64,000 bases of DNA from Rhizophlyctis rosea (taxonomy: Eukaryota > Chytridiomycota > Chytridiomycetes > Rhizophlyctidales > Rhizophlyctidaceae), in the NCBI GenBank assembly GCA_027596075.1, contig JADGJC010000055.1, positions 1 through 64,000 of the forward strand, read 5' to 3'. Made by a program: the position numbers and the translations under genes. The stretch's first letter is position 1. Each line of letters begins with the position of its first letter. Under the pieces are notes generated by a model. The model was not told the DNA's origin and searched no databases. It saw nothing but the letters and a program-made list of their open reading frames with translations. This document shows, piece by piece, positions 1 through 64,000 of the stretch.

Positions 1-849
1 ACACGTGTCATACTCGCGTCCGGATGAGTGGACCCGGGGGCTTGCCTTTTGTATCACCCTGGAAGACCAGGAGGTCTAGATGATCAATCCACACGTGACA
101 CTGACGATCTTGTGGCTTGACCAGGCACGATCACATCATTGGCTGACCCTGATTACGCAAGCTGACTGCAGTGCATTGTAACGGGATGGAATCTCAACCA
201 CATCTCCATCTATTGATTGATCACTCGATATTCCACCCCGGCCGGCTGGTGGCACCGTTCCAACGAAACCCACTTCCATTTTCTTCCAATCCTATTACAG
301 AATCGAGTTGACATCTACTCGTTATGAACATAAGAACAATCCCCACCACCCCTACTCCATAAAGCCTTTTTCAGCGCCCTCCCACAACCAACAAATGCGT
401 CCGCACCGCCCGCTCAAAATCACCCCTCGGATTCATCACGATGGCATTCCGGAAATCGTTTTGTTACGTTCACGTCTTATTCGGGATTATCCATTTGCTC
501 GACGGAACGGTTATGCCCATATCTCACAGCTGGGGTTGGTTACTATTGGAATGTGTGTGCAAAATTGGTCGAATGTCTGAAGGCCTGTTGTCAAGGAGCT
601 GTGCGCCATAGCAAAAATCGCGTCTCCGTTATCGACTTGTTCACAACGATGTGCACAATGAGCATCACTTGGATTTGTTTGCCGAACTAAAGTTCGGCAA
701 TGAGGGGACTGTAAACCGTCATATAAACTGTGCCAAAACGCTCCTTTAATGGTCCCAAGTCCATTAGAGAAACTTATGCGCTTTGTGGCAAGAAAGGCTT
801 CGATATGATTCGTGACCAAACTCCTCAGCATCCAATCGCAAAAGCTACT
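1..849. other. Intergenic, no gene seen
   Basis: No reading frame here has a recognisable domain or plausible exon structure. The last part (from roughly 640) may be a worn first unit of the tandem repeat that follows. Open frames that cross this stretch on the minus strand run through the repeat and look accidental. Confidence 0.5.
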
Positions 850-1600
850 ATAGTGGTCCGGTTTCCCAACCAAAACCGAATCAACGGAACTTAAGTATCC
901 CGCACAAGCTACAAGGCAATGTGGTTCCCGTCTGGGGCATAAGTGTTTCCAACCAGCAGCGCCAGGTATCGGTCTCATGGTATCAATCTGGCAAGGCCAA
1001 TCGGGGTCTATCATCCACCAAATATCAGCATACAGTGCACTTAGGGTGGTCCGGTTTCCTGACCAAAAGTAATTCCGCAAAGTCGGAGTGTCCCATCTGC
1101 TGTGCCGGAAAATGTAACTTTCGGTTGGGGCAAAAGTATCTGAGCAGCAATGACTGCCTTGCGGACCAAAAAGGAATATAACAAGCTGCAATCAAAAGCC
1201 CCCAGGAGAATGTGCGGATGGGTATTACCGAGCACCTAGTGTGGTCCGGTTTCTCCGTAAGAATTGGATGAGTAGAATTGGAGAATGCTCTGAGCGCTAT
1301 CGAACTATGTGACTCTCCCTTGGGACAAAAGTGTTTTATGCTAACGGCGCAGTGAACTCTGTGACATAGTGCATTTTGACCGATCCGGTCCGCCCACATT
1401 TGAAGGTGATGATAGACCCTGTAGCGCACCTATTGTGGTCCGGTTTCCAACCATAAATTGAATCAGCCATGGTTTAGAGTGGCATATTCTCTTTCGGAAA
1501 ATGTAGCTCTTCGTTGGGGCAAAAGTATGTCTACTAGCGCAAGTGTTTGATGAAGTGTGATGACTCTTGTGGGGTTTGGTCGTGATGGGGCGTCAACAGT
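850..1600. repeat. Degenerate ~194-bp tandem repeat
   Basis: The motif GTGGTCCGGTTTC begins at 853, 1046, 1241 and 1435, giving spacings of 193, 195 and 194 bases. A second landmark, a TTGGG(G/A)CAAAAGT-like string followed by a purine-rich stretch, recurs near 1125, 1320 and 1514 with the same period. Between the landmarks the units have diverged strongly, so this is an old array of about four units. Because the period leaves frames partly open, several spurious ORFs cross it. Its edges are approximate. Confidence 0.75.
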
Positions 1601-4370
1601 TCAGTGCAAGTCCATCAAAACGGAAGGGTGCGGAAGTGGAAATGCACACTCTAGGGGTCGGTCTTATGACGCCGCCCGCTATTCAATGAATCAGGGGAGA
1701 AAGGACATATCTGCTCCTAATGGCAGTCGACGCCCTGACCGAGTGGAATGTTGGAGGGGTCATAGTGTTTGTTTACGTGTTCACTATACAACACCCTTGA
1801 AAAAAAAAAATGACATAGTTTCCCCCTATAAAACTCGATATATTTTTCAGACAAGCGTCCTATTCCAACGAGACTTTCATGTTCTGCCACAGTCCATTGT
1901 GCTGAAGAGTTATTCGTGGTGTCACCACCTCCTGGTGTGCACGTCGTTGAGAGATCCCGGTGTTGATGGTCGATCTTAGGCTAGTAGCTTCACCCGTGGC
2001 CGGAGACGGAGAATGTCGAGCGGCGTGGGTGGTGTGGCCCATGCGAACTCTCCTGCCTTCGCTGGCGAGAAGAGCGCCCTCCTCCGTATGTGGATTTGGG
2101 CTTCGTAGTCAAAACGGTGTGGAAGTTGGTGATGGGAGATGAGTTAGGAGGGTGCACGAGGATACCAAGCACTTGTGAAATAGCATATTAGCCAGAGTAG
2201 CAAAGTCACAGCGTGACGTCTGGACACCAGTTTGACTGGACATTCCCGGACACATCCGGACAGTTTCGGGGAAGTGAGATTTCATATGTATGTGGTGGTT
2301 AATATCACTCATATCCTACACTTAGTTGAGGATAATTCGATGGTGTTGTTACAACTTTCAATGTGCTTGATTACAATGAAACGGATGTCAAAAGCGCTAG
2401 CAACTTGTGCGAAATGTTCAGGAGCAAGAACACCAGTAATCATCATGCGTTTCCTGCAGTTTGGCTTGCCAAGGTTGATGTGACTCAGTACGCAGAAGCG
2501 CAGGATCTTCGCCAAAGCAATGGAGAATCCGGCGACTCGCTGACTGTGCTTGAGCGCAATCTGTTCATGTAAGGGAAGCATTCTTCAGATGATATGTAAG
2601 TGCGAGGGATCCCAGTCTCGAAAGTCGGCAATACGTTTGAGCAATTGGTTTCGTGGGTTGAAACTAGGGAAAGATCAACGCTGCCTCCTCCTCGCTCTGA
2701 TGTCAGCATATACCGAAGGGATGGCAATCGGAGGAAAGCAATTTCAGTATGAGAAACAGTGACAGAGATAGTATGCGCGACATTACGAGAGCAACCGTTA
2801 CGACAAACATAACACGATGTGGGCAGGTGCAATTGTTGGTCAAGGACATGTATCACGATACGAACAAACATCCTTCTCATACTCTGAACAAAGGATGTCG
2901 TGGATGTCAATGCGCAAAGGAATGTTTGCCACATCTGGCAGACGCTTCCACATGTATGCAACTATATTCATGACTCTTCGCGCAATCAAAGCGATGGAGG
3001 CAGCATGGTATGATATGGTATAGCTCTGTAAGGGCTACGAACCCTTCTCGCGCGAAGCGACTCTCATCAGACCAGAGCAAAAACGATGATTGAATGATTG
3101 CAGACAATGTTCATGATATGATGACTTGCTGTCCCCAAAAGAGGAAAGCCACCGGCTATTACGGTCGTTGCGGCCTGACTTCCGCAAAAATTAACGAAGT
3201 CAGTTGGTGACGTGCGCCTACAATGAGAAGAGATGGATCAGTGGGAGTTATGAGACAGTTGATGAAGAAGCGAGGAACGTACCGCAGTGCATTCATTGAT
3301 TGGATATCAAGCCTGCGCTGGCAGGAATGTCGGCACCTTGTGTTGACTTCTTAGCTGTAGCGGACGAAGCAAAGTGAGTGGATAGGTATACTCGCGTGAT
3401 CGTGAAAGCTTGTGCATACCATTGTTAATGCGTGATATATAACTTGAGTCAACTTGTGAATTCGTATCGGGAACAAGACCCAACTACCGGTGTTACATCA
3501 ATACTCGTGCTCTGAAAAATGGATAATCAGCAATGAGGACGACGCTAGAGGAGAAAACAAGGATCCCATACCTGATAATGATGCCTGGATATCCCTTCTT
3601 CCAATCTGGAAGGCGCACGAAATATCGACGACGGTACCCCGCACAAGTATCCCACGTCCCGTTGCCGGTTATGGGTTGTCTCTTGTCAGGACAAAAAGTC
3701 CTCGACCTCCAATGCCACCTTGACACTAGGTAGTGCAGCCCCGGTCCCGGGAGGAGCCACGCCGAACGACCCAACTACTCCTATGAGGGCTGCACACACT
3801 GCTTGGCGCCCCATGTGGGGTGGTGCAGACGCCAGCCTGTCTCTTGCCGAACTTGAAGAATGGACGTCTGAAAAGCAAAGAAGCATAGCTTGCGCGGCTA
3901 AAGGGTTTCGCAGAAATAGCGGAAAACACACCTGGGTACACAAATCTTGAGTCGGATCCCGCACATCTGCAAGCAAAATGTTGGTTAGTGGTTGAGAATG
4001 GAAATGAAGAGGGAAGGCAAGAAGGCAGAGCAGAACATCAATTTGCGACCTGATTTGCGACTTCGCTTTTGAGGCTTGGTGTGGCTTGGCGTGGCGGTGC
4101 GCGGCGGTGCGCCAGGGTCCATTCGGACAATCCAGACAAAGACCTGAGAGAATGACGTTGCTTCCTAAATAGGTCTAATGAATGAATATTCTCAGCAGGT
4201 TCGTTCCCCTTCTACTCTTCTACAGCCATTCAAATGGTCAGACTGGTCACTGTGGTCAGACACATTGTCACTCACACACGAACCACGATCATCTCATTCT
4301 TCACTGGCTCTCCCACGTAGATAGATCTATACTATCTTTGTCTGCACCCACACTACGGGCAACCAAACTC
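1601..4370. other. Intergenic, no gene seen
   Basis: About 2.8 kb without a supported gene. Short open frames on both strands show no domain, no splice structure and no consistent codon bias. A short run of near-repeated GGCTTGGCGTGGCGGTGCG-type sequence lies near 4076-4112. The stretch just before 4371 presumably holds the promoter of the RS/UHM gene, but I see no defined element. Confidence 0.5.
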
Positions 4371-4506
4371 ATGGCGCAGGACGACCTGAAGGGAGCGAAG
4401 GGCAAACAGCAGGAAAAGGACAGTCACAGTCACCGTCACTTGCAGAAGGATGAGAAGAAGGAGAAGAGTGAGAAGCAGAGAGATGTAGACAGGGATAGGG
4501 AGCGGC

Positions 4507-4549
<43 letters not shown>

Positions 4550-5370
4550 GAGGGAGAGGGACAGGGACAGGGACCGCGATCGCGATTACCGAGAGCACCG
4601 AGACAGAGATCGTGACCGGGACCGTTCACGCAGCCGGGAACATCGCAGTCGCCATGGAAAAAGCAGACGCGAGCGCAGCCGCAGCGGTGACAGGCACCGA
4701 GAACCAAGACATCGGGACCGCAGCCGCGGATCCGAGCGTCGCCGTCGCTCTCGTAGCAGGGAGCATCGCCCATCCAGAGGCAACCGCACTGCCAGTCCTT
4801 GTGACCGGCGCAAGCACTCTGAAACAGGGGCAGCCTTGATTTCGCCGCCGACCCTGCTCATCGGTGAACGAGAGCAACTACCCTCGAAGGTCTTGTTGCT
4901 TCTGAACATGGTGACGCCTGATGAACTGATCAAGCAAGCTGACTATGAGGGTGATTATTTGGCGGGCCTACTGGGTGTTTGATCATTCGCTTACATCTCC
5001 TTGCCGTCAGACATCATGGAGGATATCAATGAAGAAGCTTCAAAGTATGGTAGTATTCAAGATGTGAAGATTCCCCGCCCCGTTCCAGGTTGCGAAATTC
5101 CCGGGGTGGGAAAGGTAGTTCCGTGCGCAAACATTACACTTGATGGTGCAAAATTCTAATTGCGTGTTCGCCAGATCTTCGTCCGGCTACACCAACGAAG
5201 AAGAATGCGGCACAGCTCTCGAAGCTATGGCTGGAAGAGTCTTTGCTGGCTCGCGCGTGCTGGCATCCTATTTCCCGGAAGCGCAGTATCTATCAAATGA
5301 CTTTGAAGCTATGCTTCAAACGAAGACTGAGCTGATGGATCATGCGTTGCATCATGCCCTTACCCGCTAA
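4371..5370 (+). CDS. U2AF65-like RS/UHM protein lacking RRM1-RRM2, frameshifted
   Basis: Exon 1 is 4371-4950, exon 2 is 5011-5114 and exon 3 starts at 5175; both introns are 60 bp with GT..AG ends. Exon 1 encodes a long Arg/Asp/Ser-rich RS-type tract and then VLLLLNMVTPDEL, the start of the U2AF homology motif. Exons 2-3 continue it: YEDIMEDINEEASKYG, then IPRPVPGCEIPGVGK and, in a shifted frame, YTNEEECGTALEAMAG with the R-x-F motif (GRVF). In U2AF65 this domain follows two canonical RRMs that bind the polypyrimidine tract; here the RS tract joins the UHM directly. One extra base at about 5184-5187 breaks the frame just after GKIFVR. It could be a pseudogene, a real minimal UHM protein with an assembly error, or unrecognised splicing. 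The family call is firm; functionality is not. Confidence 0.6.
4486..4590 (+). repeat. GGGACA/GGGAGA hexanucleotide microsatellite (in RS tract)
   Basis: Near-perfect tandem hexamers, mainly AGGGAC with some AGGGAG, encode an alternating Arg-Asp/Arg-Glu run inside the RS domain of the U2AF-like gene. Length variation in multiples of six keeps the frame. Confidence 0.85.
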
Positions 5371-5373
5371 TTG

Positions 5374-6835
5374 ATGGACCTACTGACGTATGTTGATTCA
5401 TGGAGGCAGATGAACTGTGCAGCCGGCGTTGCTAAAAGTCTTTCGACAGGGCAATGCACCCCAATAAAATAGTCGAAGACGAAAACCGCCTGGCGGTGGT
5501 CCGCCGCTGGGGAAAAGTATTAGGAAGCATGCATCCTTCCGCCAATACGTCGCTCCAAGTGTACGGATCTACCGCTACTGGGCTGTATCTGCCCACTTCC
5601 GATGTGGACGTCAAGATCACTGACCGCTACACGGCCGACATCTTCGCTCCAGGTCGATCGGACATGAACATGAAGACCGACGTTTTGGAAAGACTTCAAA
5701 TATACCTGGCGGACATTCGATCACAACGTGGATATGAGGATCCTACACTCACCAACTTCATTCAAACGGCTCGAACTCCGATAATCAAACTAATGGACCA
5801 AGAATCGGGACTGCCAATCGATTTGTCATACGGATTGCATGACCGTAGCATCATCACCAAAATCCAACATCTGCTCACAACCATTCCGTACATGGAGTCT
5901 CTCACGCTGCTTCTCAAATTGATTGTTTCTCGGGTGGAGGATCTTGACGTACCGTATCATGGTGGATTCGGTGGCCTGACATTGGTTGTTATGGTCGTAT
6001 GTTTTATGGTGGAAACGTACAGCTGTGACGATGCGAGGGTTCCGTCATTGGGCGTCTGCTTCCTTGGGCTGCTCAGATATTATCATTCATTTGAATTTTC
6101 TGAGTATCTGATCACGATTGATGGGAAGTTGCGGAAGACGAAGGAGCAACGGTACAGCAAAGCTTGGAAAACTGTCGCCATTGTAAATCCGACCAATCCG
6201 TCGGAGTTGATTTCAGCATCTACAACTCGAAGCCACGATCTGCAGCACGTGTTGAGTGGGATTGTAGATGGGATCATGCGCGATGGGAGGCAGGAAAGTC
6301 GGCGTTACTTGAAGGTTTTTTGGAGTTACCCGATTCGATGAGGGAAGCGGTGGAGAAGGTTGAGTTGTTTACGGAGTTTGGGAATGCGCCTGGCAGGATT
6401 GAAACAAATGCACCCTCCAAACACGTCGCTCCTCCTTCTTCAACTCCACCTTCAGCGAAGCGCAAAGATCTGGTCGATCAAGACAATGACGGCATGGAGC
6501 TCAACGACAAGCGCCGAAAGAAGGACCACCAATCCAAAGAAGCTGACATACCAATCACGCCGCCCGCCGCCGTCTCTCCCACGCTCGCAGCACCTGACTC
6601 GCATCGCAAGCTGCCAATCGAAAACGACGAAGACATCGAACAAATACCCACGCACCCTTCCGCCGCGGCCATCTCTGCATCCATTATCTCAAAGGACGAT
6701 GTCCAACACATTTCGGGACGTGGGGTGGACGAGTTTAGGGGCAAGGACTTTGATGGATCATTTGGTGGTGATTTGTTGAAGGCGGCGGCGGCGTCGGGCG
6801 AGGATGGACGGTTGAGCGGGGAGGGGCGTGATTAG
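5374..6835 (+). CDS. Trf4/PAPD-type nucleotidyltransferase, likely frameshifted
   Basis: A non-canonical poly(A) polymerase-like protein of the Trf4/Cid1 superfamily, which adds short 3' tails to RNAs marked for decay. A short exon 5374-5387 joins through a 62-bp GTATGT..CAG intron to an exon starting at 5450; the frame then reads LLTAMHPNK. The nucleotidyltransferase signature is present: Gly44-Ser45 and Asp56-x-Asp58 in VYGSTATGLYLPTSDVDV, and a third acidic residue Asp129 in LPIDLSYG. The PAP-associated region follows (GGFGGLTLVVMVVCFMV). That frame stops at 6341, while a +/-1 frame (GFLELPDSMREAVEKVELF...) carries a charged Ser/Pro-rich tail to 6835, so a single-base shift near 6285-6300 or an unseen small intron is needed. 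The last 60 residues of the upstream U2AF-like frame run into this gene with only one TAA (5368-5370) between. Confidence 0.7.
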
Positions 6836-7671
6836 TTCGGAAATCAGCTCATGTTCGTGTGGGATTGGATACGTTAGTGACCTCTTAGCTGTCTTGTCTT
6901 CTGCTGGTGCACACCTTTTACTAGCTGGGGTTAGTATAAACTCGACCGTAAGCGATCATTTAACACAAAACTCTGCGGGAAGTAGCGACGTGGGGTAGGA
7001 GAAGTCGTTTGTTGCTGTGTTGATGATAGGAATCACGAATAAGATTGATGAGGATTCCTTTCCATGCTCGAGTCTTTTTGCCATTGTACTTGATCGGGAC
7101 GAAGTTTGACAACCATTGATGGGTGGGTGTGCTGAAAAGCTTTGGAAATGGCTTCGCTGGAGGGAGAATGATGATTTCGAAGTGTGTAGTATCTTTGTGT
7201 ATGTTGGCATGACGATCATTGTTGGGTGGTCTCATTTTCTCGTCATAACGTAACTATCGCTGACGTTGAAAGCTACAGCTTTGAAGGAATTCATGATGTA
7301 AACAAAGAATGTAAACAAACCGACAAGTGGCTTAGCTACTCCAAAAAATTGTGGCCGCACCTTCTTCCCAAACCCTACTACAGACCTCCGCGGAGAAGAA
7401 ACCATAACCTTGCCAGGGAAAAACGCAAATCAAAATTCATTCCTTTCAGTGCTTGATGTCATATAAGATCAAAAATCCAAAGTTCAGAAAAGCATGCTGG
7501 TGAGGATTGAAGACTTTGAGGTTGAACGCCCATTGGATATTGGCTGACTTGTTTGGGTGATGTGGCCTGAAGCTCCTTGCCCCGTCTGTCAATGATCGTA
7601 TGAAGATATGGAGGGCCATGGGAGATTTGAAGAGTTCCAGATGTATTTTTACAAAAAACCTACATCAACAC
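6836..7671. other. Intergenic, convergent 3' ends
   Basis: The stretch lies between the 3' ends of the Trf4-like gene and the large modular gene on the other strand. It is fairly AT-rich and I see no coding or RNA feature. It presumably holds both polyadenylation regions. Confidence 0.5.
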
Positions 7672-10600
7672 TTATGTACATTGCGTCCTTCCAACCTCCC
7701 CCTCCCATGCGTCCACTCCACCTCCCAATCCCTCCATCAACTTCATCCCCAAATAGGTTTCCTCAAACGGCTTCCAGTCAGTCACCTCATCCCCGCCGTA
7801 CTGATATCTAGTCTCCAGCACAGGAATAACGAAGTCATGGAACACATCCCACTGGATTGAGGTCAAGTACGATAGGTCATCGTTCTCTGGTTGTGCTAAC
7901 GAGGCGATGGTGGCGGCGCTGTTAGCTGGGGTTGCTTCTTCGTTGGTAGGCTTCGCACGTTTGGATGGGTTGTCTGCTGTCGTATGAGTAGTTTCAGAGC
8001 GCTGGGGCCCTCCACCTGATGAGCCAGCACCATCTTCACCAGTAACAGATCCGACATCTGCATCCCTGCCCTCTTCATCAAACACTGACGCCTTCCTCTT
8101 CCCGGCACCCGTCCCCAGCTTGAATGAAACTGGTGTCGACACAGACGACTGCCGCAACCGACCGCCCCGCATAGAAGCAAGCACAGAAGCCTTTGCTAAC
8201 ACGGACAACTCCTCCACGACAACTCTCTTCCGCTTTGCTTCGTCGGCGATCGTATCGTGGGAAATGGAGCGTTTTCGTTGGATCTGGATCTTCTGGTCCG
8301 TACTCGGGTTCGGAGTGGTAGTTCCTTGGCCGATGCTGCCTCTTCGTCCGCCAATACTACTGCTTCCACTTTCCAGACTCATGGTGCTTGCCCTCCTTCC
8401 AGCTGAGCTGCTGCCACCGACATCACTTCCGCCAAGTGCAATGATATCATCCCCGATAGGAACCGCGCCCGCACCTCCACTCAACGGACTGATGATCACA
8501 ACCCCGTCCTCCATCCGGAACCTTTCCGCATCCGCCTCCTTCAAACAACTCTCCAAGTTGTATATCCCGGCACATGGAGGAGAATGGAACACCCTGCATG
8601 CATAGAAGGTATGAATGATGGAAAAGGAGAAGGTGTCGGATTTCAAATTCATCAGTTACTGCAACTAAATTTCAATGATAACAGGCAAAGTGGTCAATCT
8701 CCATACCTCTTGAAAACATCCCAAAACTGCGTTTGATGAATTCTGATTTCCCCTTTCGACTCAAATAACCTCTTCACCGCCTCTCTCTTCGCGTCATTCG
8801 CACGCTGGGTGGCTATTTTCGTCTTCTTACCCTTCATCGTTTTGCGCCATTGCTCCCATGCCTGAATACATCATCACAAATTGTAAATGGGAGGGAGGAG
8901 GTTAAGAGGTTTGCTGATGAGTCTAATTGCTTCTTATTCATTCCACGAAGACACTGGCGACAGTTTTACCTTGGCCAACTTGTCATCGTTCCACCTCACG
9001 AAAGCGGTTTTGGCGAATTTTTCCGCGGTCAAGGTGGATTCGAGTTGGTCGGTGAGGAAGGGGTGGGAGGTTGATTGCTGAGGGTGGTGAAGGAGTGAGT
9101 TAGATGTGTGCAGATGATTTATCAGTGTTCCCACGTTACCTCAAATCGATCTTTGAACGTCATGATTTCGACATAGATGTATCCGCTGAATCCGGCGGAG
9201 AGTCCTTGGAGGAGAAGGGTTTGTGGCATGGCGTCGTTGGAGCTTGCTGGTGTTGGTGTGTGCCTCATTTCTGAGGAACTCGCTGCTGGAATTTCAACGC
9301 TCATACTTTCGAGCACGGTTGATGCTATGGATGTCGACCTGTCATCGCGCATGAATTCGCTCACTGCAGCATCATCTTCCTCCCTCTCATGATGAGACCT
9401 GCTCATGTTTGAGGATGCTCGCGGAGTTGCTCTCGCACTTTCCCGAGTATCAACATCAGGAGCAGCACTCATCACAACATCTTCATCGTCCCTCGTCCGG
9501 ATGACAACCATCCCATCCTCAACATCCATCCCCCTAACACCAACATCTCGGAACAGCTCACCCAACTCCTCCATTCTCCCACAAGGGCGGATCCGATACA
9601 TCCTACAGGACAGACGAGATTGATTCCGGGAAGATGGAAATGAAGGCGACGCCATCAAGGCTCACGCAAAACGATAACATACCCCTTGAACGCCTTCCAA
9701 AATTCTTCGAAACCAACTCGAAGTTTCCGCCTCCCACTACTACCAAAGAAATATTCAAGACCTTTACGGAGGTGCTTTTCGGACCCCGTTGCCATTTCGA
9801 ATTTCCATTCCGCGAAGACCTTTAATCCAGAATTCGCGTTGAGAAAAATCAGAAAAGAAAAAGGCAATTGGGTCCTTTTTCACCTTCTCCTCCTTAGCTT
9901 CTCTCCACCTATAAAATTGCGTGCCGCTAAATGCGTCCACAGTCAAGTGGTCTGCCACTCGTCGGCGTGGGAAGCGATAACTCGTCGTATTCTGTGTCAT
10001 CACCAATAGGAAAGAGGGATCAGACTACGTTCTGGCCTTCCATCAGAAACCGCCGCACCACTAATCCAATATAGAATACAAGAACCATTTTTCGCTTCCC
10101 GAACCTTACTTACTTCAAACCGCCTCTCAAACTCCTCTTTCTCGAAATACAAGTATCCGCCAAAGCATTTGCGGAGGACGGCCATGATCTTTTCGTCCGT
10201 TAACGCTCCTCGTGATGGTGATGCGGTGGGAGTTCCGGTTTGTGATGTCGGCCATAATGCTTTCTGCACCGGAACGGGAGTTGCCGTTTTCTCTCTCGCG
10301 TTTGTTGCAGCTGAAAAATTCCTGAATGCCGTCGCGGGTGCGCCTTGAGATGTGTATGCCGGCGAGGAACTAGCGGTTTCGCGGCGGGCGGGAGGGGTTG
10401 AGTGCCGTTCTGGTGACATATCAGTGGGTTTGGGTTTGGTTGTAACATCTGGTGGTGGTATCGCAGTAGCTGTTGATGATGGCACCGCACTTGCTGTTGG
10501 ACGTACGGGCAAGGACTGTGGGCACGGAGCGAGAACATAATTTTGTGAGTGAGAAAGGAGGGAAAATGCACCATTCCCACTGTTTCAAACTTGCTCTCTC

Positions 10601-13600
10601 AGATCAATCTCAAAGTTATGTGGGCTGTTCAAACTTACAGGATGGACTGGCGTATCCTTTTCCTTCGTCGAAATGGGAAAATCAGTTTGTTTCGAAGTCG
10701 CCGCACCCACCACCGCCTTCTCCTTCTGATGCCATCGACTTTCCACACCCTTCTCCTTCACCTTAACATCAACAGCCTTGAGTGCACCTTTGTCTTCCTT
10801 CCCCTCACCCATCCCCTTCTCACTCCCACCTCCCTCATTCTTCTTCTCCTCACCGTCCAACCCCTTCACCAAAATCCTCTTAACAGACTTCTCCTCCGCA
10901 ACATACTCAAACCCCTCACTACGATTCAACACCCCCGTCATCATCACCCCATCCACCCCCCTCCACTCCCCATACACACACTCATACATCTTCTCCAATG
11001 TCCTCCGATCAATCTTCGTTCCCTTTCCCACCAGCCCGACTAAACGCTTTTCCAACTCGCTGAATGGCAAACGTGTGCCAGAGGTGGTTGATTCCGTAGA
11101 AGGGTCGAGGAGGCGGACCCAGTACCGCGCGGGATGGGCAGCGTCGGATTGGAAAGTGAGGACAGAAAAGGTTTTGTGCAGGTCGTTGCGGATTAGGTTT
11201 AGGATTGAGGGACGGCCGTGGGTGGCTTCGTTTTTGAGGAGTTTTTGGTCTTCGGTTAGGGAGGTGTTGTGGGTTTGGCGGTAGAGGTAAATTAGGTCGG
11301 TTAGTTCGATGTATTTTGCGGGGGTTTTCGTGACTAGACAGATCGATGTTTTCGAATAGTTTGTAAGGGCAATTTGAGAATGTGGTCGAACGGGGAATGA
11401 AGATAATGGATGGGATTTGAGTTGGTCAGTAAAGTTGAAATTTCAGTGTCAGATGATGGGAATGCAACCTTTTTTTCTGCACTTACATAGACTGGCGATC
11501 TTTTGTGTAATTTGTCTCTTCACTTCCTCATCCGTCAACTCCTCACCGTCACGACTACTCCCCCTCTTCTCTCCACCTCTCACACTCAATGCCTTCCGCA
11601 ATTCACCACCACCACCCCCCACACTACCCCTCCTCTTCTCCAACCTCTCCTCCACCCGCTCCTTATTTCTACCTTTCTCTACTACCTCCACCTTCCGTAG
11701 CTCCGCATTTTTTGGTCGCTCCTTAACCGTCACCCCCTCCGTCGCAAGATCCTCCACAACCAGCAACTCCTCAGTAAACTTCCGAATCAAATTCTTCCGA
11801 TCCGTCAAATCAATACCAAGGCGCCTCTCGAGTTCCTCTCTGATACGACGCCCGGAGACATTATTGAAGTCGCTGATGCCCTCTAAGAGTTTCCATACTT
11901 CCTCTTTGAGTTCGTCGTCGGTGAGGGTAGAGCTGGTCTTCGTTGCGGGGAGATCAGACTTCGTTTGGGGTAGTTTCGTTGGATTAGCCTTTCCGGATGA
12001 TTCTCCAGCTGTGCTTGCACGTCGTTCTTTCACTTCCACAATGATAGGTGGTGCAGATGGTGCTGCATCTGTTGTGGAAGATGTCGGAACAGCGGTTCCG
12101 GATGACTCTTCAGCTGTGCTTGGACGTCGTTCTTTCACTCCCACAGCTATAGTTGGCGCAGCTGGTGCTGCATCTGTTGTGGAAGGCGCGGGCAGGTTTT
12201 GCAATTTTCGTTCCTTCAATGTAACGCTACTTCGACGGGATGTCGGCGGCGGTGGTGTAGTGGGTTTTGACCGTCTTCTGGCTACCGGGGGCTGTTCTTC
12301 GATTGATGGCTGCGCCTTGGCGTTCGCTTTTTCCCTTTCCCTCGATTGAACCTTATTGGTGGAATCTGACTTTGCTGAGGCTGGTGGAGGCTCTTTTTCA
12401 GGAGCCGTGAGCTTTTCATTGGATTGATTGCTGTCGACATGCCTGGAAGATGAGGAACTTGCAGCCGTAGAGCCAGTGGACCTCTCTTTCTCTCGGACCT
12501 GCGCCCCCATCCCACCTTCCTTCTCACCCATCCTGTCACGATCAGACCGACTTTCCTTCCCAACCCCTCCAATCGCCCTCCCATTCCGCTCCTTCTCCCT
12601 CTCTTTGTCCCTTTCCCTTTGTGTTTCCCTCTCCTTCTCCTTCTCCCTCTCCCTCTCCCTCTCCCTCTCCCTGTCCCTCTCCCTCTCCCTCTCCTTCTCC
12701 TTCTCCCCCGGCAAAACAACCAAACACCTCAACCTAAACGCCCCCTTATCATACCTAAACAACCCCTCACACCCCTTACAAATATCAAGCACCCTCAAAC
12801 TGTTTCCAAACACCTCCCTCCACTCCCACCCATACACATCCTTCAACAACGCCTCCAACGTTAAATCATCAACCGCTATTCCGGGTCGTACAAGCGAATG
12901 CAACATCCTCCCCAGTTCCGCGTTCGTCATTTTACGGGGGTCGTGCTGTTTTTCCGAGGTGGGTGGGGTGTAGAGAAGGGGTTTGAGTTCCGGACGGGTG
13001 GAAGCAAGGCGGAGCCAGTGTCGGGGTTTTGCGGGGGCGCCGGAGGTGACTTCAATGAGAGTGAAGGTTGAGGAGAGGTGGTGGGTGAAGAAGTCGTAGA
13101 TTAGGGTTGAGCGGTAGCCGGCTGATTGTTTGTCGTCAAGGAAGGTGGTGTTGTAGCGGTTGGCGTAGGTGGTTTTTAGGGTGGGCATGTCTATGAAGAT
13201 TCCTGGTTCCCATACTTGTTTTTTGTGGGTGTTTGGGGCGAGGAGTTTGAGGGATTGGTCGGAGTTGTGTGGGTTGGATGGATTGATGGAAGATAAGGAT
13301 GGTTAGATTTTTCGCTTATGTGTATGAGATAAAGAACCTTTAAAAATGACAAAAACAAACTCTCCTACGTACATAATCCAATCATCCTTGTCCGAAGTCG
13401 TTCAAACATCTCCTCCTCCCTCGGTGTCAACATCCTCGATCGATGCCGTTCCCTAGGTGAAGTTCCCCGGCTTCGACTTTCGCTCACCCGGCTTGACGAC
13501 CTCGATGTTTCCCGACTGTGGTAGCGCTCCTCTCTATCCCAACTCGACGATCTAGAGGGGTTTTTGTAGTCCCCGGGCCGCGGCCGGTCTTCATATCTCA

Positions 13601-16235
13601 CGGGGGAATGATTGGAAGACCGCCTTCCCTCATCGCCAGTGCGACGGTGACTGGATGACCTTGATGAATCTCCGCTTGGCAATCGGCTTGGACTTGAGGA
13701 TTTAGGTGGGTAAGATGCATCCTTTGGAGCAGAAGCCGAGACATGTTGGATAGGACTGGATAACCTGTCTCCGGCCCTTTCCCTGCCGACATCCTGTGCA
13801 TTTTCAAGCCCATCCTTCGCACTGCCCACACCAGCCTTCTCACTCCCCTCTCGACCCTTCCCACCAGCTCCTTCACCCCTGTCACCCACATCATCTTCAT
13901 CCTCATCCATCATCAACGGGCTTCCAACCATCCTCCCACCACCTCCATCAACCGCCAAATCCCTCTCCTCAGTCTCACCGCCCCTGCTCGAGGACTTCAA
14001 TTTGTTGCCAAACTCAACAGTCTCCCGAAAATGAACATCGTCCCCTTCGACCCATACACCACGTCCAGGATTGCTATCCCCAGTTGCCTCGCGAAGCAAA
14101 TCGCCCACGGCGGATACGGATGGTCCGGGAGTGGTGTTGTATGCGCTGCAAAGGGGTTAGGGGTGAAGCAGAAAGTCAATATATGCCATAGAAAAGGCGA
14201 CAGAACATGCAACAAAAACACACAAAAATCAGCAATAGCAGAGGGGACAAAAAAAAGGGTAGAAAAAACGAACCTCCGAAACGCTGTCCAAAACCTCGAC
14301 GTGCGCATCTTCATCTTGGAAACACGGAACAACCTCCTCGACGCTTCTAGGACGTCCTTGGACGCCTGGTGGATTCCGTCGTTTCGGAGGCGGTGCATGA
14401 GGGTTTTCATGTCCTGCACAAAACAGAACAAATCATCTGTTGGGGGCATGTAACGTATCAAAAAAGGAAGGGAAACCCCGCTACCTCATCCCAGAAAAAC
14501 CATTTTAACCGGACGAATTCACTCCCGTTAACTATGAGCGGGTCGCAGAAGTAGGTGTTGTGGTATTTGCGGGGGAGTGTGTGGGTGGTTATGCGCTGGT
14601 GGTAAGTGTAGGGGTAAATGGAATGTATGATTTTTCTGACCAACCTAAATGTTAATCAAACCAACCCTTTTCTCCTCCTGTTCCTTTCAAAGAGAGCTTC
14701 CCCGTCTCATGATATTTTCTAAGGAAATATTGCTCCAACAAAATTCCCATCCTACTCAACTGACCTTGAACTCCCTCTCAACCTCCCCAACCTCCACAAA
14801 CACAAACCCTGCAAACACCTTCCGCAACGCTTCTTCAACCCGTTCAGGATGATCATCCCTTTTCTCCCTCCATTCTTGACGGTCTTCTCCTCTTGTCATG
14901 CGCTCTGTACGTCCTTCATCATGGCCACTCTCGCTGCCAGAACGAGTCCGTGCCACGCTCACTCGTAGTTTCTTACCACTCCGCCCTTCACTTTCCGACC
15001 CACTGCCCCCGTCCTCTGAATTCCCTTGGAATCGTCGTTTACGCAGGATGTGGAGACGCAAATCAGTCGGAGCATACGAAGATACATCTTTCCCCCCATC
15101 ACTCCCATCACTCGTGCCACTGAATCTTCTTCTCCGTTCTATCCGTCGCCTCATGTCTTCTTGCTGTGTACCTTGGTCTTCCACGTCAGATAGTACGGGG
15201 GGACGAGACAGCACGTATTTCGCATCGTCGTCTTGGTCTTCTCCTATTGTTGCGTCCGACAATGCTGGGGAAATGTCCATGTCTGAGTCGGAGCTTATGT
15301 GGATGGGGCTGTTGCAGGAATAGGGGTTGCCTTCGTTTGATGTATCCGAGGAGAGGATGATAGCCTCTTCCTTCTCTTGGGCTTGGCTGGCTACGGCTTC
15401 TTTGCGGGTTGCACTTGATCTCTGTTCTTCAGAAAGTGATGGCCCAGTGTTCACCGGATGATGATTTTGGATGCTCGGTCCCACTTGAGTAACAGGTAGG
15501 GGGACGGGGAGGGCAGGATGACGGGAAAGAGGTGGGCCAGGTGGTAAAGCGGTTTGGTGGTGAACCGGTAGGAAAGGTGGTGGTGGCACTAGAAGGACCG
15601 GTGGTGGAGGGACTGGCAGGAAAGGTGCTGGGGGAACCGGTAGGGAAGGTGATGGGGCAAGGCGAGTGACCTCTTCCAAAAATCCCTTCCTGGTCTCCTT
15701 CTGGATGATTAGAGGAGAACCTCGTGCAACACAAATGGAACGAACGAAGTGCTCGAAGTCTGCTCTCGAAGAGGGTTTGGAAGGACAGGCATCGGAAAGA
15801 AGTCTGTGGAGAACTGGAAGGCGAATCCTTACTCCGGGCTAGCAGACGGCAATAACCAAAAAACTGGTCATTGATTTGGACTCAAACCCTCCCTTGTACT
15901 TGCAAGTCGCTAACCTTGATCAATTCAACCACATGCTCAGGTTTGAGTGCTGTAAGGCTGTCTGGGATTTTCTGCCTCAACAACTTCAATTGAGCTTTTT
16001 CGCAGACCCATTTGACATCCTTCTCAAAGTCCTTTGAACGAAAGCCATGTTCTCGGACCAAGATGTCTTCGATATTATTTTCTCTTTTGAGAAATTCCGG
16101 GTCGTTGTGAAACATAGATAGCGGAAACCATAGCCCTGGTTGAGAACGGGAGAATGCCAGAACTGCAAGGATGGCACGCTGAATTGTTGGAGACTGGAGC
16201 GGGGGCCGGGGTTGGGGTGGGAGTACGGAAGACAT
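7672..16235 (-). CDS. Large modular protein with repeated multi-exon units, unknown family
   Basis: Fourteen exons: 16235-15915, 15838-14765, 14595-14485, 14413-14274, 14145-13373, 13214-11487, 11333-10639, 10515-10114, 9991-9884, 9819-9683, 9602-9140, 9077-8970, 8861-8707, 8593-7672. All junctions are GT..AG, all phases agree, and the sum (7137 nt) gives 2378 aa. The start is the ATG before SSVLPPQP. Exons 3-4, 9-10 and 12-13, with their flanks, are three divergent copies of one module; the exon 5/6 and 6/7 regions are two copies of another. Between modules lie long low-complexity linkers rich in Pro/Ser/Thr, Arg/Ser or Glu/Arg. A segment at about 11.93-11.76 kb (DDELKEEVWKLLEG, then RIREELERRLGIDLTDRKN) resembles a DEK C-terminal domain, hinting at a nuclear or chromatin role. 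The compact modules resemble winged-helix folds in pattern only. No whole-protein family is recognised. Confidence 0.8.
8485..9236 (-). repeat. Module B copy 3 of the modular gene
   Basis: An AMPQTLLLQGLSAGFSGYIY segment ends KDRFE at a phase-0 intron. A 36-residue exon with LTAEKFAKTAFVRW ends at a phase-0 intron. The next exon contains AVKRLFESKG and TQFWDVFKR and ends at a phase-2 intron. VFHSPPCAGIYNLESCLKEA and FRMEDGVVII follow. Confidence 0.75.
9492..10206 (-). repeat. Module B copy 2 of the modular gene
   Basis: A LTDEKIMAVLRKCFGGYLYF segment ends ERRFE at a phase-0 intron. A 36-residue exon with LTVDAFSGTQFYRW ends at a phase-0 intron. The next exon contains KGLEYFFGS and FEEFWKAFKG and ends at a phase-2 intron. 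MYRIRPCGRMEELGELFRD and MDVEDGMVVI follow. Confidence 0.75.
10851..11540 (-). repeat. Module A copy 2 of the modular gene
   Basis: It starts with LTDEEVKRQITQKIASL and is cut by a phase-1 intron at 11486-11334, the same place and phase as in copy 1. Then come LIYLYRQTHNTSLTEDQK, RYWVRLLD, and a second half with RTLEKMYECVYGEWRGVDG followed by SEGFEYVAEEK. Confidence 0.7.
12590..12712 (-). repeat. CT/GA-rich microsatellite coding Arg-Glu run
   Basis: CTCCCT/CTCCTT-type tandem hexamers on the + strand encode a long Lys/Arg/Glu alternating run inside exon 6 of the modular gene. Its coding composition resembles the RD/RE run of the U2AF-like gene at 4.5 kb, but it lies on the opposite strand. 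Confidence 0.85.
12708..13430 (-). repeat. Module A copy 1 of the modular gene
   Basis: It starts with LTPREEEMFERLRTRMIGL and is cut by a phase-1 intron at 13372-13215. Then come TTYANRYNTTFLDDKQ, HWLRL, and a second half with LTLEALLKDVYGWEWREVFG followed by CEGLFRYDKG. It aligns in order with copy 2. Confidence 0.7.
14048..14850 (-). repeat. Module B copy 1 of the modular gene
   Basis: Order of parts: an ALRKVFAGFVFVEV segment ending EREFK at a phase-0 intron; a 37-residue exon with LIVNGSEFVRLKW ending at a phase-0 intron; an exon ending FWTAFR at a phase-2 intron; then AYNTTPGPSVSAVGDLLREA and a VWVEGDDVHF segment. Confidence 0.75.
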
Positions 16236-16857
16236 TGTCGGAAAGTTTTGAGTTTTGCGGCAGTTGCTATTTTCAACTCCCGCTGTACGGGATGTTTCCA
16301 ATGATGCTGTGGATCGGGAGGCAATGTGTCAGTAGTTCCCGTAGGGTAGGCAATAAGGTTGTAAATTGGGGTGTTGGGAATGGGTATAAACATAGTTGTG
16401 GGAAGACCAGGAGGATCTGGCCCATCTGCATCTATCTGTTGTGAGCTTGTGATGAGTTTAAGAGGCACGGTACACACTCCAGTGTGGCTTGGATGGAATG
16501 CTTATTGAATCAGATTGCGTAATCCTCATCCCTCCAATGTCGCGCCCAACCTCCATGGCATCACCACGAAGCTGACCTTCCAGAAGAATGAACGATCAAC
16601 TACTGTCGGCATGATGTTGGGACCATGGGGAAGCCAGTATGGAGTCGCATTCCTTTAATGTCTTGTTAGCATCCCATGTATCCATGACATGAGCAACATT
16701 GTGGTTTTCCATGGCACTATTCATAATTTGACGAGACATAGGTGAGCGACCCCCCATATATACTGACATTTCCTGGAGTTCCCTCAGCTTTTTGCGATAA
16801 CTTCACGCTCCCACTTCTTTTCACTCAATTGTTAACCGTCTAGTACATCTGAGCGTT
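16236..16857. promoter_or_regulatory. Divergent intergenic region (shared promoter area)
   Basis: This 622-bp stretch separates the divergent starts of the modular gene (minus strand) and the unknown protein at 16858 (plus strand), so both promoters must lie here or overlap it. A TATATA-containing string (CCATATATACT) lies about 100 bp before the plus-strand ATG. No other element is recognised. Confidence 0.4.
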
Positions 16858-17781
16858 ATGTCAACGAAGCTCCACAAATGTCGCACCGTAGCCTTTGTTC
16901 TAACGCCGGCACCCTGCGGTTCACGACGTCTCGGTTCAAAGTCTCAAATTGCGAAATCACTGCACACCGGCTCCTTGCAAATCTTCTCGGAGTCGAGACT
17001 TTCAGCTGACCGTGATGCAGCAAAGAAGCACGGCGTCAGCAACGAGCTCCTACCGCTTCTATCAGAAGCTGCCGGCAATCGCAACCCTCAATCAGATGAC
17101 TGGGTTGACAAGGCCGACCTTGCACATGGCACATCCACATCGTGTTCCATACTCAAGAGCTCGATGTCTCTATCTCTCAACATTGACCCCTTGAACTACA
17201 TCACTCTGCAAACCAAATTTCCAGATTCATCCCAAAACATCTCCATATCCACCCTCGTCCATCTCGGCTACCTATCAACCTCAACATCCCTGTACGCCAT
17301 TTACCAAAACTCCCGCTATCCGATCCGCATCGTACCTTCCGACCCCTCCGAGCGCCCAAACCGTACAACAACATCCTACTCCCTCGAATACCGTGGCATA
17401 ACAGCCTCCTCCCCGTCCGACCTCGCCTTCAAAGTCAAGCCGCACCTCGCAAGCCGGGCCTGGGACATCATCATGGTAGAAAACTGGACATGGACACGTC
17501 GTGGAGGCAAGAGTGTCACTGAAGATACTCCCCTCCGCCGTGTAGCACAGGACATCACGCAACTCGCCTCTGATTTTTTGTGGCGGGCTGTAAAGAAAGC
17601 GGTAAAGCCGGCAACGCTACAGACTATGCGGTGCATTTCGCGGAGTGGGTGGGAGTTTGGGATTGTTTGTGAGGATATGGAGGTTGTGAAGAGGGTGGTG
17701 GAGGGGAACGAGTTGTTGAAGTTGCCGCAGTGTGAGTTGAAGGTGTGGTGTACCAGGCGCAAGTCTGCTACTACCTTTTGA
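16858..17781 (+). CDS. Unknown protein, single exon, possible mitochondrial presequence
   Basis: A 307-aa open frame with consistent coding composition and an in-frame ATG close to a divergent promoter. The first 45 residues are rich in Arg, Lys and Ser and nearly free of acidic residues, as in mitochondrial targeting sequences; that localisation is inference. The middle (about 115-200) is Ser/Thr-rich with beta-strand-like alternation. The C-terminal third has Trp-rich and amphipathic segments (RAWDIIMVENWTWTRRG, ASDFLWRAVKKAVK). I recognise no family and see no catalytic motif. No intron is needed. Confidence 0.6.
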   Translation: MSTKLHKCRTVAFVLTPAPCGSRRLGSKSQIAKSLHTGSLQIFSESRLSADRDAAKKHGVSNELLPLLSEAAGNRNPQSDDWVDKADLAHGTSTSCSILKSSMSLSLNIDPLNYITLQTKFPDSSQNISISTLVHLGYLSTSTSLYAIYQNSRYPIRIVPSDPSERPNRTTTSYSLEYRGITASSPSDLAFKVKPHLASRAWDIIMVENWTWTRRGGKSVTEDTPLRRVAQDITQLASDFLWRAVKKAVKPATLQTMRCISRSGWEFGIVCEDMEVVKRVVEGNELLKLPQCELKVWCTRRKSATTF

Positions 17782-18239
17782 CATGGCGAGCCGTGTCGTC
17801 GCTGCGGGTTATGCTCTTAGGAACATCTTCTGACAGCAGTATATATACACATATAGTTTGTAAGTAATGAATAGTTTGTAGAATAACATCATTTATAAGT
17901 CAAAACAGCGGGTATGCAGTCCACCTGATCTGAGTGTTTCAGGACATCCATATACCAAACTGCATCAAAGTCACATGCATAAAGTACTTTCAATAGCAAT
18001 GCCAAAACAAGATAAAAATATATTACAAATCTACTTCCGAACACTCTTCTCACCCGAATACAGAATCAAAAAACTAAAACACCAAAGCAGAGGTAACACG
18101 GATCAAGCGGAAAACAACTATCAATGGACCCCTCCAAAAGAACACAAAAACAACAAAATACTATGACTTTAACTTCTAACTCGAAACCCCCCCTTCCATC
18201 CAACAACTCTCTCCACACCCTACATAACACACAAACCTC
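17782..18239. other. Intergenic, convergent 3' ends
   Basis: This 458-bp stretch lies between the 3' ends of the unknown 307-aa gene and the RhoGAP gene. It is A-rich, with AATAAC and TATATAC strings near 17840-17885 that could act in 3' end formation. No gene is seen. Confidence 0.5.
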
Positions 18240-21200
18240 CTACACCGACTTCCGCCTCTTGAAAAACTTCGGCAATGCATCCGATATCTTATGCTTCTCC
18301 TTATGCTGCTCCTTATGCTGCGGACTCCCATTCCCCCCATTGTGGGTATTGGTGGCCGGGATATCGCCAGCGTAACTGGCCAACGAAATTGGAGTGGTAA
18401 TGGGGGCGGAGATGTTCAGATGGTGGGTATTGGTTGTTGTTGTTGTTGTTGTGGAGGAGGAAGGGATTGAGTGGAGTTTTTCGAGAAGGGTTTCGGGGAG
18501 CTGGGTTGGTTGGGAGATGGAGTAAAGGGGATTTGAATGGACCGGATGAATGGTAGGAAGAAGAAGTCAGTACACCGACACCCATCTTATCTCCCCCCTC
18601 TTCCCTCCGAAACGCCCCCACCCTTCAGGAGAAACCCACCTGGAAAACCTCATCCCACCTCTCAATCAAATCAGTCACCACCTCCACCGTACAATTATAC
18701 ACCACCAGCGCGTCCTTCGTAACTTTACCCGTCACGCTCTTTGGCCTCAAAATATTCGGGCCGATGACAATCGCGAGGGATGAGGACGTCATTTTGTTCG
18801 CTTCGGAGTGCTGCGCGACGTCGTTGAGGAAGGAGAGGAGGTACCGGAGTGTTGATTGGTGTGCACGGGGGAGGAGAGCGATGGTTAGACGGAGGGCGCG
18901 GAGGCGGAGGTCTGGGTCGGTTATTTCTGGGGGTTTTTGTGAATGAGTGGGTGAGAACAATAAACCTCCAAATGCCAGCGGCAGGTGAGGATACCGCAAA
19001 AGGCACTCACCACCACACTTCAAAAACACCTTAAACAACCTCCCCGTCAAAAGCGGCTCCGGCATCTCCCTAAAAAAGGCTTTCAACAAATTTGCGACCT
19101 CGTGCGGACTCTTGTCATCAAATTCGATATCTTCCCCACTATCGACAAGGCTTTTCATCTGTGCGACGCGGGAGCGGAGACCGGCGACGCGGAAGAGGCC
19201 GGGGGAGGACATGCCGGCTGTGGTGAGGGGTGGGGAGTTAGTGAGGGAGGGGTGGAGAGGGGAAGGGGGTGGGGGAAAGGGGGAGATATACGCACTTTTC
19301 TGAATGGCTTCACAGCATTTTATGACGAAAGGTGGAGCGGGGAGTTTGCCTTCGATGTTGGAGGTTGTGCTGTGCGTGTCGGAGGTGAGGGTCATGAGGC
19401 CTTCAATGGAGCGGCCGAAGATGTGGCCTTCGGCTAGTTCTGTGTGTGGTGGGAAGGGGAAGAGGTACATGGTATTATGTTCAATAAATATTCGCGTTCA
19501 AATGATGAGCTCAAGCTCGTTCGAAATGCTGACGCATGTTGACCGAATATCATCTTACCTTGTCTACTACCCAACTCCCTACCCCCATTCCACCCCTTCG
19601 CACCACCACCCTTCCCTCCAAACCGGCTCAAAATCTTCTTTAGAGTACTATCCTTACTCCTCCTGACACGGGGTAAAATCTCGCTGGCCTGGTTTTAAAT
19701 GCAGAAAAAAGAGTCATTTGGTCAAACTTGCGAAAGATTTCCTTCCCACTCTCCTACAAACCCCGCCCCCCCCCCCCCCCCCCCCACACCGGGGGGAAAC
19801 AAAAAAAAAAACACCAAAAAAAAAAACACACCACCCACAAAAAGAAANNNNNNNNNNAAAAGGGTTCCATAACAATAGAAAACCCACCTTCATAAACCTC
19901 CCCTCCTCCATGATACTAATCAACTCCGCCCCCGCCAAATCATGTAACCTCGCCTCATCATCATAACTCGCACTATATATCACCGTCGAGCTCGCCGCGA
20001 CACTCGGGCGCTCCACCCGAAACTTCGCGAGACTCTGGATACTCGGACTGGTACTCAAGCTAAATTGCGGGGGCGCGACAGTCGAGGAGGGGAGTACTAC
20101 ATCAGACGAAAGGGGTTTTTTAACGGATTGTTGACGGGGGAGGGAGGAGGTTGGGGATGTTAGGGATGAGGTGGAAGGGAGAGTGTCGAGGTCTTGCAGG
20201 TTGGGGGGTTTGGATTTGCGACGCGAGGGGAGGGAGGGGACGATGGAGGAGAGGGATGCTTCGGATTTGCTGATGGATTTTTGGGTGTCTGTTAGGCGGG
20301 ATTTGGATTTTGAGAAGAGTTTTACGTGGGAGGTTGTTGTTGTTGTTGTTGTTGGTTTCTTTGTCGGTGCGTCGCTTTCTTTTTCGCCGAATCTACTGGT
20401 TGTAGATGGGGCAGGTTCACGCCATGGTGCTACGCGGGTATCGAAACGGGATGTTGGGGTGATGTTGGTTCCGGTGTTGGTTCCGTTCATGAAGCCTGTT
20501 ACGACGTTTCGGAGGCTGTCCATGCTTCCGCTTCTGAAGAGGCCTTTCTTTGCGCCTTGGGGTGCGTCGTGGAGCTGTGTTCCGAGGGGTCCGGGTTTAG
20601 TTCCCTTTGCTGTCGTCGGCGGTGAAGGTTGTTGTCCCGACGCAGCAGCACGTTTACGAGACTCTTCGTGTGTAGCTAACTGTATAAGCTCCTCCACTGA
20701 TGGAACACTGAAGAAAGTAGATTTGCGAAGGTCAAGTAAAGGTGGAGAAGAAGACTCGATATCTTCCTCTTCCTGCTGCTCTTCCTGCTTCGTCCTTACT
20801 CCCTCCTTTACACCTTGGTCCTGACTCCGTGGCGCTTGCGGGACGACGCCAGCCTGGATGGTCTCCGTAAGTACGACAGAGGCGCCTCGATCCGGCCCCT
20901 GACTGCTGGTAACCACGGCCTCGGTCTCGATCCATCCGGTGCCTTCTCGCAGCACGGCGGCGGCGGCGGCACCTTCGGTTGTTGAGGCAGGTGGGAGGAA
21001 GGAGGTTTCGGCTGCTGTGTTGCGTGTTACGCTGTCGGTTATCATGACGCTGTCTTGGGCTATTGGAGAGACTTTGCGGTCGGTGATGGTTGGTGTGGTG
21101 GGTTCCGCGGGTGTTAGGTTGACGTGTTTTTCTTGCTGTTTCTCCCGAGACGTTTCGACCTGCTCATTCGATCTGGTTTCCTCCGCACCTCGCAACTTCC

Positions 21201-22998
21201 GCCCTACATCCCCTGCTTCCCCCTTCAACGGAACTACTGTTCTTCCCTCCTCCGCACCACCCTCCGGTCTCGCCCGCCCCTCCGCAAGACTACCCCTCCG
21301 TCCCTTCTCCATTTCCTCACTCTCCCCAACACCACCCAGCCCCTCATCCCCCCATTCCTTCCCCTTCTTCTTCAACCCCGCAACATCATTGAGAAGTCCA
21401 TCAGCGCTCATTCGTCCCGCTTTCGCTACTTTTGTCAAGGGCGTTGAGGACGGTTGTGGGGTAGGGAGATTTTCTTGTGTGATGCAGCGGCGGCCGAGGG
21501 TGGGTGATGGAGAAGGAGAGGATTCTGGGGATGACTCTGGCGATGAGTTGAGAGATTCGGATGAGGCGTATGGGGAGTAGGAGGAGTCTTCGCGGGCGTG
21601 GGATTGAGTTGGGGCAGGTGTGGGTGCTGTGGGGAGAGCGTCTGAGAGGAGGTCGGTGGTCTGAATGCAGGCAAGGGTGGGTCAGAAACCTGGGATATAA
21701 TTTTGCATCCATGGCTGTGTTGATCTCAGTTTTCATATTCCAAGTCGAAGTCTGTCCCCAGATCAAAATGGCATTGGAGCCGTACAAAATTGATTTTCCT
21801 GCACCAATTCTCCTTTCCTCTATATCTTTCATGCAGTATCCATATCTGTTCCCATCAACCGCCATGATATGTAAGACCACCAATCATCCTACTGAATACT
21901 CACCTTCTTGATAGCCACGCCCAACTCAACCCACTTCTTATACACCTCCCCTTTCTCCCCCTCCGCAATCTCCTTCGCCCCTTCCCCGCCAAACTCCCCC
22001 TCCAACCCCTTCCAGCACTTCAAACAATACGCGATCTTCAACTCAAAATTCGCCTTAATCCCCATCAAAACCTTCCTCCTCCTTTGATTATGCTGCGCAT
22101 CAACTTTCTCCCTATCCGCCATAATCCTCGTGATCTCCTCCTCAGACGGCGGCGTCGACAAATCATTCAAGGACAATTGCGAAATGTGCTGCGACGCAGA
22201 TGGTGTGGTGTTGGAGCGAAGCTTGTCCCATTTTGCTTCTTGGTCTTTTCGCCGCTTTTGTTCGACGCGGCGTTCGGAGTTGAGGGTGACGATTGCTTCG
22301 CGGAGAGCGGTTTCGTAGTCTTTCTGGTAGCGGAGGGAGGTGGTGAGGAGGCGATGGGATTCTTCGGTTGAGGTCGTTGTTGTGGGACGATCTGGAGTTG
22401 TGGGATATGTAAATGAAGTTGGACGAGCGTAACCGCATATCATAAATCATTTTTCAAGTCCGATTGAATGAGGACAAGGCGACGAATGACACTCACCACC
22501 AGCGAGTGCTTCCGAACTACCGCCCATATATCCATGCCCTTGAAGACCGGGGACCGCGGTGACGGATCGTTGAACATGCAGTTGTCCCTGTGCTTGTGTG
22601 GACCCATGACTCCCTATTGCATTCCTGCTCCCCTTCCCTTCAGGATGATGTTGCGATTGAGCTTCCCTATTGCGCCGTGCGATCTCTTCCTTCACACTCA
22701 AGGCGCGAGACGGTATGTTTTGCGTCGATGATTGTGATGGTGGGAGAGGTGCGAGAGAGGTGTGGGATGCATGGGGAGATGTGTTAGCTGATGTGGGTTC
22801 TTTGTTGAGAGATGAGGTCGAGGCCGAGAGTTTGGAAAGCTGGAAGGAGATTTAGTAGTTGTTTGAAGAATGGGGCCACTCAGCGCGCACCTTATCATTC
22901 GACCCCAGCCCAACTCGTTTCGAATTCCGCACATCGCTGACCGCGTTAACGGCGCTGGCCAGACTATTAGGCACCACTGACCCCTGGGGAGTTCTCAT
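18240..22998 (-). CDS. RhoGAP-domain protein with coiled-coil region
   Basis: Nine exons: 22998-22891, 22839-22497, 22391-21904, 21660 to about 19898 (or 19888), 19662-19559, 19439-19296, 19217-19011, 18926-18640, 18500-18240. Using the 19898 donor, the total is 1234 aa. The C-terminal half is a clear RhoGAP: HIFGRSIEGL, PPFVIKCCEAIQKTG, then SSPGLFRVAG with the arginine finger, EVANLLKAFFREMPEPLL, and LLSFLNDVAQHSEANKM with SLAIVIGPNILRP. Such domains stimulate GTP hydrolysis by Rho/Rac/Cdc42 and act on cell polarity and actin. Upstream are a charged helical segment with coiled-coil character (exon 3) and a long Ser/Thr/Pro-rich linker (exon 4). The protein ends in a basic tail (KFFKRRKSV). 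The exon 4/5 junction is uncertain because the intron holds an assembly gap. Confidence 0.85.
19767..19857. other. Assembly gap with poly-C/poly-A low complexity
   Basis: Ten N bases at 19848-19857 follow a C homopolymer of about 19 bases (from about 19767) and two A-rich runs. All lie within an intron of the RhoGAP gene, so the coding sequence is not directly interrupted, but the real intron length is unknown. Confidence 0.95.
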
Positions 22999-23854
22999 CA
23001 GTAGTTTGTGGGTGACGCAGGGGGATGTAAGTCAAGCTCGCGCGCTGATGCGTAGCAGCGGGCAAAATAATGCAGATTGGAGGGAATGTCAACACGGAGG
23101 AGTGCACGAAGGTTGGACTTTGCCAGGGAAGGCTGTTTCCTCCAACCAGGTTTGACATGTTCCAGGTTTCACTTCGCCAAACAACATCGCGGAGGGCTGT
23201 GGCTCTTTGCGGGTCAATCGCAAGGTTTCGGGGCACTCTTATGTGTTTTGAAACACGAGGCCAGGACATGACCCCTAAGAACGGTGTGAGTTGGGTTTGC
23301 CGCCGATCAACCGTGAGGGGATGTGATGATCGGACCTGTTCGCCCATCACGCCGGAAGCCGACTAGGCAGCTGGCAGGTTCAGTCGCACGTGTTAGGTCT
23401 TCACTGGACTTCGACTACGTTCTTTTCACCTCCAAATACGTGAAGGTGGCCAACAGTGGAAGATGGTACAAAGAAAGCAATGAGGCGCGCAGCAAAGGTA
23501 TGTGATGCAATATTCTTCTTGGAAGTGAACGAGGATATAGGAGAATTGGAGGTAATTGCAGAACTTATTTTGCTTGATATCAATTGCTGTTTGACCTTCA
23601 CTCTTGCTAAGGTTCTCATTTATGTGTTTTTGTTGACTGCATCTCACTCTATTGCAGCACAACTAATGAAGTGTGGCATTATGCGAGTCTGAGTGCAACT
23701 AGCTAGACTCGAGACCAACCAGCGTTGATCACTTTGATCATGAATAACACAGCTTTTCGGAGAGTCTGGAAATCAACCGTTTTCTAAAGTATTTACAAGA
23801 TGCGATGTAACAGTAAAGAATATGCAAAACATGAGAATATAAGACCGTTTTACT
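22999..23854. other. Intergenic, no gene seen
   Basis: The stretch runs between the start of the RhoGAP gene and the 3' end of CFAP54, both on the minus strand. The promoter of the RhoGAP gene should lie in the first part. Short frames here show no domain. Confidence 0.5.
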
Positions 23855-26800
23855 CTATTTTGCGTAACTCCGACTATATACTGCCACCTTTGACAGGTAT
23901 TCAAAAACGGTTGAGTCGGGTGTATCTTTCCCTGCTAAAGCTGTACAGATCGACCCATACGGCGTAGTCAACGCGTTGTCCACATCGACTCCCACCATAG
24001 ACAATAAACGTTCTGCGACCGGAAGCGTCATCGGCAGCGTCGTCACCTGCGAAGTAGGGGAGTTCGTGTCATCCTTGCTGAGTGGAGAAAACCATCCGTC
24101 AACGATTTTGATGGCCTTCAACCATAAATCTGATGTGGACTGAAGAAGCACATCGTCACTGGTGAGGGTGTGTCGCCGCAAGTTTGCAACAATTTGTGTG
24201 AGAAGGGTTTGTAGAGTGGTGAGAGAGGAGGGAGTTGTTTGGAAGACGTGGGTTAGGACAGAGGGAAGACTGATGTCTGTAGATTTGTCTTGTGCTGGGG
24301 CTGATATTGAAGGGGCGAGGGATTCTTTTGAAGAGCTAGCAGGCAATGCAGTCGAAGCTGGTTTGGTTGGGCTGGAAGGACGACGTTGTGCAGTTGCCGG
24401 TGGTTGAGCGGCGGCAGGTGGGGTAGATGTTGCGGGTACTGGTGCTGGTGGTGTAGCTGCTTTCTTTTTCGCATCTTTATCTTTAGGTGCAATTACCACC
24501 AGTGTCCCATAGATACGGTCTTTCCATAGGCCCTTTTGACAGTCTGGTTGACTAGGAACAAAAACGGGCGCTCCCGTCCAGAGTAGGCATGCCGAGTCGT
24601 TTGGAATCCGCAGCAAACCCTCAGAAAGATTCTGTGGCGCACCGGCATCCGATGATAATGTTGCAAGGGTGGGATGCATCAGCGATGAGTTGAAGACGCT
24701 AGCTACGGCGACAAACTTATTCCCTAGCTGCTCGACGAGATAGCTGTTGATAGTAGCAATGCGGCCGGCAACTGATATCTCCCATCCATCCCAAATTGGC
24801 TGCGCAAAGGAGAATGATTGTTGTACGAGCTGACGAAGGTAATCTAAAACTAGCTTGACTGTCCAGGTTGGGGGCGTTGATGGAGGAGGATTATTTGCGT
24901 TTGCAACTGTGGAGACATTGCCCTTGGTAATGTCATCTCCATTGACAGTATCGGCAATTCCGGTGAACCAGTCCGTCACGTCCCTCAAGATTGTGGGAGG
25001 AACATCATGGGCTTTGAATTTTCCTTTCATCAAAACGGCGAACGCATCATATGGTTCCCCAATGGTGCGACCACCCTCAAACAGGTCCCTCAATTCTGCT
25101 GCCCGAGCTGCGTGGAATGCCAGGACTGCCAGTGTTATATCCCCTTCCGACCGGTCTAGCAGCAGGTTTTTGTTCCATTCAGAAAATGACGCTGCCGACA
25201 GCAATCCACAGAAAACACAACTCAGCGCCGCGTAATCGTACCCTCTGGCATCCAGCAGTCCCTTCAGAGTGTCGAGCAACATCGCTTTGGCTGTGTTCAA
25301 GCTGTCCACATGGTCCCCGCCACCAAAGCTCATCCCTATATTAACCCAGCTCCAAACTACAGCTTGAGGCACCATTATTCTTGCAGTAACATGCGGCATG
25401 CAGGCGTCCACAACGGGTTTCATCGCTTTGTACGCAGCCGACACCTTTCCGTGACGTAGCAAGTCAATGACATGCTTAGTCACCACGCGAGCAGCTTCAA
25501 TATACACCGGACAATACCGAGGTGACCGCAGTAAATATCGCATGTACACATGTTCCAGAATTGAGAGAGAGTGCGAGTAATGTGACGTCGAAGGCGTGTT
25601 CGATGTCGTTGCACAAGGTTGCATTATAGGTTCTAAATCTCCAACAAGCTCTCTGGCAGATGGAAGGACATCGGACATGACAGCCTCATTCCCCGAAACT
25701 GATATCAGTTCCACAACCTTCTTGAAGTGCTCAAATATCCGTTTCAGTCCGTCCTTTTCTGGGTCATTATCGGTCCCTAACCACTTCCATCCGCCATTCG
25801 ACTGACTCTTCCGTCCCCGCTGTTGTACCAACATCCGTAATCCTGACAGAAGTCGAACAGCCGAAAAGCGCAGCAAATATGGTGTGGAATGGCAAAGTTG
25901 GGCTTCCTTCAAAGCGCCTTCGGACAGGTCCGCAGCTGCCTTGAATGATCCTTGCGCTTGGAGCGCATTGCAGATGAGGTATCGGATATGCAAAGAAAAT
26001 TTGACTCCGAAATTCAATGATAATGCATTTGTAGGTAGCGTCGATTGGGAGCCCACTGTATCTTTTATGCGCTCCGGTATGGACTGGATTTGAGTGGCAT
26101 ATGTATGGAGCATCGATGTTCCTCTGGGAATAATTAAGACTTAGTGATTTAGTTTTTCCGTAGCGCTCAAACAGCAGAACTCACATCTTGACCGCAAGGT
26201 CGTATTGTCCGCGCAGCATTTTGGCTTCCAATAGCTGCTCGTGCGCTTGGAACAGTAGCTCCAAGTTGGTGAACCCATACAAGTAGTCAGTGTCATTCCA
26301 TATGTCATTTTCCACGCCTTTAGGACTCGCTCTGGCCCCTGTCTCCAGTGGAGAAGGAGTTTTGGGTATTGAAGTCAAGTCACCTCTCAGCTCTGACATG
26401 ATCCTGCCCAATATAACCTCAACTCTTTGCAGTATGGGCGCTGCGATGACGTTCGGATCGGCTTTCCCTGTTGTAGTTGATTCTCCATGACTGGTGGAGG
26501 TTGTGCTTCCACTGCTGTCACGTCGCACACCTATTTTGCAAAATTTCCCACTGTCAAATTGCAGAATAGCCTGGCTCATCGAGCCATGAACAGCATCTGA
26601 TGTTGGACCCTTCCCATCTGTGCTTGTTGCACTTTCCTCCTTATTGTCCCGCCAGTTCCGCCGTCCAAACCGAAGCCCACACGCGGGATCATTCACCGCC
26701 CCTAAATTCAGAACATGATTGAGCAGTCTACATCTCATGATCTCGTAAGCTCTAACTACCGCCTTTCCAAATATATTTCCAATTCGGTCCGGCACAACAT

Positions 26801-29800
26801 GGTCCGCCACGTATCGAAGTACTCGCACGCTGTTTCGCTCCAGGAGCGTAGCTGTATTGTCGAATGGAGTCCAATCAACCGGAAGAACCAGAAAGGGTGA
26901 AGAATGTAGCAAGGCTGCAGATGAAGATGCCACTTTTGGATCATGACTCGCGCCAGCGACAGAAAGAGCCCCAGTGGGAATGGTCAACAATTCCGTGATG
27001 GCTTCCGAAATGCACCCGAGTGTCAAAAAGGTTTCGACGCGTAGAAGCACAATTGCTGCAGCTGATAAGGAGGTGAGGCTGTGGTTGCGGCATAGATATT
27101 CTAGCATGGAGAGCAGAATCAGAACGCCTGTAGGTCGCCGTTGGTCCAAAAGGTCGCGTGCTGTGACGATAAGCGAATGCGCCAGCGAAGATGGATTGAC
27201 CACATGTGGGTCTGTGAAAATCGATGCCGAAGGTAGAAGTTCCATCGGCATGTACATGAGCAACTTCGATGCATCCTTCGGGTGGGGTAGAGTGACCAGG
27301 ACCGGTAGGGCCAAAAGCCTCGATGCAAATAACAATAAATCTCGCCGTTTATCCAGATCACGATTTCCATACACGTATTCGGCAATACGAGATACGGCCA
27401 CCCCGGCCATGACGGCATTCCTGACCCCACCAGCCAATGTGACCACCTTCCCAGCATCCATATTGACATTTGTACCCTCCAGCCCCCCTATCATCTCCAT
27501 CCAAATACCAATCACCCTCTTCTTCTTGAAGACCGCATCAAGAGACCGTGACCAAGCAACCAGTGCGCCATCCAAATCCCCGTACTCATACATGAGATTG
27601 CCCTGCTCAAAAGCGCAAATACCTGCTATATCCGTGACTTCCCGGGCACAAGCGACATGGTACAAGTCATCATATGCTGTGGATGCCGCATAATAAGCCT
27701 CTACAACCGTCTGGTCAAGAGCCCAGTTCCTTGTCGTGAAGAGATAGTAATAGGTAAGGCGAAGACCTCGGGCCGTCACAAGCATGTCGGAAAGAGTTGG
27801 TGAGCGGGGAACATCAGCCACTTTGAACCCGGGAGTTGGTGGTTTTGAAGCTACGTTCGAAAAAGCCTCTCCGTCCTCCTCCAGACTCGTCATCGCCGCT
27901 GCCGCCTCTGCCTGTTGCTTGGCAATCTCGTTCCGAGCATGATCAAACACCGGTGCCAAGGATCCTCCATAGACCTTGTTAAACATTTTGTTGAACCGAG
28001 TCCCAACTTCCAATAGCCGATGCCATTTCCGTGCAATGTACATGGCCTCCAAAGTGAAGAGGAGGAAATGAGCACAGAATGCCATATCAATTTGCACGGT
28101 TTGGATCTCGTTATGGTTGTCCATCCATCCGGCAACGTGTTGATGAGACAGTAGTTGTTCTAGACTTCTGAAAGGCATTGTGGGTCCCGCGCTCCCACTA
28201 GACTGCGCCCGCCGTTCCGCATCCGGGGTTTTGGCAGCATAGACTTTTTCAATTAGGTCATTTTGCTCCTCCTCTTCCATGTCCGCCCTCCGCACCTTCA
28301 CACCTTCCAGAAGATCCAACAGACAGGTGGCGGAGATCCAATATGCACGCCACCAGTTCTGCCGCCGAAAGTCTGGACCGTTCATGGCCCGTCGGTTGAG
28401 CAATTGACGTGTCACGTGCCATATTGCGTGTAACCCGTTCATCGACTGTCGCCAGTGACCGATGCGGGCTGGAAGGACGACGGATTGGACGAGGTGCTGG
28501 AGCATTTCACTGGTGGTCTTGACAATTTCTGTTGTGTAAGACTGGGATCCGCCCGCTCCGCCCGTCTTCGGGTGGGAAGTTGTTGTTGGCAGTGGTATGG
28601 AGTTGTTCACGCTTCGTGCTTTGGAAACGGGGATTAACCGCAGATCATCCAACAATATCTTTCCGCTTTGCCACAACTCGAAGCACTCAAAATTGGAGGT
28701 AGGTATTGTGTCGGGTGCATTGTTTATCTCGCGTGGTACGATATCTTTTTCCAAATGGCTGAACAATGCCAACCCGTGTGTCAGCGCAATTAAGGCAGTC
28801 CACGAGGTCTCATACGCAATCACAGCGCGGAGCCGCCGCGCATACCGTTTTGAGTGCCTACAAACATTTGAGCGGTAAGTTTCAAAGAAAATGAACTGCA
28901 ATATGAAAACTCCGAGGTCGCATACCAAAGTGCAGTCATTACTTCGTCCAACGTTTTCAACGCTCGCTCCTTTCTCTCCCGCTCTGCAGCATTCAACCCC
29001 GCTAAGAAAGCCATCTTAGCCGCAGCTCTCTTGCGCTTCAACGCAGCAGCATCCTGTCTCGCATCTCTATCCTTCTCCCCTGCATCAGCTCTCGCTGCAC
29101 CGTCAGACGCATCCCCAGGAGGACTTCGACTCCGGGACCGGGCTTTTGACATTTTCCGCGCCGTTGCATCTCTATCAGAGTCACGCTCTGCAATCATAGT
29201 AGGACTACTTCTGGCAGCAGCTTCTCTAGTTGCGCTTCGACCCCGAATTGTGTCGGGCATGTTGCTGGATGCACTTTGTGGGCGTTCATGTGGTGGTGGG
29301 GAAGGTGACCGTGAATATCCACCTGCTGCTATTGAGGGGTCTGAACTGGCGCGGAAGTTCTTCAAATGAGCTTGAGTCAGAGGGCCTTTAGGTCTAGTCG
29401 GGAATTTGTTAGGTCCGTCGACAACTTGATCGCCACTTGATGCAGCAAATACCACTCACTTAGCCTTCCCCTTCCCTTTCCCATCCCCCTTCTTCCCTCT
29501 CTCCGCAAACATATTTCTCTTCCTCTTCCTTGGCCCGCCACCTTCCCTTCTCTTCCCTCCGCCCACACCCCCACCCCCACCCTCCTCCTCAATCTCATCC
29601 ATCCTCAAAAGCCCCTGATTCCTCCTCTCAAGCCACTCCTCCACATCCGTACACGTTCTCGCAGCACTCTCAGCTGCTCCCAAACCCCACAATGTCCATT
29701 CCACATTTCGTGCCACAAGCTCCACGTAGCGCGGATGTTTCTTGAACCGCGTCAGGTCTTGTAGCACGACATCAGAGCCGGCGGTAATGGCTACTGTGTA

Positions 29801-32800
29801 GAGTTCCTTGATTGTAGTGTTCGTGTCAAGGGATTTGCGGGGTGGAGCGATGTTGGTGGGGAGGATGGGTTTCTCATCTGGTGTTGGTGGAGGTGCAAAT
29901 TGGGATGACGTGGCTTGGAGGGGACTTCCAGCAGCTACACCGGTACCCCAGGCACTTGCAACTGTTGTTGCGACAACTACCTCCAGAAATTCACATATTT
30001 CTTCAACGACGCCACGATGAAGGCTTTGGTAGCCACGAATGGGATCGTCAGAAACAGCTAAGAGCGCATGATGCGAAAACTCTGCCGCCCACGTCCCCGC
30101 TCCCTTTCGAGCAACCTTTGCCGTACCACTCGTTCCTTTTTCCTTATCCTTTTTGCCCTTCCCCGCTCCGCCCCCACCCCCGCCACTTCCAAACCACCCT
30201 TGCTCCAAGTTTGCCGAATTCAAAATCCGCAAATCGGTTGTTGGTAAGGCGGTGTTGACAACTTTCAACGAATCCTCTGCAATACGCAACGCAGAATGAT
30301 ACGCAGTCGGGCGCCGGCGGATAGTCAATCGCCGTACAAGCTGATACGTCAGTGGTATAAATACACGAAGGATCACGTCCCTCCTTCCTTCTTCGCTTCG
30401 GAGTTTCATTACGGTTCTCACAAGAGCAGAATGACATGCGGTGAGGACAAAAACGATGTACGGTAAACTTGGACGGGCCCCACCCTTGATCAGGTGGGAG
30501 GAGGGTTGGAACCCGTCCACGCTCAACATTGGTGACAGGATCGACGCAGCAATCTTGACAGCAATAGAACATTCCACTTCACTGTTTCCACTACGTTTTG
30601 CAACATCCAAACCGACAAGTAGCTCCCGACAACACTTCAACCTCAACATCTGACCCTCTAAGACATTTACTCGGCCTCTGGCGTCAATCTTCACAAACGC
30701 GTCGCCATCAAACTCACGTTCTACGGAAGCAACAATGCTCTGCGCAAAGGCTCGCAATAGGCCGGGAGACGCTGCTTCAACAGTTTCCGTCCGCAACTTG
30801 TGCGAAAAGAAACTGTCATCCTCCCCGGTTATACCATCGTCAACAGAACGCAGGACTTCGGTTCCGGGAACGGAATGGACGAAGTAAGATTTGAGCCAGT
30901 TGTGGCAGCGCATAGCAACTTCTGCGCTTCCCGTTACATGGGCAACTTCACCAAGGTAGGCGATGCAAGGGGCGAAAGGGAGAGGGAAACATGTTGTGAC
31001 GGGAAGGGATGATTCGCCCACTCCTCCTCCTTCTCCCAAGGGTTTCCCATCCGCATCGAATGCAGCTGTGGCAATGATGTAATGCATGTTGGGAGTGAGA
31101 TCGGAAAGAGTGATTTCTACGCCTTGGGAAGGGTCGTGGTTGGGTGGGATTAGGACTGGGGTACCGGAGCCTAGGACTTCGACGTCTGAGATGGAGACTG
31201 TTGGGCCGTGTGTTGTTGTGGATAGGAGTGGGATCTGTTTACAATAGGCCTGGTGATGGTGAATTTTGGTGGCGGATATAGAAGCAGGCGGGTAGGCGAG
31301 GACTTTGATTGTTGTGGGAGTCCGGGAGAGGATTGTCGGGGGTGGAGCTTTTCCCGGTTTTCCACTTTTGACATCTGCATTCCTCGAACACCAGCTTTTT
31401 AGGAGCGCTTCCTCCTCCGCAAAGCCTCTCCAAATTTCTCCTTCAGCCCTTTTCACATACAACCTTCTTGCCTCCTCATCGATTCCAAGTCCTAAACTTG
31501 CGACAACACCCCACAGTACACCCCTCGCCAGGAAGTTCTCCCCGCACCACCGCTTTGCATCATCCTCATCCGCCACCGTCTTGACTTTTTTGGTCGGGGT
31601 GCGCTTTTTGGTCAGTCGGTACCGCTCTTCCTCCTTACGGGTATACTCTCGCGTAGCCAATGCGTGGCGCTGCTTAAGCCGGTTGCGGAACAGCAGGGCG
31701 AGGAGGTCAATATGTAAGGATGTTAAAGTTTGTAATTGTGTCGAAGTCATTGATTGCGGTTGCAAAGGCTGTATTGACGCTGCACCGTTGCTGTGTAAAG
31801 ACTCGTTCTCCACCTTCCTCACCGCATCCATCACCTCTCCATGTGCAAACGGATCACTCGTAATACACCAAACTCCATCCGCCGCCTTGCCCAAGCCGCC
31901 AATCGCAATCCCACAGCACCCAACAATACCCTCCGTAACTTCCACCGCCTTTTCAAATTCACCCATCCGTTCCAGCAGGGTAGCAAACTTCGCGCCCGTC
32001 GTCACTCCAATGATGGGCTCCTCGTGTGGGTAGATTGTATGAATGGTATGGATGGCCTCCAAGGCCAGGAGGATTGTAGAAGAGGAGAGAATGCTTGAAG
32101 GGTAAATCGGTGCGTTTGAATCTAGGTCATGGATGTACGGTGACACGAATTGAGAGAGGAGGGAGGCAGCGTCCAGAAATAAGTAAGGTGCACCAATGGA
32201 TAGCAAATCATATTCCGCACACGCCGAGACGGAATCGATGACAGATGCAACGGAAGTGGCTACTTGTGGAGAAATTTCCGGGAGAAGGAGGTTGGCTGCA
32301 CTGCCAAGTGGCGCCAATACATCAGTGCCGAAGCCGACTTTGCGTTCGGTATGGAGAATATCGCGGAATTGGCGGACGTTGAGACGGAGTTGGAGTTCCG
32401 AGAGGTAGGCTTGGAGTGTTGTATCGTCGAGGGCGTCTTGGTGGGTGCCGCCGACGAGGAAGGGTTCGAGCAGGCTTGCGACGGTGTTATAGCGGTCGTA
32501 TTGTTGGTGGAGGAATTGGTGGCGGGAGAAGGCGATGACATCTTCTAGACCCAAGACTGAGAGTCGACGATCTTGTTGGAGGCGGATCAGGTCTATTGGT
32601 CGGAGGGGTGTAATTGGTTTTGGACCTTTTGCGTATACTTCTGTGATGCGTTGCTCGGCGAAGGCCGTTTCGGGGTCGGAACGAATAATATCATATCCAA
32701 TATCCAGAAGAATATTGGCCGTGTGAACTACTCGAGGCTGCGTCTTCACATCTAATCCCGTGGCCAAAAGTCTCACATCTGCCGATGTCAAAGCATGCAA

Positions 32801-34833
32801 TCCCTCGACAACAGCTCGGAACCTGTCCCTGTCACTCGTAAAACCTTGCAAGCAATGCAAAATATCGAAGAGAAACTGCTTTTTCATCTTCCCTTCCTCG
32901 CCCTCGTCCGCGCGGACCTTTACTTTTGTAGTCTTCTTTTTGACCTTCACCACTTCTTCCCCACCTTCACCTTCCGCGATGCCGTCCAACCCTTCACTTT
33001 CCGCTTCGCTCTCCACCATGGATGTACGTAAACTGGAGAGACCAGCCAACTTGTATCCGATACTCATTGTGGACGCTTGGCGAGACAAACTCCTCAATCC
33101 AGCTCTTGCGGCTCCCATTCTCCGCGGTTGGGGGAACCCTCTGCCACCGGCTCCACCTCTCCCGCCACCATTCCCGCCCGCAACACTGCTCCGTCCGATG
33201 GACATTAAGGACGGGATTTTCGTCAAGTTCTGCACACTCGTCCGGCGGGACATTGTTTCGTCTTCTTCAAACAAAGAGCTGTCCGGTCGGATGCCAGAGT
33301 ATAATAACGTTCCTCCTCCGCCTCCTGCTCCTGCTCCTGGTTTACGGAGATGCGCAACAACAGAAGCCCGTCGAGATGCAAACCTCGATTGTCCATCCTC
33401 ACTCCCACCACCATAAATCGTGCTCGTCTCCCTTACCAAAACCGATCCTCTCGGTCCTCCGGCCCCACGCGCAAGCTCCTTCAACGCCGCTCCAGCTCTC
33501 TGCGCGACCTCTTCAACACTCACAATCTTCTTCCCAGAAACACACGCCCTGACCTTACATGCGAAGAGTGCCAATTTACACCGCAACACACTGACGTCAA
33601 TGATTTGCTGGGTCGTGTCTTCCAAAGGTTGGTTGTTGAGGGCGAGGCGTTCTAAAGTGGCGACTTCATCAATGGATTGGAGGATGTGTGTGAGGAATTG
33701 TTCGGATTCGGTGTATGCTTGGAGGTGGAGGTAGGTGTTTGTGGCGAGGATGGCGGTGTCGGTCAGGGTTGGGACGGTTTGGGCGGAGATCAGGGGGATG
33801 TGGGTTGTGTAGGTTAGAGTCAAAAAGAGGGTGGGTTCGAGAACCTGGTAAGGAAATATTTCATCAGCATGATTTGAGCAGTTTATGACAATGTAACGAT
33901 TTTGGAGATTAGAAGTGGGAGAAAGAAGCTCACCAAGTTCCACCACCCACCAACGCACAACGCATCCAAAATCGTTCTGACGTGGCCAGCACCATCCTCA
34001 ACCAAACTCGCAAAATCATCATTCTCGTTAGCACATTTCTCCATTGTACCTATCAGTCTCTTCACAACTTGCACAATCCTTCCGACAATCCCAGTAGTTT
34101 TCAACTTAGGATCAACACGGGCCAGGCGAGCAAAGTCGCACATTGCGCAACCAAACTCGGATCGGAGAGATAGGGCTCGTGGGGTTTTACGTGGATTGTG
34201 CATGGTGTCACTTGACGATGCCTTACGACTGACGTCTTCCGCCGCAACAGCAACAGGCACGGCATTTTCACCCGGCTCGGCACCAATGAGTAGAGCAGTG
34301 AGATCTCCACCCTCCCCACCATCAAGAAAAGGTCTAAAACAAACCGTCTCAGCAACATCCTCAAAGCCCGACGCATCTCTAACAATACACTCTCCACACT
34401 CCACTCTTCTGACATCCACAAACCCCTTCTCGAGATGCAACCCATACTTCGTCCAACATTTCGCAAAACGAGATGTGAGCAGCCGTCGATGTGTAGCTGT
34501 TGCTGCTGTAGGACTTTTGCGTTTAAGTGTGCGGTCATTGGAAGGCGATGTGAAGGAGGAAGATAAGAGCGCGTCAGGATGCTTGGAAGAGAATGCTTGC
34601 ATGCCTTTTAGGCAGAATGCGATTTCGGATTCGAACATTTGGGTCAGAGAGGTGGTTGTTAGGCGGGTTGGTTGAGCTACTGGTGAGGTGATGAGGTGTA
34701 GAGTTGATGCTATATGCCGGGGGAGAGGATGGGTTTTACCGGGCTTAGAGGGTGGGGATGGGGAAGGTGGTTGGGATTTAGACCGCGAATGCGGGCGTGG
34801 GGCACGTGTTGACGATGGTACTAAGGTCGCCAT
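23855..34833 (-). CDS. CFAP54: CFAP54, central-apparatus protein of motile flagella
   Basis: Five exons: 34833-33934, 33844-29460, 29393-28926, 28857-26185, 26123-23855. All phases close and the total is 3564 aa, somewhat longer than animal CFAP54 (about 3100). CFAP54/FAP54 belongs to the C1d projection of the central pair and is needed for normal flagellar beating. The diagnostic stretch is in exon 2: KAPPPTILSRTPTTIKV followed by a fibronectin-III-like segment ending ITLSDLTPNMHYIIATAAFD and DADGKPLGEGGGVGESSLPV, then PCIAYLGEVAHVTGSAEVA. Most of the rest is helical, repeat-like sequence. Exon 3 carries a basic Ser/Arg-rich insert (SRSRSPPGD). A polymorphic-looking Ala/Pro/Ser linker lies near 24.3-24.5 kb. 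The family is restricted to organisms with motile cilia, which supports a zoosporic fungus. Confidence 0.88.
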
Positions 34834-36781
34834 GATTCTTGACAGGAATGATGTGGAGCTTGGAGTTTAAAAATGTGATTTAGTCCATACTGCAGTATGG
34901 GACTGTATTTGATTCAAGGAGAATTTAATAAAGAGATGAAAAGAGATGGTGACCTCAATTCAAAAACTGCAACCTGTTTCATCAATCTGCGAATCCATCA
35001 CATTACATAAGCACCATGTTTGGCGTGTGTGATCGGCCATGATTGCCTCCAGGGTCTGCACCTCTCCACGCAATGTGGACTGAAGACGAAAGCTGCATAA
35101 GGGGATTGTTTACACCTTTAGGATGTGCCTACAAAACGCTCAACCCGTCGCCCCTTTCGCCAATCTTAACATCGCACATACAATGTCCATATCCAAACCG
35201 ATTTTGAGGGCCCTGATCCATTCCGACGAGTTCATTGCGCAACTCGAGTCCATGGAAATCACTGACGAGCAGCTCGTCCTTTGGACACCTCGTTTCGGCA
35301 GTCGGCAACATATCATAGCCTATTGCGAGAATGGCAATCACCACCTGACCTAGACCACGATGACCCCACCGTGTCCTGCACGGGCTGCATAAGGGCGCAG
35401 ATTCAGGCTAGGGATCGCGGTGTGCCTGTTTCGGTTCTTCATCTTATCAAGTGTGAACGTTACATATAATCAGAACCGCCTCAGGATGCCCCTCAGGGTG
35501 GGTAGAAGTCAGTGGATAGCTTGGTCGATGTGTACTTTGTGGGTGGGATGGTATGCAACCTTTTTATTGCTGGTAGAACTATGCAGCACCATGTATAGGC
35601 GACGTGCTCTTGTAAATATGTTTGTTGCCCCGTCATGGTATAGGGCCATTCGTCTCATAGCAGGCGATTGCAGGTTTCGGTTATTTTCTGGAGGGTTAGT
35701 ATGTACTAAGCAATACCAACTTAGCTCCTGATTCGATTCCCATTCGCCGTAGAATCAGTGCACTGTGAATGATGTGCTCCTACCAGTGTGTGTCAACTCT
35801 TTGGGGTTCGCAGATGCGGACACCTCCTTTGGGGTCTTGCATATGGATCGAAATGTCGGCATTGTTAGGTGTTGCAACTCAAAAAAATATCATCTACTAT
35901 CAATGGTTGGCTGATGATCTTCCATTTTGGTCGTTTCCGTCTCCTATGTATGTTCTGAACACTCTGAGTTCACAATTTGCCTCGTAGTATATCAAGGTAA
36001 TTGACGCCCAAATCAGCAGTGGTTTGCCCTTCGCAAGTGTATGATGCCCAGATCAAAGTGGCAATGAAGTATTCAAAGAACGTAGGAGCCTAGTGTCTGT
36101 GGGTAAGCACAATGGGGACAAAGCTTAGCATATCGAGCTAGATTGAATTCAAATACCACTATCGAAACTTGGTGGTCATAAAACGGAGCCGAATCATACT
36201 TCGGGACGAATGCAACATAAGATGTTGTCATGAATCTGCGGGTGGATCATAATCTTTGCGCGACTCAATACGAAATGGAGGGACTCGTTCGACTTGTGAT
36301 TTTTGCAGGGTGTGTTTCCACACCATAGTACACAACTTTTGCATTGCTACCACGTTGCATTATTTTCTGGCGGCAGGGCAAAATCGTTGGTACCATTATA
36401 CATCTCGGTATTCATGGGCAGACCCCACAAGGACCCCACTCACAAGGACCCTCGCGGCAACCTGGGGGAGGTGCTTATTGCCGCAGCAAACGCCATTTGC
36501 CACTGTGCGCCACACCGCCCCGCATCAGTCGGGTCCATATTGCCAATTGGGTCCATATCAATATCGCGCTCATTGGATAGCCCGCTTTCCAGGTCTTCCA
36601 CAGAGTTACACTATCCAATTTCTGCCGATAAGGAGCTGACATTAACAATCCACGAATCTACTAGCTACAGCCTACTCACCGCGCTCGATCCTTCGCATCA
36701 GTTGGAGCGATAATACCAGCGTACTGCCTACTTCACTCGGTCATGTTACCTGCTTCATAACCTCCGATTGTTCTCTCCCTA
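34834..36781. other. Intergenic between divergent CFAP54 and MED12
   Basis: Nearly 2 kb between two divergently transcribed genes. Short frames (for example at 35123-35353) show no recognisable domain and no splice partner. The real 5' end of MED12 could lie slightly upstream of the ATG I chose. Confidence 0.45.
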
Positions 36782-39700
36782 ATGTCGAGGTGGCAAGGTG
36801 CGAGAGTCTTGCTCACACGCTTTGTCCGTTTTGTGCACACCGTGTATCAATCACTCACCTGCACCACATTGATAGGGCACCAGCAAGTAGGTTCGCAACA
36901 GGTGGTGCTTCCTACGCATACGGCGGTGGGAAGCGCTCCGATAGCAAGCTCCCAGTTAGGGCGCGTCGGGCCTGGGAACGTAACAAGGCCAAGCGGACAG
37001 ACCGCCACTCCGGTGGGACAAACAGGAAATGCTCTGAATAGGAAGGGAGGAGCCGAGGGCGGGGCGCTGGCGGGGGGGTCGGCCGGTGCTACCTCTAGCG
37101 GGAAGGCGTTGGAACCTTACACATTGATTCCTCCGGAGAGCAGCTTATTACACCCAAGTCTGAAGTATGGTGAGTGCTGGAAAGTTCAGATCGGCTTTGG
37201 TGCCAAATGCGTGCACGGCAAGAGCGACATCAATCAAAGAAGTCCACCAATGCGTCGTGGTTGCAGAATGTAGACTGACTTGAAGCCTTCCTTCCTAGGC
37301 TACGCAGACGTGTATCCTCAGAAACCCGGACAGGACGAAGATATCATGTCAGAGCAGAATGTGAAGAACGGATTTGTTGACAAGCCCTTGATCCAGGTCA
37401 GATTCAATGCATTAGCGGAGCATGCTTACAACTGGCAACCAACATGTGGTCCATCCCTACAGAAAGAAATGCTTTCAGCTTACGACGTGTATTTCGAGAA
37501 AGATAACTCTAATGCTCTGCTCGACCGTTTGGAGTCGTTCGCGGCTGATATTCTGAGATTGAAGCCCACGCCGCCAACTACATCAGTACCGTAAGTCTTG
37601 CCTGGTTGCCTTTTACCAAGCACAACCGAACTGACCATGCTGTGCAGAATGGTCAGTAATTTAGACTCCCTCCTCATCCCGACCGCCATGACGGAGGAGC
37701 AATTGGCAGCATGGGTCGTGAATGTTAAAATGGGGCCTCCATTACCCACATTGGCGAGCTCTGTTCCATTTGGGTACATTTCACTTTTGGATTGGATGGT
37801 CGCTCGAACGCATGACTGATGCAAAGCTCCGACAGCGTGGACCTAGGACTTTTCTTGAGCCTTCTCATGACACAGCAACCTCCGATCTTCCGTGCAATAT
37901 GGGCCGTCAAGGCCGTCGGATCTTGCGCTATGGTAAATTCCCCAAGAGGTCACTGAATCTTCATATTACCCTCTGCAAAAGCTAAATCAGAGCCATCACA
38001 ACCGCTGCTTAGAACCAAGAACCTCCCGGCATCCCACCGCAACACCCACAACAATGGACCGCAATCTTAACTACCTATATTCAATCACAACTGCAAACCC
38101 TCATAATTCCCACGCCACAAGCTCCCGCAAAAGGACGAGCAGCGGCAAAGGCGAAAGCGAAGTGGACTAGCGATATGAATGCGCGGAAAGGGTTCATAGA
38201 TCGGTGGCAGTATTGGTTGGTATCTTTGTGTTGTCTCCTTGGCGGTTTGAGATGTTTCCGCCAAGAATCTCAAGTGATCTGACATGAACGATTGTCCCAA
38301 CCCGGTTTCAAACAGTCTCAAGTTCGTAAAAGCACAGTTCTCGGAAGGACTTTTGGACTTTAGACAGTTTTTGCGATGGACTCTTGATTGTTTTCGTGCG
38401 TGCAACTTTGATCAGGTATGGCCTGTCCCCCTCATGCTTGGTGCCAAATCTTTACCGTACACATGAGGAACCCTCACAACCTTCCCATTGTTCCCAAAAC
38501 CACCAGACAGAATTCATGCTCTCTCTGATAACGGACTACATCGAACAATACAGCGCCTCACGAGCGATGACGCGGAGTCTTCTGGATAGCTGCTGTCAGA
38601 AACTTGGGAGGATAAGACCGCATCGGGGTTTGGAGGTTGTGAGGGATCAGTATGGGCAGTTGGTTCGGGTTGTGCAGGTGAGGTGGTGGTTTTATGGCAA
38701 GTAAGAAGTGTGGCTGAATAGTTGGAACTGATTGAGCTGCGAATTTCGTGTCATTTTGCAAACAGTATGCGATGATTTCCTCACCGGATTCGGCGGTAGC
38801 ACCGAAGTTTTGGTCGGTGTGCGAGGAAACGTTACGGGATGTGTTTGAGGCTCCGGTTCCTGGTTTGTTGGTGAGTTTGCATAGCGTACTTCATTCCAGT
38901 ATGTTTCCTTACCTGGATGGCTATGATTGAACGCAACGATAACGACCAGCCGGAAAACGAACGCGAATCCTTGAAGCGCTCCACGTCGACACTGCGGGAC
39001 TCGATTCGACGGAGAAATGAGATTTTGTGTTTGGGGGTTGGGAGTCGGGGTGTGAGGAGTTTGAGGGAGGTTGGGTTGGAGGTATGTTTATTCTTCTTTC
39101 CGGTAATTCTATACCTCACACCACAAAACTGACGCCTTTAACACTCTTATCACATTGCGCAGATTCTAGACTCCTTTGCCTTCACATCCTCGCTCCCAAC
39201 ATTAGCCGAGACCTATTTCTCCTCCTTCCCGTCGATGGAGCAGGCGGTTGGGTTCTTGTGCGAGTGGGCTACGACGGGGTGGAGGGTTGGAGAAGAGCAT
39301 CGGGTTGGTTTGGGGGCTAGTCTTTTGAAGGGGATTGTTGAGGGTGGTAAAGGGACGCGGGAGGAGGTGATGGGGTGGTTGATGAGGTGGTTGGATGGGG
39401 AGATGGAGTGTGCTGGTGGGGATGAAGGTGGGTTTTTGTTTGTTATGAGGGTCGTTCGAGAAATGGTGGCTGAATATGCGTCGGTGATGTTCACACTGTA
39501 GGAGTGGCTAGTCGGTGCCGGTTGTTTGGAGAGCTGATTTTTGCTGGGGTCTTTTGCTATGGAAGTTTCTTGCAGAGGCTTGTGGCGAGGGGGGATTTGG
39601 AGGGGAGGAGGAGGGATAGTGAGGTATGGTTTTGATTTGCTTCTTCCAGTTTCTTATTGAGTTGATCGTTTCTCGATTTTGAAATGGAGATTGATACATT

Positions 39701-42700
39701 TGTGTTTCCATCTTAAATGATTACAGAAATCCCAACGATATTTGCGACACCTCGCAGACCTCCCCGTTGGACCCGGCGGGCCTCAACACATGATGAATCT
39801 CAGACGAACCATGTTATATGGGTTCTCACATCCTGTAAGTCTTACTCCCTCAATCCCATATCACCTCATATCCCACCTCACACCCCATATAGAAGAATCC
39901 TTCCACAACCGGCGAAACCCACTTCCTCTCCATCCGCACCACACTCTGCGCACTCCTACCGCACATGTTCCACCTTGACGGCACACTGATCGAGACGCGT
40001 GACGCACCATACCGGGACGGGGAGGGGGATTGGCGGTTGGGAAGGGTGTCGAGGGATGTGGTGGCGAGGTTGGAGGGGTTGGGAGTGTTTTGGCAGAGAC
40101 GGGTGGCGGAGTGGTGTGAGGAAAGTGTTGTGGGGTTTGTTGTTAAGAACCAGGCGTGAGTATTTGGTGTTTTGTGAGGAGAAATTTTGGGGTTTGGTTG
40201 TGGGAAAGGTTGTGTGTGATGAGGTGTTGATGTGGGTACTTTTTTTTTTTTTGTTTACAGTATAGGATTGAACAATTGGCGGAATATGGCTTTACCTGGT
40301 AGTTCGCTTTTGAATGTCCGGGAGTATTGCGTTTTGGTTAGAGTTTTGGAGGCTGTGAAGGGGTGGGGGGAGATTCTTTCTGTAAGTTTTCGTTCCCCCT
40401 ACGTGCTTCTACCTTTCTGCATTTCCGACGTTTTCCGTTTGAGTCAAACTCATGATTGTTCCTTTTGTCGGTTTGCTGTGTGCTTTTTATTAGATTTCTA
40501 CCTGGTTGATTGGTAAGACAACGGATCGGGGGTTGTATTGTGCGGTTGTGGATACGTTTGTGAGGTTTCGGGTGGTTTTTGCGGCGATGAGGGGGATGAG
40601 GAGTGTTGTGGAGTGTTTGTTGCAGAAGGTATGAGAAGGGTTTCTTGCGTGTGCGTTGGCTTAAGCCATCATGGGAAATGATCATTTGATGTCGTTGATC
40701 TAATATTTGACGCTTAATCTTCTGGGTCACAATTCAGAACCGAGAAGTCCGAAGCAAAACCGGCCAACCCCCCGACGGCCGCATCGTTCGATACCTCAAT
40801 TCCCTGCTCGACATACCATCCTGCCAAATCACATCCGCGGAACGCGAAGAGCTCGAAAAGGACGTTGTAACGTTATCCACGCCAACGAAACCGCCTGTTA
40901 ACATTAAGGACATACCTCATGAGTTCCCGGACTTGCGCGACTTGCAGTACGACGTTATATCCGTTGCGTCGGCGGTGTCGAATTTGAAATGGCATTGGGA
41001 AGGGAATGTGGAGGCTATGAGGCGGATTTTTGTGTACACCGTTGAAGTGACACGGAAGTTCGTTGCTTCTGCTGGAGGGAAATCCAGTATATCAATCCGC
41101 CGCCGTATCGAACTCTATGTTTCCGTTTTACGGGACTTAGATGACCGGTCACGGATTTTACCGGGCGTCGTGGCGGGGTATTTGAAGGATACGTATTTGC
41201 ATGTGTTCACTGTACCTGGGACGACGGTCAATGTCGCAAAGGCAGAGTTGTTTAGTGATTCGAGGGGGAGTGAGTGGTTTAAGGATTTTTTGGGGTGTCT
41301 TGTGCGGAGTGGGTGCTGTGATTTGAAGGGGTTTGTGGAGGAGTTTGTGAGGGTTGTAGTGCGGAAGTGTGGGGATGAGCTTGGGGCGGGGGTTGTGAAG
41401 GGGGTTCATGCGGTTTTTTATGGGAATGTTGTTGGGTGTTTTGCGGGGGTTTTGGGGTGTGGGAAGGCGGATGGGGAGGAAGCGTATGTGGTTGAGGAGC
41501 ATGGGATGAGGAGTGTTGTTGGGGAGTGGTTGGGGGGGCGGAGTGGAGTTAAGGGGTGTTTGGAGGTTGTGCATGAGGTTGCGGTTGTTGGGGCTAGGTT
41601 GAGGGAGAGGGAGAGGGGAGGGGGTGCGGGTGTGGGGATGACGGGGACGGGAGGTGGGGGTGCTGTTAAGCCGGCTGAGGAGGCGAGGAGGAGGCTTGTC
41701 AGGGCGGTTGAGGGGGTGTTGGAGGGTGTGAAGCGGGGGGGGTCCGGGTGGCGGAGGGTTGGGGCGAGAGAGTCGGTGTGGGTATTTGAGGATGTCATGA
41801 GGGGGTTGAGTGAGAGTACTCGAAAAGGAGGGGGCTTGGCGGCGGCGGCACCTCTTTTGACGGCGAGTGGTGGAGCGGGGAGGACGACTAAGGGTGTTCA
41901 TAAGGCGGCGAATGTACCCGTGGTTGTGCAACTCCCGCCATGTTGTTATGACTTGTTCTTAGTGTTGTGCTCTGGAGTGGAGGTGGAGGTGGTTCCGAGG
42001 ACGGACGATGACGTTCGGAAGGTTCTGCGAAGAGTTTTGGATGGGATGAATTTGTGGCGGGGGGCGAGGGTTTGTGTTGGGGTTTTGATTCTTTTAGAGG
42101 TTGTTTCGGAGAAGGTTGGGAAGGTTACGAAGGAGGGTGGTATATCCGAATCGGTTTTGGATGATTTTGTTGAGATGGTTTTCGGGAAGATTGTTGAGGA
42201 GGTTGGTGCTGGGATTGGAGTTTGGGAGGTGATGTTGGATAGGATTTCGTGGGGGGTTGTTAGGAGGATGGTGAGGAGGATGGTGGATGTTTTGGAAGTT
42301 GGGGATGGGGGCGAGGTTGGGGGGGAGGAGGAGGGGTGGGTTAGGAATGGGGGCGTGAGGGGGATTGAGAAGGTTGTTGAGTGTGTTGAAAGGTGTGTTA
42401 GAGGGGTTAGGAGTGGGAGGGTGATGGGTGGGGACGGTGGGGAGGTGCAGAAGGTGCTGAATGAGTGTGCAGGGAGGGTTGTGGAGCAGTTTGGGAAGGT
42501 TGTGGAGGTTTTGAAGGTATGTTTCTTGTCCGCGGCGGAGTAGTTACAATTTTTGTTTGCGATTGCAATGGGACGTGCAAGACAATTTGCTGACGAATTT
42601 CGGTTTTCGTGGTTTTGCTGTATTTCAGATATACGAGGAGATGATTGACCAACCGCAATCGGACGAGCAGACGCCAAACACGATTACGTTCGTTAGGTCC

Positions 42701-43703
42701 AGGTACGTTTACTGCTGACCCGGCGGTTTGCACCATTTTGCACTCCGTAATCAGCATGTAGCCAAGACTGAGTCAATCATGATCACAGACTGCAAGCTCG
42801 CCTCCACCTCCTCTACGCCTTCCTCCCGCATCACGTCACAGCCCCAAGCGCGCAAGTCCTCGCCCGTCGCCTCGTAACGCTTCTCCAAAGCCCGCTCGTG
42901 CATGAACGCGAAGAGCTGGCCGAAATGGTGTTGGACGCGCTAAGTTGGGTTGTGGAAGAGTTTGGAGAAGGGGAGGGTGTCCAAGGCGGTGGGGATGTTT
43001 GGTCGGGTGTGCCAGTTGAGTGGAGACGGCGGGTCGAGAGAGTTGTTGAGGGTGGCGATGGGGGGGTGTCATTGGGGGGGGGTATTTTGGGTGGGGTGTC
43101 ACTTTTTTTGGTTGCGGGGGGTTCTTGTGTTTTGTTTGGGGGGGCTTGGGGGGGGGGGGATTGGGGGGGGGCGGGGTGTATGAGGGGATTTTTGTTAGGG
43201 CGGGAGTTGGGGAAGAAAAGTTGAGAGGGGACGGAGGGAGCGGTGGGTCGGTGCGTGGAGGAAGGGATGTACGTCCAATTTGGGAAACGGGGCGTTGGGA
43301 TCCATGGCGGTGGGTTGGCGCTTGGGTTTCGAGTGGGAATAGACGGGAGGAGGTCAAAGTCCGGCCTGGAAAACAACGTGACGAAGTCGTTGTCGTTGAC
43401 GGACCGGTGGATTTACGATTAGTTGGTGCGAAAGCGGTGAAAGATGTTGAGAGGTTGAGCGATGTTGTTGCGTGGAGCGGGAATGTTGGGGATGAGGTGG
43501 GTTGTGGGGCAGGGTTGAGGAGGGGAATACCGTCTTTGACGCCTGCGCCGACGGTTCCAGCCTTGACGCCTGCTGCGACGGTGGTGGAGGAGGGTGGGGT
43601 TGTGGGGATGGATGTGGATGAGAAGGGGAAGCGGGGTATTGAGGATGTGGAGGGGGTTTTGAATGGGGAAGGGGAGTTGGTGAAGAGGGTTAAATATACC
43701 TAA
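36782..43703 (+). CDS. MED12: Mediator kinase-module subunit MED12 (Srb8)
   Basis: About 18 exons. Well supported: 36782-37169, 37299-37590, 37648-37773, 37827-37932, 38013-38215, 38316-38415, 38507-38677, 39531-39623, 39727-39834, 39893-40155, 40261-40381, 40494-40628, 40738-42516, 42629-42702, 42789 onward. Approximate: 38766-38870, about 38886-39081, 39163 to about 39497. MED12 links Cdk8-cyclin C to core Mediator and controls RNA polymerase II transcription. The Med12 signature spans the first splice: HPSLKYG, then YADVYPQKPGQDEDIMSEQN and VKNGFVDKPLI. Later landmarks are FVKAQFSEGLLDFRQFLRWT and ELIFAGVFCYGSFLQRLVAR. Exon 40738-42516 is extremely G/T-rich. After about 43060 long G runs make the frame unsure: one frame stops at 43224, another runs to 43703. 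The start ATG is tentative. Confidence 0.85.
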
Positions 43704-43957
43704 TTGGGTCCGTTTGTTGGAATGTGTAAATAGTTTTTTTTGGGGGAGTATGGGGGTTGTGCTTTTGTAATATAGTTTCATGTTTGCTTTTTTGCGCCAT
43801 CTACGTATCGTAATCGCACGTGTACGTAAGTTTGTTTACTTTTCTTACTTTCTTGCATATACTTTGAAAGGATAAATAGCATGTTGGCAAATCTGTACAT
43901 TTGCATCTTGTTTCGCCTTTGTTGTTTCTGAAGGGGTGCCTTCTTGGATCTCAGTTC

Positions 43958-44260
43958 AATCCTCTCAGGCCCATTGAATTCGCCTGGCAATCCTCTCAGG
44001 CCCATTGAATTCGCGTAGCAATCCTCTCAAGCCCATTGTTCGCGTGCAATCCTCTCAGGCCCATTGGTTTCGCGTAGCAATCCCCTCAGGCCCATTCATT
44101 TCGCGTGGGAATCCTCTCAGGCCCATCGATTTCGCGTCAAAATCATCCCATGCCATTCCAGAATCCTCTCAGGCCCACTGGCTAAAATAAGGGGTTCGGC
44201 GCAATCCTCTCAGGCGAACTGGCTAAAATACAAGAATCAACGCAATCCTCTCAGGCCCAA
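43958..44260. repeat. 31-bp minisatellite passing into 41-bp units
   Basis: The core AATCCTCTCAGGCCCATTG recurs with starts at 43958, 43989, 44020, 44048, 44079, 44110, 44141 (degenerate), 44162, 44203 and 44244. Spacing is 31, 31, 28, 31, 31, 31, 21, 41 and 41. Units 1-6 share a spacer of the type AATTCGCGTAGC; the last units carry GGCTAAAATA instead, so two spacer types share one core. It lies just beyond the 3' end of MED12 and abuts the MSH2 fragment. Confidence 0.92.
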
Positions 44261-44375
44261 TTTCAAAGCTCACTTTCTGGGTATTTGTTGTATAAGATCA
44301 AAGAAGGTATGGCACAGATGTTTAGGCTCAACAAGACGACTCGTGAGTCGTCGACCAGACACCCCTGTCAGTCAG

Positions 44376-44672
44376 TCACAAAGTAATAGCACGTTCATCC
44401 GCCCTAGCTTGGACATGCAAGTTCGTCACCGTCGCCACTTGGTCAGCCAGCGCCGTAAGCTCGTGGAAGTGCGTGGCGAAGAGCGCGAAGCATCCGATTT
44501 TCGTCGCGATGTGTCTGGGGATCGACATCAATAAGAATCCAGTAATCCGCCAAGTAGTTTTTATGTGCGCAGCAACATACTCAGAAATCGCCCAAGCAAG
44601 CCCAAACCCATCATAAGTACTCGTCCCCCTCCCCAACTCATCAATAATAATAAGCGAATCCTTCGTTGCAGC
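44376..44672 (-). pseudogene. MSH2 (MutS homolog) fragment, two exons
   Basis: Exon a 44672-44581 and exon b 44514-44376, joined by a 66-bp GTATGT..CAG intron, read [30 protein letters not shown], then [20 protein letters not shown] and [14 protein letters not shown]. This is the Walker B, signature and H-loop part of the MSH2 ATPase, nearly canonical. No mismatch-binding, connector or Walker A exons are found upstream, and downstream the frame ends at TGA after ERAITL, short of the C-terminal dimerisation region. Upstream sequence to 44.8 kb is unrelated. It is a partial gene copy or a relic of one; the clean splice sites and intact motifs suggest a recent origin. Confidence 0.8.
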
Positions 44673-46047
44673 CTACACAAAATATCAACACTCTCACATA
44701 ATAAAATCACACGCCAAAACCCCACAAAAACAAACCCACCTTTGATCCCATCTTGGCAGGGCAAACTGGCTTCTTGGCAGGGTACGAAATGGTTGCTCTT
44801 TTGAACTTCATTTGGGGGTCACCCTGACCGCTTGGAATTTTGGCTTATTTTGCTGTCGCTTCCTGCCGCAACGGAATCAGCCTCAACCACGCCAATTGCT
44901 TTCTTCTTTACTTTATGAATTTCGACCGCAGCCCACGATAGTGCAAAGAGGGCGCAATCAGTGCCATCCCCTGTGAGCAAGCCCACAAACAGGGACAGCG
45001 AATTACAAAAATTAGATTGATAACAATACGTTATCAGACTGAATAGAACAGATACACTCTGTGTGTAAAGGGGAAAGCTCTTGACATTTCAGGTCACTGC
45101 GCCGCACGCTTCACACCGCCTCTTGGGGCGCTTACTGTGCCACAAAGTTGTGACGTGTCACGCGGCCGCGGAAAAGATAATGTTCAAACGCGTCAGGCAC
45201 GGAGGGCTTGGCGAGGCTTGAATCCGGCCACGACACGAACCCCTCAACGCGTCCCCTAAGCCACATGATTGATTGATCACGGGACTGAGACGATTTGACC
45301 CAACCGCCTCACTAGATCTAAGCCAATAGGCCTGAGGGGATTGTAAAGAAAGGCAAGGGGAGGTGGGGGAGGGGGTGGTATTTATAGAATTTTGGGTTTG
45401 GGGGAGGTTGGGGTTGGGTGGGTTTCGAACCGGGGTCTCCCGGCCGGGAGGTGACGCGCCTGGAACCCCAGCAGCTTCGCTGCCCAGTTTGCGCAGTTAT
45501 GCTTAGGTCACCTACTATGCAGGGTGCAAGGGATGGGCACAAGGACCCTGAGTAGCAATTTTATTATAACATCCATGGAACGTATTGAAGCAATACAACG
45601 GGCACAAATACATGTGCCTCATGTATGCATTTCAGCAGCGCCTGTTGAATCAAGTGTCCAATGCGTTGTGTGCCCGAGTGGTCAAGCTGATCATTAGTTA
45701 CGGGAGGGAGTGGAAGGTCTCGCGTTGCAATGCTGTTAAGATTCTTGATAAGTGTCAAAAGGAAACGGCATTAAGCAGGGTGTATATTACACAAATGCAT
45801 TCCAATGTTGAATATGCCATGAAGATTCCGCATCCGAATTCTCACTCCGAAAATGTAAAATCAGCAGATAACTCCGCCGGCTTTTTCCGACCTATGGTCC
45901 TGGTGACATAACGGAGAAAGAATACGGTGGTGTAAAGGTAGCAACCTGTACGCATGTGAAAATCATGAATGAAGAACATAAATGTGCCCCAGCTTGCAAG
46001 CATACCGTTGGAAAATCGTCATAGTAAACAGCAGATGACACCAACTC
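44673..46047. other. Intergenic, no gene seen
   Basis: About 1.4 kb. A GC-rich hairpin and a GGTTCGA-type string on the minus strand lie near 45410-45480 but do not fold as a tRNA. Nothing else is supported. Confidence 0.5.
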
Positions 46048-46410
46048 TCAGGTGCAGCAACATCTCTTCTCATTGAGCCAATTGCATTTCTCCATGTGGG
46101 AGAAGAGTCCGCCCGAGCTGCGGCATTCTTGTTCGCAAGCACCGGCGTTGAACCAGCTGCAGTCATCGAGGCAGTAAAATGCGGTTTTGACGGCCGAGAG
46201 GGTGGCGGTTTTGGTAATTTTGGGCGTGTCAGTGGTGTTGGTGCTGTTGGTGGGTGCGAGTGGGGTGGTGCCGTTGACCGCAGTTGTGTTAGTGGTAGTG
46301 GTGCTGCTGGTGAGAGCGGTGCCGTTGGTGGGGCTCCCGACGGGGATGGCCAAGGCGATGGGTGATACCAAGGTCAGTGCCAGCATACCAATGTATGGGG
46401 TGGACAGCAT
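46048..46410 (-). CDS. Small secreted cysteine-rich protein, defensin-like spacing
   Basis: A 120-aa single-exon frame starts with a clear signal peptide (hydrophobic ALTLVSPIALA, likely cut near residue 21). A Ser/Thr/Asn-rich linker with several N-x-S/T sites (about 29-62) follows, and a compact C-terminal domain holds eight cysteines at 80, 84, 92, 96, 109, 117, 118 and 119. The C-x3-C (92/96) and C-x-C (117/119) pairs, with a Gly between, recall the cysteine-stabilised alpha-beta pattern of defensin-like peptides, but the CCC end is unusual and the fold is inference. It could be an antimicrobial, effector or wall-associated protein. The neighbours give no clue. Confidence 0.65.
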   Translation of the reverse strand: MLSTPYIGMLALTLVSPIALAIPVGSPTNGTALTSSTTTTNTTAVNGTTPLAPTNSTNTTDTPKITKTATLSAVKTAFYCLDDCSWFNAGACEQECRSSGGLFSHMEKCNWLNEKRCCCT

Positions 46411-46488
46411 GTTGATAAAGATTTTGTTTTTGAACGTGGATTATGCAGTGGTGACTGAATAGTATGAATGACACCTGCGTGTATGATT

Positions 46489-46860
46489 TTATATTCGCTT
46501 AATGTTGTAATTGCAAGGACTCGTAGAAGCGAAGCGGCGGGAATAGTACCCCACATGCTTTTTGAGTGGTATGTTTACATGGATCACCAAGCGGATGGCA
46601 CTGCCGCGTCGATCCGCTCCGCAGTCACATAGTCTGTTGGTTATGTCAAGATCTGTAAATTCTCTGGACTGCACTAGACTACATTGAATTGAAGGCACAC
46701 GGTACCCAACCCCCAAGTCCACCCCGGGACCGAGGCAACGGTAAACCAACCCCTCTTTCTCCACTTTCTTGAAACTTCCACCGTATCCATCAGGCGATGG
46801 AACTCCCCCACTGTATTTGGTCACGTTTACACAATTGAGCGCTTCCAACTGAAGTGCCAT
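46489..46860 (-). CDS. Doubtful small ORF, unknown
   Basis: A 123-codon frame starting MALQLEALNCVNVTKYSGGV. It has a few Cys and Gly residues and a plausible folded-protein composition at first, but the last 30 residues look random and no domain is recognised. It lies upstream of the Cys-rich gene on the same strand. It may be chance. Confidence 0.25.
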   Translation of the reverse strand: MALQLEALNCVNVTKYSGGVPSPDGYGGSFKKVEKEGLVYRCLGPGVDLGVGYRVPSIQCSLVQSREFTDLDITNRLCDCGADRRGSAIRLVIHVNIPLKKHVGYYSRRFASTSPCNYNIKRI

Positions 46861-47325
46861 ATGGCCAGGCTTTTGATCTTGGAGGCAAGTACACGAGCGG
46901 GCTTAAAGGATGCAAAGAGGAGATTGCGATTATTTGTGATGGCATGCTCGGTCGATGATGACACGAATCCCGGTATCCATCAGTCACGGGCATTGAACAT
47001 CCGCTTTAATGATCCGCTTCAGAGAGCAACTTTCTTTCGTGATGATATGCACAGGTGCAAATCATTGCATAAAAAAAATGTAATTCCACTACTTTCCGTC
47101 TCATGGCCACGAAGGGCAGGAACAAGGACCCGTGGCTTGTACGAGACGTATTTGTAATCAACTACCCTGGCGATGTTAACATTGGTAATCAGCCAGACCA
47201 TGAGCACATCTTTCCCCATCGTTTTCCCAAGAGCAAAGGCCTTTACTTCTTCAACAAAATTCCATATCTGCAGCAACTCCATTGTTCCCAAACGCAGGAC
47301 CTCCTCCTGTCAAAACACAACCACA

Positions 47326-48631
47326 ATGTCACTCATAACCAAATTCAACTCCTTGTCCCACAACCAGCAGCTCGCGGTAGGGGTGACCACAGCCGTCCTC
47401 ATTGTGGGCGCAACCGCCTTGCTCCTCAAGAAGCCAGACCCAAACAAGCCTCCAATGTCCGGATTCCCCGACCACTCCGTCACAATCAAAAACCGCAGCA
47501 CCTCCTCACTCAACCTCACCGGCAAAAATATCGCAATTGTAGGCGGCACCGACGGTCTAGGCCGAAGCATAGCCCAAAAAGCCGCATCACGCGGCGCAAA
47601 AGTCCTCGTCGTAGGCCGAACATTCCGCGACGCCAAAACACCAAACATCTCCTTCCTAAAAGCAGACCTAACCTCCGTCCGCGAAGCCCAATCCATTGCT
47701 AAAGATCTACACCCAGAAACCCTCGACATCCTCATCTTCACAACAGGTATCTTCGCCTCCCCACAACGCCAAGTAACACCCGAAGGCCTCGAACGCGACC
47801 ACGCAATATCCTACTACTCCCGCGTTGCAATCATCAATGCCATCCGCGACAAAATTGGAACTGCCCGTCCTGCAAGCGCGCCGAAACCCCGGATCTTCGT
47901 CATGGCGTTCCCTGGTGCTGGTCAATTCGGAGACCCAAACCTGGACAACCTCCAGGGTGAACAGAAATACGATGCCATGACTGTACATATGAACACCGTT
48001 GCCGGGAATGAGGCACTGATGCTTTATCATGCTGATAAGACACCTACGGCGTCATTCTATGGCCTCAACCCGGGATTGATCAAGACCAATATCCGGAATA
48101 ACTACCTCGGGGCGAATTCTTGGTCGTCGTACTTTATTGAAGGTATGTTTGGAAAGTGAAAGAGATGGGAGATTGAGGAGACGATGGGGTGAGGGGCACA
48201 GCACAGATGGATTGGATAGGCAAGGCGGGTAAATTTGGAGCAAACAGAAGAAGGTATTTGGGGAAGCCTCATAATTGAGGAGCAGGTAGACTCTTGGGAA
48301 TTGGAATACAGATTGGATTTGGACTGGGTGTAAAGAGTCTTCCCATGACGTTCCTGTCAAACCCCATTCCCAACAAACCAATCACTTTTCTCACCTTTGT
48401 TGTTAATACCAACGGCAAATAGGTCTTCTTGGTCTGTTCACCCAATCACCTTCCCAGTACGCATCGAAGATCCTGCCCCTTCTTGTTGCACCAGAACTCG
48501 AGGGCCGCACGGGTGTGGTGTTCAACAACAAGGGTCAGGCAATTCTGGCTAGCAGGGTCTTGAATGAGGAGAGAGTTGGGGCACTTGTTGGGAAGGCTGA
48601 GGAGGCTATTCAGGGAGTTGTTGGTGAATAG
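47326..48631 (+). CDS. Membrane-anchored short-chain dehydrogenase/reductase-like protein
   Basis: Exons 47326-48142 and 48423-48631, joined through a 280-bp intron (phase 1, GTATGT..TAG), give 341 aa. An N-terminal hydrophobic segment (about 16-34) likely anchors it. The Rossmann signature follows: NIAIVGGTDGLGRSIA (a variant of TGxxxGxG), then VLVVGRTFRD and DLTSVREAQ. The usual catalytic YxxxK is not evident: the equivalent region reads KYDAMTVHMNTVAGNEALML, with no Lys four residues after Tyr. It may belong to an atypical SDR subfamily with altered chemistry. I chose the ATG before SLITKFNSL because it gives a natural anchor; the frame is open further upstream. Substrate unknown. Confidence 0.75.
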
Positions 48632-49240
48632 TGAGGGTCGTAGGTAGATATGTGGGTTGTTTTCCGTATAGTAGTTTTTCAGTGTGTTCATAGTGTTTTG
48701 TTGCTATGCTCAAAGTTGTAATGTGGTTCACTGTATATCTAGTATTAAGCATATAAATCGAATGACGCCTCCCCAATTGGAATTCCATTTTACATGTTGG
48801 AATTTACATTGATGTTGCACTCCATGATATTTTTTTGATGGGTGCTGGCAAAAACTATATGGACAACGGTTGCTTTTGCGGATGCGGAAATTTGATGAGG
48901 GATATGTGAGGTCAGTTTTCCTCAGGACCAGTACGCTGATTGATTTCATCGCAAAAGGACAATCCTGTAGGCTCTAATCCGCGCAAAGAGAATGGTGCCC
49001 TATGAAAATTCGAGTTTATTATATACAGTACAAGGATTGATTGTTATTCTTCCCATTAGGCCGGACCATTCCCAAGCCCAACCACCCACATCGACCCTCC
49101 CCTCAATGCTTCCATTCGAACGCTTGCCCCTGTCCCGCCTTGCGTCCTTTCCCAGCCCCAATCCCCACTTTCCTTCCTTCACTTCCAAAAACCCCATACC
49201 CTCTCTACTCCCTCCAAACTACACCCACAGCCCACACCCA
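48632..49240. other. Intergenic, convergent 3' ends
   Basis: This 609-bp stretch lies between the 3' ends of the SDR and IFT122 genes. It is AT-rich at first and C-rich near the end. No gene is seen. Confidence 0.5.
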
Positions 49241-52200
49241 TCACCCAATCTCCACCTTACACCTACAAAACGGACACCCACCCCCCTCCAAAACCCTATA
49301 CGTCCACTCCTCCTCCAAAAAGAACCTCCAACAACTCTTACACGTCACAATCCCACTAGCACCCACATCCTCCTCCCCCTCCCCTCCTCCTCCCTCCCCC
49401 TCCCCATCCCCACCAACAACCCTAAAATACTCATTCCTCAAACATTTTTTCAGTTTCGACCATTGGCGGATGTGGACTGTGTAGGGTGGGAGGGCTAGGA
49501 GGCGTTTACGGGAGTAGATTGGCAATGTGGATGGTGTGTCGTTTGTTGGTGGTGGTGTTGGGATGGGTTGGGAGGGGATTTTAGAGCGGGGGTGGAGGGG
49601 ACGGCCGTGGAGGGTTAGGGGGGTGTCGTAGCCGTCGTCGGGGAGGTCTTTGATGTAGGGTGGTTGGGAGGTGGGGGATGTGACCATTCCTCCTAGGCCT
49701 GTGGTGTTGCCACCTCCGCCGCCGCCGCCGCCGTATAGGGAGCCGAAACCGGCACCTAACCCACCGGCCGTGGAATCGAGGAAGGCGTCGACACCGTGTT
49801 TGGATGCGTTGAGGCCTTTTAAACTCATGGGTGGGTCCATGGAGATGAGTTTTACGGCTTCGTCGTCTGTTATGCCGGCTTCGAGGGTGAAGGGTACTAG
49901 GGGTAGGCGGACGGAGGAATAGGAGGAGCGGATGTAGGGCATTTGACAGCTCGGACATCGGTTGCCTTTTGGCATGATTGTCATGACACCGGTGGTCATC
50001 CCTTCACCTGCACCATCACCGCCACCTAAACTATACCGACTGCCCCCAACACCACACGCCAAACATCCACCTACGAGATCTTCTCTGTCCCCGAATCCTT
50101 TACACCGCACCGCCAACGCACCAACTTCGACTTCCTTCCTCCACCGCTCAGGCACAACAAACCCCCGCAACTTATCATACGCAAACCGAGCATGCTTGTA
50201 CGCCCCGACTTTACGCGCCGTCTTCGCAAGAGCGTACAAAATCTTCAGCAAGGATATCCCGGGAGGTGGAGTAGTAGTTGGTGTCGGTGCATGCGCTTGC
50301 GTCCCCGCCTCTTGTCTCCCCGTCACCGCCCCCGACCCATAATACCTCATCGGAACCTTCACACCCGGCACCAGACACTCCCCCCACAAAAAAAGACACA
50401 TACAAAACAAACTCTCCGCCGTGAAGCTCGTGAAAGGGTGTTCCACATATCGTTCAATGACGTTATAGGTAGCATACATCTCCCCCAACCGCACACTCCA
50501 CATCGCTTCCTCAATCACCCGGTTCTGCTCTTCCGTTAGTGTCGCCACGGTAGCAGAGTCAGGAAGAGACATCAAAGCCTCCACCCCCGTCGTCCAATAA
50601 TACCACCCAGCATCGTCAAACCTCCGTTCCACCACGGCATTCTGAGTCAACCGCGTCAACACCTTAAACGCCAAATCAAACCTCCCAGCCCGTCGATAAT
50701 TCTCCTGCGCTTCCACATATCGATCTTGTTGTGCCAACATGTCGGCGTAGGGTACGCAGACGATGGGTACGAGGTCGGGGTGCCGGTCCACGACGCGGAA
50801 GGCTTCGTCCCAGTTTTTCATTTCGATGTGGAAGTCGAGGAGGTGGCGGACGTCGCCGATTTTGATGAGGACTTCGGCGGCGTAGGCTTGGGCTTTTTCT
50901 CCTCCACTTCCACTACTCGCACTCTTTCGCAGAAACCATACACATTTACTCAACAACTTTACATCCCCCTCCGACCCGCCTAATTTTCTCGCAACGTCCA
51001 TTAATTGGTCAATCCACCCGTTCGAGCCGAGGATATCGATTGCTTGGGCGTAGTCGCCTAATTGGATGTATGTTTGTGCAGCGGCGAGGAGGTCGTTTTT
51101 GGAGGCGTGCATTGCGGCTTTGGCGGCTAGGATTGACGTTGTTGGAACGTGGGATTCTGAAGCGAGGGCGGTGGCGTGGTCCCACATTTGGAGGGAGGTG
51201 TACATGTCGATTGCTTTTTGGGTGTTTCCGGTGCCTTTGTAGAGTTTTGCTGCCTGTTTGTTATTTTCCGCAAAGTGGTTGTTTTTGTTTCGGATGGAAG
51301 TGGGGACAGAAATTAGAAATGTCTGTAGGATGACTGATCATGGCCAAAATTGTCACGTTTCACGAAGCAAATCCTCACCTCATGATACCTCCCAGCATAA
51401 GCATAAACATCTGCCAGCACCGCATCCGTCTCCCCCACACCCTTCCCACCGCCAACCCTCCTCTCAATCTCCAAACACAAATCAATCCACTTCAAATCCT
51501 TCAACCTCATAAACGCCTTCTTCGCAACATCGACCCTCAAACACTCCAACGCATCCATAGCCAACCGCCTCCAATCCGCTTCCGTAACACCCAAACAAGC
51601 AATCTGATACGCTGAGGGGTGGTCTTTTCGTTCGAGATACCGATCTAAGGAGGCGGATTGGGGGACGTCTACTGTTGTCATGGCGTATACGTGTAGGCAG
51701 AAGATTCGGGAACCTTTGAAACCAACGACAAACCCTTGCATTTTCTGAGTGTGCGGAGGGAAGGTTGAGGCTTTGATGTTTAGGAGGCCGTTACCGCTGT
51801 AGCAGAGCATGTCTTCGTGTTCGGAGTTCCAGGCGACGCTGTTGGCGTTTGGTTCTTGGTATAGGAGTTGTTTCGTTCGGATATCATAGACGAGACAGGT
51901 GTTATGTTCGTCTACTACTGCGAGTTTCGTGCGGGACATGGAGAGGTCTAGGCATCGGACTGAGGTTGGTTGTTTGATGAGGGGGATTGGGAAAGCGTTG
52001 TTGATGAATATTTGGAGGATTGTGCCGTTTTTCAGGCCTACGAGGAGGCCTTCGCGACCGGGGGGGCCGCCGATGACTTTTATGTAGCGGATGAGAGCTT
52101 CGAGGGCCCATTCGCGTTCTTTTTCCCCCGCGAAATTGTACATTTGGAGTTTTTTTTCTAGACAGAGGATGATATGTTGTGCTGTGACGACAAGGAGGTT

Positions 52201-53591
52201 GCAGTCGAGTTTTTTCGCGAGTTTTTCTTTGATTCTGTAGTGCATGTCTGTTGCGTCGTCGTGGAAGAGTTCGTAGATTATGACGCGGTCGGGGAGTTGG
52301 ACGGCGAGGCGGTCTCGGTAGAGGGCGATTTTTTTGATGTAGTCGCGGCATTTGATGCGGGCGCGTTGGTCTGTTGTTAGGTGTTGGATGACGACGTCTG
52401 TCATGTTTTCGCGGTAGGCGTAGCGGTCGTAGTAGAGGCCGTGGACGGTGTTGAAGACGACTTGGTAGAGGGAGATGGTGCCGTCATGGCAGCCGACGGC
52501 GATGTAGTTTTGTTTTGGGCGGACTTTAGCTGACCATATCCAGGAATCGCGTTCGCAGATGGGACCGAGGCGGATGCCATCAGCGGTCCAGAGGGTCAGT
52601 TTGCGGTCGGAGCCGCCAAGAACGATGTAGTCGCCGCTGGTGAAGTAGGAGACAGTGCAGGGGTCGTAGCCTAGGAGGCGGTCTTTGCCAACTTGTTGGC
52701 CGCTGAGCTGATAGAAAGAGAGCTTTTGGGTCCAGTCTGTTACGGCAAGGATGTCTATTTCGCGGTCTGTGGCGGGACACCAAGATAGGGACCAGACGGG
52801 AGAGGAGGAGCGGTCTATTCGGACCTTCTCTTCGCCCTGTTTGTTTCGTATTGATACACCGCCGTTAAACATGCCTATCGCGAAATATTGCCCATCTGGT
52901 GTCCATGATGCACATAATACCCTGGACGAGACCTGTCAGGGTAAGTGTGAGTTTGAGACACTTAACCATTCATCTTCCTCGCGAAATCAAAAGTAGTTCA
53001 TGCCACTCCAAAGGCTCTGAACCAACCATCTCATGTACAACAGCCCATCAGTCCAACCGTACATCTGTAAATCAACACCAACCTTATGCTTCGCAACAGT
53101 CTTCATCTCCGCACTCCACAACCCAACATCAGAGCTCGTACAACTAACCACCTGTCCACTAACCGGATTCCCCGCCAAACACTGTATAGGATCATTATGC
53201 GTGTACTTCACAATCCCTTCACACTTGCTACTCCAAATAATGACGGTCTTATCCGCTCCACCAGACGCGAATCCGCCATTTCGTAATGGAGTGACGCAGA
53301 TAACGATGTCCTTGTGTGCTTTTAGGGATTGGACGAGATCACCTTCCGCGACGTCGTAAACTAGAATTTCGGTGCCTGCTGCTGCGACTAGTTGGGATCC
53401 GTCTGTGCCGATGAATGCGACGTCGTATATGGGTTGTTTTGTGCCGTCGCGGTCTGCGATCTGATGGTGTGGTGAGTATATGGAAGGGTCATTGGGGTGT
53501 GTGGAGCTACATGGTGGTGATCTGGCATGGGCAGCCCACTATATGTGGCATTTATATATACCTTATCTTGCCAGGTCAAGAAGGTCCTCAT
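49241..53591 (-). CDS. IFT122: IFT122, intraflagellar transport complex A subunit
   Basis: Four exons: 53591-53562, 53460-53083, 52932-51379, 51253-49241. All phases are 0 and the total is 1324 aa (animal IFT122 is about 1240). IFT-A drives retrograde transport in cilia and entry of membrane cargo. The match is strong along the whole length: [10 protein letters not shown] in a 10-codon first exon, [104 protein letters not shown] and a C-terminal TPR-like region. WD40 propellers occupy roughly the first half. The C-terminus carries Cys pairs ([23 protein letters not shown]) typical of the zinc-binding end of this family. The Gly-rich stretch GGGGGGGN near 49.7 kb is a species-specific insert. 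Confidence 0.93.
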
Positions 53592-54184
53592 TGTCAGCTA
53601 CTCTGATGCATGGGTGAATGCGAATGGGATGCGGTGGGTCAGGAAGGTGATCAGTGCATGCGGAATGCTGAAGTGTTGAACCCGTTAGTAAGCCAAACAC
53701 AGGCCCCCTCAACAAGATGCAGGGACTCAACGTGGCGTTTATGCGGTCTGACCGTTGATCGCTGCTCGGTCTTGGTTGATGAAATTCATTAGGAAAGCAA
53801 TCAAACCCTAACAGTGTGGCGTGTGGCTGGTGAATTGATCGCCACGCTGATACATGGGTGGCTTGTGTGCATTTCCATTCCCACAAGTCCTTCATATGAT
53901 TATCCTCCCAGAACATCACCAAATGAAAAGGAGTGACCATCTAAATAAACGAACACTGCATCATCACAGAGGGCTCAGATGCGAGATTGATTTCCCCAAG
54001 ATCGGCCCCCTCCACGCAACACCGCGCGGGGGATGAAAAACACACTTGTTGTAATTTTTCTCTTTCTGTTTTCTGAATACAAAATTTGTACAAAATCCTC
54101 TATCCAAAAGACCTTAATCCCACCCCAAAAGTTCCCTAAACTCCCAACCCCAAAAATTTATGCTCCACCCAACACCTCTCACCT
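53592..54184. other. Intergenic, no gene seen
   Basis: Upstream of IFT122 and downstream of the exonuclease gene. The IFT122 promoter should lie here. No coding signal. Confidence 0.5.
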
Positions 54185-55555
54185 CTATCCCCACCGCCTA
54201 ACCAACTCCCCCTCCACAATCTCCCTCACCATCCGATCCCCCGTGTCTCGGTCATATTTATCATACAACCTTGCCAACACTCCCCTGTACACTTCGTACA
54301 CTCCCCAAACATCTAAAGCCGCATAAATAACCATCTTCAAATCCAACTCCCCATCATTCCACTCCCGCCCCGCAACATGAACCTCGGTCAACGTAACGCC
54401 CAAAAACCGCTCAGTGAGTTTTTCTAGCCCGGGGAGGTTGTTCGGATCATGGAGGTTTGGTTGGTTGATTTCGTTGTACCAGATCGCGCAGAGTGGTGCG
54501 ATTTCGACGACGCCTTGGACTGTGATATCTTGTTGTCCGCGTTTCCTGATGGCCGCAATATCGTTGACACCCCCGTGTATGAGTTTCAGGATTCGACGAT
54601 CGTGCATGAAGCGGCGGAGGAGGGGTGGGACGATAGGCATGTGTGCGATGTGTGTAATGTGGCACTGAAACTTCCTGCCTACCACCATGCCAACTTGAAT
54701 GAGAGCAGCTTCCTGCTTCCCTCCTCCGTTTGGGATGTTCCGATACTCGACATCCAACCCGACGAAGGGGTATATCGGTCGCATCCCTTTGGTGTCGGTT
54801 GTGTAGAGAGTGGACTACCATTCGTCCGTGTCTTTGGGGTCGGTGGAGATTATGTTTTCGATTTGGTCGTAGTCGAAGGATATGGAGGTGTTGCATTGGG
54901 GGATTGGGATGAAGGTGCGGCGGCGGGTTAGGGTTGTGTCTGGGTTGTTCTTGAGGTCTTCCGCCCATTCGTCTAGGTAGGCGTTGAAGGCAGTTTGGGT
55001 TAGCCATGGGATTGGGGGTTGTGAGGTGTTTGTGTGGTTTGTGGGTGGGATGGTGGGTTGTGGTGCTGAAGTGATTGGTTGTAACGATGGACTAGCGGTC
55101 TGCGATGAAGGATTTGCCGTCTGCGATGATGGATTTGCCGTCTGCGTCGATGAATGGGCCTGGGATGGTGGATTGACAGTTTGTGATGATAGCTGGGCGG
55201 GCTGCGTGGAAGGGTTGGCGGTTTGCGAGGATGGAGTGGTGGATGGAGGCGTACTGGAATTTTGTGCGTTTGTTGAGGCCGCGGGATTCTGAGTGGAAGT
55301 TGCCCCGGTAGACGCAGCAACCCATGCTGCGAGCATCCCACTTACGGGTGTTGTTTGAGATGGATGGGTGTTAGGTCGTACCGGTAAGCTGTGTCTGGGG
55401 ATATATGCATAGTTCTGGATTCTTCGGCTCGGGGGAGGTCGGGCGGGGCGTCTGGAGGGAGGGTTGGATGGGTTGTGAGGAGGGAGTGAAGGGTGGTGAA
55501 GAGGATTTGGGCGGGGAGGTAGTGGGTGGGTAACGGGTTGTGGGTTGGTGGGCAT
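54185..55555 (-). CDS. 3'-5' exonuclease (DEDDy), interrupted by in-frame TAG
   Basis: One frame without introns, 457 codons from the ATG at 55555. Residues 1-210 are Pro/Ser/Thr/Gln-rich with a SSQTANP-type repeat. From about 225 the sequence looks folded and leads into an RNase D/WRN-like exonuclease: motif I in FVGLDVEYR (Asp268, Glu270), motif II in LIHGGVNDIAAI (Asp332), motif III YAALD (Tyr411, Asp415). Codon 247 (54817-54815) is TAG, between DTDEW and STLYTTDTKG; the frame is the same on both sides and the similarity to this family appears continuous. Options are a point mutation making a pseudogene, a base-call error, stop read-through, or a shorter product from Met258. Such enzymes trim structured RNAs or DNA ends. 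Confidence 0.7.
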
Positions 55556-56145
55556 TCTGTTGAGGCTGTTCTGGTGTATTGGTCGTCCCAGTAACTTGGA
55601 TGTGAGGAAGAAAAGGAATGGAGAGGTAACAAGAATTGAAGAATTTGTAGCTTGCGGAGTTAACTCAGTTAACTGGGAAGACCCGTCCGAGCGTGTATTA
55701 TGTAAGTCAATGAGTCAATGACGCGGTGTGCTTGTCAAGTGATAGAAAGCCATGGCATGAGGCGAGTCCATATTCGACTCCGTGACCAACTTCCTAGCCC
55801 TTTCCAGATTCAATCTATCAACAAGTGGTGGCAGTTATGTCCGTTACATTTGAAAATGTTAAATGTACAGGCAAGTCCTATTACTACAACAATGTTTACC
55901 TAATAAATGCATTACAAACAAGAACAACTGCCCGATATTTACACCACAGCGACGGTAGAAGCGGGAGCACTAGCTGTGCTAGTGGAAGGAGTAGTCGAGG
56001 GCAGCGGTGGGGCAGCCTACATCATGAAACGGTCAGAAAGGAAGCCGGAACACATACAGATGTGCGAAATATCTAATGATTTGTTTACCTCCATGGGGTA
56101 GACAAGTCGTTGTCCGATGGAGCTCGCACCACCTGCGCCAACAAC
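55556..56145. other. Intergenic, no gene seen
   Basis: About 590 bp between the start of the exonuclease gene and the end of the RRM-like gene, both on the minus strand. Short plus-strand frames at 55.7-56.1 kb have no recognisable content. Confidence 0.5.
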
Positions 56146-56877
56146 TCAACCAGTGCGCCAACCAGACATGACCTGTGAAGATACAGGCGCGTGTAAGAAG
56201 GGGGCATGCTATAACGCGTGAACAATCTCATGATTACCTGAGGGACGTTTTCAATATCGTTCCAGAAAGCCAACGCGTCGTCGCGGCTGCTGAAGTCGAA
56301 GGCGAGAGTCTTGCTGGTGTGGAGCATAGCAAGGAGGCCGGCTGGCGAGTGATATGAAGAAGGGAAGTTGCAGGATGTGAAGACCCGGAAGAAGGGTGTT
56401 GCTATTGGAAGAAGCATAAAAAAATGCCTTTCACATGACAGCTCCCACTCTAATATATGTCCCAAGCAAAAAGTATACACCAGCGCGAGTGAGGGCGAGC
56501 ATGTAGCGGGGGCCTTTGGGGTCTCGGGTAGGCACGACGGGTTGTGCTTGTTGTAGGATTATAGGATGTCCTTGAATGCTTAGGTGCAGACTTGCGATGA
56601 GGGTCGCGGTAGTCTGGGTTTTACAAACAAACCAGGCGGTTCGCACGGGATTGAAGCGAGATGGAGTGGGGTCAATGCGTACTCCGATAAAACCGTTGCG
56701 GCAATTTGGAGGGAGGAGAGACGTGAGCAGTTCTAGCTTGGCACACTTTCGTGGGAGGTTTTCGACTTTCACGCTGTAGGTTTTGTGCCTATACGGATTA
56801 GTGTTTGTGAAGCGGTAGGGGTTCACAGTCCCTTGAGACAAGGGTCCGTTCACCGCTGGTAAGAAGGGTTGCACCAT
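56146..56877 (-). CDS. Small RRM-like RNA-binding protein
   Basis: Three exons: 56877-56481, 56401-56238, 56172-56146. Phases close and give 195 aa, ending NVPQVMSGWRTG. The first half resembles an RNA recognition motif: beta-1/RNP2-like KTYSVKVENLP, then helix KLELLTSLLPP, beta NGFIGVRID and an RNP1-like strand TAWFVCKTQTTATLIASLHL. The second half (PSSYHSPAGLLAMLHTSKT, ALAFDFSSRDDALAFWNDIE) could be a second degenerate RRM with the same strand-helix order. No aromatic RNP1 signature is complete, so RNA binding is inference. Start: the second Met (MVQPFLPAV) fits better than the upstream one. Confidence 0.55.
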
Positions 56878-58947
56878 GGTGTATACTGTTACGCAAAAAA
56901 GGTTCACAAGGTATTTGTTTATTATGAGGAGTCTGAGCGGAGTGTTTAAGCGTGGGAAGAGCTAGAGTTGAGAAGGGTGCTTCAGCAAACGACAGTCTGT
57001 TTGTCCAGCCAGGGATATTTCAACAGGCAGCACAAGGGGTTGTGGGAAGGTTGTGGACAATAAGTGAGTGGGTGCATTGTGGGAGTTTGGGCTGGCTGTG
57101 ATACAATCATCGACATATGGCACTTGCTGCAGTATCATGAGGAGCAAAGAGAGTTTCATTCACGTGGACACGCAAGTGGAGGGGTGCTCTATGCAGAACC
57201 AGTTTCCAGTGAACACAACAACAACTGTCAACAGGAGTGGCTGGGGCAATGCATGATGCGATCACAGATAAATGGAAAGGCTGGGCGCGGTCTGATGACT
57301 CAGACTGACGCGTTCCAGGGTGCAGGAATGCATAGAGGATGAAAGTACATAATTGAGGTATGTATTAGGTGTGAAGAGAAAGGAGGGAGTAGTCGGGAAG
57401 AGTCATTCACCATGACGACGGAAGTAAGAGATATGTGATTCACGGAAATAACAGTTGGAACAATCCTCGTAGTTGTTGGGGTCAACCATTTGACTGGACA
57501 GCAAAGGATGGTATCTTTTTTTTTTTTTTCTCTTTACGAAAATCGTGTTCGAAAATTTTCAGTTACAGGCTGCAAGTTATCATTCTCTATATACTCTCAT
57601 GTAAAGGAAAATCAGTTTCAAGTTTTGGTGGTTTTTGGCAGTGGCCTGGTTGTTAAATTTGATTGACGACGCCACAATGGTACGCGTGATCGCCAGGGTA
57701 GCAGCAAGGGCAATCGGCTGTACCCCACCATATTTTCTTTCCCCCTTCTTCATCTCCGAAATTACCATCACTGACTATTTCTTCCCTTTCACCCCCTTCC
57801 CCCCCTCACAGACGCGCATACTAACCGTTCTACCCCCCTTCCCTGCTCTCACTCCCCTTAGCATGTAGCCACTCCATTCCACTGTCTTCCCGTGTGTGTG
57901 CCACTCTCCCCATAGTCATAGTCTCGCTCTCCTCCCCCCAGTCCTTTCCCCTCCCCCCTGCCGTGAAGCAGGCACGATCTCGCCAGTTTCCGGGGCGGCT
58001 GTCTCTGTCTCCGCCTTTTTGTGCGGTAGCCTGCTGGTGGGTGTCAGCTCATCAGACCAGGTGACAAATCGGGGGGCCGTCTGGACTCTGGTTGAATCTG
58101 CCCGGCAATGCAGGAACTTACAAGCAGAAGAACCACTTTGCGCTGGGTGAGTTGACTTCCTTTTCGCGGCTCTGAACGGATAGTCTGCTGAGTTTGTTTT
58201 CTTCTTATGATAACACGGCGACGAACTACCCCGCACTCTACCCGACCAACGGTCCGCGTTGGGCAGTCTGGGGAAGGCTGTAATGTCGCCACGACTTTGT
58301 TCGTGAGGGTGGCAAGCCCCTGTAAAGACAGAGCCAACCTCCCCGTCAAGCGTAGTGTACTTATGACATGTTTTCAATATAGTTTTAGTTCCTTCTGTAT
58401 TCCCGATTATCGTCAATATTCAATCAGTTCTTTACTTGCATCTGTGACTTTTTTTCGGTGTGTTTGAGGGCTTTGCACCGCTTCTGGACCACTCAGCTGT
58501 GCACAAAGTCCACGGTTCACGTCATGCCCCACCTTACTCACGTAGTGTGAAAACACAGCATCCCACGACCCCCTTCCTCTTCTCACGGTCTCTCCAAATT
58601 CCCACGACTTCGACATTCGCAAACTAGATGTGGCAGCAACACATTGAAGGGCACGCCATCAACACGCCGCTACTTCCTCATAGCGCCTTTCCATCATCCA
58701 AGTTCCTCCTCCACTTCATACGTACCCGCCTTCCCACGCAGTCACTTCGACCCAAGGTCCGTCACGTCCAACAAACTCTTCCGTAAATCACTCAATAGCG
58801 GCCAACATACCACCCTCAGTAACCCCATCACACCCACTCTACCCCGAAGCATATAATTACCACCCGTTCTTCCACTTGCCTTGCTCTCCGAAGCCTTGCA
58901 CCTCTCACTACCTGACCGGCCGACAAATCCAGCATTCATAGCCAAAA
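56878..58947. other. Intergenic, no gene seen
   Basis: About 2 kb. A T homopolymer of about 15 bases lies near 57510-57530. C/T-rich runs at 57.72-57.96 kb and 58.6-58.9 kb look like promoter-type pyrimidine stretches. No domain-bearing frame is found on either strand. Confidence 0.5.
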
Positions 58948-60680
58948 ATGGCTACGTCGGACTTCCTAGGGGTGAGTGGTTGTGGAGTTCGTGCTCTGTT
59001 GCAACCTGCAAGCCACGACGGAGTGTGGGAAACCCGGCGCATGCAGATTCAAAGCAAGGTTCTCACACACTTTCACACGCAAAACAGAAAGCTATAAACA
59101 TCGAAAAACGCGCCACAGAAGAGGATGGAAAAGTCAGTTTTGAGGAGGCGTACAAGCTGTACACCTACAGTTTGAAATGTTTCATGTATGCCATGAAATG
59201 CAAGTGGGACCTGGGACAAAGCACTTTCATTCTTATCACAGCCATTGTCCGGCTTACGTTATTCTGGGTGTGATGCCACAGATGAGAAGAACGAAAGGTC
59301 CAAAGAATCCATTCGCGAAAAGTTCACAGAGTATTTGGATCCAGATCCGGGCGGAGAAGTTGAAGGAATATCTGCAGAAACAGTAAGGGTAGAAGAAGAA
59401 GAAGCCTGTTGCGGCGGGTGGGGTGACAAATGGAGGTACGTATAGCTCAGCCCCTACACACCATTCCTTCATTCCGCCATACGAGGTTCCCCATCAACCA
59501 TCTCACACCCCTCAGCACCAAAAAAGAAAACCGAATCGGCTCCGACGACGACAACGAAGACGACAAAGACAAAAAGGAGGACGCTGAAACAAAGACGCTG
59601 CGATTGGCGCTCGCCGGCGCGGTCCTGCAGGAGAAGGCGAGCATTCGGTGGGAGGATTTTGCCGGTTTGGAGGGTGGGAAGGAGAGTTTGAAGGAGGCCG
59701 TTATTTTACCGATCAAGTTCCCACATCTGTTTACGGGGAAGCGGGCGCCATGGAAGGGGATTTTGTTGTATGACGTGAGTATTTGATGGAAGCTGGATTT
59801 TGTGATTGGAGGTTCAGGGAGCTGATTGAATATGTCCATCCTGCCAGCCCACCCAGAACGGAAAAATCATACCTCGCAAAAGCCGTAGCAACAGAAGCCA
59901 ACTTCGACATTCTTTCTCCGTTAGTTCCTCCGACCTCGTTTGCAGATGGATGGGTAAAAGTGAACGGTAGGGTGCCGCCTCACATCGCTTTTCTTTCCGT
60001 AAGCCTTCGCAAATCTTCACACCTAATTTCCCAACCAGATACACAGGCTTGTAAACCAACTCTTCACGCTGGCCCGTGAGAACAAGCCTGCCACCATTTT
60101 CGTCGACGGAGTGGAGTTCACGGGGAAGGGGAGAGCGAGACCAGTCGGAGGATCAAGAGGGAGTTTTTTGGTGCGGATGCAGGGTGTGGGGAATGATATG
60201 CAAGGGGTGTTGGTGTTGGGGGCTAGGAACATCCTTTGGCAGTTGGATCCGGCTATTTCGGCGACGGTGAGTGTTGTGGTTTTGGATGATTTTGGGGTTA
60301 TGGAGGAATTGGATTCATGATGTGGCGATGCTGATGGTCCTGCTCTGCCTTGCCTTTGGGTTTGAGGTTGATTTCAAAAACGTATCTACATCCCTACTCC
60401 CCGATCACGAACGCCCGGGCACGGATGGTGGGCTTGAATGTGGGGACCACGCCATGTAGACTGAGTTTCGAGGATTATGAGAAGTTGGCGGACGTGACGG
60501 AAGGGTATGCAACGCTCGTCAGCATGATATGTCATTTATGTTACACTCCGGCGCTCACATTCAATCGTGAAACACACCAGGTTCTCAGGCTTCAGATATG
60601 GCTGTACTGGCACGAGACGCCCTAATGGATCCCGTACGGAAAGTACAAATGGCCTACGCGTTTCAAAAAGGTACGATTAT
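58948..60680 (+). pseudogene. Decayed VPS4 (ESCRT-III disassembly AAA ATPase)
   Basis: Order and content match VPS4: an ATG exon, an MIT domain (KAINIEKRATEEDGKVSFEE, AYKLYTYSLKCFMYAMK), a linker, the start of the ATPase ([45 protein letters not shown]), the Walker A region, SYLAKAVATEANF, VRMQGVGND and ALMDPVRKVQ. Breaks are many. Stops and frame changes interrupt the linker (EKLKEYLQKQ then stop) and the middle. Walker A reads DPPRTEKSY, with all three glycines of the canonical motif replaced. Walker B has lost its Glu (IFVDGVE). The arginine-finger segment after DPAI is missing. It cannot encode a working ATPase. A functional VPS4 should exist elsewhere in the genome. Confidence 0.85.
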
Positions 60681-61907
60681 GCATTTCGCTCCTCGTTTCA
60701 TCCCAACATCCTCCTCAAACAAGACTTTTTCACCACCCGAACTCACCTATTCCCACCCTCAACACAGCTGATAGCCGCTGCACGGACCGACCGAAAATGA
60801 CACCACACTGGACGCCCTACTTGCCCGGCGACAGCGGCGCAACGGAATAGAGATGGACGCAGACCGAGAGTGACGAGTTGCTTGAGCCCCTGGTTGACGA
60901 TTAATGAATTTTATGAGGGCGGCGAGCACTAGTAGGCCTAGTGTGACTATGTCGGATGAAGCTTTTGCTTGTTATCAGTTAGGTTTGGGGGATTGGCGAT
61001 GATCCATGTGATGTATTGTCCCTTTCTTGAAAGGAAATGCCGACTTCTTCGTTATGCCCGAAAAAAAAGGACGTCAAGCGTAGCGCCTGATGTTGGATTC
61101 GTGAATCTGGGCTGGGTTGACTGGAGGTTTTTTTTCCATTATCCACATACTTTGCGTCAACAGAATTTGACATGATCTCGCAGTGACTTGTGTATCATCA
61201 TCCCTCGCAGCCTCCGTCTTCCCGTTGACCGCCCATCAGTCTTGATTTCTTGCTAAATGTCCGTCCTCTTTGCAAACTTCGCGTTTATTGGCCTTGTTTG
61301 TTCACACATTGTCAACATGCCGCTGTGCCACAGCCGACAGTAAGTACCGGTATGTCTAGATTTTGGGACCTTGGAATGTCTTCAACTAATCGGACGGATG
61401 CAAACCTGCAAACAAAGCATTATGTGCAGGATTGGCGATTTGCGCTGGAAAAGGGGTGAAACTTTCTCCGTGAAACTGTGAAAGCTTGAAAGCCTTATTG
61501 TGAGGCTGTGATGAAATATCGAATGCCAAGTCGGGGCTGTCGGAGAGCTATTCCCACCCAGAAATAAGGAAGTTTCCGCAGGTGCTTCAGTTGCCATTTT
61601 TGGCAGAACTTCCACGGTTTGCACAACGGAAGCGATGCTTGTGCCACAGATTCCGGTACTTTGAGATGTAACCACGTTCGTGCAAGTTGGGCGAGTTCCA
61701 TTTGTTTCCCGCGACTCTCCATTTCTCTCGCCTTTTCCCCCTCACATTTCCAACACGAGCCGCCAGGGACAAACCCACCTCCGTAAAGAACGATATAAAT
61801 GCTCCCCCATCCAAATCAACATACTTCCCCCCATATACCAAGTATCCATCATCCATCTCACTTCCATCAATCCTACCAATAACTTTCCGGTCCCCCACAT
61901 CACCATC
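60681..61907. other. Intergenic, no gene seen
   Basis: About 1.2 kb from the end of the VPS4 relic to the arrestin-like gene. The last 100 bp before the ATG are pyrimidine-rich (CCCCCATATACC, CCCCCACATCACCATC), consistent with a promoter and 5' leader. No coding feature. Confidence 0.5.
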
Positions 61908-63273
61908 ATGATATCAAGTGCAGAAGAATCCTACTGGGCCCGAACCCTGACAGCACCCTTCACCCCAGAACCCCTCTTCAAAGTCCACATCCTCCCAGGC
62001 CCCAACAACTCCTTCATCTCCGGTCTCCCCGGCATAACCCCATTCTCCATCCACGCAACCATCCGCGTCACCAACACCCACAAAACCAAACAAAAGCACA
62101 TCAAGAGCATCCGCATCCTACTCGCGGGCGATACGCAGTACTCGTGGCAGGGCGGGCAAAATAACTGGCGGGGGAGTGATTTTAATTTTGATATTTATGT
62201 GGAGCATAAGGAGGATTTGTTGGTGGTTGGGGAGGGTGTGAGCAAGGTGGTGCCGTTGGGACCGGGGGAGGTTAGAGATTTTCATTTTGTCAAACCTTTT
62301 GCTTCGAGAGATCAAGGAGGACCTACTTATTGGCCGAATTCTATGCACAGACCGGTGAGTTTTGACAGTGCGCATTGTTTGGAATGTGGTCTTTAGGCGC
62401 GGGGGAAGGAAGGAACTTTGAATTTGCACGAGTCAGAGTCCGCTGTGCCGTGTTCTACAACTAAACGCACTCCCGCAATCAACAGAGCGAGCACGGTGAA
62501 GCACGAACACGCTACACCATTGAAGCACGGGTGTTCATGGCAAAGTCCGGTCTCCTAGGATCTGAATCTGAACCTATCAAAGGCACAACAAACATTCCCT
62601 TCGTATGGTACAGTCCAGACAGTTTGGAAGAAATTATCCGTCTCCAGGATTTGGATCCCAAACCTGGATTCAGTAACGGCACCCTTTATCACCTGCAAGT
62701 CTTGCAATCTCCCACCCCACCCCACACCCCACCGAACTCGACGTAGGCTTCACCAACGGTTTTACATTCAATATTGACGGCCCAATCGAATTCAGCGCAA
62801 AACTCCACGACCCGCGAGCCGTCAAGTCCCTCCACCTCACCATCGACCAAACCATCCTCTGCAAACCAGCAAATTCATCAAAAGGCCTCAGGATGCACTA
62901 CCCGATATTCACTTGGAGTCACCACTTCTCCAATCCCGACACCACAACCACCACCCACACCTTCGCACCCCTCCTAACCCAATTCACCAAAAAACACCAA
63001 ACGGACCCCGCAATCCTCCCCACCCGTCGCCGCCCCCAAGACAAGATCTTCCACGTGCACCATAGGATGCAACTTAAAGTCGAGCTCGGGACACGAACGT
63101 ACCAATTGACGATAAATCCTACCATTGTGCCGTGGAAGCGACAAGATTTGGTGGACTTTGTTAGGGAGAATCCGGTGGTTGTTAGGGAGGTCGTGCATGG
63201 GTTTACGCCCGAGTATTTGGATATTCCGTGGGAGGATGCACCGGAGTATCAGCCTGCTCCTGCGTATGGGTGA
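61908..63273 (+). CDS. Arrestin-like (alpha-arrestin/ART type) protein
   Basis: Exons 61908-62354, 62486-62672 and 62747-63273; phases close and give 386 aa. The N-terminal arrestin lobe is suggested by strands such as FSIHATIRVTNTHKTKQKHI and IKSIRILLAGDTQYSW. The C-terminal lobe has GFTFNIDGPIEFSAKLHD, VKSLHLTIDQTIL and KIFHVHHRMQLKVELGTRTY. The end, IPWEDAPEYQPAPAYG, recalls the Pro/Tyr motifs by which alpha-arrestins recruit Rsp5-type ubiquitin ligases, but here they read APEY and APAY rather than PPxY. Fungal relatives act as adaptors for endocytosis of plasma-membrane transporters. The exon 2 donor (GTAACG) was chosen because it is the only one that restores frame. The wobble composition flips sharply at about 62.13 kb inside exon 1. 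Confidence 0.75.
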
Positions 63274-64000
63274 GATGAATGGGGGAGCGTTAGGTGTGAC
63301 TTTGGTGGGGTTAGCGATGGGGTAGGACCTCCGTTGCGGGCACTGGCATTTCATTAAGCATATGGGACCCATTCTGTATATAACATCCTGCGCGAGTAAC
63401 TCATCTGTCAATACTACTTACACGTACCGCCTATGCTGGCATTGAGCACTCGTTTCAAGTCAATTCACGCCGCATGTCCTTGTGCTGAAGGCCAGTTTGT
63501 TTCAGTGTGGTGCTAGGGAGTGCACTCGCGGGTCACGTAATCGATCTGTGTTCCTCCCCTTCACGCGTAGTGTGATTTGTTATTTCAGTATACTTTCAGT
63601 TCATTATCTATTTCGGGATATCGTCAATCCTCATTCAGCCTGTTCAAATTCGTCCGCCACACGCAGTTCCATTTTTTGGTGTTGTCTTCAAAGCCATCCG
63701 AGTGTGCAATTGGTTGACTCCTCAACGTCTTGATTTAATCCAGCTTCCAAACAAGATATGTGAAGATTGTGGAGATACGACCACGCAGTCTCTTGCTCGA
63801 TCTACGCTCTCACCAATACTCCTCGCAAGCGACACCGGCCGACCGGTTCGTCTAATCTGAAGCGGCAGGAAGCCTTCACGAAGCACACACCACCACTCAT
63901 CACCTATTGCACTTGTCGACCACCAAAGCTCCTGTCTCATTGCTTCGCACGCTGTTATATGTCCACCCAACCCCTATTGCCCAACCAAAACTGCATGACA
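63274..64000. other. Intergenic or start of next region, no gene seen
   Basis: No frame with recognisable content on either strand up to the window edge. Confidence 0.45.

Follow-up and report, generated by a model that had tools for sequence, protein, structure and literature searches.

The stretch of DNA analysed here, 64,000 nucleotides long and hereafter called the window, carries a giant gene on its minus strand. Reconstruction from the raw sequence gave 14 exons encoding 2378 amino acids without an internal stop, which reproduces exactly the gene model of a preliminary description of this DNA. A partial model of the same gene has been deposited as HDV00_009726, a hypothetical protein of 1527 amino acids from Rhizophlyctis rosea (Chytridiomycota). 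Downstream and convergent lies a frame for a Cid1/MTPAP-like poly(A) polymerase (5436-6338, plus strand), while a divergent frame without a Pfam match (16801-17778, plus strand) and a RhoGAP frame (18628-19497, minus strand) lie upstream; we saw nothing linking these three neighbours to the giant gene. Elsewhere in the window we observed a 1513-codon open frame (29459-33997, minus strand) whose only hint of a family is a match to CFAP54 below the cut-off (E 0.005), and a stretch from 39000 to 44000 whose plus strand is G+T-rich (GC skew +0.36 to +0.82 in seven of ten 500-base bins with starts from 39000 to 43500; AT skew negative in all ten), with a tandem array at 43957-44137 after it. The giant gene is composed as follows.

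7672..16235, minus strand: whole coding region (reconstruction and in-frame coding bias)
15915..16235, minus strand: exon 1 (reconstruction)
14765..15838, minus strand: exon 2, N-terminal region, linker and head of B1 (reconstruction)
14485..14595, minus strand: exon 3, 37-residue middle exon of B1 (reconstruction)
14274..14413, minus strand: exon 4, B1 (reconstruction)
13373..14145, minus strand: exon 5, B1 tail, RS-rich linker and first helix of A1 (reconstruction; not in HDV00_009726)
11487..13214, minus strand: exon 6, bulk of A1, charged linker, DEK_C and first helix of A2 (AAG acceptor; reconstruction; identical to HDV00_009726 starting at residue 816, the Met of MPTLK)
10639..11333, minus strand: exon 7, most of A2 (reconstruction; junction also in HDV00_009726)
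10114..10515, minus strand: exon 8, linker and head of B2 (reconstruction and HDV00_009726)
9884..9991, minus strand: exon 9, 36-residue middle exon of B2 (reconstruction; missing from HDV00_009726)
9683..9819, minus strand: exon 10, B2 (AAG acceptor; reconstruction and HDV00_009726)
9140..9602, minus strand: exon 11, B2 tail, linker and head of B3 (reconstruction and HDV00_009726)
8970..9077, minus strand: exon 12, 36-residue middle exon of B3 (reconstruction and HDV00_009726)
8707..8861, minus strand: exon 13, B3 (reconstruction and HDV00_009726)
7672..8593, minus strand: exon 14, B3 tail, linker and C-terminal region (reconstruction and HDV00_009726)

The phases of introns 1 to 13 are 0, 0, 0, 2, 1, 1, 0, 0, 0, 2, 0, 0 and 2. 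By a codon-usage score trained on eight long open frames of the window, which are not curated genes, the modelled frame outscored the other two forward frames in all 14 exons and all five other frames in 13 (the exception being exon 4), and 12 of the 13 introns scored negative in all three frames (the exception being intron 9). The deposited protein is identical to residues 816-2378 of the giant protein apart from the 36 residues of exon 9; it lacks exons 1-5, starts inside exon 6 and shares six of the 13 junctions with our model (6/7, 7/8, 10/11, 11/12, 12/13 and 13/14). It splices exon 8 straight onto exon 10. As the skipped exon 9 has counterparts of like location, length (36-37 residues) and phase in exons 3 and 12, this omission is probably an annotation error, and the public model of the gene looks incomplete. 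Among the best-ranked papers of a literature search, we found none on the giant gene, and a search for the locus tag HDV00_009726 gave no paper.

The encoded protein is assembled from two kinds of repeated module, a DEK_C domain and long linkers.

14025..14854, minus strand: module B1, residues 436-589, introns of phase 0, 0 and 2
13434..13694, minus strand: RS-rich linker before A1 (composition)
12706..13424, minus strand: module A1, residues 790-976, intron of phase 1
12583..12705, minus strand: mixed-charge run of RE, RD and KE at the start of linker 3 (composition)
11761..11925, minus strand: DEK_C domain, residues 1237-1291 (Pfam PF08766; genome search match 11761-11922)
10852..11538, minus strand: module A2, residues 1366-1543, intron of phase 1
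11101..11538, minus strand: first unit of A2, residues 1366-1460, predicted to fold as a LOTUS-like winged helix
9497..10215, minus strand: module B2, residues 1715-1865, introns of phase 0, 0 and 2
8485..9241, minus strand: module B3, residues 1951-2108, introns of phase 0, 0 and 2

The preliminary description had proposed that multi-exon units were duplicated with their intron positions retained, giving three B copies with introns of phase 0, 0 and 2 and two A copies each cut by a phase-1 intron, and our comparisons bear this out. In Smith-Waterman alignments the copies scored far above shuffled sequences (z of 15.4 for B1-B2, 14.2 for B1-B3, 26.6 for B2-B3 and 22.6 for A1-A2; none of 500 shuffles reached any of these scores). 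Identity between copies is as low as had been described, ranging from 20 to 30% (38/135 for B1-B2, 29/143 for B1-B3, 44/149 for B2-B3 and 51/171 for A1-A2). The phase-1 intron falls at column 18 in both A1 and A2. In a MAFFT alignment of B1, B2 and B3, the outer introns fall at columns 34/34/34 and 130/130/130, matching as had been claimed, but the middle one falls at 71/76/76: its position is identical in B2 and B3, whereas in B1 it is displaced by five columns and adjoins a gap. That two B copies share three introns of the same phase within five residues has a probability of about 8e-5 under a crude uniform null. It is very improbable that introns gained independently would coincide in this way, and we conclude that the copying involved multi-exon units. 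Being adjacent and the most alike, B2 and B3 look like the products of the latest duplication; the overall module order, N-B1-A1-DEK_C-A2-B2-B3-C, is not that of a plain tandem array. The duplication had also been called old. It may be so, but we found no orthologue that would date the copies, and their low identity may reflect fast evolution. Sequence comparison does not support A and B being diverged copies of each other (z no higher than 1.2 in all six A-B pairs, Smith-Waterman against shuffles). The giant gene is also a compact record of exon-unit duplication, in which introns kept their place and phase as the copies drifted apart to 20-30% identity.

Module homology also bears on the weakest junction of the model, that between exons 5 and 6, whose acceptor is AAG and whose one line of backing is homology to A2. 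Intron 9 likewise ends in AAG, an acceptor that HDV00_009726 uses. A1 and A2 have the same layout, with a first helix, an intron of phase 1 in matching columns and then a shared core. The join of exon 5 to exon 6 is drawn from this homology of A1 to A2, where the deposited protein has the equivalent join. Alternatively there could be two genes, the first made of exons 1-5 and stopping just inside intron 5 (IGLCT-stop) and the second starting from the exon 6 Met, as deposited. That HDV00_009726 begins at this Met, that the intron 5 acceptor is AAG and that exon 5 is able to read on into a stop all fit two genes; however, this arrangement would split module A1, whose first helix in exon 5 and phase-1 intron match those of A2, for which the deposited protein too has this junction spliced. 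We regard two genes as highly improbable and retain a single gene of 14 exons.

With exon 6, A1 (residues 785-985) and residues 895-1250 of HDV00_009726 (B3 and B2 without exon 9) as queries, protein-database searches returned only HDV00_009726 itself and two matches covering 2-3% of the query. These searches need shared 5-residue words and limit length, and one scored only the 8000 candidates richest in shared words, so that a distant orthologue may escape them. In the R. rosea genome (44.1 Mb, 634 contigs), B3 gave seven matches, four of them inside the window, and A1 gave four, three of them inside; the A1 match outside (L012) is open and has an E of 0.82. Outside the window, B3 matched L006 (E 0.0018, four internal stops), L007 (E 0.016, two stops) and L008 (E 3.5, open), with z of 17.7, 12.2 and 10.5 against their own shuffles, these three having been chosen as the best of 44 Mb. 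None of them matches B1 or B2 (z no higher than 1.3 in six pairs), unlike the real copies, and we take them as chance matches, the alternative for L006 being that it may be a decayed B copy. Searches with B3 and A1 thus gave no convincing further A or B copy in this genome. Two scans of viral contigs gave 42 and 58 pattern matches, among which no relative was confirmed. The preliminary description had seen in this gene an undescribed protein architecture, and in these limited searches of protein database, own genome and viral contigs we found it nowhere else; the architecture appears to be new and the fold known.

Profile searches agree with the earlier statement that the protein contains a DEK-C-like segment and no other recognised family. 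DEK_C matches PF08766 with an E of 7.9e-12 (45.4 bits, curated cut-off 24.8), and no other Pfam or NCBIfam family is above cut-off. Neither an assignment of A and B to unrelated known domains nor a different set of splice junctions, either of which was to count against the preliminary description, came up in these sequence analyses. Below cut-off, Pfam gave DUF5945 (E 0.02) and PuR_N (E 0.21) on the first A2 unit and DUF2805 (E 0.14) on B3, and NCBIfam gave SLATT_6 (E 0.026) on the N-terminal region and SF-CC1 (E 0.28) on HDV00_009726, by position a low-complexity match. Pfam found no Tudor, NYN or RRM domain in the modules, the DEK_C region or the N- and C-terminal regions. A sequence search of the PDB gave no significant match (best E 0.82 for A1, 0.89 for A1 and A2 together and 0.24 for B1-B3), and a viral structure library gave none at E 0.001. 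Across the genome, 17 of 18 DEK_C matches exceed the cut-off, and six matches cluster on one contig (C97, 15388-19544).

Structure prediction of one A and one B module had been proposed as a check. The model of A2 consists of two winged-helix units, the second less certain and the first LOTUS-like, and its five nearest folds among the matches listed in a structure comparison are all LOTUS domains. Within its first 100 residues, the predicted model has a three-helix HTH core, a C-terminal strand pair and a short helix at 46-50. A passage of PMC2848206 gives as marks of LOTUS a three-helix HTH core, a C-terminal strand pair and an insert that distinguishes LOTUS from other winged helices; in our reading of the model, the short helix at 46-50 would be this insert. 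We also looked for the extra C-terminal helix of eLOTUS, and found that residues 96-110 are not helical and that the helix after them, 111-122, begins the second unit, pLDDT being low there. The LOTUS profile PF12872 gave no match in the protein at E 1 or E 10, with HMMER filters that drop most weak matches, and the LOTUS Pfam family gave none in the R. rosea genome. With hhalign we aligned seven regions to LOTUS, each with 200 column shuffles, and shuffles did as well in 34 cases for the first A unit, 5 for the second, 53 for the second half of B, 48 for DEK_C and 37 for the C-terminus. Two further regions did better than each of their 200 shuffles, namely the first half of B (score 16.35, E 0.013) and the N-terminal region (score 18.5, E 0.008), but their alignments are short and that of the N-terminal region is of doubtful register, and we do not take them as backing for LOTUS. 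By prediction, module A has no new fold but consists of two putative winged-helix units, the first of which is nearest to LOTUS/OST-HTH.

For module B, prediction yielded a model of low confidence for B3, with an H-E-H-H-E-E order in its second half; we infer that this module is probably built of winged helices. Many of the weak structure matches of the B model are cullin and PCI proteins, as expected if the winged helices of the giant protein were docking domains (of the cullin WHB, PCI or eLOTUS-Vasa type) in a protein-interaction scaffold making no nucleic-acid contact. According to a passage of PMC5458760, eLOTUS domains do bind Vasa. We consider such a docking role improbable.

Between the modules, low-complexity linkers had been described, and long linkers of this type account for 1241 of the 2378 residues, with boundaries set by hand. 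Linker 2 contains 16 RS/SR dipeptides and linker 3 contains 58 dipeptides of RE/RD/KE type, and by composition the linkers are charged and disordered-looking. As several small putative nucleic-acid-binding domains are carried on flexible charged linkers, a multivalent scaffold is suggested, and in view of LOTUS and DEK_C its suggested targets are RNA and DNA. We give an even chance to the reading that this is a protein of about 265 kDa, probably nuclear, which acts as a multivalent nucleic-acid-binding scaffold of LOTUS-like winged helices and DEK_C on charged, disordered-looking linkers; its nuclear location, nucleic-acid binding and scaffold role are all inferred. The five modules and DEK_C would have arisen partly through duplication of multi-exon units. 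Each LOTUS-like unit would weakly contact partner proteins or RNA, which for LOTUS is reported to be structured or G-rich; DEK_C would bind DNA or self-associate; and the many weak contacts along flexible linkers of mixed charge would gather RNA or chromatin into a granule. Binding of G-rich or G-quadruplex RNA by LOTUS is mentioned in a passage of PMC8331183 and in the title of a reference in PMC13186709.

MOZ/MORF winged helices bind DNA cooperatively, according to a passage of PMC9908889. By analogy, the giant protein could be a chromatin protein, its winged helices and DEK_C binding DNA as in DEK or in MOZ/MORF and RNA not being a target. Many winged helices do bind DNA, and DEK_C is the only domain here that is certain by sequence. 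However, the nearest folds of A among the matches listed are LOTUS domains, and RS/RE-rich linkers are reminiscent of RNA-processing proteins. We consider a pure chromatin role unlikely and prefer the scaffold described above. A bolder form of this scaffold, which we think doubtful, is a chytrid-lineage giant multi-LOTUS protein, whose five modules, grouped about DEK_C and amplified as three-intron and one-intron genomic units, would hold as many as ten winged-helix units and organise RNA granules or chromatin and RNA in a genome where the LOTUS Pfam family finds nothing. Should the LOTUS-like reading be right, domains of this kind, familiar mainly from the germ granules of animals, would exist in a form missed by sequence families, and in a zoosporic fungus in unusual number per protein. 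Fungal LOTUS domains as such are no novelty, as passages of PMC5458760 report their occurrence and the species list of PMC2848206 includes Aspergillus nidulans.

Among known systems, proteins with a DEK C-terminal domain share with the giant protein its one DEK_C over the Pfam cut-off, which is, however, one of 17 such matches in this genome. DEK itself binds DNA or self-associates through DEK_C, and to our knowledge has no A or B modules. Egalitarian occupies rows 10 and 11 among the matches listed for the A2 model, and its 'Egl domains' ED1-ED3 are described in a passage of PMC13186709 as tandem, LOTUS-resembling winged helices in an RNA-binding region; it differs in being an animal protein with further domains, and we detected no sequence relation to it. 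The LOTUS domains of MIP-1 and MIP-2 of C. elegans are little conserved in sequence relative to other LOTUS domains, according to a passage of PMC8331183. These two are germ granule proteins, and differ from the giant protein in having two LOTUS domains each. We know of no DEK_C domain in either. The LOTUS/OST-HTH proteins TDRD5, TDRD7, MARF1, Oskar and Tejas resemble the giant protein in the predicted winged-helix topology of its first A unit, with the extra short helix, and in carrying several domains per protein, whereas the giant protein is without a significant sequence or Pfam match to LOTUS, has a pair of winged-helix units in each module and combines them with DEK_C and module B.
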